Shown piece by piece: positions 1 through 55,808 of a DNA stretch of 55,808 nt (the first letter of the stretch is position 1; every line of letters begins with the position of its first letter). Source of the stretch: Bacteroidota bacterium (GTDB taxonomy: Bacteria; Bacteroidota; Ignavibacteria; Kapaibacteriales; UBA961); assembly GCA_018266765.1 (NCBI GenBank), contig JAFDZU010000085.1:1-55808 (forward strand), given 5' to 3'. A program made the translations under genes and the position numbers. The notes under the pieces are model-generated. The model was not told the DNA's origin, ran no database searches, and saw nothing but the letters and a program-made list of their open reading frames with translations.

Positions 1-1890
1 GGTTACCGATAGTTTATACTGGTATGATCCTGATACGTCATGCTTAATCAATAATGAATCTGATGTACTGCTGCCGATTATACCATTCGATGTTATGGAT
101 GACCAACTGTAATTGTAAGGTGCAATGCCTCCGGAAACTGAAGGTCGAACTTTTAAGAAAGATCCCGGACAAGTGGCAAGAGTATCTATAACTATCGCAA
201 TATTAGTTCGCACATTCACTATGTTTTCTACTGTGTCAAACGAACAGCCATTCTTCTTTTCTAATATTAAATGAACACGAAAACTTCCTGTATCGGGAAA
301 CGATTTGAATACTGTCGAATTGATTGCATTAGAAACCTCTTGACCGTCATGGAATTTCCATTTCCATGATACTATCCCGGCGGAATCAGACGAAAATCCC
401 TTAAAAGCTACCTGACCTCCCGGACAAACGACAGTGTCATTTTTTGTTCCGTTTATAAATACTTGTTGATTCAAATTATTAACACTCGAACCGGCAACCA
501 TTCCATACGATTCAAACTGAGCTAATCCATATAGTGTAGCAACAAAATTACCTCCGGATGGTGCACTAAGTGTATGATTACCAGCTGATACCAGATAATT
601 TGCCATCCTATAAGAAATTCCATCAACAGTCAGATTCACAAGATTTAATGCTGGCAAAGCAGAAAGATTCACATTGTCTAATTTTGTCGTATTAAATGTT
701 AAAGCAGGAGCAATGATTGATGTAAATAACTTAGGAGTTGGAACCGGATTAAATGAATTTGGGCTAAACGAATTAAAAGTAATACGATCGATCCCTTGTT
801 CAAGAGGAGGAATATTCATTAATAGTGGGTCGCCAATTCCTTCTGAAAATCCAAAACCTGTTCCTGCATTATCATTGAGAGAAAATGAGTAAACAGCTAC
901 TGAAATTGGTTGACTTGCCGAAATAGAAAATGTAGTTGTCACATTATCTATTTCAAAAAAAGGAGAATTAGCGGGAATGGTTATAACTGATGGGGTCCTA
1001 CTTGTTGTTAACGTAGTTGGAATCGTTGGATCTACACTCATTATTCTCACGCGTATTTTCTTGGCTGTAGCGAGCATAGGAACAATAAAATTTGTCCCCC
1101 AACTACTGATAGGCATCATTTCTTCATAGAGATGATCGCGGCCATTCGGTTCATTTCCTAAAACTCCAACAGGTATATTTGTTCTTTGATGTCCCGAAAA
1201 AAGAGCTATTTTTCCGCAATTACTACTTACAACACGAGTTCGAGTACCAGTTAAATCACCATCAGATTGAGCAAAATATACTTGACCATTGTTAAGTGAA
1301 ACCGTAAATGGAATATTTCTAGGATGAACTATAGCACCTGAAGGAAGTGCAATTATATTTGCCGTAGGTATAATTTCAACTGTCGTTCCATTTGTTATAC
1401 TAACCACTGAAATTTGGCTTCTGTAATTTTGAGTCGAGTAGAATCCCGATGAGAATGCACGATAATCATTATCAAGAGCATTAGTGGGTAATATTAAGGT
1501 TGCATCAGTACTTGTACTTAATGTATTGAATGAATAAATCGAAATTGGTTTTGTTGAAGTAACTCTGATTGATTTTGTATTTATCGTATTGCTTTCGTCA
1601 GGAAATGTATAGACGGGTGTTTGTCCCCCAACTCCACCATAAATAGCAGTAACATCCACCGAATTAGCACTATTTGCCGCAAGGTTTACTGTAATAGGAG
1701 CACGTCCGGGTAAATTCACTGTGGCAATTGTCGCTTCGTCGGATGATAAATACAACGTTAATTGAGGAGGATTAAAATTAGGCATAAATGCAATAATAAA
1801 TTCCGTTCCTTTGGTTGAATATTTTTGTGCTATCACTGCTTGAAAGCACAAAATCAAAACACATAAACCAAGTAATAGTTTCGACTTCAT
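1..1890 (-). CDS. IgGFc-binding-like/PKD surface protein, 3' end outside window
   Basis: The frame is open from an ATG at 1890 to the window edge (630 codons, no stop), so the C-terminus is missing. Residues 1-21 form a signal peptide ending in VIAQ. Residues about 24-450 resemble the bacterial IgGFc-binding-protein N-terminal domain: the mature protein starts with a GTEFIIAF motif, then alternates short beta strands with 'ISIYSF'/'ISVAVYSF' phrases. A PKD-like module follows (about 470-545, core WKWKFHDG), then the start of another Ig/PKD-like module (CPGSFLKVRPSVSGG). This suggests an exported, probably T9SS-anchored, surface protein; the sorting domain would lie beyond the window. It is 28 nt downstream of the giant T9SS gene, probably in the same operon. 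The same N-terminal domain occurs in the 25055-29128 gene. The molecular function is unknown; adhesion is a guess. Confidence 0.8.
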   Translation of the reverse strand, partial: MKSKLLLGLCVLILCFQAVIAQKYSTKGTEFIIAFMPNFNPPQLTLYLSSDEATIATVNLPGRAPITVNLAANSANSVDVTAIYGGVGGQTPVYTFPDESNTINTKSIRVTSTKPISIYSFNTLSTSTDATLILPTNALDNDYRAFSSGFYSTQNYRSQISVVSITNGTTVEIIPTANIIALPSGAIVHPRNIPFTVSLNNGQVYFAQSDGDLTGTRTRVVSSNCGKIALFSGHQRTNIPVGVLGNEPNGRDHLYEEMMPISSWGTNFIVPMLATAKKIRVRIMSVDPTIPTTLTTSRTPSVITIPANSPFFEIDNVTTTFSISASQPISVAVYSFSLNDNAGTGFGFSEGIGDPLLMNIPPLEQGIDRITFNSFSPNSFNPVPTPKLFTSIIAPALTFNTTKLDNVNLSALPALNLVNLTVDGISYRMANYLVSAGNHTLSAPSGGNFVATLYGLAQFESYGMVAGSSVNNLNQQVFINGTKNDTVVCPGGQVAFKGFSSDSAGIVSWKWKFHDGQEVSNAINSTVFKSFPDTGSFRVHLILEKKNGCSFDTVENIVNVRTNIAIVIDTLATCPGSFLKVRPSVSGGIAPYNYSWSSITSNGIIGSSTSDSLLIKHDVSGSYQYKLSVT

Positions 1891-1918
1891 AACTAATTTT
1901 CCATTCAAATAAATAGAG

Positions 1919-4900
1919 TTATTTTACAATTGAAATTTTCTTTGATGAAACGGAGTAGCCCGTTTTCATGAGGACATAGTACGTTCCGGTTTCTAAGTTT
2001 GAATCATCGAATCGTAGAGTATGTTCACCTGCCTGTAATTTTGAATACTGAACCTCTTGAATAGTTTGCCCAAATATGTCCACCAACGAAATTATACAAT
2101 TTCCTTCAATTCCCATCGAAAGTGTAATCGTAGAATTTCCGGTACTTGGATTTGGCGTGATAGTTTTTAACATATCAGGATTGGCAAACCTAACAAATTG
2201 TTTCCCGCCTTCTTTACATACTTTGATGTAAACAACACTGTCTCGGCACGCCGGAAAAACTTTACCGTTAGCATCTGTCCAAATAAATGCAGTTGAATCC
2301 GTAAAAATTAATGCCGTTGAATCAACATCAGAAAGTTTTACTAAGAATTTCAAAGTATCAAGTTGATTATTCCCCTTATATCGTTTTTTATTCTGCATAT
2401 TTAAAGACCAATAATTGGTTCGTTTGGAATTATCATCATTGAATTGACGATTGCGCGGAATCCACTGTAAAACCCTTGAATCATACTGCATTGCGGCAAT
2501 AAATTCCGTTGCTTTACTTTCTGTGGGCTGTTCATCCTTAATTCTTAAAAACACTAATAATGTGTCACCGGGAGAAACCTCAAATTGCTGAGGAACAAGC
2601 TCTACCTCAGTTATCACACCATCAGCTGGAAGTTCGATTCCTTCTCCCATAATCACTCCTATAAATCGTTCCCCTTGGGAGAATACTGTTACTGTTTCGA
2701 CAAATTTTCCAATTGTTGTCGGAGTGAAATCAGCGTTAAAACTAATAGTAACAGATGAAGGAATCGGTCGTGGAAACGATGTACGAGTTAAGTTGAACAC
2801 AGTACCTGTTATCTGAATAGAGTCAATTACTCTATCAAAATTTCCGTTATTAAAAACCCTGATTGCATTTCGAAGCGGTGCATTTCTTCCAATTATATTA
2901 CTCACGACCTGCTTACCGAAATCCAACAGCAAGACAACAATGCTCGAAGAATTACCACTTTTTGTAAATTGAAATTGTGAAGAAGTAGCCGAACATCCTT
3001 TAAGTATAATCGAAACAGAATATTTACCGTCAGCTGGAGGTGAATATCGTTGCGAGGTAGCCCCGGCAATTATTAAACCTGCAGAATTCAACCATTGATA
3101 GCTGTCTGCTAATGTTGAAACAAGTTCATCACCTTGCTGAGAAATTGAAACGTTAGGTTTTGGATTGACTGTAATTGTAATACTGTCTGATGTTCCGACA
3201 CAACCGTTACTATCTACTTCGCAATAATATACACCTGTCTTTTTTACCAATATACTTGCTCCTGTAGCAGTATTTGACCAAAGTGGAGTCCCTGAGTAAT
3301 TATCGGCATTAACTACTTCAATTCGTGTACTGTCACCTTCACAAATTATATTACTACTTGTCAATAATAGTTTTGGCGTGGGGTGTTTCTTAACTGTTAT
3401 CGTAATTGTTGCTGTATCCTTTTGTCCTTGATTATCTGTTACAATTACACGATAAGTATTAGTATTTTTTGGTAATAAACGAATTGTTGAATCTGTAATA
3501 GTTCCGCCTTTTATTATTTCTGTTTGTGGAATAATTGTGCCGTCTGCATTAGACCAAGTATATTGAATAGGAAGTGTTCCGCCCGATACTCTAACCGTTA
3601 CAAGTGTATCCGTAAATTGACACATTGAAATTGATGAAACAGTAAAACTCACGTTTAATCCTGGTTTTGGAGAAACGCCGTTTCCACGCATTGTAGCTGT
3701 TATAATGTCACCTGCTGATGTTATCCACTGCATCGTATCTGTTGTAATTCCAAGTATTGTAGGAATATACGTTATCATAACCTGCGAACTATTTCCCGGC
3801 TGAATAGTTTGCTTTGCTGTATCGGCTGTTGAATATGGATTACCTTGTGTATTTCGAAACATTGTAATTTTCAACGGTACTTGTCCGGTATTTGTCAAGG
3901 TAATATCTTTAAATTCAACCTTTTGTAACTCTACATTACCAAAATCTATTGTCGAAGCTTTACCCTGTGGAATTGAGATTGTAAAATCATTATCAGAATC
4001 ATCACTCTCACTTTTGGTCAATATCCTTATTTTACATTGAGAACTCTCTACTTTTGGTACTTCCCATTTATAACTACTATCTGCTATTTTTGTAGTGAAA
4101 AATGTCCAAGTATTTCCACCGTTTGTTGTTTTTGCGAGAGTAACGGAATCTTGAAGAGCAACTCCTTTCCATTGTATTGTTATGGTGTCGCCTGCTGATA
4201 GTATTTCACCTCCATTCGGATAAATAATAGTCGGTTTTAGGACATTTTTAGCATCTCCCTTGAGGTTTGCGAGAATTGTATCACCAGCTTGTGTAATAAT
4301 AAATGCTTTGTCGGTAAATGAACCGGCAGTCTGTGGGTCGAAAACAATTGTTATAAAAAAGCTGTCATTTTTGCGGGCTATACCTTTAAGAAAGAAATGA
4401 GTTCCTATTTCAAATAATACTGCCTGCACTTTTAGTAATGCAACTCCGGTGCTGATACAATTTGAAACTTTTTGAACAGACGTTCCTACATTGGTCAAAC
4501 CAAAATCAATATCGGACGCTACTCCTTTTGGAATTGAAATAGTAAACGTAGAATCGGAGTCATCGCTGTCTAAAGTTGTTACTACACTTATTCTGCACCG
4601 AGCACTTTCAATTTTGGGAACTTTCCATCTATATTGACCATTACGCGCAAAATAATTTACTGAATCCCAAGTTGCCCCTCCCCTGTTAAGCTCGAGGATT
4701 ACGGTATCTTGAGGGGTTGCTCCGTCCCAAGTAATTGTGACAGAATCACCTGCGGCAAGAATCTCTCCACCATTAGGATAGGTGATAGCGAGGATAGCAT
4801 TTTTTGGAGTAGCTCCCGCAACATTGAGTATTTCTCGATTATCGAGATTGGATGAATCGTATTTCTGAACAATTCCAATCAAGCGGATACGGTTTTCATT

Positions 4901-6847
4901 CCAAGTAGGAGGAATCTTAAACGTATAATTTTTTGAATAGCTATTACCTGCAATCGCGGTAGCAGGAATAATTCCGGCATCACCCCATGTACCACCGAGC
5001 ATCGAACGGAGTACGTAACGATGGTAGTGATTTGTAATAACCGATGGGAAATTATACCAAGGACTCGTGCTGTCGGGAGCTGCCCCAGTTTTAGAGAAGA
5101 AGTTTATTTGGTCATATCCGGTACCACTGCCCTGTACGCTATCTTCAACAATATAGAGATTTAAGCGCAAATCTCCTGTAGTAGTTGCTGTGAAATTTGC
5201 ACTGACATCGGCACTTAATATGCGTGACTTTTTGTAAAAAGCGGTATTGTCGAGTTGCACATTGACAGGTGGCGTTGTACTCAATTGTTCGATAATCGGT
5301 CCGCCAATAAATGGATCGAGGATATTAAACGCCTGTGAAACAGAAGGAAAACGCTTACGGTCAACAGTCATATTCGGATACCCGAGAATGTAGGTACTGA
5401 AATAATCTGAAACAGTCGATACCCGCATACTATCAACACTATTAGCATAATCATTATGAATAGATACGCCAAGTACATCACCCTGATATTTGGAAAGTGC
5501 GGCTAACAAAGCAGTCTCTCCGCGTGGACAATAGCCAACATTTACCGAGGTAGCATATTCAATAAGTACTTGTTTTTGTACTCGTGGAGTGCCTGTAGTG
5601 AACGAGAATGTATCAGAAACAATAATTAACGGTGCGCTAGTATCGACAACATCCCACGCCGTTTCAATAATTCGCCAGTAATATTTCGTCGAATAATTCA
5701 GCGGAGTGGAAATAGTGTGTGTAGTTGGTGGATTTGGACTTGTTGTTACAAAAGCTATATTCATGTTACTCCAATTTGTAGGAGAAGTGCTGTATTGAAA
5801 ATACATATTACCGGCTTTTAAATTTGGTATCCATTGAAATAATGGATATTTACTATTATTTGTTGTAGAATTGCCGGGCGAAATCAGTGCTGCAGCTTTG
5901 TAATTGAGAAGATAGGAAGTATCTGCATGTATTACAACACTATCATCAATAACCACAAAAAGATTCGATCCCAAACTCACCATCGACGAAATGACGGTAG
6001 AATAAAGCCCTGAATACTTCCAAGTAGTGCCATTATTTTTACTGTTATAGAGACCAGGCCAGTTTCCGCCTGCATACAAGGTAGAACCCAAAGAAATTAT
6101 AGACTTCACTTCCCATGGGAGTTGAGTAATTCGCACCCAACTCGTTCCATTATCTACGCTTCGATAAATCCCAGCTTCAGTTCCTGTGCTACCGGTGCCA
6201 CCTGTACCGAGAAAGAGTGTACTGCCGACATTAGTGATTGAATTTATAACATTACTATTCAAACCATTATTGTTGTTGATTCGCGTCCAAGTTGAACCCG
6301 TGTCCACACTTTTATAAAGATAGTCATAAGTTGTGCCGGCAAATACAGATGCACCAATTACTCTGAGAGTCGCAATTACTTTCTGAGACAAAGGATTGGT
6401 CCATGATGTACCGTTATTAATACTTACATAAATTCCATTTGGGGTTCCTGCAAAAAGTTTAGTGCCATTCGTAGCCAAGGAATAGGCGGGCAAGGCAGGG
6501 AAAGCAGTTATTTTTGACCATGAATTCCCACCATTGCTGCTGCTGAAGAGTCCATCCGCAGTACCAGCATACAACACCGTCCCTTTAAATACCAGAGTAT
6601 AAATCATAACATCCGTCAAGCCATTATTAACTGCAACCCATGTGCGAGCTGAATCTGTACTTTTCATCACTCCTCCTGTTGAAGTACCCGCATAGAGAAC
6701 ACCTCCGTTTTGAATTAATGCACGGCATGAACCACCTGTCGGCCCACTTGATTGTATCCACTGCGATGATAATTGTCCAAATGAACTACAGAGTATTATG
6801 CTGCAAGTCAACAGTAGTTTATAATAGAATTTAGTATATTTTTTCAT
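1919..6847 (-). CDS. Giant multidomain T9SS-secreted surface protein (1642 aa)
   Basis: I start at the ATG at 6847, ten codons inside the longest frame, because a signal peptide (KKYTKFYYKLLLTCSIILCS) begins there and AGAAAG precedes it. Domains in order: about ten sortilin/photosystem-II-assembly-like beta-propeller blades (about 25-325, repeats of the type 'LYAGT..G.(Y/F).S.(D/N).G.(S/T)W'); a fibronectin-like stretch; an Omp28-like thioredoxin-fold region (about 430-600, VGYCPRGE with Cys440 but no first Cys of a CxxC); two tandem modules starting YPNGGEIL at about 690 and 872, each followed by a choice-of-anchor-D-like segment; PKD and Ig-like modules; a cohesin-like segment near 1420-1530; and a C-terminal T9SS type A sorting domain (TPNPSTGNSTI to the final SIVK). 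It is probably exported through Sec and T9SS and attached at the surface. It is 55 nt or more downstream of the FecR-like gene. Binding or adhesion is likely, but no enzyme active site is evident. Confidence 0.85.
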   Translation of the reverse strand: MKKYTKFYYKLLLTCSIILCSSFGQLSSQWIQSSGPTGGSCRALIQNGGVLYAGTSTGGVMKSTDSARTWVAVNNGLTDVMIYTLVFKGTVLYAGTADGLFSSSNGGNSWSKITAFPALPAYSLATNGTKLFAGTPNGIYVSINNGTSWTNPLSQKVIATLRVIGASVFAGTTYDYLYKSVDTGSTWTRINNNNGLNSNVINSITNVGSTLFLGTGGTGSTGTEAGIYRSVDNGTSWVRITQLPWEVKSIISLGSTLYAGGNWPGLYNSKNNGTTWKYSGLYSTVISSMVSLGSNLFVVIDDSVVIHADTSYLLNYKAAALISPGNSTTNNSKYPLFQWIPNLKAGNMYFQYSTSPTNWSNMNIAFVTTSPNPPTTHTISTPLNYSTKYYWRIIETAWDVVDTSAPLIIVSDTFSFTTGTPRVQKQVLIEYATSVNVGYCPRGETALLAALSKYQGDVLGVSIHNDYANSVDSMRVSTVSDYFSTYILGYPNMTVDRKRFPSVSQAFNILDPFIGGPIIEQLSTTPPVNVQLDNTAFYKKSRILSADVSANFTATTTGDLRLNLYIVEDSVQGSGTGYDQINFFSKTGAAPDSTSPWYNFPSVITNHYHRYVLRSMLGGTWGDAGIIPATAIAGNSYSKNYTFKIPPTWNENRIRLIGIVQKYDSSNLDNREILNVAGATPKNAILAITYPNGGEILAAGDSVTITWDGATPQDTVILELNRGGATWDSVNYFARNGQYRWKVPKIESARCRISVVTTLDSDDSDSTFTISIPKGVASDIDFGLTNVGTSVQKVSNCISTGVALLKVQAVLFEIGTHFFLKGIARKNDSFFITIVFDPQTAGSFTDKAFIITQAGDTILANLKGDAKNVLKPTIIYPNGGEILSAGDTITIQWKGVALQDSVTLAKTTNGGNTWTFFTTKIADSSYKWEVPKVESSQCKIRILTKSESDDSDNDFTISIPQGKASTIDFGNVELQKVEFKDITLTNTGQVPLKITMFRNTQGNPYSTADTAKQTIQPGNSSQVMITYIPTILGITTDTMQWITSAGDIITATMRGNGVSPKPGLNVSFTVSSISMCQFTDTLVTVRVSGGTLPIQYTWSNADGTIIPQTEIIKGGTITDSTIRLLPKNTNTYRVIVTDNQGQKDTATITITVKKHPTPKLLLTSSNIICEGDSTRIEVVNADNYSGTPLWSNTATGASILVKKTGVYYCEVDSNGCVGTSDSITITVNPKPNVSISQQGDELVSTLADSYQWLNSAGLIIAGATSQRYSPPADGKYSVSIILKGCSATSSQFQFTKSGNSSSIVVLLLDFGKQVVSNIIGRNAPLRNAIRVFNNGNFDRVIDSIQITGTVFNLTRTSFPRPIPSSVTISFNADFTPTTIGKFVETVTVFSQGERFIGVIMGEGIELPADGVITEVELVPQQFEVSPGDTLLVFLRIKDEQPTESKATEFIAAMQYDSRVLQWIPRNRQFNDDNSKRTNYWSLNMQNKKRYKGNNQLDTLKFLVKLSDVDSTALIFTDSTAFIWTDANGKVFPACRDSVVYIKVCKEGGKQFVRFANPDMLKTITPNPSTGNSTITLSMGIEGNCIISLVDIFGQTIQEVQYSKLQAGEHTLRFDDSNLETGTYYVLMKTGYSVSSKKISIVK

Positions 6848-6932
6848 AATATTTCTTTCTGGTATCAAATGGTACATAATTTTTCATTACAGCCGAACTA
6901 ACATTACAATCAACTAATAAGATTGATTCATA

Positions 6933-7838
6933 TCATTTTTTTTGCTTCCATTTTCCGAGAAACGTAGCCGGAGCGTTTCGGTAAATATCAATTGATGGCA
7001 TCAAGGCTGCACACTTTTTATATTGCACTAAAGCATCAGAATAAAGGTTTCTCAATTCACACCAAGAACCTGCCACGAATTGTCGGAGAGCGCTTTTATC
7101 TGAAGGTAACGACTCGTTTGTTTCTGTAACAACTTGCAAACGCTCCTGTTCAATGGTAGCGGCTTCATCTTCATTTAGGACAAATAAACAATGCTGTGAG
7201 GAAGTTGAATTAGGATTTCCGGCAACACCCACGCTCCAATAATAACAATGTCCTTGTTTAAATTCAGGTATATCTTTGCTTAAATTAATCGTTAGAGTTG
7301 TGTCGTGAACTTCTTTCGCCATCACCTGTTCACCAGATTCATCAGTAATTCTTACTTCAAAATTTGTTGTTTTTGCTTCTGAAAGCCATGTCAATTGAAC
7401 CGTTGGCAAGAGTAATTTAGTATCAAACGGAAATTCGATAGCTACTTTTCCCGAAGCATCACGGCTGATTGAACCCATGAGGTCGGGAGCGGGCTGTTGC
7501 TGAAATGCTTGACCAACATATTTACTTATTTTTTGAATTGAAGAGGATTTTTTGGTTTTATGTGTAGCAGGCAAAATTTTCACACCTTTTTTTTCAAATT
7601 CCACCAAAACACCATCATCACTGATAAATGCGGCATAACTATTTTCAGAATTACGAATTGATGTTTTTTCTGGCAATGTAATCGTAGGATACACTCGAAT
7701 CCAGTTTTTTTCCATAGGTTTTTGCGCTTCGATAACACCTTGAGTCATCAACACTTTATACTCTGTTTGTGCTTTCATATATGCACTTATGGCTATGAAA
7801 CAGCAAACTATGATTCCGAATTGAACAATGGTTTTCAT
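6933..7838 (-). CDS. FecR-like periplasmic protein (301 aa), partner of CHASE2 gene
   Basis: Residues 1-23 are a Sec signal peptide ending in MKAQ. Residues about 27-95 follow the FecR beta-strand pattern: a 'G.(I/V)' strand, 'W..V..(T)I.L', 'TSIRNSENSYAAFISDDG' and 'V.FEKKGVKIL'. Residues about 130-225 look like a fibronectin/Ig-type module (VQLTWLSEAKTTNFEVRI), and the end (residues 250-285) has a TPR-like helix (YSDALVQYKKCAALMPS). Its ATG overlaps the stop of the CHASE2 gene by 4 nt (ATGA), so the two are probably translationally coupled. FecR-domain proteins next to CHASE2 sensors are a known association in other bacteria, where the pair is thought to sense envelope signals. No FecI-type sigma factor or TonB receptor is nearby, so iron-citrate signalling is unlikely. 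The FecR assignment is by pattern only. Confidence 0.65.
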   Translation of the reverse strand: MKTIVQFGIIVCCFIAISAYMKAQTEYKVLMTQGVIEAQKPMEKNWIRVYPTITLPEKTSIRNSENSYAAFISDDGVLVEFEKKGVKILPATHKTKKSSSIQKISKYVGQAFQQQPAPDLMGSISRDASGKVAIEFPFDTKLLLPTVQLTWLSEAKTTNFEVRITDESGEQVMAKEVHDTTLTINLSKDIPEFKQGHCYYWSVGVAGNPNSTSSQHCLFVLNEDEAATIEQERLQVVTETNESLPSDKSALRQFVAGSWCELRNLYSDALVQYKKCAALMPSIDIYRNAPATFLGKWKQKK

Positions 7839-9052
7839 TTTTTATGTCTCCTTTTAATAGTTGACTGCATTGAACTTTTTATTTTTGTTGATTTTTTATG
7901 TTCACGTGCTGTCAATGCACTGATATAAATCGAATACCCATCCGCCGCAAGAGCAATACTGAAAGCGGCTAATGTAATATCAAATCTAAATCGAAAATGA
8001 TCAAAACAAAATACGACAATAAATAACAAAAACAAAAGCGCGATTATCTGAATTGTCTTTGAAATTAAATCGTAATAATGAGGAACTTTATGTTCTATTC
8101 CCGAAAAAAGAATGACGACCACAAAGCAAAATATCCATGAAAAAATAACATTCAACACTTGATTCATCGAGTTCACATAATCATGGCTTAGTATCATCGA
8201 AAGAATATTGCCATGAATTTCAACACCGAATAAGTCGGGAAAAGATTTACCTGCATATCGCTTGTTAAGTGGAGTAAAATAACGGTCTTCATACGAATTT
8301 TCGTCGTTCATTGTCATTCCAAGATAACCGAATAATACTATTTTATTATTGATAAATGACATGTCAATCGAGGTATCAAGCACTTGTGAATACTCTACTC
8401 GTACATACGATTTCAGTTTTTGAAAATCAATTATTTCTTCGGTATTATTTCGTTTAGAAAGCATTGCTACTGATTCTGAATCAGCAAGTTCTGCTAATTT
8501 TACAGCGAAAGCCGAATACCGATTATTCTGAAAATCTACAAATGGATTTACACTTCTTACCGTTCTAAACGAACCGACTTCAGATGGAAAATTCACATAA
8601 CCATGATATTTCGAAAGAAGATTAGCATTTTTAATTCCAGGGCGCACTTCTATGACATCGCCATCTAAATTCCTTATAAGCTGTTCTGCAAGAACAATAT
8701 TATCATAGTTCGAGAGTACACCATTGAGTGCATTTGTTTCGGCGGGGTCTGTATCTTTATAAAACAGAACATCCACACCGGCAATTTTCGGTTTATTTTG
8801 CATCACACGGTCAATTACTTTTGCAATATTACCACGACTCAGACTCCCTACATTTACTATAACAATGTTAGTATCAATCCTTTTTGAACTCTCATCCATC
8901 ATTTGAGAATAGACAATATCAGTCAGTTCAAAATCTTTGAGTGCCTGTTGCAATGGGTCGAGAAAATCAAAATCTATATTAAGCAAACTGACAAAAAACG
9001 GAACGAGAAATATCGCCGATGTTACTATTGCACTATGAAATAAAGTTTTCAT
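7835..9052 (-). CDS. CHASE2-domain membrane sensor without output domain (405 aa)
   Basis: There is one N-terminal membrane segment (about 8-25). A large extracytoplasmic domain (about 28-300) carries CHASE2 hallmarks: 'TNIVIVNVG' near the start, a 'KPKIAGVDVLFYKD' motif, 'YVNFPSEVGSFRTVRSVNPF', and 'NNKIVLFGYLG' followed by 'FGVEIHGNILSMIL'. Three membrane segments follow (about 305-325, 335-355, 358-378), which is the usual CHASE2 topology. The protein then ends in about 25 basic residues. CHASE2 proteins normally continue into an adenylate cyclase, histidine kinase or serine/threonine kinase, and none is present here. It sits 3 nt after the OmpA gene and overlaps the FecR-like gene by 4 nt. 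Output must therefore be passed to another protein, or the domain has a structural role. The CHASE2 call is confident; the ligand is unknown. Confidence 0.85.
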   Translation of the reverse strand: MKTLFHSAIVTSAIFLVPFFVSLLNIDFDFLDPLQQALKDFELTDIVYSQMMDESSKRIDTNIVIVNVGSLSRGNIAKVIDRVMQNKPKIAGVDVLFYKDTDPAETNALNGVLSNYDNIVLAEQLIRNLDGDVIEVRPGIKNANLLSKYHGYVNFPSEVGSFRTVRSVNPFVDFQNNRYSAFAVKLAELADSESVAMLSKRNNTEEIIDFQKLKSYVRVEYSQVLDTSIDMSFINNKIVLFGYLGMTMNDENSYEDRYFTPLNKRYAGKSFPDLFGVEIHGNILSMILSHDYVNSMNQVLNVIFSWIFCFVVVILFSGIEHKVPHYYDLISKTIQIIALLFLLFIVVFCFDHFRFRFDITLAAFSIALAADGYSIYISALTAREHKKSTKIKSSMQSTIKRRHKK

Positions 9053-9055
9053 AAG

Positions 9056-11236
9056 TTACTTACGATTATCTGTTTCGATGATAATTCTTACTGCTCGGTT
9101 ATAATTTCGACCTTCGGGAGATTCATTGGAATATTGATTAGATATACCTTCACCTCGAACTTCAACGACAGATTCCTTAGGCAATAAGGATGCAATTCCT
9201 TCAGCACGTTTTTGAGCAAGTTGTTGATTATATTCTTTTGTACCAATATTATCCGTAAATCCGATTACTCGTACTTTAGAATTGGCTGTAATATTTTTTT
9301 TCACTTCTTCTATCATAGCATTGTTTGCAGGAGTAAGTCCTGTGCTATTAATATCATAGAGAATTATATCGTAGATTTGGGAGAATTTATCCGGCTTTCC
9401 GGCACGTTCTTTCTCTTCTGGAGTAACTTGTTTTACTTTTAAGTTCAGTGTAGTTGCACTACGAGGAATTACACCTTTAGCATTAGAAACCACAAAGTCA
9501 TAGTAAATATCGCCTTGCGAAAGTGGCACGGCTGAAATGTTCTTCCAAGAAATATCAAAACGAATAGGCACTGCATCAGCGAAATTTTCTTTTTTGATAT
9601 ATAATTGAGAATTCTTCCCGTCCGCTGATTGTTTTACTTCAAAATATCCACCGGTTAGTTTATACGGTGACTTAACTGTAGAAAAATAGGAGATGCTTTC
9701 AGGTGCTACTTCTCTATCAATATCTATTGTAGAAATTGGAGCGAAAATAGCGGGATTATTGGATGATAATTCCACCCGACGATTTTCTTGTCGTGCTTTT
9801 TCATCAGTTGTAGATCCGTTTATTGTAGCCGGGTTAGAGGGCAAATCCCCCGAAAAAATCACGATCCGTTCATCGGGAATTTTCCAAGTGTCTTGCAGGT
9901 ATTTTTTCACGATTAAAGTACGGTCAGCAGCAATATCTTTACCGTTACTTTCTACTCCGTCGTGGTATCCTGCAATAGTGAGGATAGCATCAGGATTTTC
10001 GGTCAGTCTTTTGCCGACAATGTTGAGAATATCATTATAAAGGGCAAGTGGTTTGGATTTGAGGCGTTCTACTGTTTTTTCAATTTTATATTGGTCACGT
10101 AATGTTGGGTCAATAAAAGAATACACATCTGAAATATCAGAAGCGGAAGAAAAATAAAACAGATACGGCAATATCGGTTTCATAATAGTTTTACGAAATT
10201 GCTGAACTGTTATTTCTAATTCTGGAAATTTCTTAACTTCGCCATTAGAAAATTTGCCGATAACGCTATCAATTTCTGCATACGTTACCGTAGAAATACA
10301 CTCACATTTTTTCGTAATCGCGTTTAACTTTAACTGTTGGTCATCTTTACAAATTAATTCCGGCAAACAATCATTTGCTTCGAGATTCGCTATGTAGCAC
10401 TCAGGACATTTATTTTCAGCAAAAACAGTTGGAGTTGGAGAATATTTAAGTGAAATCCCTGCATAGAATCCACTTCTACGCCAAGATCCATCATCTTTCA
10501 ATGCGCCGGATAATTGTGTAATTCCAATTGTGTAAAACACTTCAGGAGTAATAAGAGTTGAGCCGTTTAGATTACCCGCAATCTCATAACTTAATCCCGC
10601 AATACCGGATAATTGAAACGAATGTAAACCTGGAATATCTCCTGAACTGCTGTTCCTTTGTTTCGATAATTTGCCGGTCGAATCATTATAAAAATAAGCG
10701 TTAGAAGGACTTACTACATTCTCACTTTGGTTGTAAGAACTGTAGAATAAATAGCTTGACTGTAATCCGGCATGAGCCGATAACCTATACGTAAGGTGAT
10801 AACTCGGCATGAGTGAAACAAAAGCTCCTGCTACTTTAGAGGATATTGAATAATCAAAAGCACCTTTTACTCCTTGATTACCACTAAGGTTATTGTTGAA
10901 TATCGTTTCGTGCTGTTGAGTAAGAGTTCCTGAATGAAACTGCATTCCAAGCCGTATATCCCAGAACCAATTGGGATTTACACTTGAAAGTGGAAATTCT
11001 AACAATCCACCGATTGCCATTCCAAAACCAAGTTGTGATTGCTTATCACTAAAATTATCTGGACAGCAGAATGCTATATCATTAAATTTAGCAAAATTTG
11101 CATGATGTAAGTCTATACCACCATTCAAAAAAGTGCCATACCTCAGAAACTGTAACGTATCTGTTTTTTTATCACTTTGAGCAGTTGAATTTTGAAAGGC
11201 ACATACGAACACAACTAAGAGTAAACAATATTTCAT
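9056..11236 (-). CDS. Outer-membrane barrel with two OmpA-like modules (726 aa)
   Basis: Two ATGs lie 6 nt apart. I chose the inner one at 11236 because AAAGGA sits six bases upstream of it, whereas it abuts the outer ATG. The signal peptide spans about residues 1-20. Residues about 25-270 look like an outer-membrane beta barrel. A Cys-rich stretch (CPECYIANLEANDCLPELIC) follows. A first OmpA-like module covers about 360-490 (LYNDILNIVGKRL, ENRRVELSSN), an Ig-like linker about 500-610, and a canonical C-terminal OmpA domain about 620-724 (VRVIGFTDNIG, then QQLAQKRAEGIASLL and NRAVRIIIET). OmpA domains bind peptidoglycan, so the protein probably tethers the outer membrane to the wall. It shares both OmpA modules and the linker arrangement with the preceding gene, 13 nt upstream, so the two look like a duplicated pair in one operon. 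Confidence 0.85.
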   Translation of the reverse strand: MKYCLLLVVFVCAFQNSTAQSDKKTDTLQFLRYGTFLNGGIDLHHANFAKFNDIAFCCPDNFSDKQSQLGFGMAIGGLLEFPLSSVNPNWFWDIRLGMQFHSGTLTQQHETIFNNNLSGNQGVKGAFDYSISSKVAGAFVSLMPSYHLTYRLSAHAGLQSSYLFYSSYNQSENVVSPSNAYFYNDSTGKLSKQRNSSSGDIPGLHSFQLSGIAGLSYEIAGNLNGSTLITPEVFYTIGITQLSGALKDDGSWRRSGFYAGISLKYSPTPTVFAENKCPECYIANLEANDCLPELICKDDQQLKLNAITKKCECISTVTYAEIDSVIGKFSNGEVKKFPELEITVQQFRKTIMKPILPYLFYFSSASDISDVYSFIDPTLRDQYKIEKTVERLKSKPLALYNDILNIVGKRLTENPDAILTIAGYHDGVESNGKDIAADRTLIVKKYLQDTWKIPDERIVIFSGDLPSNPATINGSTTDEKARQENRRVELSSNNPAIFAPISTIDIDREVAPESISYFSTVKSPYKLTGGYFEVKQSADGKNSQLYIKKENFADAVPIRFDISWKNISAVPLSQGDIYYDFVVSNAKGVIPRSATTLNLKVKQVTPEEKERAGKPDKFSQIYDIILYDINSTGLTPANNAMIEEVKKNITANSKVRVIGFTDNIGTKEYNQQLAQKRAEGIASLLPKESVVEVRGEGISNQYSNESPEGRNYNRAVRIIIETDNRK

Positions 11237-11249
11237 AAGCATTCCTTTT

Positions 11250-12557
11250 TTATCTGTTGCTGATAGAATTTTCTATTTCAATTTGCACCGTTCGGCAATA
11301 CATTCTTGATTCCGGTGTTTTCCATTCATCCTTGAATAAATCTTTTTCGCCGTTCCCGACCGACCGAATATGATCCGGTTTTATTATCTGATTGTATCTC
11401 TGCATGAGGTAGCCGGTAATACTTTCTGCACGTGCAACTGAACGTAAGCGATTACGTTCGTCATCACCAATTTCATCGGCAAAACCGCTCACTGTTACTT
11501 TTGATGATGGCAACAGCCGACCATTTTCGTAAATAATTTCAACAATACGTTTATGATAATCAGTTAAATCATTAGAAGCAAAATCAAACAGAATTAAGTT
11601 AAACCTATGCAATTCTTTACCTGCAATTTTAAGTGTTTTTTTCTTAAATAATGTTTGTTGTTCTACTTGGATATTGCCAACATTACTTGTTTGTTGGCGG
11701 TTAGTATTATCTGTTGTAAAAAGGCGGAATTCGATTTGTTGTTCGTTTTTTGGTTGATGGTCGGTGTCTTCTTCTATATTCCATAGATAGTTTGGAGGCA
11801 ATAATGTCCCCTCTCGGCTGTATAAAATACTGTCTTCGGTAAATTGCCATGCTTTGATAGAATGACGAACGATTTGCTCTCGTTTGGGGTATTCTAATTG
11901 AAATTCAATCATTGGTGGTGTCATCCGAATTTGAATATCGCGAATTTCGACAGGATGAATAATTCTCCAATCTGCAACTAGTTCAACTCTTCGATTTTCA
12001 GCATTTGACTGTTCGGTATATTCCAATTGTGCAGTAATTGAAGGTTTTTCCGGTAAAGTTCGAGCTATGATTGGTAAACGAGCTGTATCAATTAACCAAA
12101 CAGAAATAAAGTATTCTTGAATTGTCTTTGCACGTATAAATCCAAGGGTATCAAGCTCAATTCCATCAGTACATCCTATGATTTGCATCGTATCATTCGG
12201 ATTCTCCTTCAGGCGTTTCCCTACAATATTTAAGATATATCTATAAGCAAACAGCGGCGTCATTGTTTGCACTAAATTATTTTCATTAAAATACTTAGCT
12301 TCATTTGGTGTAAGCTTTTTATATCGTCCGAGCTGAAGGTCTCCTTGGTCTTTTTCAAAGAAAATATATGGCAAAAGAGGTAGGAGCGTGATTGCCTCGA
12401 CTTCTTCGCGAAGAATTGTTATGACGGGTTCTCTATTACCTTTATCATCAATTCCAACAGCAGAAATAGTTGGTTCACCCACACTTTGAGAATATGATGA
12501 TTGGCAAAGTAGCATCAATAATACAATAAAGCAAAAATATGTAGCAAATTTTCTCAT
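11250..12557 (-). CDS. OmpA-family protein with two OmpA-like modules, no barrel (435 aa)
   Basis: The signal peptide is residues 1-23 (ending SYSQ). There is no room for a beta barrel. A first OmpA-like module begins almost at once (about 55-195: LLPYIFFEKDQGDL, then YILNIVGKRLKENP and ENRRVELVAD). A beta-rich linker follows (about 200-310), then a C-terminal OmpA domain (about 315-430: NLILFDFASNDLT, VTVSGFADEIGDDERN, ARAESITGYL, CRTVQIEIEN). The phrase ILNIVGKRL is identical in the neighbouring 9056-11236 protein and the second module matches in order, which points to a tandem duplication followed by loss or gain of the barrel. It is probably a periplasmic peptidoglycan-binding protein. 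It starts 27 nt after the caspase gene. Confidence 0.8.
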   Translation of the reverse strand: MRKFATYFCFIVLLMLLCQSSYSQSVGEPTISAVGIDDKGNREPVITILREEVEAITLLPLLPYIFFEKDQGDLQLGRYKKLTPNEAKYFNENNLVQTMTPLFAYRYILNIVGKRLKENPNDTMQIIGCTDGIELDTLGFIRAKTIQEYFISVWLIDTARLPIIARTLPEKPSITAQLEYTEQSNAENRRVELVADWRIIHPVEIRDIQIRMTPPMIEFQLEYPKREQIVRHSIKAWQFTEDSILYSREGTLLPPNYLWNIEEDTDHQPKNEQQIEFRLFTTDNTNRQQTSNVGNIQVEQQTLFKKKTLKIAGKELHRFNLILFDFASNDLTDYHKRIVEIIYENGRLLPSSKVTVSGFADEIGDDERNRLRSVARAESITGYLMQRYNQIIKPDHIRSVGNGEKDLFKDEWKTPESRMYCRTVQIEIENSISNR

Positions 12558-12584
12558 AGTTCCTATCTGATTAAATTCATTGAT

Positions 12585-15500
12585 TTAATTTTTCTTTTGA
12601 GTTACAACAAATCCCTCCGAGTCGAATGAACGAAAAATTGGTGTTTGATTTTGAATGTTATTATCGTTCATTATTTTTTTTATTCGTTTCCCAATGTAAT
12701 CTTGAAGAGTAAACAACGACACTTGAGCATCATAATTTGATGCTGCACGCCCTGATAAACCTTCCAAAAGTGCTACTGTAAATAATCCATGCTGTAACTT
12801 GTCATTTTCACGTGCTTGTTGGGATAACAACGCAGAGGACATTAGATAAACCCCCGCATTTCTATTGAGCTGGTATAATACTTTAGAAGCACCGGATTGT
12901 TCATCGAACGAAGCTGTTACTGAACCCGCATGGCAAGCATCAAGTATTATAGCTTTTTTCTCACACCGAACAAGGCCAAACTTCGTTTGAATAGTGTGTA
13001 CTGAAATTCCTTTTTCTTCAATAATTTGTCGGTCGGCAATAGATTCAACATCTTGAGTTACTAAGTAGAATTCCTCTTCTGAATTTTTAACGGCTAAAGA
13101 ACCGTGACCAGCATAATAAAATATAAATCTGTCCGTTGGTTTAATCTTTCCTGCAATTTCATCAAATGTTTCTGTTATAGTACGATAGGTTGCTTTTTCA
13201 TCAAAAATGGGATAGATTTGTACATCTTTATATTCACTTGTACTGAGATTTTCTTTTATTGCCGAACATACACTTTCGGCATCATTTCTGGCATATTTCA
13301 GTGTGTATTTTGAATTTTTGTATTTGCTAATACCAATTGCGAGAACATATAAGGTTGGTTTAGATTCTGATTGAATTTCGTTATAGATACTGACTGTGTC
13401 GAATCCACGAATTCCTGTTGCAGAAGCTCCTTCTACTCTTATAAAATTTTTCCCCGAAACCAATGTAACAGGAATTGTCATCAAGCCATGAAGTTCTTTT
13501 TGTGGAATGGTTGTGTCAATCGTTCCATTATTCGTTATTCGTAATTCTTCAATTCCCGAAGTACCTGTATGTAGTTCAACCGTAACATTAATTTCATTTT
13601 TCTTTATACTTTTCACTGTCAAAGGTGAAAGAATAGTTATCGAAGGCGGTATGTTTTCAAGTAATTTAGCAATGTCATTCCTATTTTTTACGGGTGTTTT
13701 ACTTGCTCTGCCTACTACTTCTGCTAATATTCCAGGTTTTTCAAGAATTGAAATGTAGTTTTCTAAAGGCATAGAACGGTTTTGGCTTACAATATTCATG
13801 TATGAAATACCAGTGGTAGAAGCATCAAATAAACCATCATTTGAGACAGCCACCCAGCCGTCAGGAGCAACTGAAACTAATTTCATTACCGGTTCAAAAC
13901 TCTTTAATGAAGAAACAATACAAGTTCCGTCATTACCAACACTTGCTACAAACTCATTATTAGGAAACAGAGCAAAATCCTGAACTTCTGAAGCATGATC
14001 ATATGATTCATTGACTGTTATTAAATCTTCACTTAATTGGCGTAAAGAATTGTCTCTGCTACTACTAAATAAATTATTTTCCATCCATGCTAAACGATTC
14101 ACTTTATCTCGGTGTACTGTTATTTTAGTTTCAGAATAACCACCCTTTTCAGTTTTCTTAAAAATACTAATACTTCCATCTTTATACCCCACAGCAATTT
14201 TATGATTTGTCGGATGAACAGCGCATGAAGTCAGAATTCCGGCCTGAATTCGAATGCTATCTTTTTGTTTCATCGTTAAAACATTCCAAATTCTGATAAT
14301 GCCTTTTTCAATCGTAATACAATCATCCTTAATTATACTGATACCAAGTTGTGGCTGACTAAGTTTGAGTGAAGTAATTTGTTGACGCGTTTTTGCATCC
14401 CACATAATCAACGAGCCATTTGAATGGCTTGAAATAAAATTATCAGTACCGGGAATAAACGAAAGAGCTTCTACTGCCGAAAGATTAGTTCCAAAAGCAT
14501 AAATTGAATCTTGAAACAACATAAGAAGTGAACTATTTGCAGTACCTTTTCCAATTAAAAGTCGGTCTCCTTTGTCATTATACGAAAGATGATATTGCGC
14601 ACCACTTTTATCAGGTAATGGATATAAAGTAGCGGCTCCGTTAGAAAGATTCCATACCCATAAATTATAATCCTGATTCAAGGTTGCAATTGTATTAGAA
14701 CTAACAGCAACTGCACGCTCAATACTGCTTGTAGCATTTGGAGTCGGGATTTCATCCATTGTAGATTTATTTAGCCAGCTTAATCTACCGAGACGATTAC
14801 CTACGACGATTATACCATTTTCAATTGATAATGAACTTGTTGCATTTATTCCGTCTTTTGCGTTTCCTCTTCGAGATAGCGCATCTGCCCATTTCAGTTT
14901 TCCTTGCGTGGTTTCGAGAGTAATAATATTATTTTCAGGATTGAACGAAGCAGTACTTACTTTTTCTGATGAAGATACCAAAGGCCAAGTTTCTTTTGAA
15001 GGAGTTGCTGTGGTGATATTAAAAGTTCCTACTTTCCCGAGTTCATCTATCCAAACTAATGTCTCATCATTTAACTTACCTAATGTTAATATTTTTGAAG
15101 AAGTAAGCGAGATAAGTTTTGGAGTTGAATTAGTAGTAATATCTATAATAGCAAGTTCGCCGCTTGTTGTAGCACATGCGATATATCTCCAACTATTAAA
15201 CGAAAGCATGAAAGAAACATCACCCTTAGAATGAAGTTGCAGTTGCTTTACTTCAACCAAATTTTTGGTTGCATCAAAAAATCGTATTGATTTTTCGCCT
15301 TCGAGTGCCACGGCAATTGAATTCTGCGTTGGGTCGTCGCTGTAGGTTATGGCAACAATTTTTTCACCAACGATGAGTTGGTCATCTTTTTTGCCCGATA
15401 GCAAATCCCAAAGGATTAATTTTCCGTCTTTGCCGCCACTGATAAGTTTTCGACCTTCAGGTTGAATTGACACCGCAGTTACATTGTCAGTATGCCCGTA

Positions 15501-15782
15501 AAGGATATGAACTAATCTTCCAAATTCCTGACCTGCGGTTCCACTCCATACTCGAATAAAATTATCATTACTCGCACTAATTACTTGTTTGGTAGTTGTT
15601 GAATAAAGGATAGAATTGATGCGGGCTGTATGGTCGGTTTGAACCACAACTTTGAAGTCATCGGGTGGTGGTGATGCTTGAAGTGTATAAATCGAACAGA
15701 TGAATAGAAACAACAACTTAGTAATAACTCGTTGAAACAGAATAAGAATACCATATTTGGTTATTATGTTTATTAAATTCAT
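12585..15782 (-). CDS. Exported WD40-repeat/caspase-like protein (1065 aa)
   Basis: The N-terminus has a hydrophobic signal-like segment (about 11-36, ending TLQAS), so the protein is predicted to be exported. Residues about 45-690 are WD40-type repeats (for example 'LYGHTDNVTAVSIQPEGRKLISGGKDGKLILWDL'-like blades), probably two propellers. An Ig-like spacer (about 715-800) is followed by a caspase/peptidase C14 domain (about 805-1060: LYVLAIGISKYKN start). The His-Cys dyad is intact: His893 in FYYAGHGS and Cys950 in LDACHAGS. Bacterial WD40-caspases of this family are usually cytoplasmic; the leader here is notable. It heads a seven-gene minus-strand series, with a candidate promoter at 15862-15894. 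Substrate and activation trigger are unknown. Proteolysis of envelope proteins is an inference from location and intact active-site residues. Confidence 0.85.
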   Translation of the reverse strand: MNLINIITKYGILILFQRVITKLLFLFICSIYTLQASPPPDDFKVVVQTDHTARINSILYSTTTKQVISASNDNFIRVWSGTAGQEFGRLVHILYGHTDNVTAVSIQPEGRKLISGGKDGKLILWDLLSGKKDDQLIVGEKIVAITYSDDPTQNSIAVALEGEKSIRFFDATKNLVEVKQLQLHSKGDVSFMLSFNSWRYIACATTSGELAIIDITTNSTPKLISLTSSKILTLGKLNDETLVWIDELGKVGTFNITTATPSKETWPLVSSSEKVSTASFNPENNIITLETTQGKLKWADALSRRGNAKDGINATSSLSIENGIIVVGNRLGRLSWLNKSTMDEIPTPNATSSIERAVAVSSNTIATLNQDYNLWVWNLSNGAATLYPLPDKSGAQYHLSYNDKGDRLLIGKGTANSSLLMLFQDSIYAFGTNLSAVEALSFIPGTDNFISSHSNGSLIMWDAKTRQQITSLKLSQPQLGISIIKDDCITIEKGIIRIWNVLTMKQKDSIRIQAGILTSCAVHPTNHKIAVGYKDGSISIFKKTEKGGYSETKITVHRDKVNRLAWMENNLFSSSRDNSLRQLSEDLITVNESYDHASEVQDFALFPNNEFVASVGNDGTCIVSSLKSFEPVMKLVSVAPDGWVAVSNDGLFDASTTGISYMNIVSQNRSMPLENYISILEKPGILAEVVGRASKTPVKNRNDIAKLLENIPPSITILSPLTVKSIKKNEINVTVELHTGTSGIEELRITNNGTIDTTIPQKELHGLMTIPVTLVSGKNFIRVEGASATGIRGFDTVSIYNEIQSESKPTLYVLAIGISKYKNSKYTLKYARNDAESVCSAIKENLSTSEYKDVQIYPIFDEKATYRTITETFDEIAGKIKPTDRFIFYYAGHGSLAVKNSEEEFYLVTQDVESIADRQIIEEKGISVHTIQTKFGLVRCEKKAIILDACHAGSVTASFDEQSGASKVLYQLNRNAGVYLMSSALLSQQARENDKLQHGLFTVALLEGLSGRAASNYDAQVSLFTLQDYIGKRIKKIMNDNNIQNQTPIFRSFDSEGFVVTQKKN

Positions 15783-15861
15783 TGTTCTGCTTATCGATTG
15801 AGAATTATTATAGAAATATCTTAAACATCATCCTTTGTCTTATAGCATTTGACAATATACA

Positions 15862-15894
15862 CAATATTAATTTGAAAACCATTTTTTCTACAAT
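15862..15894 (-). promoter_or_regulatory. Candidate Bacteroidota-type promoter of the caspase-OmpA-CHASE2 operon
   Basis: On the minus strand ATTG, a 21-nt spacer and TAATATTG match the TTG/TAnnTTTG pattern seen before other genes here, with one mismatch in the -7 box. Transcription would start about 70 nt before the ATG at 15782. The 127-nt gap also holds a weak inverted repeat (TTGTC...GACAA) near 15835-15855. Confidence 0.35.
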
Positions 15895-15909
15895 AAAATT
15901 ACTTTGATT

Positions 15910-17349
15910 CTATAACTGCTTCAAACTAAGCTGTGCAATAGATTCAACATGATACGTATGAGGAAACATATCTACAGGTTGAACCTTTTGTATTTCATAC
16001 TTTTCAGCAAGTAAAGCACAGTCTCGAGCTTGGGTGGAAGGATTACAGCTAACATACACAAGTCGAGACGGAGCAACTTCTAAAATATGTGATAATAACG
16101 TTTGATGAACTCCTGCTCGAGGTGGGTCAATAATTATAACATCAGGCGGTGGAAGCGTTTGTAATAAACTTAGTGCCGCCGGTTTATGAAGGTCTTCAGA
16201 AAAGAACTGAACAGTAGATATGCTATTTCTCTCGGCGTTAGCTCTGGCATCTGCGATTGATCCTTCGGAAAGTTCCACTCCAAAAGAGCTTGATACAAGT
16301 TTCGAAGCTGGCAATGTGATTGAACCCGTTCCACAATATAAATCCCACAATGTTTCGTGTCGTGAAAGTTGTGTGGCATTGAGAATTGAGCTTAAAAATT
16401 GTTCTAATTGCCATGGATTTGTTTGAAAAAATGAAAAAGGAGAAATCCTAAATTCAACATCCAATACGCATTCAGTGATGAATCCGCTCCCTTTAATTGT
16501 GCGCGGTTCGCCGACTGCCACAGGTGACGTTGTTCGATTGATTGCATGAATTAAAGTTGTTACTTCGGGAAATAACACAGAAAATTCTTGCTCTATCCAT
16601 TGTATCATGTGTTCATCAGCTTGAGTTGTAGGCGGGCTTGTCAGCAGTACAACCATGATCTCATTGGTAGCAGTTGTATTGCGAATTATGACATTACGCA
16701 AAAAACCGAAATGTTGGCGTGCATTATACGCCGATACACCCAATGAAAGTGCTTGCTTGCGAATTTCATCCAAAACTCGACCGCTAATCTCATGAGCAAT
16801 ATAACAATTATCTACATCTAATACTTTGTCGAACCTTCCCGGAATATGAAGTCCAAGTGCAAAATGTTTATGCATTTGTTCTTCACTTTCTGACATTTCA
16901 GCATCCGTCAGCCACCGTGAAGCACCAAAGGAAAATTCCATTTTATTACGGTAATGAAGAGTTCTCGGAGAAGCAAGTGTTTCGGTTAGTTCTCCAATTG
17001 GAATTTTCCCGATTCTTTCAAAACAATCAGCTACATGTTGCCTTTTCCATCGAAGTTGCTCAGTTATTGGTAAGTTCTGCCAAGAACACCCACCGCATAC
17101 ACCAAAATGACTACAAACAGGAATTTGACGCAGTGGAGATGGAGTAATAATTTCTTTTATTCGTGCTTCAGCAAAGTTTGACTTTTTTGATATAATCTCT
17201 GCAAGTATAACATCACCCGGAACTGCTTTTTTTACAAAATGGACAATATTTTCGTGGCGAGCTATGGCAACACCTTCAAAACCGATGGATTCAATTGTCA
17301 ATTCAACTATTTCGTTTACTCTATTTTTGCGAAATGATCTTCTGGACAT
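15910..17349 (-). CDS. rlmD: 23S rRNA (uracil-5)-methyltransferase, RlmD/RumA type (479 aa)
   Basis: The enzyme transfers a methyl group from SAM to C5 of a uracil in 23S rRNA. A TRAM domain occupies about residues 10-65. The [4Fe-4S] cluster cysteines follow (Cys79, Cys85, Cys88 in CSHFGVCGGC, with a further Cys in DNCYIAH). The SAM-binding motif is LWDLYCGTGSITLPASK (about 335-350), then IIIDPPRAGVHQ, and the catalytic Cys is in YVSCNPSTQARDC. The length is normal for the family. The start at the ATG after GAGAAA is supported by the basic N-terminus typical of TRAM methyltransferases. TrmA/RlmC/RlmD cannot be told apart with certainty from motifs alone, but the Fe-S cluster excludes TrmA. 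It is divergent from the amidase gene; the 126-nt gap between them contains no confident promoter. Confidence 0.88.
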   Translation of the reverse strand: MSRRSFRKNRVNEIVELTIESIGFEGVAIARHENIVHFVKKAVPGDVILAEIISKKSNFAEARIKEIITPSPLRQIPVCSHFGVCGGCSWQNLPITEQLRWKRQHVADCFERIGKIPIGELTETLASPRTLHYRNKMEFSFGASRWLTDAEMSESEEQMHKHFALGLHIPGRFDKVLDVDNCYIAHEISGRVLDEIRKQALSLGVSAYNARQHFGFLRNVIIRNTTATNEIMVVLLTSPPTTQADEHMIQWIEQEFSVLFPEVTTLIHAINRTTSPVAVGEPRTIKGSGFITECVLDVEFRISPFSFFQTNPWQLEQFLSSILNATQLSRHETLWDLYCGTGSITLPASKLVSSSFGVELSEGSIADARANAERNSISTVQFFSEDLHKPAALSLLQTLPPPDVIIIDPPRAGVHQTLLSHILEVAPSRLVYVSCNPSTQARDCALLAEKYEIQKVQPVDMFPHTYHVESIAQLSLKQL

Positions 17350-17475
17350 ACATTTTCTCTGTTATTTTCAAAAAATTTATCAAAAATACGGGTAAAACAC
17401 TTGAAAAATGGTAATTTTGCTTACTATTCAAAAAAAACAGTATTAGACACTAACTCATAAATCCTCTTCTCAAGT

Positions 17476-19359
17476 ATGAAAAAATCAATACATTTCAAAA
17501 GATTTTTTAGAATTACAGAATCAACTTTTTCATGCTTTTGGTGTATGGTGTTGAGTGTGTTTTTACTGAGTATTTCTTTAGTTACAACAGAACTTTCTGC
17601 ATCTCTCCAACTTCAAGCACAATCAACTTCCTTCACGATTATTCTTCCGTCAGAAAAAGCAACACAGATATCATTGAGAACTGTGAATAATCGCGGGTAT
17701 GCTTCGCTATCACAATTATCAAAAGCGGCTTTTCCGGGTAGTACCTATGTTCCTTCCCGCAATGAAATCAGCTTTAAAACCGAACGGTTACGATTTGCAC
17801 CATCGTCATTTATGGTACTTCGTGAAAATTTTGAAGGTAACCGTTTAGCTCAAATGAGCTTACCTTCAATAATGATGGACGGTGAATTATTTATTCCGGC
17901 ACTTCAATTTTTCCCGACACTTGAAACATTAGGACTGTACAAAGTTTCAGTAACTTCAGGTAAAGTTGTGTTAAGGATGTTTGGACAAACTTCCCCTTCG
18001 GCTGAGCTGTTAGATGCGCCTGTTTTTTTAGATCAACGTAAAGTTTCTAATGATTCACCTCCAGCACCAATTATTCCCGGACGTTACTCCCTTCCTCCTG
18101 ATTTAAAGGTTCGCAAAGAATCTGAAACTGAAAAACCAAATCAAGATGCAATAACAGAAGTTAATTCGAGTTCAGAATCTACCAGTATTGTTAACGAAAC
18201 AAAACCTGACGAAAATTTAGCAGAACCGAGAACATTAGCATTTGCAGGAGCAATTCCTGACGCTTCTTTTGAATCGGAACCTACAGTTCGAATTACATCA
18301 CTTTTAGCATCTCAGAAATCATCTGAAAAGACTGAAATTCTATTTCGTTCCAATGCAGTAATTCCTGTATTTCATAAGCCGGAAATTCAAGGGAAAGAAG
18401 TGAGTATTCGATTCCCTAATGTGGCAAGTTCAGTAAGTTCATTTGATGAAATTGAACAAGTATTTCCCTGTTCTGATGTTAGAGCAGAAACCGGTAAAAA
18501 CGCAGTATTATTTCGTTTTCTTTTGAAAATAGAACCAATATCGTGTACGGTAAGACGTGTGGGTGAACGTGGAATTTCACTTTCAATAGAATATCAACAT
18601 ACAGATTTAGGTGACAAAGCAAACGAAGAATCTACAAAAAAAAGATGGGATTTAGATGTGATTGTTTTAGATGCGGGACATGGCGGAGAAGATGCAGGCG
18701 CTATTAGTATAAACGGTTATAAAGAAAAAGATATAACTCTTTCGATTGCTAAAAAAACCAAACAGTTTCTTAAAGTATATTTGCCAACAACTAAAGTAAT
18801 AATGACTCGTTCGGACGACACATTTATCGAACTCGAACGCCGTACTCAAATAGCAAATAAAGCAGGCGGAAAACTATTCTTGAGTATTCACTGTAATTCT
18901 ATGCCTTCAAAACCACATCCGGCGCATGGTTTTGAAAGCTATATTCTCCGTCCCGGCAGAAATGATGATGCAGTTCGTGTAGCTGACCGTGAAAATTCTG
19001 TTATCAAACTTGAAAAGCGCAAGGATAAATATCAAGAACTCAGTGAGGAAAAGCTGATTGTGGCAACGATGGCACAAAGTTCATTCGTCAAATTCAGTGA
19101 GCAATTCGCTTCGACTATCCAAGATGAAGTTGGTAAAACTATTTCACTGCATAATAGAGGTGTAAATCAAGCCGGATTTTATGTTTTGGTTGGCTCTTCG
19201 ATGCCGAATGTGTTATTTGAAACTGCGTTTCTGTCTAATACAGAAGACGAGAAGTTTATAACATCTGAAAAAGGACAAGAAAAAATTGCTGAAGGCATAG
19301 CAACTGCAATAAAACGTTATGCTTCGGAATACGAAACTCGCCTTAAAAAAAGCAAATAA
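17476..19359 (+). CDS. N-acetylmuramoyl-L-alanine amidase, AmiC/Amidase_3 type (627 aa)
   Basis: This zinc enzyme cleaves the bond between muramic acid and the stem peptide in peptidoglycan, usually during daughter-cell separation. A signal peptide or anchor occupies about 20-48. Residues about 55-170 resemble the copper-amine-oxidase-N-like domain often fused to FCB amidases (RGYASLSQLSKAAF). A low-complexity Ser/Glu linker spans about 190-250 and an AMIN-like beta domain about 265-380. The catalytic domain is residues 393-625. The zinc ligands are visible: His402 (DAGHGG), Glu417 (GYKEKD) and His472 (SIHCN). The catalytic Glu582 lies in FETAFLSN. No Shine-Dalgarno sequence precedes the ATG. 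It is a single-gene unit between rlmD and the tRNA. Confidence 0.9.
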   Translation: MKKSIHFKRFFRITESTFSCFWCMVLSVFLLSISLVTTELSASLQLQAQSTSFTIILPSEKATQISLRTVNNRGYASLSQLSKAAFPGSTYVPSRNEISFKTERLRFAPSSFMVLRENFEGNRLAQMSLPSIMMDGELFIPALQFFPTLETLGLYKVSVTSGKVVLRMFGQTSPSAELLDAPVFLDQRKVSNDSPPAPIIPGRYSLPPDLKVRKESETEKPNQDAITEVNSSSESTSIVNETKPDENLAEPRTLAFAGAIPDASFESEPTVRITSLLASQKSSEKTEILFRSNAVIPVFHKPEIQGKEVSIRFPNVASSVSSFDEIEQVFPCSDVRAETGKNAVLFRFLLKIEPISCTVRRVGERGISLSIEYQHTDLGDKANEESTKKRWDLDVIVLDAGHGGEDAGAISINGYKEKDITLSIAKKTKQFLKVYLPTTKVIMTRSDDTFIELERRTQIANKAGGKLFLSIHCNSMPSKPHPAHGFESYILRPGRNDDAVRVADRENSVIKLEKRKDKYQELSEEKLIVATMAQSSFVKFSEQFASTIQDEVGKTISLHNRGVNQAGFYVLVGSSMPNVLFETAFLSNTEDEKFITSEKGQEKIAEGIATAIKRYASEYETRLKKSK

Positions 19360-19393
19360 TATTACATTAAAACCACTCCAAAGAAGAAATTCC

Positions 19394-19424
19394 ATTGTTG
19401 GTCAGATATTATTCGGTATTTTTG
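19394..19424 (+). promoter_or_regulatory. Promoter of the initiator tRNA gene (Bacteroidota type)
   Basis: ATTG, 19 nt, TATTTTTG matches the known Bacteroides/Flavobacterium housekeeping promoter (TTTG-N19-TAnnTTTG) with one mismatch. It places the transcription start about 6 nt before the mature tRNA end at 19437, as expected for a stand-alone tRNA gene. Confidence 0.6.
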
Positions 19425-19436
19425 TACTTCATGAAT

Positions 19437-19509
<73 letters not shown>

Positions 19510-19520
19510 CAATATAAAAG

Positions 19521-19553
19521 AAAAAGCCCATTCCTTATTGAAATGGGCTTTTT
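19521..19553 (+). terminator. Rho-independent terminator after tRNA-fMet
   Basis: AAAAAGCCCATT and AATGGGCTTTTT pair across a loop of about nine bases and end in a T-run, 11 nt after the tRNA. The A-run on the other side means it could also stop transcription of the convergent desaturase gene that ends at 19593. Confidence 0.85.
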
Positions 19554-19592
19554 ACATTTTGATATACATCAAAACACTACTATAACAAATCC

Positions 19593-20522
19593 TTAACCAA
19601 CCGGAACTTGGTGTGATGTTGAAATCTTTTCGGGAGTTTGAGTATTATTTTGTGAGGCAATTCTTTTCAAACGCATAGACACACTGCCTAATCGAGGAAC
19701 AAATATCGCTAAAAAGTAATTTCGTACGATAAATCTCCAAAAACTCTTTTCATTAAGTACGGGGTCAATCAAATGTTCTATTTTTTTATGCTCTTCGGGA
19801 GTTTGACTCCAATGAAGATTAGCTCTTTTATGGTGAATTGTATGATAACCATTATTAAACAAAAGAACATTAAGAAATCCTGTAAAATTTCGAGAATGGT
19901 TTATGTCTGACTCTTCATCAGCATGTACGTGTTGCAAATAATTAAAAATCAATATTGAAAACAACGCAACTTGATGCGGAATTATAATAAACAGCAAAGT
20001 TTTCTGCCAATTCAGCATTAAACCAACAATATACAATACTGCTAAAGCAACATACTGAAAAGCTGCAAAGTAAAAATTAGTTTTATTTGTTCTATAAAGC
20101 AGTTTTAAATAATCACGTATTGGTTTTTGCTGAAAAAAACTACTGATAGATGGATACGATAACAACGTTAGTAAATTATTTTTTTCACTCAAACGGTATG
20201 TTATCGTAAAGTCACCGGCTTTATTGTTCAAACTGTGATGATTCCTATTATGAGTGGGAATCCAACCAAAAGCAGGAAACCCATAGAATACAGTAAGCCA
20301 ATAATCCGTGAGAATATTCATTGCACGAGACTTCCACATCGGTACATGATTATGATTATGTGCCATTACTGCAACAGATATAGCCATAAATAGAGATAAT
20401 GCGTACACCGGATAAAAAATCCCGTCTAAATTCCACTGAACGATCAAAAGTGCCGTTGTTATTAACATATAAATAACTGATTTTCTGTCGGCTGAATATT
20501 TTAATTCTAACATAAATTTCAA
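19593..20522 (-). CDS. Membrane fatty-acid desaturase family protein (309 aa)
   Basis: Histidine boxes of the membrane di-iron fatty-acid desaturase family are present in order: HNHNH (about 54-58), HNRNHH (about 88-93) and HTIHH (about 227-231). Membrane-spanning segments surround them (about 15-50, 70-85, 150-200). This family oxidises acyl chains in the inner membrane to introduce double bonds, and so adjusts membrane fluidity. Length is typical of short bacterial members. It has no close operon partner: 180 nt with no recognisable gene or clear promoter lie upstream, and the tRNA terminator lies downstream. The acyl substrate and position are not predictable; a beta-carotene hydroxylase/ketolase-like activity of the same superfamily cannot be excluded. 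Confidence 0.8.
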   Translation of the reverse strand: MKFMLELKYSADRKSVIYMLITTALLIVQWNLDGIFYPVYALSLFMAISVAVMAHNHNHVPMWKSRAMNILTDYWLTVFYGFPAFGWIPTHNRNHHSLNNKAGDFTITYRLSEKNNLLTLLSYPSISSFFQQKPIRDYLKLLYRTNKTNFYFAAFQYVALAVLYIVGLMLNWQKTLLFIIIPHQVALFSILIFNYLQHVHADEESDINHSRNFTGFLNVLLFNNGYHTIHHKRANLHWSQTPEEHKKIEHLIDPVLNEKSFWRFIVRNYFLAIFVPRLGSVSMRLKRIASQNNTQTPEKISTSHQVPVG

Positions 20523-20702
20523 TTCTGTAAATCAAAAAAAGTAATATAATTTCTTTAATAAAGATTATGCAATATACCACTATTCTAAACCACAGAAAAG
20601 CACAGAGCATTTTTTAGAACTATTAATTGACGGTTTATACTGCTTTCTGGAACAGACAGAACTTCACAACATTTTAATAATAAGATAGATACACAAATTA
20701 AT

Positions 20703-21212
20703 TCACCCCGACAACTTACGTTTGAAGCAATCTGTTATTTGTTGGTAAGCCGTTTGGATTGATTCTGAAACCACCTTTACTTCTGCAAACAACGGCATAA
20801 AATTAGTATCACCGTTCCAACGTGGAACAAGATGAAAATGTAAGTGTCCCGGAACGCCTGCACCTGCGGCTCTACCGATGTTCGCACCAATATTAATTCC
20901 ATGCGGCTTATAAAGCTCTGTGAGGACTTCACAAGCAGTATTGATTGTTTCCATAATCTCGGTTCGTTCCGTTTGCGACAGGTTCGGTAATTCGCCACAA
21001 TGTCGGTACGGGGCGATGAGTAAGTGTCCGCTATTATATGGATAACGGTTCATAACCACAAAACATAATGTCATACGAGCTACAATTAAACGCTCTTTGT
21101 CTTCATCTATTTTTGATGCTCCGGAACACAAGAAACATTCTTCACGTTCACTATTTGGAGTATCGAATGATTCGATATACTCCGAACGCCAAGGCGACCA
21201 CAAATTTTCCAT
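20703..21212 (-). CDS. HIT family nucleotide hydrolase/phosphorylase (169 aa)
   Basis: I start at the ATG at 21212 (MENLWSPWRSEYIESF, the usual opening of this family), preceded by GGAG eight bases away. A longer frame to 21344 would run back through a terminator and into the upstream gene and is rejected. A CFLC pair near residue 28 and a later HCGEL resemble zinc ligands of HIT proteins. The histidine triad HLHFHLVPRW (near residue 120) holds the nucleophilic His. NIGANIGRAAGAGVPGHLH is the nucleotide-binding loop. The closest recognisable relatives are Ap4A phosphorylase/HIT hydrolases acting on dinucleoside polyphosphates or AMP-linked compounds. It lies downstream of the outer-membrane barrel gene but is separated from it by a terminator. 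Confidence 0.88.
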   Translation of the reverse strand: MENLWSPWRSEYIESFDTPNSEREECFLCSGASKIDEDKERLIVARMTLCFVVMNRYPYNSGHLLIAPYRHCGELPNLSQTERTEIMETINTACEVLTELYKPHGINIGANIGRAAGAGVPGHLHFHLVPRWNGDTNFMPLFAEVKVVSESIQTAYQQITDCFKRKLSG

Positions 21213-21228
21213 TCCATTTCTCCATTTA

Positions 21229-21272
21229 CAAATAAAAAAGCGTTCGTTTTTACTAAAGAAAAACGAACGCTT
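21229..21272 (-). terminator. Strong rho-independent terminator after outer-membrane barrel gene
   Basis: The arms at 21238-21251 and 21259-21272 form a perfect 14-bp stem with a 7-nt loop, and on the minus strand the hairpin runs into a T-rich stretch. It lies just after the stop at 21304 and before the HIT gene start, so the HIT gene depends on read-through or its own promoter. Confidence 0.85.
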
Positions 21273-21303
21273 ATAACTATGAGTGATACCTTTTGGGCTA
21301 TCG

Positions 21304-22161
21304 TTAGAACGCAAATCGTAAATCTGCACCAATTTGAATAGCATTTACACGCCAAGCATCATCAGTATTTATTCTTGTTATTCCCAAGTTATAATAAACA
21401 CAAGGAACAAGAACCGCACGACCAAGCAAAATTTCATATTGCAAGCCCAATTTAATCGCCGCACGGAAAGAATTTTGATTAATAATTTTGCCATTATACA
21501 ATACAATTGCTGTGCGTGTTTCATCAGAGAATTTAGGTTCAAAACCTTCTGTCCATTTATCGGGAGGAACAATTTTAGCTAAATCTTCAGCCGCAAATTG
21601 TACACCGGGAGCATTCGGGTTAAACACAAGTTCATAGCGTTGTTCTTGGTTACCACTAATCGGAATACCGAATTGAGGGCCGGCTGTTATTCCAAGGAAT
21701 GTACCCGGAATATTAAATTTGTACATCACTTCAAATTGAAGAAGTGTATATTTCACATCTGTAGTATGACGTACAGCAGTTCTAACTGTGTCACCATTTG
21801 CCAAACGTGACGGATAGTCATCACCCGGACGCTCGAAAAATGCGGGCTGATTATCATAAATAACACGAGCAATTACTGATGAATTAGAATTTTTAACATC
21901 ACCTAATAAATACTCGGCTGACAAACCAAAATAATAACCGTTGTTAGTTCCAGATTCAAAATTCGGACATGATGCTTCGCTAAAACGAGAAGAGAAACCA
22001 CCGGCATGAAGCGAGCGATTATATCCGGCAACCGGGCCGACATAAATTCTCGGTTTTTGCTTTTGTGGATTAAGAGGATCAGAAAGATCCTGAGCTTTCA
22101 TAGAACCTGCCGACACTAAACACACCCCTAAGAGGGTTAAAAAAAGAGTACGAACACGCAT
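21304..22161 (-). CDS. Outer-membrane beta-barrel protein (285 aa)
   Basis: A signal peptide (residues 1-23, ending MKAQ) is followed by a typical FCB outer-membrane barrel: 'IYVGPVAGYNRSLHAGGF' near the start, alternating strands ('FGLSAEYLLGD', 'TLLQFEVMYKFNIPG', 'LGITAGPQFGIP'), and a C-terminal strand ending QIGADLRFAF with the terminal Phe typical of barrel-assembly signals. It most resembles the PorT-like/OMP_b-brl group. The start is supported by AAAGGA nine bases upstream and by a well-formed promoter. A strong own promoter and terminator suggest high, independent expression. The substrate is unknown. Confidence 0.8.
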   Translation of the reverse strand: MRVRTLFLTLLGVCLVSAGSMKAQDLSDPLNPQKQKPRIYVGPVAGYNRSLHAGGFSSRFSEASCPNFESGTNNGYYFGLSAEYLLGDVKNSNSSVIARVIYDNQPAFFERPGDDYPSRLANGDTVRTAVRHTTDVKYTLLQFEVMYKFNIPGTFLGITAGPQFGIPISGNQEQRYELVFNPNAPGVQFAAEDLAKIVPPDKWTEGFEPKFSDETRTAIVLYNGKIINQNSFRAAIKLGLQYEILLGRAVLVPCVYYNLGITRINTDDAWRVNAIQIGADLRFAF

Positions 22162-22216
22162 TATATGTTATCCTTTCTAATGTAAGTGAAAGAAAAAATT
22201 AAAAATTGTTCTTATT

Positions 22217-22233
22217 ATGGCTTTCAGAGCCAT
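22217..22233 (-). other. Hairpin in the 5' leader of the outer-membrane barrel gene
   Basis: ATGGCT and AGCCAT form a 6-bp stem with a 5-nt loop, between the candidate promoter (22273-22304) and the ATG at 22161. It sits in a leader of about 105 nt, where it could stabilise mRNA or act in regulation. The rest of the gene-free stretch 22162-22522 is AT-rich with A/T runs and holds no coding frame I can support. Confidence 0.35.
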
Positions 22234-22272
22234 TAGGGAGAGATTAAAAGCGAGTTATAATTTAACCGCGTC

Positions 22273-22304
22273 CAAATTTAACAGAATGATTATCGTTTGG
22301 CAAG
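22273..22304 (-). promoter_or_regulatory. Promoter of the outer-membrane barrel gene (Bacteroidota type)
   Basis: On the minus strand CTTG, a 20-nt spacer and TAAATTTG: the -7 box fits TAnnTTTG exactly. The transcription start would fall near 22267, giving a leader of about 105 nt. Confidence 0.55.
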
Positions 22305-22522
22305 AATAAATTTACATTTTTGAAAAAAAATTGAAAAAAAACCGTTTTTTGGCACTTTTTACCCTCTTTTCGTGGATATTATGACAATTTTCAGACAAAA
22401 TTCACTATCCGAGTTTTTCAGTTTATAACTCTAATCAACAATTTTCAGTCAACATTATCTAAATTTATCATAAACCAACTTTCATGATTATTCATACACC
22501 AAACAACAAAATGATAGAATAG

Positions 22523-24277
22523 TTATGTACCGTATTCTCCGATTTCTTGTTCCAATTGCTGACGCTCGTACATTTCTGCATAGAGTTTGCCCAATGCAAT
22601 TAATTCAAAATGTGTTCCTTCTTCGGCAATAGTTCCTTCTTCGATAACAATAATTTTATCACAATTTTTGACAGTTGAAAGTCGGTGAGCGATAATTATC
22701 GTTGTTCGGTTTTTCATTACTTCTTGAAGCCCGTTTAAAATTTTTTCTTCAGTGGCAGTATCTACTGCTGAGAGTGCATCATCGAGAATCAGTATTTTTG
22801 GCTGTCTTACTAATGCTCTTGCGATTGCAGTACGCTGTTTTTGTCCACCGGAGAGTGTAATACCTCTCTCGCCTACAATAGTAGAATATCCTTCTTTTAA
22901 TGTAGAAATATCCTCATGAAGTGCGGCAAGTTTTGATGCTTGTATAATCTCTTCTTCAGTAGCTTCAGGTCTTCCGAAACGAATATTATCTGCTATTGAG
23001 AGTGAAAACAGAAACGGCTCTTGCTGAACAATTCCTATTGAACTACGGAGCGTTTGGAGTGGAATTGTATTGATTGGATGTCCGTCTATGGTAATTTCCC
23101 CTGTCGTTACATCTTGTAACCGTGGAATTAAATTCACCAATGAAGACTTACCATGTCCCGTTGCTCCAACAATTCCCAACGAGGTTCCATTTGGAATATT
23201 AAGTGATATATCGGTCAGTACTGGTGTATTTCTGCTTATGTATTGGAAAGTAACTTTTGAGAAGGTAATTTCACCCTGAAGTGTCTTAATATTTTTATCG
23301 GTTATATCATTATCTTTTATTTCCGGATTACTGCCGAGAATTGCAGTGAGCCGCTGGGTAGATGCAGCGGCTCGTTGGATGAGATTCATTACCCACCCGA
23401 TAGCAGCCACTGGCCAAATTAGTTGATTGAGATATATAAAAAATTGAGATAAATCACCAAGTAATGCTTTACCGTTCATTACCTGCAAGCCGCCATAACT
23501 AAGAACAAGAACATTAGATAATCCAACCAAAAACATCATAGCCGGCATTGAAAGTGACTGTATTTTAGCAAGTCGAAGATTTTTTTGAGAATATTCTGTA
23601 CTGCTTCGATTAAAGCCAACTCGCTCATATTCTTCACGTGAATACGCCCTTACTACCCTTACGCCCGAAAGTGCTTCTTGTACTTGTGAGGTTAACGAAC
23701 CAAAATGCTCTTGAACATCTTTAAATGCAAAATGAACTTTCCTTCCGATAGCATAGGTAGCATACGCCATTATCGGAAGTGGGAATAAAGCAACAAGTGT
23801 AATTGAAGTATTTAACTGCAGCATTAAGGTTAATGCAAAAAGAAAAGTTGTGAGTGTATTTGCTGAATACATAATCGCAGGCCCGATAAACTCTCTAAGG
23901 GCAGACACATCATTGGTGGCATGTGCCATCAACGAACCGGTAGAATATTCATGAAAGAAACTTACATTTTGCTTTTCTATTGCTCTGAGCAAATCATTTC
24001 TCACATCAAATTCAATCAAACGTGACCCCATGATTATACATAATCTTGTCAGCATCATAAAAAATCCGCTTCCTGCTGTAAGAAAGAGAATTTTTATAAT
24101 TGCTGTAGTAATAAAATCAGTATTGGCATGATGATGACTAAGTCCGTTGATAATTCCTCCAACAACCGGAGGAATTGCCGTTGAACAATAATTGGAAATA
24201 GTAACGAACAGAATTCCTAGCAAAAAACGATATTTATATTTTTTAAAATATGGAGCAAGACGAAGGAGAACAAGCAT
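22523..24277 (-). CDS. ABC exporter, fused membrane and ATPase domains (584 aa)
   Basis: An N-terminal six-helix exporter domain (about 10-305) is followed by a nucleotide-binding domain (about 335-575). Visible motifs: Walker A GATGHGKSS, Q-loop GIVQQEPFLF, signature LSGGQKQR, Walker B ILILDDALSAVD and H-loop IIAHRLSTV. This is a half-transporter expected to work as a homodimer or heterodimer in the inner membrane, of the MsbA/BmrA/MdlA type. The exported substrate is not predictable: lipid, drug and peptide exporters share this architecture. The gene starts 12 nt after the tag stop, so the two probably share a transcript. Confidence 0.88.
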   Translation of the reverse strand: MLVLLRLAPYFKKYKYRFLLGILFVTISNYCSTAIPPVVGGIINGLSHHHANTDFITTAIIKILFLTAGSGFFMMLTRLCIIMGSRLIEFDVRNDLLRAIEKQNVSFFHEYSTGSLMAHATNDVSALREFIGPAIMYSANTLTTFLFALTLMLQLNTSITLVALFPLPIMAYATYAIGRKVHFAFKDVQEHFGSLTSQVQEALSGVRVVRAYSREEYERVGFNRSSTEYSQKNLRLAKIQSLSMPAMMFLVGLSNVLVLSYGGLQVMNGKALLGDLSQFFIYLNQLIWPVAAIGWVMNLIQRAAASTQRLTAILGSNPEIKDNDITDKNIKTLQGEITFSKVTFQYISRNTPVLTDISLNIPNGTSLGIVGATGHGKSSLVNLIPRLQDVTTGEITIDGHPINTIPLQTLRSSIGIVQQEPFLFSLSIADNIRFGRPEATEEEIIQASKLAALHEDISTLKEGYSTIVGERGITLSGGQKQRTAIARALVRQPKILILDDALSAVDTATEEKILNGLQEVMKNRTTIIIAHRLSTVKNCDKIIVIEEGTIAEEGTHFELIALGKLYAEMYERQQLEQEIGEYGT

Positions 24278-24289
24278 TTAGAATTTATT

Positions 24290-24877
24290 TTAATTTTGAG
24301 CGAATGAAGTTAGTTCTTTATAACGGAAACAATCCACACGGTGGTCATTAACCATTCCGGCGGCTTGCATATAGGCATAACAGATAGTCGAGCCGACAAA
24401 CTTAAAACCGCGTTTTTGCAAATCTTTGCTCATAGCGTCAGATTCTGCGGTTCGAACTGGAATTTCTTTCATAGATTTCCAAGAGTTTGTAATTGTTTTC
24501 CGACCGACAAATTGCCAAATATAGTTGTCAAACGTTTCAAATTCTTTCTGAACATCGAGAAATTTTTGAGCATTGGTAACACTTGAGCTGATTTTAAGCT
24601 TATTACGGATAATCCCTGCGTTATTCATAAGTTCATCTAATTTACTCTGCGAATAATTGGCGATTATTTCAGGCGAAAAGTTATCGAATGCAATTCGGAA
24701 ATTCTCGCGTTTTTTTAGAATGGTTGCCCAGCTAAGTCCGGCTTGAAATCCGTCAAGCAATATAAATTCAAAATGCTTACGATCGTCGTGAAGTGGCACT
24801 CCCCATTCATTGTCGTGATAAATTATATCGAGTTCTCGTCCTCCTGTCCAGTCACATCGAAGTAGTTCAGTAGTCAT
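24290..24877 (-). CDS. tag: DNA-3-methyladenine glycosylase I (195 aa)
   Basis: This base-excision enzyme removes 3-methyladenine from alkylated DNA. The Tag family pattern is intact: LLRCDW near the N-terminus, YHDNEWGVPLHDD, the LDGFQAGLSWATIL catalytic region, and NDHRVDCFRY near the end. Together these supply the Cys/His/His/Cys zinc site at both ends of the protein. GRKTITNSW and RGFKFVGSTICYAYMQAAGM are further family blocks. Full length. It is the first gene of a two-gene unit with the ABC exporter; its candidate promoter is at 24941-24973. No Ada-like regulator is present. Confidence 0.94.
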   Translation of the reverse strand: MTTELLRCDWTGGRELDIIYHDNEWGVPLHDDRKHFEFILLDGFQAGLSWATILKKRENFRIAFDNFSPEIIANYSQSKLDELMNNAGIIRNKLKISSSVTNAQKFLDVQKEFETFDNYIWQFVGRKTITNSWKSMKEIPVRTAESDAMSKDLQKRGFKFVGSTICYAYMQAAGMVNDHRVDCFRYKELTSFAQN

Positions 24878-24940
24878 AAATTCAGAATTATTATCGAAGT
24901 TTTATTGAAAAATTTGAAGTACAATTTACGGAAAGAGTAG

Positions 24941-24973
24941 CAAAATTATTGTGTAAAATAGTGATATCTCAAT
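24941..24973 (-). promoter_or_regulatory. Candidate promoter of tag and the ABC exporter
   Basis: On the minus strand ATTG, 21 nt, TAATTTTG (exact TAnnTTTG). It places the transcription start about 60 nt before the tag ATG. Confidence 0.45.
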
Positions 24974-24978
24974 AAACT

Positions 24979-25010
24979 CTTGGCTATTCACTAAAAATTC
25001 CCTATCATAG
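24979..25010 (+). promoter_or_regulatory. Weak candidate promoter of the IgGFc-binding-like gene
   Basis: CTTG, 20 nt, TATCATAG. The spacing is ideal but the -7 box has two mismatches to TAnnTTTG. It lies 45 nt before the ATG and back to back with the tag promoter. Confidence 0.25.
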
Positions 25011-25054
25011 TCATACTTAATTATAGCACACAACGCTTATTGGCGGGAGAATCC

Positions 25055-28000
25055 ATGAACAGAACGATACTCACTCTCTCAAAGACGATTGTTTTTATAT
25101 GTTCAATAATATTGAATCTATATGGGTTTTCGGTACAGGCACAAACCGAAAAAATATTACCACGTTCTCAAGGTTCTAATTTTGAAGGTCGCCATTTTTA
25201 TATTGGTTTCATGCGCAATGAAATTGATGCCAATCGTAGAAACAACTTCCCTGTAAATCTCAGTTTTTATATTGCAGCTTCAGTTAAAAGTGAAGTGATA
25301 ATTCGCTTCCCTTGGCAAACTTCCGGTGAATTATTTACAATTCAAGGAGATTCAATTCTGACATTGGAAATTCCGCAACAAGATGCTTTGGCAATCGAAA
25401 TGAAACGCTCGGAAGTTCCACTTTACAGTCTAATAGAGATTACTTCTGATCAAAAAATTGCTATATCGGCAATGTCGAGTTTCGATTATTCATCCGATGC
25501 ATATACTGCCTTACCTATACCCAATTGGGGTAAAGAATACGTTATAATGTCAATGCCCAATGACGAATACGAACAAATTGGAATGCGGACAGATTCAACT
25601 CCTCGTTCAGGTGAATTTTTAGTAATGGCTTCCCAAGATTCAACGTTGATTCAATTTACACCTCGTGTAAAAACCATGAAGCACGATTCTGCAGAATTCG
25701 TATCTTTTTATTTAATGAAAGGTCAATGCTACCTTGTTCAGTCATCTGATTTATTAAGAAGAGGTTATGGCGATTTATCAGGAACAATAGTTCGAAGTGA
25801 TAAGCCTATTGGTGTTCTTTCGGGACATGTTCGTACTTCTGTGCCGATATTCCCGAGAGTTCCGGGAGAAAGACCGTTGGATTCTAAAGATTGCCTTGTA
25901 GAGATGCTCTTACCTACCAAAATTTGGGGTACTAAATATGCGACCTCACCATTTTATATTAATTGCGACGGAGATTTAATTCGTGTTGCATGCATTCAAC
26001 CCAATACTACTTTTATTGCACAAGGAAGTGTAAATAGTAGGACAATAACGCTGAAAGACCCTGGAGATTGGGTAGATTTTTACCCGGTAGGGCAAACAAT
26101 AAGTTGGACATCCGACAAACCGATTTCAATTGTTCAGTACATGCCCACAAGTTTTTATGATGATGTACAGGATTTCGACCCGGCAATGGTGGTTATTCCT
26201 CCAATTGAACAATATGTTTCTCGAGCTTTATTTCAAATTCAACCAAATCCATATTGGAAATACGACAAGTTTTACTATAATTATGTCAATATTATCTGCG
26301 AACCTTCAGCGGTAAATTCACTAAAACTTGACGGTACACCGCTTATTGTCAATTATCCAAAATTAGCACTTCAAAAAATTTCAGGAATGAATTTGAATTA
26401 CCTTGTAATTGCTGTTAAACCGGGTGTCCATGATTTAACCTCAGACTCAGGAATGTTTTCAGGAATTGTTTATGGAGTCGGACCGGACGATTCTTATGCC
26501 TATCCTTTGGGTTTATCACTCTATAAAGCAACCGGTAAAGATACGATTCCACCAAAGTTCACATATTCAGAAAATTGCGGACGATTAAAAATTACGGCTA
26601 AAGAATTGACGACTGACTCTACTGTAGGGATTGAAAGCGTAAAAGTACTGACCGATAGTACTCGTAATTTCCAATGGACAATTGAAACGGCAACAGATTC
26701 TTCAATTTCAATCGAAGTGAATGCAGAACCGGTGGACGATTCCCGCAACGGAGTAATATTCATAGAAGCACGAGATAAACTTGGCAACGGAAGACTATTC
26801 AAATACATATACAGCGCACTTTCTATTGAAGTAAGAGATAATATTTTATTCAAGCCTGTAAATTGGCTTGATTCAATTTGTGAACGAGTGGTAGTACGCA
26901 ATAATGGAACAGATACAGTAAAATTCCTTTCGAGCATGATAACAGGAGATAAAAGAGTCAATTTTAATGGTGGAATTCCTCTTATTCAAAAATCATTAGC
27001 TCCCAAAGATTCGGTAGTTTTCCATGTATGTTTCAAGCCAAGTGGAGACTCTTCTTCTCTGCAAGCTAAGCTTACGTTTTTATTGCCCTGTAGCAAACAA
27101 ATTTCGATTCCTATAATTGGTATAGTTGCGGCTCCTTCTATTGGAGTTGTCGGTTGGGATTTCGGAAAAGTTTTAGTCGGTGATACTGCATGCGCTCATG
27201 TTCTAATTTTTAATAATGGTAATAATCCACTGACAATCAACTCTATTGCAATTACAATATTCGAGCCGTCGCTCACACTCGACACAGCAGGACTCTTCCC
27301 TATTACCTTGCAACCTAACGATACTCTTTCGATTCCTGTGTGTTTTACTCCTGATGCTATGCGAATATTTACACGGAATTGCTTGGCTGTCAATAATCTT
27401 AATTTACCCAATAAGTTTATAATTCAAGGTGAAGGAGTAGCTCCGCTTATCGAAAGTGTAAAAATCGATTGGAAAAGACAGCGGATTGGCACAATACATG
27501 ATTCAATAATAACACTTATCAATACCGGAAATTACGATGCAGTTGTAAATTTCACTTCATCGAGTGGCGATACGGTAACATTAAATTCCCTTGCTGAATA
27601 TTCACTTCCTATAACTTTACGACCTTTAATTGATACTCTGAGAATCCCTACTCGATTTACCCCTAAATTAATACAACCATTTAATTCCATCTATAGATTG
27701 CAGATATCGAATTGGATGTTGCATAAACTTGTAACAATAACCTTATACGGTGAAGGAACTTTGCCGACTATTTCGACGTTTAATATAAATTTTGATACCA
27801 TTCCTTATCGCAAGAGCAAAGATTCGACTGCTAATGTTATTTCAGCGGGCGGGAATGAAAAGCTCACAATTGATACAATGATTCTTGCTTCAGGTGATAT
27901 TACCTCATTTATAATAGACACTCTGTTTTTAAAGCGACGTATATTGCAGCCGAATACTTTCTATTCATTACCGGTTCGTTTTACTCCAACACGAACAGGG

Positions 28001-29128
28001 TTTCATACAGCAGAAATACTTGTTATTCATGATGCTTTGCCTGCATTTAAACGCGATACAGCTCGGATATTGTTACTAGGCTTTGCCGGAAATAGCGATA
28101 CTCTGCAATACTCATTTGATATGATTGCACCACAAACAGTTTTTGCTTGTAACCCCCAAAATACCATTGAGTTAATTCTTAAGAATACTGGGAATCGCCC
28201 GCTTAATTTCCAATCTATTACTCCTAAGTCCTCCAATATCAATTTATTGCCGGTTTTAGTACCTCAGCCACAAATCATCGAACGTGATTCTTCATTAAAA
28301 GCAATTTATACTATCGAGATGAAGAAAGAACTCATAGGAACCGTAACTTTTACAACTCAATGCAACGATTCTATTATCCAAACAGTTACGCAAACTATCA
28401 ACTCCATCAGTAATTTACTTACTTTAACTAAACAACCCGATACAACAGTTGCGCCCGGTATGCCGATTACGATTCCGTTTAAAGGAGGAATTGATGTTCA
28501 CCATCCTATTCCGGTTGTTCTAACTATTACAGCAGGAATGGATTTCCAAACACTTGTGCTTCAATCCGAATCAGGTGTAATTGAATTTTCGGACAACAGC
28601 CAAACTCGAACTGTTCCCGTGACTATCCGACAAAATAAAAAAGAAGTTATCATTTCATCAACTGAAGTAATCACAGTAGATTCACCAACGAATTGGAAAA
28701 TAGTTGTTCCATTTAATGTCATGCTTTCTGATTCGAGTGATATTACAATTCCTGTACATGTTTCAGATACGACACATGAATGTTGTTCGGAAAGTTCAAT
28801 TAAGCAAATAATTCATGTCAGTCCTGTTTGTGCTAATCTTTTAAGAAGAATAAAACAAGCAGATGCGGCTTTCCAACTTGTTTCCGTAACTCCAAGTCCT
28901 ATAGGTGAATATGGCGAAGCCAGATGTGTCATCCAAGGAAGTGGAATCGTAACTCTCGAAGCAATTAATCAACTTGGTGAAAAGTTTATTCTTGCCTCGG
29001 AGCAATTGACTATCGGAGAATATATCCTTCGATTCTCAACTAAAAATTTACCCGATGGAGTTTATGGAATTATTCTTCGCGCCGCTGACGGTAGAGAGAA
29101 ACGCTCGGTTGTAGTAATATCCCGGTAG
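25055..29128 (+). CDS. Large IgGFc-binding-like surface protein with T9SS sorting domain (1357 aa)
   Basis: I start at the ATG at 25055 because GGGAG lies five bases upstream; the upstream TTG at 25040 would place the Shine-Dalgarno sequence inside the gene. A signal peptide (about 1-30, ending SVQAQ) is followed by an IgGFc-binding-like domain (about 40-490: EGRHFYIGFMRNE, ISAMSSFDYSSDAYTALPIP, WGKEYVIMSM, GVLSGHVRTSVP, WGTKYATSPF). Then come four or more choice-of-anchor-D/Cep192-like modules (about 600-1130: 'VGWDFGKVLVGDTACAHVLIFN', 'FTPKLIQPF'). The C-terminus is a T9SS type A sorting domain (VTPSPIGEYGEARC to GREKRSVVVISR). It is exported and surface anchored. It is probably monocistronic. 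Related to the partial gene at 1-1890. Function unknown; an adhesin or scaffold is possible. Confidence 0.85.
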   Translation: MNRTILTLSKTIVFICSIILNLYGFSVQAQTEKILPRSQGSNFEGRHFYIGFMRNEIDANRRNNFPVNLSFYIAASVKSEVIIRFPWQTSGELFTIQGDSILTLEIPQQDALAIEMKRSEVPLYSLIEITSDQKIAISAMSSFDYSSDAYTALPIPNWGKEYVIMSMPNDEYEQIGMRTDSTPRSGEFLVMASQDSTLIQFTPRVKTMKHDSAEFVSFYLMKGQCYLVQSSDLLRRGYGDLSGTIVRSDKPIGVLSGHVRTSVPIFPRVPGERPLDSKDCLVEMLLPTKIWGTKYATSPFYINCDGDLIRVACIQPNTTFIAQGSVNSRTITLKDPGDWVDFYPVGQTISWTSDKPISIVQYMPTSFYDDVQDFDPAMVVIPPIEQYVSRALFQIQPNPYWKYDKFYYNYVNIICEPSAVNSLKLDGTPLIVNYPKLALQKISGMNLNYLVIAVKPGVHDLTSDSGMFSGIVYGVGPDDSYAYPLGLSLYKATGKDTIPPKFTYSENCGRLKITAKELTTDSTVGIESVKVLTDSTRNFQWTIETATDSSISIEVNAEPVDDSRNGVIFIEARDKLGNGRLFKYIYSALSIEVRDNILFKPVNWLDSICERVVVRNNGTDTVKFLSSMITGDKRVNFNGGIPLIQKSLAPKDSVVFHVCFKPSGDSSSLQAKLTFLLPCSKQISIPIIGIVAAPSIGVVGWDFGKVLVGDTACAHVLIFNNGNNPLTINSIAITIFEPSLTLDTAGLFPITLQPNDTLSIPVCFTPDAMRIFTRNCLAVNNLNLPNKFIIQGEGVAPLIESVKIDWKRQRIGTIHDSIITLINTGNYDAVVNFTSSSGDTVTLNSLAEYSLPITLRPLIDTLRIPTRFTPKLIQPFNSIYRLQISNWMLHKLVTITLYGEGTLPTISTFNINFDTIPYRKSKDSTANVISAGGNEKLTIDTMILASGDITSFIIDTLFLKRRILQPNTFYSLPVRFTPTRTGFHTAEILVIHDALPAFKRDTARILLLGFAGNSDTLQYSFDMIAPQTVFACNPQNTIELILKNTGNRPLNFQSITPKSSNINLLPVLVPQPQIIERDSSLKAIYTIEMKKELIGTVTFTTQCNDSIIQTVTQTINSISNLLTLTKQPDTTVAPGMPITIPFKGGIDVHHPIPVVLTITAGMDFQTLVLQSESGVIEFSDNSQTRTVPVTIRQNKKEVIISSTEVITVDSPTNWKIVVPFNVMLSDSSDITIPVHVSDTTHECCSESSIKQIIHVSPVCANLLRRIKQADAAFQLVSVTPSPIGEYGEARCVIQGSGIVTLEAINQLGEKFILASEQLTIGEYILRFSTKNLPDGVYGIILRAADGREKRSVVVISR

Positions 29129-29149
29129 AGTTTGGTAAAGGAAAATATC

Positions 29150-30526
29150 TTATTCTACTCTTCGCATTCTTGCTATAAAAAAACCGTCTGTTCCATGAAT
29201 ATCAGGCAGTAATGTAACCATAGAATCAAGTTCGTTCAGACCTTCGATGGTAATTCCATAATGTTTAAATGCTTGTGAAAGTGGTTCGAGAACGAATTGA
29301 CTATTTTCTTTTAAAAACGCTTTAACTACTTCCTCATTTTCTTGCGGCATCAATGAACAGGTTGCATAGCACAATACTCCGCCTTGGCGAACAAACCGAG
29401 ATTTCTCGGTAAGTATTTCCAATTGTTTTCGAGCTAATTTAGCAACAAGTGACGCGGTAAGCCGCCATTTTACCATTGGCATACGCCTTGCAGTTCCCAT
29501 TCCGGAACACGGTGCATCCACAAGAACTGCTTCACATTTCCCAACAAGCTTTTGCAATGTTTTTTCATTTTTTGCAGAAAGCAAATGAGTAGTTACCGAC
29601 TTCAATCCCGCACGTTTTGCCCGAAAATCAAGTTCTCGTAACCGTTTATATTCTATGTCGGTACTAATAATAATTCCTAAATCGTTTTGCAATGCCGCAA
29701 GATGAAGTGATTTTCCGCCCGCCCCGGCACACGCATCAAGAATTTGCCAATGTTCCTCCGGTGCAACGGCATAACCAATAAGTTGACTTCCAATATCTTG
29801 AACTTCGATAGCTCCTGATTTGTATAATTCCACTTGGGATAATTGTTCCCGATTTGCTAGAATGATACCATCGGGTGATATTATGCTGGGTGATGCCTTG
29901 ATAGATACCTTGTTTAATTCCTCCAATGCTCTCTCACGAGTTATTGCTCTCGAATTGACACGTAAGCATACAGGTGCACTTTTTAACAAGCTGCAAGCCG
30001 TTGCTTGAATATTATGATTTTGCCACGAAGAAGCAATCCATTCTGGCAAGCACCAATAATCATACGTATTCTCGGATTGAATACGGTCAAATGTTTTTTT
30101 AGCATTAGTTACCCACTCATCTACCTCTTCCAACTTGTAATTAAATCGGGCAATTAAAGTTTCTTTGCATAATTGTTCAATTGAATACTCTTCATCATTC
30201 GTCACAAATGAACGATTCAATAATTGTAGCGGAAAATAAGCCCCTACTTTTTCACCAAACAGACAACCTGTGAGGATAATTTTAATTTCTTTTTCTAATG
30301 GTTCTAATTCTTGGCGATTGCCGACTGAATGAGAAGCAGTTTGGAAAGCAATCGAGTACATCCGCAAAGTGGCAAATACTGTTTCAGAAATAAATCTGCG
30401 CTCTTTACTGCCAATATATTTATGTGAACGGAAAAATTCCGAAGCAATTGAATCAGCTGGTTGCGGTGATTTCCAAATAATTCGATACAATTCGGCGGCA
30501 TGACCTATAAGTGAAGGGAATAACAT
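29150..30526 (-). CDS. rsmB: rRNA (cytosine-C5)-methyltransferase, RsmB/NOP2 family (458 aa)
   Basis: This SAM-dependent enzyme methylates cytosine in rRNA; RsmB targets 16S C967. The N-terminal NusB-like RNA-binding helices (about 1-140) are followed by the catalytic domain. Motifs seen: SAM-binding ILDACAGAGGKSLHLAAL (about 265-282), motif IV VDAPCSGMGTARR and motif VI CYATCSLMPQENEEVV, giving the two cysteines of the Cys-pair mechanism. The length is close to that of E. coli RsmB. It converges on the IgGFc-binding-like gene with a 21-nt gap and no clear terminator. Relatives RsmF/NsuN6 are possible, but the NusB-like N-terminus favours RsmB. Confidence 0.85.
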   Translation of the reverse strand: MLFPSLIGHAAELYRIIWKSPQPADSIASEFFRSHKYIGSKERRFISETVFATLRMYSIAFQTASHSVGNRQELEPLEKEIKIILTGCLFGEKVGAYFPLQLLNRSFVTNDEEYSIEQLCKETLIARFNYKLEEVDEWVTNAKKTFDRIQSENTYDYWCLPEWIASSWQNHNIQATACSLLKSAPVCLRVNSRAITRERALEELNKVSIKASPSIISPDGIILANREQLSQVELYKSGAIEVQDIGSQLIGYAVAPEEHWQILDACAGAGGKSLHLAALQNDLGIIISTDIEYKRLRELDFRAKRAGLKSVTTHLLSAKNEKTLQKLVGKCEAVLVDAPCSGMGTARRMPMVKWRLTASLVAKLARKQLEILTEKSRFVRQGGVLCYATCSLMPQENEEVVKAFLKENSQFVLEPLSQAFKHYGITIEGLNELDSMVTLLPDIHGTDGFFIARMRRVE

Positions 30527-30551
30527 AATTTAATAAATAAAATAAGTAAAT

Positions 30552-30573
30552 GTAATCTAAACGGTTAGATTAC
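30552..30573 (-). terminator. Hairpin between kdsB and rsmB, terminator-like
   Basis: GTAATCTAA and TTAGATTAC form a perfect 9-bp stem around a 4-nt loop, 15 nt after the kdsB stop. On the minus strand it is followed by ATTTACTTATTTTATTTA, which is T-rich but has no clean T-run, so termination may be partial. Confidence 0.45.
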
Positions 30574-30587
30574 GTTGGTGTTTTGAA

Positions 30588-31346
30588 TTAGAGGAATTTC
30601 CTGACTTTATCAGCATCTTCGGGAGTGTCCACAGCAATTAACTCACAATCAGTTTCGATACATTGAAATACTGCACCATCAGCAAACAAACGAAGCTGTT
30701 CGAGCGATTCGGCTATTTCTAATGGAGATTGTTTGAGTTCAACAAAACGCTTTAGTGCTTTAGGACGATAGGCATATAACCCAATATGTTTCCAATATTG
30801 ATAATGAGAAAGCCAAAATTCCTTATCTATTCCCCTGAAATGTGGAATTGTACTGCGCGAAAAATATAATGCAGTCATATCATTTCGCAGAGCAACTTTT
30901 ACAATTGTCGGGTTAACTAATTCCTCAATCGAATTTATTTTTTTAATCGGAGTAGCAACATCTGCTGAAGAATTTTCTATGGCAACTACTAATTGGTCAA
31001 TTAATGTACTTTCGAGCAGAGGTTCATCTCCTTGGATATTTAAAATCACATCGGAAGTAACACCAAGAGCGCGATAAGCGGCTTCTACACGGTCTGTGCC
31101 GGTCAGTATTTCAGATGAAGTCAGAATATAGTCAGCACCGATTTGTTCGCAATGGCGTGCGATGCGTTCGTCATCAGTTGCTACCACAACTTTATTGAGA
31201 GTCGTCGCATTCATTGCGGCTTCCCAAACGCGAGCGATAAGCGATTTTCCTTTTAAATCCACAAGTGGTTTCCCCGGAAACCGAGTCGAACCATACCGAG
31301 CAGGAATAATTGCGACAGCACGAAGATTGTTGGATTTGTTATTCAT
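30588..31346 (-). CDS. kdsB: 3-deoxy-manno-octulosonate cytidylyltransferase (252 aa)
   Basis: KdsB makes CMP-KDO, the activated sugar for the inner core of lipopolysaccharide. The family opening is visible (VAIIPARYGSTRFPGKPL, nucleotide binding), then VVVATDDERIARHC, TGTDRVEAAYR and LNIQGDEPL (metal-binding Asp). HIGLYAYRPKALKRFV and IEQLR-type ESLEQLRLFADG follow near residue 190-225. Length is normal. Its presence implies a diderm with KDO-containing lipopolysaccharide. It lies 47 nt downstream of the SerK-like gene and is probably co-transcribed with it. Confidence 0.95.
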   Translation of the reverse strand: MNNKSNNLRAVAIIPARYGSTRFPGKPLVDLKGKSLIARVWEAAMNATTLNKVVVATDDERIARHCEQIGADYILTSSEILTGTDRVEAAYRALGVTSDVILNIQGDEPLLESTLIDQLVVAIENSSADVATPIKKINSIEELVNPTIVKVALRNDMTALYFSRSTIPHFRGIDKEFWLSHYQYWKHIGLYAYRPKALKRFVELKQSPLEIAESLEQLRLFADGAVFQCIETDCELIAVDTPEDADKVRKFL

Positions 31347-31393
31347 AACATTTTAAAAACCATAGAAAATTCGATAAAGTACATACTCTAAAT

Positions 31394-32230
31394 CTATTCA
31401 TCAAATACAAACACCGGTTCATGGTAATATCGTACTTTTCGTTCTACAATTTTATCTGTGAGCCACTTGTCAAGCCATATATTTTTTTCTTCTATGGTTT
31501 GTGAACTTTGGAGGAATTCTAACGGAATATTTACATTGAGTGCTCTTCCGGGAATAATATGTCTTGTTATTCCGGCAGGGAGTTTAGTATCGCTTGTAGA
31601 TATGTCACGGATTTCTCGCGGTGTAAATTGAGGGAAGACCATGACAGATGAATGTTTATGTTGAGCGGCAATAAGACGTTCGAGGTCGGCTTGGGCTAAA
31701 CGATAAATTTCACCATGTTCTTCGTAGGTTTTTACAATCTTTGTAAGTATTTCTACTTGTTTAAAGAAATCTCCATCTACTTTTACTCCGAGAATTTTAT
31801 TTGGCGAAGAAAAAATGTATCCGGCAATTTCCCTCATAAGTACTGCATTTTGTGCTTCATGGAGCGATAAATTAACAAGTGAAAGTCCATCGAGCGAACC
31901 GATGGTATCAATAATATTTAGATTCGTTACATTCGGAAGAACATGATTCCATGCTTCAAGAGAAATTCCACCTTCTCCATACTCTACTACTTGAACGAGA
32001 ATATCGGGAATATTCAGTTCACGAAGTGCAGTTGTACGAGTAGCACCATCAAGAACAACATAGTGAGTTTCGGTTCCTGATTTAATTTTTCCGACAATGG
32101 GAGGGTTTTTCAAATATTGAAGATTGGTAAGATAATTTTTGAGACGATTTACGCGATGAACATCTGTTTTTTCATGTAATAATGCACTGTTAGAGGGTAA
32201 AATTTGAAGTCGCAGAGAGTTTAGTTCCAT
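31394..32230 (-). CDS. ParB/Srx-fold protein, SbnI/SerK-like (278 aa)
   Basis: The N-terminal 110 residues have the ParB-like fold pattern of the SbnI/SerK group: HEKTDVHRVNRL (with Glu20, the position of the key glutamate in free-serine kinases of this group), NPPIVGKI, and the nucleotide-binding VLDGATRTTALREL. The LEAWNHVLP stretch and an EHGEIYRLAQADLERL helix follow, as in this group. SbnI and archaeal SerK phosphorylate free L-serine to O-phosphoserine; whether this one does is untested. It lacks the helix-turn-helix of chromosome-partitioning ParB, so a role in segregation is unlikely. It is the first gene of the unit with kdsB, under a promoter at 32307-32337. Confidence 0.65.
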   Translation of the reverse strand: MELNSLRLQILPSNSALLHEKTDVHRVNRLKNYLTNLQYLKNPPIVGKIKSGTETHYVVLDGATRTTALRELNIPDILVQVVEYGEGGISLEAWNHVLPNVTNLNIIDTIGSLDGLSLVNLSLHEAQNAVLMREIAGYIFSSPNKILGVKVDGDFFKQVEILTKIVKTYEEHGEIYRLAQADLERLIAAQHKHSSVMVFPQFTPREIRDISTSDTKLPAGITRHIIPGRALNVNIPLEFLQSSQTIEEKNIWLDKWLTDKIVERKVRYYHEPVFVFDE

Positions 32231-32259
32231 ATCAAAATAAGAGTAAAAGTGAGAAGTTA

Positions 32260-32291
32260 CTTGGAAAAGTCCTCAAACGTGAATAGTTTTG
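32260..32291 (+). promoter_or_regulatory. Promoter of the PpiD-like gene (Bacteroidota type)
   Basis: CTTG, 20 nt, TAGTTTTG; the -7 box fits TAnnTTTG exactly. The start would fall near 32298, about 70 nt before the ATG at 32369. It is divergent from the promoter at 32307-32337. Confidence 0.55.
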
Positions 32292-32306
32292 CGTTTTAAT
32301 TTAATA

Positions 32307-32337
32307 CAAAATTAACAAAGACAAGTATTGTAACAAC
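32307..32337 (-). promoter_or_regulatory. Promoter of the SerK-like gene and kdsB (Bacteroidota type)
   Basis: On the minus strand GTTG, 19 nt, TAATTTTG. The -7 box is exact. The start would fall near 32301, so the two transcripts of this 138-nt gap overlap slightly at their 5' ends. Confidence 0.5.
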
Positions 32338-32368
32338 CTATTATTTGATTGAAGGAGTATAATTTACG

Positions 32369-34561
32369 ATGGGATTATTATCAAGAATGAGGCAACTTTC
32401 CCCCTACCTATTGGGTATTTTTGCCTTCGTTTTCATCGGCTTTATGGTGGTCTCGGATTCTAACTTTAGCGAAATTTTACGCAAAGGTAAAGGATATTCA
32501 AGCGAATCACTCGGCAGTGTAAACGGAATTAAAATAATGCGCAAAGACTTTGACCAGCGTGTTAAAGAAATGGCTGACCAACAACGAGCAGGAAATCCAG
32601 AAGCTGAAGTGGACGAAGAACAACTTCGCCAACAAGTTTGGGATCAAATGGTAGAAGAAGCAATTTTGAGCCAAGAAGCCAAAAAAGCAGGCATAATGGT
32701 AACTGCTGATCAAATTCAGGACATCATGCTCGATAATCCTCCTGATTATTTACGTAAAGATTTCACAGACAGTACCGGTAAATTTAATCGTGAACAGTAT
32801 TTGAAAGTAGTAACCGATCCTGAAAGCATTGGTGAAAACATTCGCAAATTGATTCAAGAAGGAAAGATTCAAGCTAATCAAGTTGATCCAGATTCTGAAG
32901 TTGCAAAAATCAAACGCGGGCTTTTGAAAATTGAAGACTATATTACAAAGAATCAATTAAGTGAGTCAATGCGATCACTTGTCAGTTTACCTGCAACAAT
33001 GACTTCGCCTTTATATTTAAAACACAAATATATTACTGATAACAGCAGTGCAGATGTTAATTACATTGCATTCGATGTTGCTAAAATTTCAGACAAAGAA
33101 GTGAATGTTACCGATGAAGAAATAAATTCTTATTACGAGAGCAACAAGCAATATTACAAGCAAAAAGCTACTCGAAAACTAAAGTACATCAGCTTCCCTC
33201 TTGTACCTTCATCTTTAGATACAAGTCGTTTGAATACTAAAATTACAAACATTAAAAAAGAAATTGATGCCGCATCTACATTAGAAGATAAAGATCATGC
33301 ATTCGAACTTAATTTTGCAAGCTTCACAGGAAAAACAAATGATTTTGCACCTGTCAAACTTCTTGACCCAATGCGTCGTTCCTTACTTGAAAACGTAAAG
33401 CCTCATGAAGTGGTTGGACCTGTTAAACTTGCTGATGGTACTTATTTTTTCAGGGTCGATAGTCTTCGTAACGGAGAAAATGAACTAGTCAAAGCAAGTC
33501 ATATACTTATAAATTTTGGTTCAAACAAAGACAGCGCGAAAGCATTTGCAGAAAAAATATATAAACGTGCAAAAACGGGAGAAGACTTTGCTCAGCTTGC
33601 CTCTCAATATTCGGCAGACAAAAGTAATTCAGGTCGAGGAGGAGACCTTGATTATTTTGGTAAAGGAAGAATGGTTAAACCATTTGAAGACGCAGCTTTT
33701 GCAGCAGCAGTTGGAAGTATTGTCGGACCAGTAGAATCTCAATTCGGATATCATATTATCAGTGTAAAAGATAAAGCTACCGAAGAGATACGTTATTCTG
33801 AGATTCGATTTGACGTAATTATGAGTGGCTCTACTCGCAATATGATTAAACGCGATGCTATTAGTTTTAAAGAACAAGTTTCTGCCGGGACTCAATTTGA
33901 TACACTTGCTAAACAGTTAAAGAAAAACAGTGTCGAAACAGTATTTTTCGAAAGAAATACTCCTGTAATCGGCTCACGTTTTCTGACTGAATTTGCATTT
34001 GAGAATCAAGTTGGTTCAGTATCGAATCCCATTGAAGTTAAACGATACGGTATAGTGGTTGTCCAGGTTACAGATAGTCGTCAAGTGGGACTTAAACCAC
34101 TTATTGACGTAAAAGATGAAATAAAAGAACGTTTGAAACGAATCAAAAAATTAGATATTATCAAAGCAAAAGCTGAAAGTATTTATTCTAAAATTAAAGA
34201 TAAAGACCTTCTCGCTCGCGTTGCCGAAGTAGATCCTTCGCTTGAAATTCGTACTGTGGCAAGGATTCGCGATAATGGTCAAGTAATGGGATTCGGAAGT
34301 GAACCTGCTTTTACTGCGACTGCAATGAAATCTCCAATAGGTAAAATTGTTGGTCCTATTCGCGGAGAAAAAGGATATTTCATTATTCAAGTAACGAATA
34401 AGCAAATGGCAGATGAATCGAAATTTGCCGCAGAATCTGAAAATCTCCAAAAAAATATTGTCCAACAAAGCAAAGCATCAGCTTATTTCCAATGGATAGC
34501 TTCTCAGAAAGAGCAAGCAACTATTGAAGATAATCGCAGTCAATATTATCGCGAGAATTGA
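32369..34561 (+). CDS. PpiD/SurA-like peptidyl-prolyl isomerase (730 aa)
   Basis: One N-terminal membrane anchor (about 13-30, YLLGIFAFVFIGFMVV) leads into a SurA_N-like helical chaperone region (about 45-160). A central domain follows (about 215-360), then a parvulin/PpiC rotamase domain (about 372-470: VKASHILINFG, FAQLASQYSADKSNSGRGGDLDYFGKGRM, FEDAAFAAAVG, GYHIISVKDK), and a C-terminal region with another degenerate parvulin-like segment. This is the architecture of inner-membrane PpiD-type chaperones, which help outer-membrane proteins fold in the periplasm. AAGGAG lies 11 nt before the ATG, a slightly long spacing. It ends at a strong terminator. It fits the many barrel proteins in this window. 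Confidence 0.88.
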   Translation: MGLLSRMRQLSPYLLGIFAFVFIGFMVVSDSNFSEILRKGKGYSSESLGSVNGIKIMRKDFDQRVKEMADQQRAGNPEAEVDEEQLRQQVWDQMVEEAILSQEAKKAGIMVTADQIQDIMLDNPPDYLRKDFTDSTGKFNREQYLKVVTDPESIGENIRKLIQEGKIQANQVDPDSEVAKIKRGLLKIEDYITKNQLSESMRSLVSLPATMTSPLYLKHKYITDNSSADVNYIAFDVAKISDKEVNVTDEEINSYYESNKQYYKQKATRKLKYISFPLVPSSLDTSRLNTKITNIKKEIDAASTLEDKDHAFELNFASFTGKTNDFAPVKLLDPMRRSLLENVKPHEVVGPVKLADGTYFFRVDSLRNGENELVKASHILINFGSNKDSAKAFAEKIYKRAKTGEDFAQLASQYSADKSNSGRGGDLDYFGKGRMVKPFEDAAFAAAVGSIVGPVESQFGYHIISVKDKATEEIRYSEIRFDVIMSGSTRNMIKRDAISFKEQVSAGTQFDTLAKQLKKNSVETVFFERNTPVIGSRFLTEFAFENQVGSVSNPIEVKRYGIVVVQVTDSRQVGLKPLIDVKDEIKERLKRIKKLDIIKAKAESIYSKIKDKDLLARVAEVDPSLEIRTVARIRDNGQVMGFGSEPAFTATAMKSPIGKIVGPIRGEKGYFIIQVTNKQMADESKFAAESENLQKNIVQQSKASAYFQWIASQKEQATIEDNRSQYYREN

Positions 34562-34586
34562 TTAATACTTACGTTACTATTTTTCT

Positions 34587-34617
34587 AAAACCCGCGTCAC
34601 AAAACGCGGGTTTTTTT
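34587..34617 (+). terminator. Rho-independent terminator after the PpiD-like gene
   Basis: AACCCGCGT and ACGCGGGTT pair with a 6-nt loop and are followed by a run of T, 26 nt after the stop. The hairpin is GC-rich in an AT-rich background. Confidence 0.92.
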
Positions 34618-34646
34618 ATATTCTCTATTTTATCTCTAAAATTTAA

Positions 34647-35597
34647 ATGAAGTTTTCGTCTGATGAATTAATCGAACTTTCAACTCAGAGTGGAGGTACT
34701 TTTGCTGTTAGTTCACTTCAAGAAGCTGAACAATTTTGTAAAAGACTCGCTACATCTCACTACGAGAATTTTCCGGTTGGTTCATTGTTAGTTCCTAAAA
34801 AATTTCGTAATCATTTTTTCAATGTTTATGCATTTAGTAGAATTGCTGATGACCTTTCAGACGAATTGATTGCCGAAGGAAAAGAAACTCAACTGACAGC
34901 ACTCGATAATTTTCAGAACCTTTTGTTTGATAAAGATTATCTCATTACACCACAGGGGAATCCAATATTTATAGCATTACATCAAACGATGAGCGAGTGC
35001 AGTATTCCTACTGAAGTGTTCTCTCGATTATTGGTTGCATTCCGTCAAGACGTAGATTTTAATCGTCCGGTAACTATGCAGGATAATATTGATTATTGTC
35101 ATTATTCTGCAAATCCTGTTGGTGAAGTAGTATTAAGAATTTTTGGTCTTTGGAATTCCACAACTGAACCCTACTCAAATGCTATTTGTACAGGACTTCA
35201 ATTAGCGAATTTTTGGCAGGATATTTCTCGTGATATAACAATTGGAAGAATTTATATTCCCAAAGAATTAATTAAAAATCTTCCTACGATAAATAAAGAT
35301 AATTTGCACAGTGAGAAAAATATAGGTAATTTTCCTTCAACTCTTCAAGTTGCATGTGAAATAACTGAAAGCTATTTTACTGAGGGTAAAACTTTAATTA
35401 GGCATTTACCGTATTATCGTTTACGATTTGAAATAGCTCTTACAATTGAAGGTGGTCGCGCAATTCTTCGTAAAACAAAACGTCTCGGTAGTAACATTTT
35501 ATCTAAACGTCCATCTCTGACAGGAATAGATATAGTTCTCATTTGTTTTAAAGCTGTCTTTCGACATAGTGTTTTTTGGAGAAAGTATGGAAAATAA
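34647..35597 (+). CDS. hpnC: Squalene synthase subunit HpnC (316 aa)
   Basis: A trans-isoprenyl diphosphate synthase fold protein of the squalene/phytoene synthase family. The HpnC signature is SHYENFPVGSLLVPKKFRNHFFNVYAF (residues about 38-65, seen in part as ENFPVGSLLVP), followed by the first Asp motif DDLSDE and the second Asp-rich region NFWQDISRDITIGR. In bacteria using the HpnCDE route, HpnD makes presqualene diphosphate, HpnC converts it to hydroxysqualene and HpnE reduces this to squalene. The hpnD gene overlaps its 3' end. The ATG lies only 30 nt after the terminator T-run, so its promoter is either within that gap or inside the ppiD-like gene. Confidence 0.85.
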   Translation: MKFSSDELIELSTQSGGTFAVSSLQEAEQFCKRLATSHYENFPVGSLLVPKKFRNHFFNVYAFSRIADDLSDELIAEGKETQLTALDNFQNLLFDKDYLITPQGNPIFIALHQTMSECSIPTEVFSRLLVAFRQDVDFNRPVTMQDNIDYCHYSANPVGEVVLRIFGLWNSTTEPYSNAICTGLQLANFWQDISRDITIGRIYIPKELIKNLPTINKDNLHSEKNIGNFPSTLQVACEITESYFTEGKTLIRHLPYYRLRFEIALTIEGGRAILRKTKRLGSNILSKRPSLTGIDIVLICFKAVFRHSVFWRKYGK

Positions 35598-36477
35598 TAT
35601 ACTCGTTGATTATCATACAATAGAGTCCGCCCCTACTTCGGCGCGAACAAGTTTTTATTATTCCTTTAGCTTTCTTCCCAAGGACGAACGGGACGCAATA
35701 AATACTGTTTATTCGTTTTGCCGACAGATTGATGATATAGTTGATGAAACTCCATCTCAAAATGCAGATGTTATTCTACGAAAACGTCAACGGCTTGCAT
35801 GGTGGAGAGCCGAAATTGAAAAATGTTATGACGGAACTTCAACAAATCCTTTGCTGTTACCATTAGCAGGCGTTGTACGTCGGTTTACCATTCCCAAACA
35901 ATACTTTTTGATGTTGATTGACGGTTGTGAAAAAGATTTACTACAAAATCGTTACGAAACGTTTGATGATTTGAAGGAGTATTGCTATAGTGTGGCGAGC
36001 GTAGTTGGGTTAATGTGTATTGAGATTTTTGGTTATAAGTACGAAGAAACCAAAGAATATGCAGTGAATCTTGGATATGCACTTCAACTTACAAATATTC
36101 TTCGAGATGTAAAAGCAGATAAAGACCGTGGCTTTATTTATTTACCAAAAGAAGACTTAGAACGTTTTAGATATACAGAGGAAGACTTATTCAATGAAAA
36201 ATACAATGAAAATTTTAATGAATTAATGCGGTTCGAAGCACGTAGAGTTCGGGAATACTATCATAAAGCACGTACTGCACTTCGTCCTGACGAACGGGTA
36301 ACAATGTTTGCTGCTGAAATCATGGATGCAATTTATTATCGGCTTTTAGAGAAAATCGAACTTAATGATTTTAATGTTTTTAAGAAAAAAATAAAAGTTT
36401 CTACTACTCATAAATTTATGATTGCCATTAAGCACTGGCTTTCTACACGTATTTTCGTGAGAAGAATTAAGAGATAA
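35587..36477 (+). CDS. hpnD: Presqualene diphosphate synthase HpnD (296 aa)
   Basis: I start at the ATG at 35587, with GGAG five bases upstream, rather than the GTG at 35569. This leaves an 11-nt overlap with hpnC and suggests translational coupling. Motifs: ARTSFYYSFSFLPKDER near the N-terminus, first Asp motif FCRQIDDIVDE, and second LTNILRDVKADKDRG. These bind the magnesium and diphosphate of farnesyl diphosphate. The product is presqualene diphosphate, en route to squalene and hopanoid-type or carotenoid-like lipids. No hpnE amine-oxidase or cyclase gene follows. The next gene converges with a 1-nt gap. A phytoene synthase role is a less likely alternative. Confidence 0.85.
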   Translation: MENNILVDYHTIESAPTSARTSFYYSFSFLPKDERDAINTVYSFCRQIDDIVDETPSQNADVILRKRQRLAWWRAEIEKCYDGTSTNPLLLPLAGVVRRFTIPKQYFLMLIDGCEKDLLQNRYETFDDLKEYCYSVASVVGLMCIEIFGYKYEETKEYAVNLGYALQLTNILRDVKADKDRGFIYLPKEDLERFRYTEEDLFNEKYNENFNELMRFEARRVREYYHKARTALRPDERVTMFAAEIMDAIYYRLLEKIELNDFNVFKKKIKVSTTHKFMIAIKHWLSTRIFVRRIKR

Positions 36478-36478
36478 T

Positions 36479-37582
36479 CTAAACAAAAACTCGCGGCACA
36501 CGTGCAGAGATAGCTGTCAGTATTTCATAGGGTATAGTATTACACCACTGTGCTACTTGATTTGCTGTTATAACTTCATTTCCTTGCCGGCCAATCAAAA
36601 TAACCTCATCACCGCATTCTATCTTATCATCTCCAATATCAATCATACACTCATCCATGCAGATTGTACCGACAATTGGATAACGATTTCCACGAATCAA
36701 ACACTCAGCATTTCCTGTGAGAGAACGAAAGTAGCCATCACCATATCCAATCGGGATTGTAGCAATTGTTGTTTCTTTAGTTGTATAATATCTTCTTCCG
36801 TAACTAACAGATGTTCCTGCCGGTACGTGGCGAAGAGAAAGTATTGAACTTTTTAATGTTAAGGTCGGTTGGAGGTGTAATTGTTCTGAGATAGTTACAG
36901 TAGCGGCGCAACCATGGAGTGAAAGTCCCGGACGAATTAGATTAAATTGCGAAGTAGGAAGCTGAGCAATTGCCGCAGTATTTGATGCGTGAATATATGG
37001 ATAAATAAATTCACTTTTTCTTAATATTTCAATTACTTGATTAAATAACTTCAACTGATATTCGGCAAAAGTTGTGTCAAGTTCATCCGAAGTTGCAAAA
37101 TGAGTACATACGCCCACCCAATTAATATTTGGTAATTGACTTGCCTGTTCCATAAATTTTAAAGCATCGTCTGGTCCAATTCCATCACGCCTCATTCCCG
37201 AATCTATATACAAATGTAGGTCTGCAATTTTCTTTTGCTTTTTTGCTTCAATTGAAATTTGCTTTATTGTTTTAATAGAACATGCAATTGCTTGAAAATC
37301 ATAATGTATAAATTGAGACAAATCACTTAGTTCGGGGGGAGTCATTACCACAATCGGAGTTAAAATACCTGCTTGGCGAAGTAAAATTCCCTCTGATGCA
37401 AACGCAACTCCTAAGAATTCAGCCCCTTCTTCAGAAAGTATTTTCGAACACTCAATGATGCCATGACCGTAGGCATTTGCTTTCACCATTGGCATTATCG
37501 CGGAATTTGGAGCACAAGAACGGATTGCATGGAAATTTTGGCGGAGTTTAGCAGTATTGATTTCGGCAATAGTAGAACGCAT
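36479..37582 (-). CDS. alr: Alanine racemase (367 aa)
   Basis: This PLP enzyme interconverts L- and D-alanine for peptidoglycan synthesis. The PLP lysine lies in MVKANAYGHG (about residues 32-41). GMRRDGIG, HASNTAAI and RPGLSLHGC are further family blocks. The catalytic tyrosine of the second domain is in VSYGRRYYT, and IPIGYGDGYFR and GTICMDECMIDIG follow. Length is normal and the end motif RVPRVFV fits. It is the last gene of a long minus-strand directon (from the phosphatase at 46631). The gap to manC is 47 nt. Confidence 0.95.
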   Translation of the reverse strand: MRSTIAEINTAKLRQNFHAIRSCAPNSAIMPMVKANAYGHGIIECSKILSEEGAEFLGVAFASEGILLRQAGILTPIVVMTPPELSDLSQFIHYDFQAIACSIKTIKQISIEAKKQKKIADLHLYIDSGMRRDGIGPDDALKFMEQASQLPNINWVGVCTHFATSDELDTTFAEYQLKLFNQVIEILRKSEFIYPYIHASNTAAIAQLPTSQFNLIRPGLSLHGCAATVTISEQLHLQPTLTLKSSILSLRHVPAGTSVSYGRRYYTTKETTIATIPIGYGDGYFRSLTGNAECLIRGNRYPIVGTICMDECMIDIGDDKIECGDEVILIGRQGNEVITANQVAQWCNTIPYEILTAISARVPRVFV

Positions 37583-37629
37583 TCAATCTTAATGGAATTA
37601 GAAATAATTATATAATAATAGAGATAAGT

Positions 37630-38736
37630 TTACAGGTAGTTTTCTTCCCCTAATTCTCGCAATGCCAAAACAGCTTGTCGAACATTTTGAGCTTTATCTT
37701 TTGGGCAAACTAATATAGCATCGTCTGTTACAACCACTACGATATCATCAGCACCTATTAATGCAACAACTTGTTTGTCAGAAGAATTAATAATTGTAGA
37801 ATTATGAGTATCAACGAGTACTGATTTGCCGTTTATGACATTTCCAGCTTCATCTAGGGGCTGCATTCTATCAAGTGAATCCCAAGAACCAACATCATCC
37901 CACAAAAATCCCGCTCGAATTACCGCTACATTATCTGCTTTTTCCATTATTCCATAGTCTATAGAAATATCAGGAAATTGCTCAAAAACTGATTTAGCAT
38001 CTGGAATAGCACCGTCGCAAACAATAGTAGTTTTATTATGAATTGCAAGTTTTAATCCTTCTAACTTATCATCCACTGAAGTTAAATTCTGCTTAATACT
38101 CTTTAAGAACGTATCAATCCGCCAAAAGAACATTCCTGAATTCCAAAGAAAATTTCCCGATTTTATAAATTGCGAAGCTGTTTCTTTATTCGGTTTTTCA
38201 CGGAAAGTAATAGCAGGACATATCAAATTAGGTTCTGCATTTGGAGTATCAATTTCTATATAACCATATCCAGTTTCCGGTCGAACAGGTGGAATTCCAA
38301 TAGTTACCAATTTAGAATTAGACTCAGCATACTTGAGTGCATTATCAACAGTTTGAATAAATTGACTTGAAGTAGATATAAAGTGATCGGCGGTGAGAAT
38401 TGCCATCGAAATTTCAGATTCCGAAACTCCGTATTTATCTGTTAGGAATACTGCCGCATAAGCAAGGCAAGGAGCAGTATTACGCTTGAATGGCTCTGCA
38501 ACAACATTTTCAGGAGGCAAGTTTGGTAATGCTTTTCGAATAGGATTCTGAAGAATTTCACTTGTGAATATATAAATATGTTCAATTGGTATAAGCGGAA
38601 CAATTCGTTCAATTGCTTCCACTATCATCAATTTATCAGAAGTGAGAGCAAGGAGTTGTTTAGGACGATTTCTTCGGCTCAATGGCCAAAATCGTTCGCC
38701 CGAACCGCCTGCCATTATTACTGCTGTACGTATCAT
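37630..38736 (-). CDS. manC: Mannose-1-phosphate guanylyltransferase, ManC type (368 aa)
   Basis: The enzyme makes GDP-mannose from mannose-1-phosphate and GTP for polysaccharides and glycoconjugates. The N-terminal signature is AVIMAGGSGERFWPLSRRNRPKQLL. The later blocks ILTADHFI, GYGYIEI, FREKPN, FLWNSGMFFWR and LWDDVGSWDSL are diagnostic. At 368 residues it has only the pyrophosphorylase part and a short left-handed helix tail, without the cupin PMI domain of bifunctional ManC. A second, differently built nucleotidyltransferase is encoded at 53209. It starts 8 nt downstream of the DUF1572 gene. Confidence 0.93.
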   Translation of the reverse strand: MIRTAVIMAGGSGERFWPLSRRNRPKQLLALTSDKLMIVEAIERIVPLIPIEHIYIFTSEILQNPIRKALPNLPPENVVAEPFKRNTAPCLAYAAVFLTDKYGVSESEISMAILTADHFISTSSQFIQTVDNALKYAESNSKLVTIGIPPVRPETGYGYIEIDTPNAEPNLICPAITFREKPNKETASQFIKSGNFLWNSGMFFWRIDTFLKSIKQNLTSVDDKLEGLKLAIHNKTTIVCDGAIPDAKSVFEQFPDISIDYGIMEKADNVAVIRAGFLWDDVGSWDSLDRMQPLDEAGNVINGKSVLVDTHNSTIINSSDKQVVALIGADDIVVVVTDDAILVCPKDKAQNVRQAVLALRELGEENYL

Positions 38737-38744
38737 AAATTATT

Positions 38745-39290
38745 TTAGACTACTTTCTGGGGAGGCTTGTTAAGATATTCTTCAGATTTACCACGAGGAA
38801 TTGAAAGAGTTTTCCAGTTTTGACCGGTTAAATATTTTGCAAGATAAATTATCTGCCCGACATGAGAACCATAATGATACACTTGCCTCTCTATGGCTTC
38901 TATTACTGTGTGCGGCTCAGTTCGTATTGTAACAGAACGAAGTAAATCTTCAGACGTAAGTGACTCTAATGTATCGAATAACGTATACCAACCTTTCTCC
39001 CAATATTCTATAATTTCTTGTGAAGTAGTAAATGTATTTTCAAACTCACTATCACGATTTCTCGTTGGTTTCTCTCCGTCAGTCGTAAAAATATCTGTCC
39101 AACGCGAAAGCATATTTCCCGCGAGATGCTTCATAATAATCGCAATAGAATTCGATTCTCCATTATCTAAACTCACAAAATACTGTTCATCTGTCAGTTG
39201 TACAATCGCTCTATCTGCCAAGGACTTCATATCTCTAAAATTCTTGATTATTACTTCAAGATAATGTTTTCCGATTTGATTGGCGTCCAT
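38745..39290 (-). CDS. DUF1572/DinB-like four-helix protein (181 aa)
   Basis: I start at the ATG at 39290 (MDANQIGKHYLEV), preceded by GGTGA five or six bases away; the longer frame uses TTG and would overlap asd by 29 nt. The sequence matches the DUF1572 pattern of the DinB/YfiT-like metalloprotein superfamily: SIAIIMKHLAGNMLSRWTDIFTTDGEKP in the first half, and VYHYGSHVGQIIYLAKYL in the second. The His residues in these two blocks are the likely metal ligands. The biochemical role of the family is not established; thiol-dependent transferase or detoxification activity is suggested for relatives. It is packed 4 nt after asd. Confidence 0.75.
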   Translation of the reverse strand: MDANQIGKHYLEVIIKNFRDMKSLADRAIVQLTDEQYFVSLDNGESNSIAIIMKHLAGNMLSRWTDIFTTDGEKPTRNRDSEFENTFTTSQEIIEYWEKGWYTLFDTLESLTSEDLLRSVTIRTEPHTVIEAIERQVYHYGSHVGQIIYLAKYLTGQNWKTLSIPRGKSEEYLNKPPQKVV

Positions 39291-39294
39291 TATT

Positions 39295-40323
39295 TCACCA
39301 TGAATAAATTTTTGTAAATCCAAAACTATTCATTTCTACAAGTTTTTCGGCTATTTGAACTGCATTTGTTGCGGCACCTTTCCTAAGATTATCAGCAACC
39401 ACCCACAAGTATGCACCATTTTCAACCGAATCATCTATTCGCAATCTTCCCACAAAAACTTCTTTCTTCCCTCCGACTTGAAGTGGAGTTGGATATTCGT
39501 TTTCCATTGGATTATCTTGGATAATAATTCCTTTAAAACTACTGAGTATTTCACGTAATTTATTCAAAATTAGCGGCTTATCCGTTTCAATATTTACAGA
39601 TTCTCCATGCCCGCCTAATATAGGAACGCGAACGCAGGTAACAGCTACATGCAAATCGGGTAATTCTAATATCCGCCGAGTTTCGCGCCGAACTTTAATT
39701 TCTTCTTCAGTAAAACCGGAATCATCTATAAATGTATGAAATACAACATTATAAGCAATTGGATGAGGTGATATTCTGCTTGTAGGATTTCTATATTCAA
39801 TTTCAGCCGTCAGATGGTCAATTCCCTTTTGTCCTGCACCACTTACGGATTGATACGTAGAAACTACCACTCGTTTGAGTCCGAATGCCTCGTGAATAGG
39901 TTTGAGTGCGACTACAAGTTGTATAGTAGAACAGTTTGGATTCGCTATAATTCCATGATGATTTGAAAGAGAGTGTGAATTTACTTCCGGTACAACAAGT
40001 GGTACATCCGGGTGCATACGCCAAGCACTTGAATTATCAATGACTACACAGCCACTCTGAGCCGCAGAAGGAGCAAATTCCTTGCTTGCAGCTCCGCCTG
40101 CCGAAAATAATGCGATATCAACTTGATTAAATGAATCATGCGTAAGCTCTTCAACTCTATACTCGTTACCCTTCCATTTAATTAGGGTTCCTACCGACCG
40201 TTTCGAAGCAAGTAATTTCAAATTACCTACAGGAAAATTATGTTCTTCAAGAACTTGAAGCATAGTCCTTCCGACTAAACCTGTAGCTCCTGCTATCGCA
40301 ACTGTTAACTTTTTACTATTCAT
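39295..40323 (-). CDS. asd: Aspartate-semialdehyde dehydrogenase (342 aa)
   Basis: This NADPH enzyme makes aspartate semialdehyde for lysine, threonine, methionine and diaminopimelate synthesis. The dinucleotide-binding opening is VAIAGATGLVGRTMLQVL. The catalytic Cys is in ANPNCSTIQLVVALKP (about residue 130). TYQSVSGAGQKG, RVPILGGHGESVNIE and GGKKEVFVGRLRID, NGAYLWVVADNLRKGAATNAVQIAE are family blocks. Full length. It sits 8 nt after msrB and 4 nt before the DUF1572 gene; with alr downstream the unit serves peptidoglycan precursors among other things. Confidence 0.95.
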   Translation of the reverse strand: MNSKKLTVAIAGATGLVGRTMLQVLEEHNFPVGNLKLLASKRSVGTLIKWKGNEYRVEELTHDSFNQVDIALFSAGGAASKEFAPSAAQSGCVVIDNSSAWRMHPDVPLVVPEVNSHSLSNHHGIIANPNCSTIQLVVALKPIHEAFGLKRVVVSTYQSVSGAGQKGIDHLTAEIEYRNPTSRISPHPIAYNVVFHTFIDDSGFTEEEIKVRRETRRILELPDLHVAVTCVRVPILGGHGESVNIETDKPLILNKLREILSSFKGIIIQDNPMENEYPTPLQVGGKKEVFVGRLRIDDSVENGAYLWVVADNLRKGAATNAVQIAEKLVEMNSFGFTKIYSW

Positions 40324-40331
40324 TACTTAAA

Positions 40332-40739
40332 TTACTCAGGTTTATCAGATGGTTTATCTAGTTGAATTGATGCAGAATTGACACAATATCGCAAACCTGT
40401 TGGTTTAGGCCCGTCATCGAATACATGCCCTAAGTGCGCTCCGCAATTTTTGCATACAATTTCAGTTCGTATCATTCCCCAACTTTTGTCGGTAATATTG
40501 TCTATTGCCCCCGGATTTGAAGATGCATAAAACGAAGGCCATCCACACCCCGAATCGAACTTTTCTTCGGAAGTAAACAGTTCTTCACCACACCCGATAC
40601 AACGATAAACACCGTCATCGGTTGTATTCCAATACTTTCCTGTGAAAGCTGGTTCGGTTCCCTTTTGGCGTGTAACACGATATTGCTCTTCGGTTAATTG
40701 TGCACGCCATTCTTCATCAGATTTTTGGATTGTAGGCAT
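40332..40739 (-). CDS. msrB: Peptide-methionine (R)-S-oxide reductase MsrB (135 aa)
   Basis: MsrB repairs methionine-R-sulfoxide in proteins. Two zinc-binding CxxC pairs are present (CIGCGEEL and [12 protein letters not shown]), with [10 protein letters not shown] and the catalytic Cys in [11 protein letters not shown]. There is no signal peptide, so it is probably cytoplasmic. The second half of the active pair (a resolving Cys at about position 60 in some MsrBs) would be in DSGCGWPSF. Length is standard. It lies 27 nt downstream of the CcmE-like gene. Confidence 0.95.
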
Positions 40740-40766
40740 AAATATTTACGTATAAATGATTGTAAC

Positions 40767-41126
40767 TTATTTAATTTCAGAAGTATGAAAATATGGTGGA
40801 TTGCCCCCATGAACGTGACCTAATACTTCAATTGACTTTCCATTTTTTAATTCTCCAAGTGCATCACCGCCCGTATAACTGACAAAGAACACAGTACCTT
40901 CGGCATCAACTGCATAGAACTCTTCCTGTTTAAATGGATGTTCTTTGTCAATGACAACTCCCGCTTGAATTTTCACTTTAGAATTTTGCTCACTATCGGT
41001 TTTTTGGTTAACGGCTTCGAGTGCTTTTTTGAAGGATACCGATGGAACTTGTCCGTATTGCATTGCAATATAGATAACTATCGGCAGTCCAATTATCAAC
41101 GAAGTAAGTATTATTTTACGTAGCAT
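40767..41126 (-). CDS. CcmE-like OB-fold membrane-anchored protein, no heme ligand (119 aa)
   Basis: One N-terminal membrane segment (about 5-25, ILTSLIIGLPIVIYIAM) is followed by an OB-fold pattern like CcmE: KVKIQAGVV, EFYAVDAEGTVFFVSYTGG, GKSIEVLGHVHGGNPPYFHTSEIK. CcmE carries heme to apocytochromes through a His or Cys in an HxxxY/CxxxY motif after the last strand. This protein ends at that point, so the heme-binding motif is absent, although a His in PYFHTSE remains. It is encoded two genes downstream of a genuine ccmE. It may be a degenerate paralogue or an OB-fold protein with another task. GGA precedes the ATG by about eight bases. Confidence 0.6.
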   Translation of the reverse strand: MLRKIILTSLIIGLPIVIYIAMQYGQVPSVSFKKALEAVNQKTDSEQNSKVKIQAGVVIDKEHPFKQEEFYAVDAEGTVFFVSYTGGDALGELKNGKSIEVLGHVHGGNPPYFHTSEIK

Positions 41127-41155
41127 TTGTTATTCCGGCAATAATATTTTGTGAA

Positions 41156-41707
41156 TTACTTGTAAATTTTATCTCCGATTTTAGCATAGACTAAATTGGT
41201 TTCATCATAAAAAAAGCCACTGTAAATTAGTCCAACTTTAGGTGCATACGAATTTTTATAGGGAGCTCCGTCCCATGGCAGCAATCCATGATACATTTTT
41301 TACTTTATCGAAAGTACCAACCGAACTTTCTACTCCATCGATAGTTTCATAGACATAACCAACTGTTGAGTCTTTCTTTCCAAAATCAATATACAATATT
41401 TCTTTATTGTCTTGGAATTTATATAGTTTATCATTTTCAATCCTACAATATTCAGAGGCATATTTTCCGTTTTTTGTTGATGTTACCATTACAAAGTACA
41501 TTTTGCTATTAAATATTTGAGTCGCACTTATTGATACGTCTAAAGTATCACCTATTTTATTACCGTTTAATACTTGATATCTCCACATATTTCTACTTGA
41601 AGTGGGTAATATTCATATACTTCATCAGATGTTGAGGGTGAAATTGCTTTATCACCGCAACCACTTAAAATTACGACACATAGAACAACAAATAGAATGG
41701 TTTTCAC
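41156..41707 (-). pseudogene. Lipoprotein gene interrupted by two compensating frameshifts
   Basis: A GTG at 41707 with AGAGG six bases upstream opens a lipoprotein leader (TILFVVLCVVILSGCGDK, lipobox LSGC, Cys17). The frame continues to EVYEYYPLQVE and stops after 45 codons. The next frame continues the same protein from about 41595 (NMWRYQVLNGNKIGD, then MYFVMVTSTKNGKY, VGYVYETIDGVESSVGTFDKV). Inserting one G would give the common motif YYPLQVGNMWRYQV. Near 41280 the reading moves back to the first frame (LPWDGAPYKNSY, then VGLIYSGF and YAKIGDKIYK, stop at 41156). Net length is a multiple of three. Either the gene is broken, or two sequencing errors are present. The longest single frame is 41256-41588. 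Function unknown. Confidence 0.7.
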
Positions 41708-41793
41708 AACAGACCTCTTATAAAAAATAGAATTACATTTCATATACTGAGACTGACTGGTATAAAGCTCTTTTGTTTCACTTGATATTCAAC

Positions 41794-42186
41794 TTAACTT
41801 CCACTTTGCTTGAGTTGATCCACATTTCCTTCGTATTTAGACGGGCATTTAGTCAAGACCTCCGAGGCATGAAATTCCCCACCTTCAAATCGTCCTTTGA
41901 CAACTATGCTTTCGGCAATTTCAAAATTATTAGGTCGTGCACCTTGAAACAAGACTTTCACTTCTTTTTGAGAGTCATCTTTCATTGTAAAACTAAATAT
42001 ATTCGATGTATTATTATAATCTGCACCTTTTTCTTTTACCCACACACCTTTTACTTGTACTTTACGTCCCGTTGCTTCGGCTGATGAGAGATTTGTATAT
42101 TCTATTTTCGAGCTATTGAGAGAATATGCGGCAAACCCCAAGCCGGCAATAATAACTATAATTCCAATGATATAACGTGGTTTCAT
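41794..42186 (-). CDS. ccmE: Cytochrome c maturation protein CcmE, Cys-type (130 aa)
   Basis: CcmE is the periplasmic heme chaperone of System I cytochrome c maturation. The ATG at 42186 is preferred: AAAGGAG lies seven bases upstream. One membrane anchor (about 4-24, YIIGIIVIIAGLGFAAY) leads into the OB fold (about 35-112: VQVKGVWVKEKG, FSFTMKDDSQKEVKVLFQG, IVVKGRFEGGEFHASEVLTKC). The heme-attachment motif is CPSKYEG: Cys replaces the usual His of HxxxY, the known CxxxY variant. A short flexible tail follows. It lies 33 nt downstream of ccmD and in the same run as ccmC. Confidence 0.9.
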   Translation of the reverse strand: MKPRYIIGIIVIIAGLGFAAYSLNSSKIEYTNLSSAEATGRKVQVKGVWVKEKGADYNNTSNIFSFTMKDDSQKEVKVLFQGARPNNFEIAESIVVKGRFEGGEFHASEVLTKCPSKYEGNVDQLKQSGS

Positions 42187-42219
42187 CAATTTTCTCCTTT
42201 GGTACAATAGTTTAAAATT

Positions 42220-42348
42220 TTATAGTTTCTTTTCAAGGTCTGTTAATTTCTTTTCAATCCTACTCAGATATAAAGCTACACCACTCCATACAGTTAGCGT
42301 AATGAGTAGCACAACATACAGTGCGTTATTCGTAAAAAAATCATACAT
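42220..42348 (-). CDS. ccmD: CcmD-like small membrane protein (42 aa)
   Basis: A short frame in the gap between ccmC and ccmE: it starts at the ATG at 42348 and ends with TAA at 42220-42222. It reads MYDFFTNNALYVVLLITLTV and ends with the basic/acidic helix IEKKLTDLEKKL: a single membrane helix (about 9-28) then a charged cytoplasmic tail. This is the form of CcmD, the small subunit that helps release holo-CcmE from CcmC. Position between ccmC (6-nt gap) and ccmE supports it strongly. Confidence 0.8.
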   Translation of the reverse strand: MYDFFTNNALYVVLLITLTVWSGVALYLSRIEKKLTDLEKKL

Positions 42349-42354
42349 ATATTA

Positions 42355-43422
42355 TTACCTTTTAATTGAAGAATTATGACGTTCAAGTAGCTTCATTGTT
42401 ATTGTTTTCAAACGAATTTGCAAACTTAGCATCCAGAAAAATACAAGAGTAAAACCTGCAAACGACAAACTTAATATAATTTGTTTTAAAGGATTTAATG
42501 CTTCTGCTTGTGGACTAATAACAGGACCAATATTAGCATCGCCTTTTGAGCCGGGATGAAGTCCTTCTGTGATACGAGGCAAAATAAAGATAAAAAACGG
42601 AACTGTAACAGCCGCTAAAATAGCATATACAGCACTGAGCCGAGCACGGCGTTCCTCATTTTCAACAGCGGCACGAAGAGCAAAATATGCGGCATAAATC
42701 AACAAAAGTACAAAAATCGAAGTTTCACGCGGGTCCCAATTCCAAAAACTTCCCCAATTAAATTTTGCCCAAATTGACCCTGTAACTGTTGCAAGAAGAC
42801 AAAATAACGTTCCGAGTGCCGCCGCAGATGATGAAGTAATATCATCGCGTATTTGTTTTTGTTTTAAATATTTTCCGGCATAAATCATAGCAATTACATA
42901 CGCCAGAACAGCTATCCAACTCATTGGAACATGAAAATATAATATCCTTGCTCGTTCTTCTAAACCTATAATATACGGTAGTGTTATCAGCGGATTATAT
43001 TCGACTGTTTTGCCTGCTAAAAACACATTGTCAATCCCTTCTCGGTGCATCTGGATTACCACAGAAGAAGCATGTATAATTTGGTCTAAATCGGAGCGAT
43101 TTTCACTAAAAACAACTGTAAAATTATGGTTACTGTTGCTAAAATCAATTGCTTGAAAAGAAACTTGATGATTATCTATTGTCTTGGTTTCGGGTAACAA
43201 TTTAATTTTGACAGGAATATCGTGTTTTTGTCCCATTCGATAATTCACGATTACATCACTGAACGTACCTGCTGTGTTTGGATATAACGCCAGAACTATC
43301 ATAATGGTTAAAATTCCAATTGTCAGAACACGCCAATACAGAGGACGTGGCTTGTGAAGTGAAGGATAAAAACCAAAAAATAAACCAACAGCAAAGGCAA
43401 GTATAAAAAGGACTGCTTTCAT
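42355..43422 (-). CDS. ccmC: Heme-handling membrane protein CcmC/CcsA with long N-terminal extension (355 aa)
   Basis: CcmC loads heme onto CcmE in System I cytochrome c maturation. The family part is residues about 155-350: ARILYFHVPMSWIAVLAY, ATVTGSIWAKFNWGSFWNWDPRE (the Trp-rich heme-binding motif WGSFWNWDPRE), and LNPLKQIILSL. Histidines flank it (FHVPM; EGLHPGSKG). The first about 150 residues are unusual: two membrane segments (about 3-18 and 30-47) and a periplasmic domain of about 100 residues (ETKTIDNHQVSFQAIDFSNS, VVIQMHREGIDNVFLAGKTVEYNP). Normal CcmC has about 240 residues and lacks this. The domain could not be assigned. No ccmA, ccmB or ccmF is in the window. It lies 122 nt downstream of the RsbW-like gene. 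Confidence 0.85.
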   Translation of the reverse strand: MKAVLFILAFAVGLFFGFYPSLHKPRPLYWRVLTIGILTIMIVLALYPNTAGTFSDVIVNYRMGQKHDIPVKIKLLPETKTIDNHQVSFQAIDFSNSNHNFTVVFSENRSDLDQIIHASSVVIQMHREGIDNVFLAGKTVEYNPLITLPYIIGLEERARILYFHVPMSWIAVLAYVIAMIYAGKYLKQKQIRDDITSSSAAALGTLFCLLATVTGSIWAKFNWGSFWNWDPRETSIFVLLLIYAAYFALRAAVENEERRARLSAVYAILAAVTVPFFIFILPRITEGLHPGSKGDANIGPVISPQAEALNPLKQIILSLSFAGFTLVFFWMLSLQIRLKTITMKLLERHNSSIKR

Positions 43423-43544
43423 AGTAGAAGAGCTTCATTTCAGGAATAAATATCAAATTTCAACAGCGAAATTACGATAAATTTTTCAAAGGTGGGGGGA
43501 ATCAGATGGATTAAGCTGAAATACTGTAGTTCTATTAATAGAAA

Positions 43545-43985
43545 TCACACAAGGCGTTTAGTAAGGGATAACACATTGAGTGCAGTGGAAGTTTGGGCAG
43601 GTATATATTCGATTTTATCCATAACTTTTCGCATAATTTGAACGCCTAACCCACCACGTTTAAACTTTTTAAAGTATTCTTCCATATCGGGTTCGGGTAC
43701 GGACATAGGATTGAACGTATCACCATTATCCATTACCTGAATGATAAGTTCAGAATTGTTTTTTTCAATACTTACTATAAATTGCCTATTGTTGTCATTA
43801 TGGTAAGAGTGTCGAATAAGATTCGAACATGCTTCATCAACAGCGAGTGCGATTTGGAATGCATCAATTTCTCCGAAACCAAATAATTTAGCTTGAGCAC
43901 CCACAAAGTCTCTAATTTTCTCAAGCTCAGCGGTATTGCCGGTTGCGCTTATTTGATTATTGTTTGTATTTAATGTCGCTACCAT
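43545..43985 (-). CDS. RsbW-like anti-sigma/switch kinase (146 aa)
   Basis: A GHKL/HATPase_c_2 domain protein. Motifs: N-box DEACSNLIRHSYHND (about residues 51-65), G1 VMDNGDTFNP, and G2 KFKRGGLGVQIMRKVMDKIEY. In partner-switching systems such a kinase phosphorylates a STAS-domain antagonist and, in its absence, sequesters a sigma factor or another target. The adjacent STAS gene (33 nt upstream in transcription order) and the PP2C phosphatase supply the other two parts. Which target is released is unknown; no sigma factor is encoded in the window. Full length. Confidence 0.9.
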   Translation of the reverse strand: MVATLNTNNNQISATGNTAELEKIRDFVGAQAKLFGFGEIDAFQIALAVDEACSNLIRHSYHNDNNRQFIVSIEKNNSELIIQVMDNGDTFNPMSVPEPDMEEYFKKFKRGGLGVQIMRKVMDKIEYIPAQTSTALNVLSLTKRLV

Positions 43986-44018
43986 AATTTCTATAACGTT
44001 AAGTAGTAGAAGGTGAAT

Positions 44019-44372
44019 TTAGTTGGCAAATTTTGCAATTGCCGCTTGGTTGTTTTCCACAATTTCAAACAGCATCGGAAACCCCAACAAGTCAAATACA
44101 GTAAAAACTTTGGGTTTCATTTCTGCGAGTTTTATATCTCCTCCTGTTTCGCGAACATCCTCGATATAAACCATAAATACACCCAATCCTGCACTTGAAA
44201 TATAATCTAATTCGGAAAAATTTACGATTATTTTATGCTTTCCTTCCTCCACTAAATTTCCGAGAGCTGATTCTAATTGAGGAGCTGTATGTGCATCAAG
44301 ATATCCTTGAATTTTCAGGCACTTAATCTCGCCTATGCTTTGATGTTCAATAGTAAATTTTGTTTCGCTCAT
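44019..44372 (-). CDS. STAS-domain anti-sigma-factor antagonist (117 aa)
   Basis: A SpoIIAA/RsbV-like single STAS domain. The phosphorylation site is LDYISSAGLGVFMVYI (Ser-Ser in the conserved position), and KLAEMKPKVFTVFDLLGF follows in the helix that contacts the kinase. EHQSIGEIKCLKIQGYLDAHTAPQLESAL is the typical first half. The unphosphorylated form binds the RsbW-like kinase encoded next; the upstream PP2C phosphatase would dephosphorylate it. A 15-nt near-palindrome lies 9 nt before the ATG. Clear family member. Confidence 0.92.
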   Translation of the reverse strand: MSETKFTIEHQSIGEIKCLKIQGYLDAHTAPQLESALGNLVEEGKHKIIVNFSELDYISSAGLGVFMVYIEDVRETGGDIKLAEMKPKVFTVFDLLGFPMLFEIVENNQAAIAKFAN

Positions 44373-44381
44373 GGTGTTATC

Positions 44382-44396
44382 TTTCTGTTACAGAAA
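44382..44396. repeat. Near-perfect palindrome before the STAS gene
   Basis: TTTCTGTTACAGAAA has 7-base arms around one central base, 10 nt upstream of the STAS ATG. It could be an operator or a small RNA hairpin; no protein is identified that would bind it. Confidence 0.3.
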
Positions 44397-44450
44397 TTAG
44401 ATTATCAATTTAATATATTTGAAATATTTTACATTTGATTTAAGTTTTAC

Positions 44451-46631
44451 TCATACATTTTCGGATTCGTCAACCGACGTTCTATCATTTGGAGGAAGAG
44501 ATTTAATCTGATTAATTGCACCGTTTCCTCTGTAAATGAATGCCAGACAAGTCATATCATCGTGTTGGGCGCATGTTCCTGCGTGATACTCTACAGATTT
44601 CATGACTTCTTTTATAATCGTTTTTGCGGATTCGGCAGACGGAGAACGGAGAACATCCAAAATCGGTTCGTATCCGAAATCTTTATCTTGTAAATTTTGC
44701 CGTTCGGAAAGTCCGTCTGTAAACAGAAAACAAGCATCACCAACTTCTAAATCCAAAAAATATTCTTCGAGCAATGCATCAAAAATTTCCGGTTTTGCAA
44801 GTCCGACTCCTAATCCTCGGGGGGTTACTACGGATACCCCACCATGTTGTTTCACTAAAAAAGGCATGTGTCCCGCTCTGGCAAGTGAAATTTTCGGAGA
44901 ATTCGGTTCGATGACCACACAAGAAAGCGTTATATACGTTTGTTTCTCTATGTTACCAAAGAGAGTTGCATTGATTTTACAAAGAAAATCTCGTGCGCCG
45001 CGAACTTCTTGTGCGAGTGCCAAAACCACACCTTTTAGCTCTGCCATATAGAATGCCGCCGGAACTCCTTTGCCGGAAACATCGCCCATAAAAATAGCTA
45101 CTTTTCCGTCTCTCAAAGTAATTAAATCATAATAATCACCCCCTACTTCAGTTGCGGGCAATGAATATGGAGCAATATCATATCCACTAATTGTTGGAAT
45201 TTTTTGGGGTAATAATTTATCTTGAATTTGTCGGGCTACTTGTATTTCTTGTTGAATCCTCTCATGTGAGATTGACTCTCTGATAAGCCGTGCATTTTTA
45301 AGGGCTACAGATATATTATCACCGAATGATGACAGTACATTTAAATCGTCATTTTCAAATCCGAAACTCTGTGTATTCAACACAATTAACGCGCCAATTT
45401 TCGACAGTCCTTCATACAAAGGTACGATGATAAGCGAGCGAGCAATCGGTTTCGGGAATGACGCAATAGGAGCTAAATTTTTATCCTCGTCGAAAGATTC
45501 AATTAATGTAGTAACTGTAGTTTGACCAATAAGTTGGTCAAATGCTGAGTAGGAATACAGCCAGTCAATTTGGTCTTGATTTATGAATTTATAAGAAGCA
45601 ATTGTACGTTCTCCGGAAGAAGGATACAATTCACACCACGCTCCTGTTGCTCTCGAAACTTCTAAAGCACGTTGCGTTAAATTTTCGATAAGCATATCAA
45701 AATCAATTGTTTCAGCAATTATTTTATTGAGATGTGTGAGTGATGAAACTTCTGAATTACGCCTATCGACCGCTGAAGCCGTTGGGAGTGCAACGAGCGC
45801 AGGAAAAAATAGTCTAGCCGTATAAATTGCACAAAACATCATGGAAACACCAACAATTGTTGCACTTCCTGACAGAAAGAACTCTATCGGCCTTGAATAT
45901 GCGGTAGCCGATTCAGTAAAACACTGAACGCTAAAAAACGTAAACACAAAGAAGCCAAGTGCAGAAAGCCAGACTAATTTTTTCTTTTCTTGCTTTGTAA
46001 GCAAAGCTATCCACTTTGTCCTACCAATTGTGAGTAGTAATAGAATACACAGAATAAAAGCGGAAATTCCGGCCAGTGGATTGTTCGTGTCTTGGGCATA
46101 TTTACCAAGCAAAACAAGAACATAAATGACAAGTGTTCCAAACGCTAAAATTCTACTGAACTTCTTGGTTTTTTCGTGACGGCGAATTTGAAGTGCAAAA
46201 TAAATAAAGAAGATAGATTCGATTGCTACATAGAGAAATGTGGCTCCTACAATATTTAATATAATAGACTCGAACATCCCATACGAAGTATTATTATCAG
46301 TAAATATTACTAAAAGAAGACTTCCGGCCAACAACACTATTAACGTTATAAGGATAATTCTTCCGGCTCCATCTAATATCAATTTGCCTGAATTTCCTGC
46401 TCGATGCTGTAATATCAACGTTGAAATTTGAACAAACCGTGCAATAAACAATCCTGTCACAAAAGAAATTGCTAAAATAGTACTGCTGATTAAACCGAAA
46501 GAGGCAGGAGATCTGTCTGCTAACACAAAGATTGAATCAAGTACAATTTTAAGGCAGAGAGAAATAATCGCTACTACATAAAAAAGCAAATAATTATTAC
46601 GGATTTGAGCATTCTGTATTTCTGGTTCCAT
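44451..46631 (-). CDS. Membrane-bound PP2C/SpoIIE phosphatase with GAF domain (726 aa)
   Basis: The N-terminal region (about 15-290) holds about eight membrane segments. A GAF domain (about 300-455: LIENLTQRALEVSRATGAWCELY, LIIVPLYEGLSKIGALIVLN) is followed by a short coiled-coil (ERIQQEIQVARQIQDKLLP) and a SpoIIE-type PP2C catalytic domain (about 480-705). Metal-binding acidic motifs are present: TEVGGDYYDLI, FMGDVSGKGVPA, LFTDGLSER and CAQHDDMTCLAF. This is an RsbU-like phosphatase, expected to dephosphorylate the STAS protein encoded next and so release a target from the RsbW-like kinase. The stimulus would be a membrane or small-molecule signal. First gene of the module; no confident promoter found in the 211-nt divergent gap. 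Confidence 0.9.
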   Translation of the reverse strand: MEPEIQNAQIRNNYLLFYVVAIISLCLKIVLDSIFVLADRSPASFGLISSTILAISFVTGLFIARFVQISTLILQHRAGNSGKLILDGAGRIILITLIVLLAGSLLLVIFTDNNTSYGMFESIILNIVGATFLYVAIESIFFIYFALQIRRHEKTKKFSRILAFGTLVIYVLVLLGKYAQDTNNPLAGISAFILCILLLLTIGRTKWIALLTKQEKKKLVWLSALGFFVFTFFSVQCFTESATAYSRPIEFFLSGSATIVGVSMMFCAIYTARLFFPALVALPTASAVDRRNSEVSSLTHLNKIIAETIDFDMLIENLTQRALEVSRATGAWCELYPSSGERTIASYKFINQDQIDWLYSYSAFDQLIGQTTVTTLIESFDEDKNLAPIASFPKPIARSLIIVPLYEGLSKIGALIVLNTQSFGFENDDLNVLSSFGDNISVALKNARLIRESISHERIQQEIQVARQIQDKLLPQKIPTISGYDIAPYSLPATEVGGDYYDLITLRDGKVAIFMGDVSGKGVPAAFYMAELKGVVLALAQEVRGARDFLCKINATLFGNIEKQTYITLSCVVIEPNSPKISLARAGHMPFLVKQHGGVSVVTPRGLGVGLAKPEIFDALLEEYFLDLEVGDACFLFTDGLSERQNLQDKDFGYEPILDVLRSPSAESAKTIIKEVMKSVEYHAGTCAQHDDMTCLAFIYRGNGAINQIKSLPPNDRTSVDESENV

Positions 46632-46842
46632 TCGGGTTTTCTTTCAAGCTGAACAAATAATTATCACAAAATGACTACGAATGCAACTTAGTAAAAGTTT
46701 CGCAAGTAGTACCCGAATAAATTCATTTTATTTAATAATTGTGTAATGCAACAATCTCGACTGACAATCGTTCATTTTACTGACCTTTTCCTAAAAAATT
46801 GAATCAGCATCATTTCTAACAAATTCCGAAAGGAAGATTACA

Positions 46843-48060
46843 ATGAAAACCTTGCTTTTATTCGTCACTTGCTCTGCCTTTATAATTGGCGGATGTGCAT
46901 CAACCAAAGGTTCAAAGGATGATTACTTTGGATATTCTAATTCTCCCAAAATTGAATCCGAAGAACAATCGGCTCAACCTATAAAGCGTAAAGAAACAAC
47001 AACATCGGCTACCAAATCTGCTGTGGATATTAGAGATAATGACCAAAGTTCAGACTCACAAGACCAAGATTGGGTAAACCCGATGTCTGATGACCAATCA
47101 TCAAGTTATCAAGATAGTTATACCTCCGGTGGCACAGCTGTTCCTGTCGGATATCGTTATTATAATGCCCCTGCTTATGTCCCTGTAATGGTGCCATGGT
47201 GGGATTATTATTCAGGTTGGATGGGCGGATATTATGTACGCCCTGTAATAGTAGTTCGTTACCGAAATTGGTTCTGGGGATGGAATTCTTATTGTGATTG
47301 GTATTCCCCTTTTTATGACTATCATCCTTGTTATGGTGGAAGCTTTGGTTATTACAATCCATACTATCGTGGGGGCTATTATCCGTATTGGCGACCATGG
47401 AATCATTATCCAATTTATACGTATCATACTGTAAATCCTCGACCACGAACTCCCAATACTGTTCGTACTTGGGGAACGGGAACCGGAGTTTCCGGCACGG
47501 CACTCGGAGGTAAAAGTACAGTAATACCTTCGGTTCGTAATGAACGCGGGCAATCTTCTCCGAATCCTGCTATCCCTTCTCAAAATTCATCAACAAATTC
47601 TGTACGAACAGAACGATCTACATCAAATTCTCATGTCGGAAGTGAACGTGCAAAAGAAGGAGAAGTACGTTCACAACGTGAAAATTCCAATACCAATGTA
47701 TCGCCGAATGATAATGTTAAAGTCACACCAACACCCCGGAATGAATCCCCCGTTCGTAATGAACGTACTAACAATGACGTTAAGCCGACACCTCGGAGTG
47801 ATGCACCGGCTCGCAAAGAAACTCCAAGCAACAATGTAAAGCCTGCACCTCCTCGCGAGGAAACTCCTGTTCGAAAAGAACGTCCTCGTTCAAGTATGGA
47901 CAACTTTCGTTCACCTTCACAACATAGCCCTCGAGTAGCAACTTCTGCTCGCTCTTGGGGAAGCATAGGTGGTAATTCTTCATCTGCAAGAGGTAATTCT
48001 TTAGGTTCGAATAGTAACAGTTCTTCTTCAGGGTCAGTTCGTTCCGGGAGAAGACAATGA
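46843..48060 (+). CDS. Low-complexity Tyr/Trp-rich lipoprotein with basic tandem repeats (405 aa)
   Basis: A lipoprotein signal peptide ends in IIGGC (Cys18). Then come a Ser/Asp/Gln-rich linker (about 25-90), an aromatic block (about 95-200, over a third Tyr and Trp, such as WWDYYSGWMGGYYVRP and YYNPYYRGGYYPYW), and a basic Arg/Asn/Pro tail. The tail contains three degenerate 20-residue repeats (see 47710-47892) and ends in a Ser/Gly/Arg-rich stretch. No enzymatic domain is visible. Probably an outer-membrane lipoprotein that is intrinsically disordered. GGAAG lies eight bases before the ATG. Its TGA overlaps the ATG of the FadL-like gene, so the two are translationally coupled. The long frames opposite it are shadows of the biased composition. 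Confidence 0.8.
   Translation: MKTLLLFVTCSAFIIGGCASTKGSKDDYFGYSNSPKIESEEQSAQPIKRKETTTSATKSAVDIRDNDQSSDSQDQDWVNPMSDDQSSSYQDSYTSGGTAVPVGYRYYNAPAYVPVMVPWWDYYSGWMGGYYVRPVIVVRYRNWFWGWNSYCDWYSPFYDYHPCYGGSFGYYNPYYRGGYYPYWRPWNHYPIYTYHTVNPRPRTPNTVRTWGTGTGVSGTALGGKSTVIPSVRNERGQSSPNPAIPSQNSSTNSVRTERSTSNSHVGSERAKEGEVRSQRENSNTNVSPNDNVKVTPTPRNESPVRNERTNNDVKPTPRSDAPARKETPSNNVKPAPPREETPVRKERPRSSMDNFRSPSQHSPRVATSARSWGSIGGNSSSARGNSLGSNSNSSSSGSVRSGRRQ
47710..47892 (+). repeat. Three degenerate 60-nt tandem repeats in the lipoprotein gene
   Basis: Units at 47710-47769, 47770-47829 and 47830-47892 encode 20, 20 and 21 residues of the form (N)N(D)VKPTPR..APVRKE(T/R). They are degenerate at DNA level, so they are old duplications rather than recent slippage. 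Confidence 0.7.
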
Positions 48061-49493
48061 AATCAATCATCGTTTGTGCTCTTTTATTGTTGTTTGTAAG
48101 TAAAGAAACTCAAGCACAACAAGTAGAAGATGCTGTTCGCATTGCAAATTCAAATGGTACAATCAGTTCGCGTGCCGCTGCATTGGGGATTTCTTATGCA
48201 GGGATTGCCGATGATTATTCAGCTCTTTATTATAACCCTGCAGGACTTTCACTATTAGCAAAGAGAGAATTCTCTATAGGACTTGAATATTTACGCACTT
48301 CTACAACTTCTGATTTCTTTCAAGTTGGTTCTTCTATTGGTTCAAGCATTGTTTCACCTACAAATTGCGGTATGGTATTCCCATTTAAAACAAAAGTAGG
48401 AACAGCTGCAATTGCATTGGGGTATAATTATGAAAGTAGTTTAGATAATACTCTTCAATTTGATGGATTTAATCCTTCTTCATCAATTGTCCAGAGTTTA
48501 GTAAACGAAACAAGCGATCTCAAAACAAATCTAGCGTATCAAGTTTCGATTGCCGATACAAAAGGAAGTGGCAAACTTCACTCTCCAATCGTCGGAAATG
48601 TTCAGCAAACAGGTTTTATCACTGAACGTGGCGGAATCCATAATCTCACAGGTGGAGGCGCTATCAGTCTTTCGGAATCGTTTTCAGTCGGATTGAACAT
48701 TGCAGGTAAATGGGGTTCGTTCAAATATGACAGAGAATACAAAGAGTTTGACAAAAACAATATCTATAATTATTGGGATACTCTTAATTTTAATAATTCC
48801 GATTTTTCAAGTCTGACTTTGAACGAAAATATTGACCAACAAATTTCTGGAATAAGTGCAACGGTCGGCTTGCAAGGTCGTTTTGGTGATGCTTTTCGAT
48901 TTGGTGTAACTATCAAATCACCAACATTGTATCATATTGATGAAAACTCTTCACGTTCAATTTCCGCAACATTTGATGATAGCACTACACTCAAACCAAT
49001 TTATCCCAGTAGCAGTGGTTCATTTGCACAAAACAACTCTTACGAAATCATTACTCCTTTTGTGTTTGGGCTTGGATTTTCATATCATCTCGAAGGATTG
49101 ACTGTGAGCACAGCCGCTGAATACAATGATTTGACACAGCTTCATTTCAGCCATGGACAGCCGGAACTTATACGTCTTAATACCAATATATTACGAACGT
49201 TAGCAGGAATTCTAACGTATGGTCTCGGTGCAGAATATGAAATTCCCACAACTTCTCTCATCTTGAGAGCGAGCTATACAGGAATTACTTCTTCGTATGC
49301 TAACTCCTCTGAATCTACTAAAATTTTTGGTGTAGGATGTGGAATTTACGTTGCACCAAATGTACGTTTAGATTTTGCGACACGGTTTAGTTCTTATTCT
49401 CAAACTCGTTCAAATTATGGTGAAACCGGTTCTTTTGTAAATTATAAGTTCTCTCCGACTCAAGTTTCAGCTCAATTAACGTATCGGTATTAA
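48057..49493 (+). CDS. FadL/OmpP1/TodX-type outer-membrane porin (478 aa)
   Basis: Signal peptide residues 1-20 (ending TQAQ). The mature N-terminus has the FadL family pattern: SRAAALGISYAGIADDYSALYYNPAGLSLL, including the NPAGL motif. The rest is a 14-strand-type barrel, with strands such as 'AIALGYNYESSLDN', 'FGVTIKSPTLYHIDE', 'FVFGLGFSYHLEGLTVSTAAEY', and an end in QLTYRY (terminal aromatic residue). FadL-type proteins let hydrophobic compounds such as long-chain fatty acids or aromatics cross the outer membrane by lateral diffusion. The substrate here is unknown. Coupled to the lipoprotein upstream by ATGA. Confidence 0.87.
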   Translation: MKSIIVCALLLLFVSKETQAQQVEDAVRIANSNGTISSRAAALGISYAGIADDYSALYYNPAGLSLLAKREFSIGLEYLRTSTTSDFFQVGSSIGSSIVSPTNCGMVFPFKTKVGTAAIALGYNYESSLDNTLQFDGFNPSSSIVQSLVNETSDLKTNLAYQVSIADTKGSGKLHSPIVGNVQQTGFITERGGIHNLTGGGAISLSESFSVGLNIAGKWGSFKYDREYKEFDKNNIYNYWDTLNFNNSDFSSLTLNENIDQQISGISATVGLQGRFGDAFRFGVTIKSPTLYHIDENSSRSISATFDDSTTLKPIYPSSSGSFAQNNSYEIITPFVFGLGFSYHLEGLTVSTAAEYNDLTQLHFSHGQPELIRLNTNILRTLAGILTYGLGAEYEIPTTSLILRASYTGITSSYANSSESTKIFGVGCGIYVAPNVRLDFATRFSSYSQTRSNYGETGSFVNYKFSPTQVSAQLTYRY

Positions 49494-49709
49494 TTCGAAG
49501 TTTATTTTCTTGCAAGTGTAATTATATTAATAACTTATCAATCCGTACATACAACATGTAATTACATTTTTTTGATACGAACAATGTACTTTTGGAGCTA
49601 TCAATTAGCCAAAACATTCTATTTCATTGCAAATTCTTGGTGTATTACCTTTCTTGTTTTTTGTAAATTGCACTCAATAAAGTTATAATTTCGCTTCTAA
49701 AATTTACTT
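49494..49709 (+). promoter_or_regulatory. Gene-free gap before the polysaccharide genes with a weak promoter
   Basis: This 216-nt stretch holds no supportable gene. At 49660-49693 TTTG is followed after 20 nt by TATAATTTCG, a poor match to the -7 box. If used, the leader would be only about 10 nt before the ATG at 49710. Confidence 0.3.
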
Positions 49710-50882
49710 ATGCAACAAAACTCATTGCAATCCGAACCGACTTCAGAAACTATAGTATCCCCTCAACGACCGCTTTCAGGAATCGAATTTTTTGCTCTTT
49801 TACTTCGCCATAAACTATTTATTTCTCTTACAACTATTATTGTTGGTGCTGTTGCGCTTGGTATAACACTTACTCTTCCTAATTGGTATGATGCAACTAT
49901 CAATTTTGTACCTCCAAATAATCCACAATCAGGTATTAGCGGAATGATAGGAAATGTATCCTCAGCTCTGAAAGACATTGGTTTAAATAAACTTGGCGGA
50001 AAAAGTGGTGAAAGTTATTCCTACATTGTAATTTTGCAATCACGTACATTTTTAGATTCACTAATTACACATTTTAAACTTGCAAAAGAGTACGAATTAC
50101 CTGATTCTATGCGTGATGAAATTCGAGCAGAACTAAAACGCAACATGGAAATTAGTTATCTGCCTGACGGTAATTATACTATGACATTTAGTTCAAAAGA
50201 CAAAAATAAAGCCGCTGAAATGGCTAATGTTGCTCTAACAATTGCGAATTCAATCTCACAAGACCTTCAACAACAAGAAGCATCCGTCAACAGAATCTAT
50301 ATGGAGCAACGGCTTCAAAATACTGATGAAGCATTAAATCGTATCGGGGATTCATTGCAGCGTTTTTCCAAGAAAAATCTGGTGTTTTCGCCAGTTGACC
50401 AAGCAAAAGCTCTTACATCGGCACTCGCAGAACTCAAAGCATCAATGATCAAACAAGAGATTGTAGTGCAAACATTCAAAAATTCCTACGGTGAGGAAGA
50501 CCCCGCAACTAAGTTACAGCAAAAGACACTCGAAGATATTCGTCAGCAAGTATATAAAGCAGAGAATGAACCAGGACTTGCCGGTAATTTTTCTATGCGT
50601 GATGCGATGGATGTCGGTATTCCTTATATGCGTCTTTACACAGAATTTGAAGCTATGTCCAAAGTTAAGGGCTTTCTGCTTCCGATGCTTGAACAAGCTA
50701 AATTAGATGAATTTAAGCAAACACCGATTATGTATGTATTAGATACTGCGGTTGCTCCCAATAAAAAATCACGTCCTAAACGAACTCTCATCGCCGGAGG
50801 TGCGGCACTCGGTGCCTTATTTCTCTCATCACTATTTGTTCTCCTTCGTTTTCGACTTCAATCGCTTAACAGCTCATATTAA
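49710..50882 (+). CDS. Wzz-like polysaccharide chain-length determinant (390 aa)
   Basis: Two membrane segments bracket a long periplasmic region: about 32-55 (LFISLTTIIVGAVALGITLTL) and about 362-384 (LIAGGAALGALFLSSLFVLL), the polysaccharide co-polymerase topology. The Pro-Gly-type motif before the second segment is APNKKSRPKRTLI, matching the Wzz pattern AxxPxxPxxP...L. Helical, coiled-coil-like stretches lie between (NRIGDSLQRFSKKN). Such proteins set O-antigen or exopolysaccharide chain length in the inner membrane. No cytoplasmic tyrosine-kinase domain is present. It is 2 nt upstream of glf, so this starts a surface-polysaccharide operon. Confidence 0.85.
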   Translation: MQQNSLQSEPTSETIVSPQRPLSGIEFFALLLRHKLFISLTTIIVGAVALGITLTLPNWYDATINFVPPNNPQSGISGMIGNVSSALKDIGLNKLGGKSGESYSYIVILQSRTFLDSLITHFKLAKEYELPDSMRDEIRAELKRNMEISYLPDGNYTMTFSSKDKNKAAEMANVALTIANSISQDLQQQEASVNRIYMEQRLQNTDEALNRIGDSLQRFSKKNLVFSPVDQAKALTSALAELKASMIKQEIVVQTFKNSYGEEDPATKLQQKTLEDIRQQVYKAENEPGLAGNFSMRDAMDVGIPYMRLYTEFEAMSKVKGFLLPMLEQAKLDEFKQTPIMYVLDTAVAPNKKSRPKRTLIAGGAALGALFLSSLFVLLRFRLQSLNSSY

Positions 50883-50884
50883 TT

Positions 50885-52009
50885 ATGGTTGATTATCTTA
50901 TCGTTGGTGCCGGGTTTTCAGGTTGCGTTTTAGCTGAACGTATCGCTACAGTTCTTGGTAAAAAATGTTTGATAGTCGAAAAACGCTCACATATCGGCGG
51001 CAATGCCTACGATTATTATAATGAACATGGGATTTTAGTTCATAAATACGGGCCGCATATCTTTCATACTAATTCTCCGAAGGTCGTTGAATACCTTTCT
51101 CAGTTCACCGAGTGGAATCAATACGAACATAAAGTTCTCGCAAATGTTGATGGAAAAAACATACCTGTTCCATTTAATCTTAATTCATTAGCACAAGCAT
51201 TTCCCGCTGAAAAAGCAGAACACTTAGAAAAACTATTGCTCGAACATTTTGGCTACGGAACGAAAATTCCAATTCTGCAACTTCGCCAATCAACATCAGG
51301 TGAACTCGCTGACCTTGCTGAATTTATCTACCAAAAAATATTTCTGCATTACACAAAAAAACAATGGAATCTCGAACCGGACGAACTTGATGATGCAGTT
51401 ACTGCTCGCGTTCCTGTATTTATCAGTCATGATAATCGTTATTTCCAAGATGATTTTCAGGGAATGCCGTCATTTGGTTATACTGAACTTTTCAATAAAA
51501 TGATTGGGAATAATCCGCTTATTGACGTAAAGCTCAATACAGACTACAATGATATTCAGGGTTCAATCCAATTCAAAAAACTCATCTTTACCGGCCCTAT
51601 TGATGAATATTTCGACTATAAATTTGGAGCACTTCCCTATCGTAGTTTGAGATTTGAACACGAAACCTACAATACTGATTATTATCAAGAAACCGGAACT
51701 ATCAATTATCCAAACACTTACGACTACACTCGTCGAACAGAATTAAAATATCTCACTTCCCAAATTCACGAAAAAACCACGTGTACTATTGAGTTTCCTC
51801 AGCCGTTTATTATTGGTGAGAATGAACCCTATTACCCTATTCCTCAAACGCACAATAATACATTATACTCGAAATATGTTCGTGAAGCTGAAATGATTGC
51901 CGATTCAGTAATTTTCTGCGGGAGATTGGCAGATTATAAATATTATAATATGGATCAAGTAGTTGCACGCGCTTTGCATATTTTTGAGAAAAGAATTAAT
52001 TTGGAGTAA
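50885..52009 (+). CDS. glf: UDP-galactopyranose mutase (374 aa)
   Basis: A flavoenzyme converting UDP-galactopyranose to UDP-galactofuranose, the donor for galactofuranose-containing glycans. The FAD-binding N-terminus is DYLIVGAGFSGCVLAERIA, followed by HIGGNAYDYYNEHGILVHKYGPHIFHTN (HxGGNAYD). Later blocks: YTKKQWN, RVPVFISHDNRYFQDDFQGMPS, and the end region ENEPYYPIPQTHNN and CGRLADYKYYNMDQVVARAL. All match the bacterial Glf family, with normal length. It implies galactofuranose in the lipopolysaccharide or exopolysaccharide. It lies 2 nt after the Wzz-like gene. Confidence 0.96.
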   Translation: MVDYLIVGAGFSGCVLAERIATVLGKKCLIVEKRSHIGGNAYDYYNEHGILVHKYGPHIFHTNSPKVVEYLSQFTEWNQYEHKVLANVDGKNIPVPFNLNSLAQAFPAEKAEHLEKLLLEHFGYGTKIPILQLRQSTSGELADLAEFIYQKIFLHYTKKQWNLEPDELDDAVTARVPVFISHDNRYFQDDFQGMPSFGYTELFNKMIGNNPLIDVKLNTDYNDIQGSIQFKKLIFTGPIDEYFDYKFGALPYRSLRFEHETYNTDYYQETGTINYPNTYDYTRRTELKYLTSQIHEKTTCTIEFPQPFIIGENEPYYPIPQTHNNTLYSKYVREAEMIADSVIFCGRLADYKYYNMDQVVARALHIFEKRINLE

Positions 52010-52062
52010 ATTTTACTCGAAGAACAGACCACCAACTTATTGATTTTATTTATGTTGTTTCT

Positions 52063-53046
52063 ATGATAACTATTACTTGCTATACTGATTCGCACTACGA
52101 AGAATGGGATTCGTTTGTTCGGGATTCTAATAACGGAACTATTTTTCATTCGCAACGTTTTTTATCGTATCATCCTGCTGAACGGTTTCAGTTTCATCAT
52201 CTTATGTTTTATGATAATAATAAACTTGTAGCAGTTCTACCTGCGGCTTTACGTGAAAACGGTACTTCGCTCGAATCTCCCATCGGATCGAGTTATGGTG
52301 GAATTGTGCTTTCAGTGATGAATTATAAAAAACACGAAGAAATCGTTGATTCACTTTTAGAGTATGCCAAAGAACAAGGATTTGCTTTTGTTTTTCTCAC
52401 TCCAGCGCCGTTTTTCTATCAAATAAAACAAATGCAGAACATAGATTATGCTCTTGCTTTCAAAGGATTTGAATTCGACCGGCATTACATTTCACACATT
52501 ATCGAACATGGAACTACCGAACAGTATTTTAAAGGATTTAATGCTACTGCTCGCAATTCTGTTCGTCAATTCAACAGAAATGACGAAACAACCATTGAAA
52601 TCACAACCTTACAATCTGCTTACGAAGAAATATATCCAATTCTTGTAGAAAATAAAATTCGCCATGATGCACGCCCCACTCATTCACTCGAAGAAATGCT
52701 CCGACTGCAGGATTTATTCCCCAATTCAATTACGCTTATCATAGCTCGGCATGGCGAAAGTAGAAAAGCGATTGCCGCTTCGTGGGTAATTGGTTGCAAC
52801 AGCAAAGTAACGCTCTGTTTCTACAATATGATGCTCTATAAGTACGAGCATCTTCATCCGATGTATGCTGTGATGAACGAAGTTGTCGGTTGGTCTGTGC
52901 GTCGTGGAAGCAGTTTTGTAGATATAGGCGTTTCGCAAGACACCAAAAACAGCAATCCGATGACACCATCGTATTCGCTTATTGATTTCAAAGAGAAATT
53001 TGGAGCTGTGGGAATGCTCCGCAGTACCTTCAAAAAAATGCTGTAA
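52063..53046 (+). CDS. FemAB/GNAT-like acyl- or aminoacyltransferase (327 aa)
   Basis: The protein resembles the GNAT/FemAB superfamily found in bacterial polysaccharide clusters: an N-terminal half (FVRDSNNGTIFHSQRFLSYH, LVAVLPAALRENG) and a C-terminal GNAT-like half (IARHGESRKAIAASWVIG, LHPMYAVMNEVVGWSVRRGSSFVDIGVSQ). NATARNSVRQFNRND is the family's basic patch. FemAB members add amino acids to peptidoglycan, while relatives acylate sugars. The acyl or aminoacyl donor is not predictable. It lies 53 nt after glf and probably belongs to the same operon, modifying the surface glycan. Confidence 0.65.
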   Translation: MITITCYTDSHYEEWDSFVRDSNNGTIFHSQRFLSYHPAERFQFHHLMFYDNNKLVAVLPAALRENGTSLESPIGSSYGGIVLSVMNYKKHEEIVDSLLEYAKEQGFAFVFLTPAPFFYQIKQMQNIDYALAFKGFEFDRHYISHIIEHGTTEQYFKGFNATARNSVRQFNRNDETTIEITTLQSAYEEIYPILVENKIRHDARPTHSLEEMLRLQDLFPNSITLIIARHGESRKAIAASWVIGCNSKVTLCFYNMMLYKYEHLHPMYAVMNEVVGWSVRRGSSFVDIGVSQDTKNSNPMTPSYSLIDFKEKFGAVGMLRSTFKKML

Positions 53047-53122
53047 ACAACCTCAAAGTATCCTCCCACCGATTTCCAAGAGCATCTGTATTCGAATATA
53101 TTTTTCCGACTTCATAAAATAA

Positions 53123-53154
53123 CTTGCCAAACCCAAACAAAATAAATAACTTTG
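53123..53154 (+). promoter_or_regulatory. Promoter of the nucleotidyltransferase/phosphomannomutase gene
   Basis: CTTG, 20 nt, TAACTTTG: an exact TAnnTTTG -7 box with ideal spacing. Transcription would start near 53161, giving a 48-nt leader with CCCGGAG before the ATG at 53209. It lies in the gap after the FemAB-like gene, so the last gene has its own start. Confidence 0.55.
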
Positions 53155-53208
53155 TTTGTCATTGAAATAAGCAACTTCAAATTCAATTTATTTCCCGGAG
53201 AAATTATT

Positions 53209-55707
53209 ATGAACAAAGCCGTAATTATGGCAGGAGGATTTGGTACTCGTCTTCGTCCGCTTACAACAGGTATTCCCAAACCGATGGTTCCGCTTATTAA
53301 TGTTCCGATGATGGAACATATTGTCAATCTCCTTAAATCACACAACATTACCGACATCATTTCTCTTCTTTATTATCAACCCGACGTCATTAAACATCAT
53401 TTCGGAACCGGAAGTAATTTTGGAATTTCCATGAATTATGTTCAAGCCGCCGCCGATTACGGAACAGCCGGAAGTGTACGCAATGCGGCCGAACTCCTCA
53501 CTGACCGATTTATAATTATCAGCGGCGATGTTTTAACTGACTTTGATATTACTGCCGCGCTCGATTTTCATATTCAAAAAGGTGCGAAAGCAACTATTCT
53601 CCTAACACGGGTTCCAAATCCGCTTCAATTTGGAATTGTCATGACAGATTCCGACGGACGAATCACCCGTTTTCTCGAAAAACCTTCATGGGGCGAAGTA
53701 TTCTCCGATACGATTAACACAGGAATTTACATACTTGATGCTGACGTTCTTGACTTGATTCCCTATCAACGTGATTTTGATTTTTCCAAAGATTTATTCC
53801 CGCTCATGCTCAGTAAGGAAATGCCGCTTTATGGTTATATTTCAAGCGGTTATTGGCGCGACATCGGGAATCTCAACGAATATCAAATTGCTTCGATGGA
53901 TGTACTCGAAAAGAAAGTTCATATCACAATTTCCGGTGAACAGAAAGAAAGCTGTATCGTAGGGAATGATGTAAGTATCGCTCCGACGGCACAGTTTTCA
54001 GGTATGGTTGTTCTTGGTCATAACACAACTGTCGGCGACCACGTAAAATTGCACAACTGTGTTATTGGTAATAATGTAACAATCGGTACCGGTGCTCGTC
54101 TTACGGGCGTAGTCCTCTGGGATAATGTGATTGTAGGAGAAGGTGCGTCGCTTACTGATGATGTAATTTGTAATAATACTGTTATTGGCGCAGATGCAAC
54201 CATCAGCGAAAATGTATTTATAGCCGAAGGGTGCGTTATCGGTAGCGAGTCAACCCTTATGCCCAATATTAAGCTCTGGCCACGTAAACAAGTAGAAGCA
54301 GGCGCAATACTTTCTCGAAGTTTAGTCCAAGAAGAGAAGTGGCTTCGCGAATTATTCACCGATGCACGCATTACAGGACTTTCAAATATCGAAGTGAACC
54401 CTGAATTTGCAGCAAAACTCGGCTCGGCAATTGGAAATGCAGTAGGAGTAAACACTCGAATAGTTGCAAGTCGTGATGCAGATGCTACTTCTCGTATGAC
54501 TCATCGTGCATTGATGTCGGGATTGATGTCTGTCGGTGTCAGCGTTAATGATTTGCAAGTGACTTCTATTCCTCAAACTCGGCAAGAACTTCGCAACGGA
54601 AAAGCAACCGCCGGGATTCACATTCGCCGTTCAATTCGACAGCATGACAAAACTGATATTATCCTCTTCAATTCCGACGGACGAGATTTACCGTCTTCCA
54701 AAGCTAAAAATATCGAACGATTCTTTTTTGGTGAAGATATTAAACGAGTTCCTTTTGATAAAGTTGGCGATATTAGTTTCCCCGAAAGGACGAGCGAAGC
54801 GTATATCACACGATTTAAAGAAACATTAAACATCGAGGCAATTGCCGAAAAACATTTCAAAGTGCTTATTGATTATTCTTTTGGTTTGGCATCGAATATA
54901 TTCCCGCATATTCTCGGTAAATTCAAAGCTACGGTCGTTTCTATGAATAATTATATGGATGATTCTCGTCCGTATTCCGACTCTACCACCGATGAAGAAG
55001 CCGCAGAATCAGCCGCAGTAATCCGTTCTCTTGGGTATGAATTAGGATTCAAAATAGATGCTGGCGCAGAAAAAGCGGCTATTGCAGATGAACGTGGTGC
55101 ATGGTTCTCACGTCAGCGTTTACTGACGATTGTTACCAAATTATTCCTCGAATCAAACAAACATCGTGAGCCGTATAGTATTGCTATTCCGGTAGTTGCA
55201 TCACAGGAAATCGAAGACATTGCCTCAGAATATAACGTAACGGTAGTTCGGATTAAAAACACGCACTCGGCTATGATGGAATCTACTCAAAACAAAGATA
55301 TTGCTTTCGCAGGAGGAACTCGAGGCGGGTTTATATTTCCCGATTTCCTATTTGCTTCCGATGGTATGTTTACCGTGGCTAAAGTTATGGAAATGCTCGC
55401 GCTCACCGGACTGAAACTATCTGATTTAGATAAATCATTGCCTCGGCGATACCAACATCAAGCAAATATTCCTTGTAAATGGGAAAACAAAGGTTCGGTA
55501 ATGCGCTGTGCTATGGAACATTCCGAACACAACAAACGACTATTGATTGACGGTGTGAAGATTTTTGATGAGCATAATAATTCTGTACTCTTGCTTCCCG
55601 ACCGTGAAAAAGCATCGTTTATTGTGATAGCCGAAAGCGACACAAACGAAGGTGCAACCGAAGTAATGAATCATTATTCTTCTCTTGTGCTCGACTGGGC
55701 TAAGTAG
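53209..55707 (+). CDS. Nucleotidyltransferase-LbH-phosphomannomutase fusion with degenerate PMM domain (832 aa)
   Basis: I start at the ATG at 53209, with CCCGGAG eight bases upstream; the TTG at 53152 overlaps the promoter. The N-terminal nucleotidyltransferase (about 1-235) has the signature AVIMAGGFGTRLRPLT, the PKPMVP motif and FLEKPSWGEVFSDTINTGIYI. A left-handed beta-helix follows (about 250-370, hexapeptides such as 'VIGNNVTIGTGARL'). Residues about 375-830 are a phosphomannomutase-like domain. Its key motifs are altered: the TASHNP phosphoserine loop reads ATAGIHIRRS (466-474), the metal-binding DGDxDR reads DAGAEKAAIADERG (617-630), and the sugar loop reads GGTRGGF. The first part probably makes an activated mannose-type sugar; the mutase part is probably not catalytic. 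A regulatory role is possible. Ends at a terminator. Confidence 0.85.
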   Translation: MNKAVIMAGGFGTRLRPLTTGIPKPMVPLINVPMMEHIVNLLKSHNITDIISLLYYQPDVIKHHFGTGSNFGISMNYVQAAADYGTAGSVRNAAELLTDRFIIISGDVLTDFDITAALDFHIQKGAKATILLTRVPNPLQFGIVMTDSDGRITRFLEKPSWGEVFSDTINTGIYILDADVLDLIPYQRDFDFSKDLFPLMLSKEMPLYGYISSGYWRDIGNLNEYQIASMDVLEKKVHITISGEQKESCIVGNDVSIAPTAQFSGMVVLGHNTTVGDHVKLHNCVIGNNVTIGTGARLTGVVLWDNVIVGEGASLTDDVICNNTVIGADATISENVFIAEGCVIGSESTLMPNIKLWPRKQVEAGAILSRSLVQEEKWLRELFTDARITGLSNIEVNPEFAAKLGSAIGNAVGVNTRIVASRDADATSRMTHRALMSGLMSVGVSVNDLQVTSIPQTRQELRNGKATAGIHIRRSIRQHDKTDIILFNSDGRDLPSSKAKNIERFFFGEDIKRVPFDKVGDISFPERTSEAYITRFKETLNIEAIAEKHFKVLIDYSFGLASNIFPHILGKFKATVVSMNNYMDDSRPYSDSTTDEEAAESAAVIRSLGYELGFKIDAGAEKAAIADERGAWFSRQRLLTIVTKLFLESNKHREPYSIAIPVVASQEIEDIASEYNVTVVRIKNTHSAMMESTQNKDIAFAGGTRGGFIFPDFLFASDGMFTVAKVMEMLALTGLKLSDLDKSLPRRYQHQANIPCKWENKGSVMRCAMEHSEHNKRLLIDGVKIFDEHNNSVLLLPDREKASFIVIAESDTNEGATEVMNHYSSLVLDWAK

Positions 55708-55752
55708 GAATAGACGATTGCTGTACATACCCGATGGTCAGGAAAATCAACC

Positions 55753-55788
55753 AAAAGGCGCATTCATATTTATTGGACGCGCCTTTTT
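55753..55788 (+). terminator. Terminator after the nucleotidyltransferase fusion gene
   Basis: AAAAGGCGC and GCGCCTTTTT pair across a 17-nt loop and end in a T-run, 46 nt after the stop. The large loop is a weakness but the GC arms are clear. Confidence 0.7.
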
Positions 55789-55808
55789 CTTGTTGCCCTT
55801 CTCGGAGA

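Follow-up and report, generated by a model that had tools for sequence, protein, structure and literature searches.

An exported WD40-caspase in a conserved seven-gene envelope operon of Kapaibacteriales built around a CHASE2 and MtxA/DUF928-like core

The window analysed here is a whole contig of 55,808 bp, and seven genes on its minus strand, starting at the contig's first position, encode in order of transcription an exported WD40-caspase, two OmpA proteins (OmpA2 and OmpA1), a CHASE2 protein, a periplasmic partner first called FecR-like, and two surface proteins (genes 2 and 1). The preliminary description of this DNA had placed them in one same-strand envelope operon, and the open reading frames and domains are as it had given them. 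Recomputed to the longest starts, the intergenic gaps are 27, 7, 3, -4, 55 and 10 nt, which agree with the earlier values once alternative starts are allowed for. The single candidate promoter proposed at the front did not hold up, as a sigma-70 scan returned 47 sites against 63 in shuffled sequence, and it therefore carries no weight. Because the window is the whole contig, gene 1 is cut at the contig end, beyond which the operon probably extends.

Bacterial caspases have mostly been treated as cytoplasmic proteases of cell death or immunity. No second C14 gene was found in the 3.7 Mb genome besides the caspase gene (12585..15782, minus strand), whose product of 1065 aa carries a hydrophobic, signal-peptide-like N-terminus, WD40 repeats and then a C14 domain at 12627-13346 (Pfam, 55.6 bits against a cut-off of 21.4); this topology supports the export proposed earlier. 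The catalytic dyad is intact, with His893 at 13104-13106 and Cys950 at 12933-12935, both columns being invariant in an alignment across eight relatives, and the caspase profile matches solved metacaspases. Judged from its metacaspase-like DAC motif, the enzyme would probably cut after Arg or Lys. The nearest named subfamily is the NCBIfam model for caspases with EACC1, reached with a score far under cut-off. Together with the caspase homology and the adjacent surface protein genes, this affinity would suit an effector of cell death, immunity or kin competition, the exported protease attacking the envelope, of its own cell or of a neighbour, once damage or contact is sensed by CHASE2. We consider such a role very improbable, since the caspase is exported, lacks death, NACHT and effector-associated domains, and belongs to no defence system detected by PADLOC. 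Anti-phage defence was rejected separately, PADLOC having given just a generic caspase match and a HEAT/ARM-type match on the WD40 repeats.

The OmpA2 gene (11250..12557, minus strand) encodes an exported protein of 435 aa with a signal-peptide-like N-terminus, an N-terminal OmpA-like region and a C-terminal OmpA domain, without a barrel. The OmpA1 protein (728 aa; 9056..11242, minus strand) has two OmpA domains after an N-terminal region, and this region is a beta-barrel (OMP_b-brl_2) in the counterpart from MAG-305, a Kapaibacterium MAG of another family. The OmpA domains of both proteins exceed the Pfam cut-off, and among about 70 paralogues each groups with its positional counterpart in MAG-305 (0.996 for OmpA2, 0.94 for OmpA1). 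The suggestion that these proteins link the wall and the outer membrane is supported, with barrel and wall as the parts joined. WD40-caspases and OmpA genes are both frequent in this phylum, which counts against the switch proposed below.

The preliminary description also proposed large surface proteins of the T9SS, and for gene 2 (1652 aa; 1919..6877, minus strand) this stands. Its product is made up of a BNR-like N-terminal part, Omp28, ASH Ig domains (Pfam, including HYDIN Ig) and a T9SS sorting tail (Por_Secre_tail, 32.8 bits against a cut-off of 27), and the translocon gene SprA is present in the genome (SprA_N, 134.9 bits). Gene 1 (1..1908, minus strand), by contrast, is visible only as its N-terminal 635 residues, which match IgGFc_binding (161.9 bits) and PKD_4, and its MAG-305 counterpart of 1579 aa has a sub-threshold T9SS tail (21.3 against 27 bits). 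Six of the 14 other barrel-OmpA-OmpA genes of the genome adjoin a T9SS-tailed gene. This association, the export of the protease and a WD40 part that could serve as a broad binding platform would all fit quality control, in which the OmpA pair and its cargo form a T9SS adhesin assembly unit with an envelope-stress monitor, and in the periplasm the caspase clears surface proteins that have misfolded or stalled, while nothing is switched on or released. Metacaspases, however, are known as specific proteases and not degradative ones, and we regard quality control as rather unlikely.

To our knowledge, the signals and outputs of CHASE2 domains are largely unknown. The CHASE2 gene of the operon (7835..9052, minus strand) is the only one found in the genome, and it encodes a protein of 405 aa with an N-terminal transmembrane segment, a periplasmic CHASE2 domain (about 8111-9013; 80.6 bits against a cut-off of 26.3) and C-terminal transmembrane segments. 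It ends in a short basic tail and has no cytoplasmic output domain such as a kinase or cyclase; across loci the family has a median length of 418 aa and a median tail of 23 residues. The partner gene (6933..7838, minus strand; 301 aa) overlaps it by 4 nt, and the two lie side by side at 99 of 117 non-redundant loci. The topology of both proteins supports the earlier view that they face the periplasm.

The label FecR-like could not be kept, for neither the window protein (E up to 0.1) nor 46 homologues (E up to 0.01) match Pfam FecR (PF04773). The AlphaFold2 model (pLDDT 91) has an anchor-like beta domain, an Fn3/Ig domain and TPR, behind a signal peptide. Its Ig and TPR part matches MtxA (4z29) across both domains (Z 9.3, rmsd 3.3, 148 residues), and weakly cyanobacterial DUF928. 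Three of the 46 homologues match DUF928, and profile comparison by hhalign gave E 3.8e-5 at a probability of 71%, with a score of 42 where controls reached 22 at most. As full-length Foldseek searches were swamped by the Fn3 domain, the N-domain was modelled alone, and it adopts an adhesin-anchor fold by a match in structure only (5ix9, Z 11.2; next 4.9). A more fitting name is MtxA/DUF928-like protein with an adhesin-anchor-like N-domain. The anchor-like domain is seen in the adaptor and not in the adhesins.

MAG-305 has all seven genes as well, in unchanged order and strand and at 24-39% identity, which shows the unit to be real and rules out chance adjacency; there the operon runs on into a further barrel-OmpA-OmpA gene and a gene for a BNR/sortilin protein. 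That the sole C14 gene and the sole CHASE2 gene found in the genome both lie in this unit also speaks against chance. Composition and linkage are direct observations. The seven genes form a genuine and conserved envelope module around a CHASE2 and MtxA/DUF928-like core. The full order is rare, being found in two of 123 genomes of the order. Scattering of the genes in relatives had been named as evidence against the unit, and most relatives do hold the CHASE2 pair alone, but the full order is kept in one other family and a caspase or CHAT gene stands beside the pair in several lineages. The phylum as a whole shows no excess of OmpA genes close to CHASE2 (3 near, 5 far, p=0.49), which makes OmpA a lineage-specific part, and T9SS tails are modestly enriched (25 against 9, p=0.014); an enrichment of BNR was set aside, as its model had been seeded from CHASE2 neighbours. 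The frequent solitary pair, the rarity of the full operon and the absence of OmpA enrichment would suit a widespread independent sensor that merely shares a transcript with the neighbouring caspase, OmpA and surface genes and has no joint mechanism with them. This we judge unlikely, because the seven-gene order has been retained at such low identity and because clan-CD proteases gather and fuse at the pair.

With the window excluded, C14 occurs within four genes of CHASE2 in 12 cases against 0 far (p=5e-4), as judged with a C14 model whose source proteins have no link to CHASE2; C14 plus CHAT gives 21 near against 1 far (p=1e-5), where the CHAT model was itself derived from neighbours of CHASE2. 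Three kinds of fusion occur, namely FecR-like::C14::OM-barrel directly after CHASE2 (loci L029 and L112), CHASE2::FecR-like (L026, L110 and L131) and CHAT::CHASE2 (L282), and the clan-CD proteins adjoining the pair have signal-peptide-like N-termini. Since 95 of the 117 CHASE2 loci have no clan-CD protease within four genes, the protease is an optional partner; where present, it is likely the effector of the module. Among plasmids, the CHASE2 protein of the window had a single match, in Bernardetia. Cyanobacterial plasmids carry CHASE2-DUF928-CHAT clusters, often with two-partner-secretion (TPS) adhesins, and these share with the operon the succession of CHASE2 and a DUF928/MtxA-like protein, a clan-CD relative, an outer-membrane transporter and secreted adhesins. 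They differ in having CHAT for the WD40-caspase and two-partner secretion for the T9SS, and CHAT is fused to some of their CHASE2 proteins. That the set of CHASE2 and clan-CD protein recurs in cyanobacteria, where secretion works differently and the OmpA pair is absent, also counts against quality control. The clusters are annotated, but the literature searched does not describe them as a system, and no paper was found in it that combines CHASE2 with CHAT or hemagglutinin.

The preliminary description knew of no system with this set of genes and named CHASE2 plus FecR pairs, WD40-caspases and OmpA proteins as known separately; several pairs of the parts were already on record. In magnetotactic bacteria, MtxA has the same signal peptide, Ig and TPR and its gene likewise adjoins a CHASE2 gene (PMC4439547); that CHASE2 protein has an adenylate cyclase output, unlike the one described here, and caspase, OmpA or T9SS genes are not reported there. 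The Burkholderia BiofilmReg operon places a FecR-domain periplasmic protein beside a CHASE2 protein, and biofilm requires its response regulator (PMC5192318), but it comprises a LysM-FecR protein, a CHASE2 histidine kinase and the response regulator, without a protease. Among prokaryotic metacaspase operons, 14 have OmpA domains and Trichodesmium has a metacaspase-CHASE2 fusion (PMC3501461), whereas the set of OmpA pair, CHASE2, MtxA-like and surface proteins is not described there. In Nostoc punctiforme, WD40, CHASE2 and DUF928 genes lie in one array reported as species-specific (PMC5587647), with no link drawn to caspases or OmpA.

The closest parallels are LapD-LapG-LapA and DvhD-DvhG-DvhA, which also unite an inner-membrane receptor, an exported cysteine protease and a large surface adhesin. 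The adhesin retention domain of Lap and Dvh has the anchor fold that the N-domain of the MtxA/DUF928-like protein resembles, and in the Dvh system domains of this kind dock on its periplasmic protease (PMC13090378). The protease and receptor parts are nevertheless unrelated, as the Lap and Dvh protease is a BTLCP (LapG-type) and not of caspase type (C14), and their receptors carry GGDEF/EAL and with it a cytoplasmic c-di-GMP module, which the CHASE2 protein lacks. The operon differs further in sending its cargo by the T9SS and in bearing the anchor-like domain in the adaptor, and its cleavage step is putative. On the leading reading, the operon would be an envelope switch working like Lap and Dvh adhesin control with a caspase-type protease as effector, a reading we hold to be plausible while stopping short of calling it probable. 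The barrel-OmpA proteins would sense the state of the outer membrane, the wall or the T9SS adhesins, and the MtxA-like protein would pass this state to CHASE2 in the inner membrane; outer-membrane barrel signalling to CHASE2 proteins is already known from NsrA (PMC13001267). With no output domain on CHASE2, the signal would take effect in the periplasm, where the caspase may be held or released. Both the cut and its target we infer: the cut would fall in an adhesin, in an OmpA tether or in the anchor-like protein and so change surface display or retention.

A conserved operon with an exported caspase, an output-less CHASE2 protein and surface adhesins offers both caspase and CHASE2 a concrete, testable job, and the recurrence in cyanobacteria with CHAT and two-partner-secretion adhesins points to a general logic. 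It is possible, if on balance doubtful, that Bacteroidota and Cyanobacteria share a previously undescribed class of envelope switch, a caspase-based Lap counterpart in which output-less or CHAT-fused CHASE2 proteins and MtxA/DUF928-type adaptors govern an exported protease, caspase or CHAT, by which T9SS or two-partner-secretion adhesins are released or matured. If true, the Lap adhesin switch would have a counterpart driven by a caspase, and DUF928 and MtxA would be explained as adaptors of CHASE2. A caspase-type protease may control cell-surface display through an undescribed envelope switch.

The window is an entire 55,808-bp contig of a Kapaibacterium-type draft genome (3.71 Mb), and the operon occupies its minus strand, reaching from 15,782 to the contig end. 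In order, the genes encode an exported WD40-caspase (1065 aa), two OmpA proteins (OmpA2, 435 aa, and OmpA1, 728 aa), a CHASE2 protein (405 aa), an exported FecR-like protein (301 aa), a surface protein with a T9SS tail (1652 aa) and an IgGFc_binding/PKD surface protein, of which the first 635 residues precede the contig end. The intergenic gaps are 27, 7, 3, -4, 55 and 10 nt, and promoter and terminator scans gave nothing informative. The caspase has His893 in AGHG and Cys950 in DACHAG, both in columns invariant in the alignment with relatives; the genome has no other C14 gene, and CHASE2 is likewise single copy. SprA is encoded in this genome, in which the T9SS-tail model has at least 149 stretches at or above its cut-off. 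On the plus strand (25040-29128), the window also encodes a second IgGFc_binding surface protein (1362 aa) with ASH/HYDIN Ig domains, a paralogue in kind of the seventh gene. At 43545-46631 (minus strand), a HATPase_c_2 (RsbW-like) gene adjoins that of a SpoIIE-phosphatase/GAF membrane protein, forming a partner-switching module.

CHASE2 neighbourhoods were compared using profiles of the window genes, in a sample of draft genomes with simple ORF calling and loci gathered by similarity to the query. CHASE2 of the window type was found in 45 genomes when all 123 of the order were searched, and most CHASE2 loci in the order retain just CHASE2 and the FecR-like gene behind it. In MAG-305, a Candidatus Kapaibacterium genome of another family (loci L137/L143), all seven genes occur in the order and strand of the window at 24-39% identity; the gaps between them there are 25, 33, 11, -4, 26 and 110 nt. 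The OmpA family has many paralogues per genome, and the window OmpA1 and OmpA2 each cluster with their positional MAG-305 counterpart (support 0.94 and 0.996). Given the kept order and strand and this positional grouping, the operon is an inherited or jointly transferred unit. The MAG-305 operon continues with a third barrel-OmpA-OmpA gene and then a BNR/sortilin protein, so that the window operon is probably truncated. Four loci (L125, L127, L129, L130) carry two tandem CHASE2 genes and, behind them, a row of three or four FecR-like paralogues, an expansion of the pair within one family of the order. The CHASE2/FecR loci of JAGFIZ010000051.1 (L149) and PBTY01000055.1 (L216) look Bacteroidota, though filed as Bradyrhizobiaceae and Rickettsiales.

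Among 117 non-redundant CHASE2 loci from named genomes and the window's order, 99 have a FecR-like gene at most two genes from CHASE2; the CHASE2 proteins of this set end in a short C-terminal tail (median 23 aa) and lack an output domain, whether kinase, cyclase or another kind. With a model built solely from C14 genes unlinked to CHASE2, C14 occurred within four genes of CHASE2 in 13 cases and never among 780 genes further out (12 vs 0 with the window left out, p=5e-4). For C14 and CHAT together, the near and far counts were 21 and 1 (p=1e-5), the CHAT model itself being seeded from CHASE2 neighbours. The architectures of these clan-CD proteins (C14 or CHAT) are WD40-C14 (window, L137, L136), CsgG-C14 (L170; layout shared by L219), Glucodextran_B-C14 with a papain-family neighbour (L179; gene layout shared by L153 and L202), TPR-C14 (L220) and TPR-CHAT (L144, L165), and nearly all CHASE2-linked members with a readable start have signal-peptide-like N-termini. 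Natural fusions link the CHASE2, FecR-like and clan-CD parts: FecR-like::C14::OM-barrel immediately behind CHASE2 (L029, L112), CHASE2::FecR-like (L026, L110, L131) and CHAT::CHASE2 in a cyanobacterium (L282). In L153, L179 and L202, all from Ignavibacteria, CHASE2-FecR is followed by a ~455-aa gene, a ~165-aa gene and an exported caspase, after which L179 and L202 have a T9SS-tailed protein. The ~455-aa product in L179 is a papain-family Peptidase_C1, giving this run two exported cysteine proteases.

None of 46 homologues of the FecR-like protein matched the Pfam FecR model, and three matched DUF928. The structure model (pLDDT 91) comprises a beta domain, an Fn3/Ig domain and TPR helices. Modelled alone, the N-terminal domain best matched the "cell surface anchoring domain" 5ix9 (Z 11.2; next entry 4.9), the anchor of the Marinomonas RTX adhesin. 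This type of fold is described as a retention domain docking on the periplasmic protease DvhG (PMC13090378). The Fn3/Ig and TPR parts together align with the MtxA crystal structure as a single block (Z 9.3 over 148 residues), and a CHASE2 adenylate-cyclase gene comes after mtxA (PMC4439547). Against a cyanobacterial DUF928 profile, the match was collinear across the Ig-TPR part (E 3.8e-5), with reversed and unrelated controls at E 0.04 or worse.

Eleven cyanobacterial DUF928 plasmid loci were sampled: nine have an annotated CHASE2 gene at most three genes from DUF928, eight a CHAT gene nearby and six annotated two-partner-secretion or haemagglutinin-type adhesins. Nostoc UHCC 0302 encodes, in this order and on a single strand, DUF1822, CHAT::CHASE2, DUF928, a TPS adhesin, ShlB and CHAT, a layout similar to that of the window that uses another secretion route. 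Nostoc punctiforme has a WD40-CHASE2-DUF928 array, previously recorded as species-specific (PMC5587647).

Across the phylum, no OmpA enrichment near CHASE2 was found. Elsewhere in the window's genome there are about 14 barrel-OmpA-OmpA proteins of ~700 aa each (L263-L275), and 6/14 of their genes immediately adjoin a T9SS-tailed gene (p about 5e-4), so the OmpA pair of the operon probably belongs with the surface-protein side. PorP/SprF-OmpA-cargo sets exist in Bacteroidetes, and these neighbourhoods resemble them. The direct neighbour of one barrel-OmpA-OmpA gene (L264:11365-16197) encodes a protein of 1610 aa that combines numerous WD40 repeats with HYDIN-type Ig domains and a T9SS tail.

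Pairs of the operon parts are already known, MtxA with CHASE2 included: metacaspases occur with OmpA or are fused to CHASE2 (PMC3501461), and a biofilm operon has both FecR and CHASE2 (PMC5192318). The literature searched yielded no description of the full seven-part set or of the clan-CD link.

Because of their signal peptides and domains, the caspase, the OmpA proteins and the FecR-like protein are predicted to lie beyond the inner membrane. Since CHASE2 lacks an output domain, the periplasm would be the simplest place for its signal to be used. Sinorhizobium NsrA is a precedent for an outer-membrane barrel that feeds CHASE2 proteins (PMC13001267), and Lap and Dvh are precedents for an inner-membrane receptor that restrains a periplasmic cysteine protease acting on adhesins (PMC13090378). 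The target of the caspase, the way in which control runs and physical contact between the parts are points that we infer, and a role in quality control with no switching, or a death-type function, is possible. From periplasmic signal use and the two precedents, we propose that the operon may act as a switch of adhesin display, in which the caspase would be the effector.
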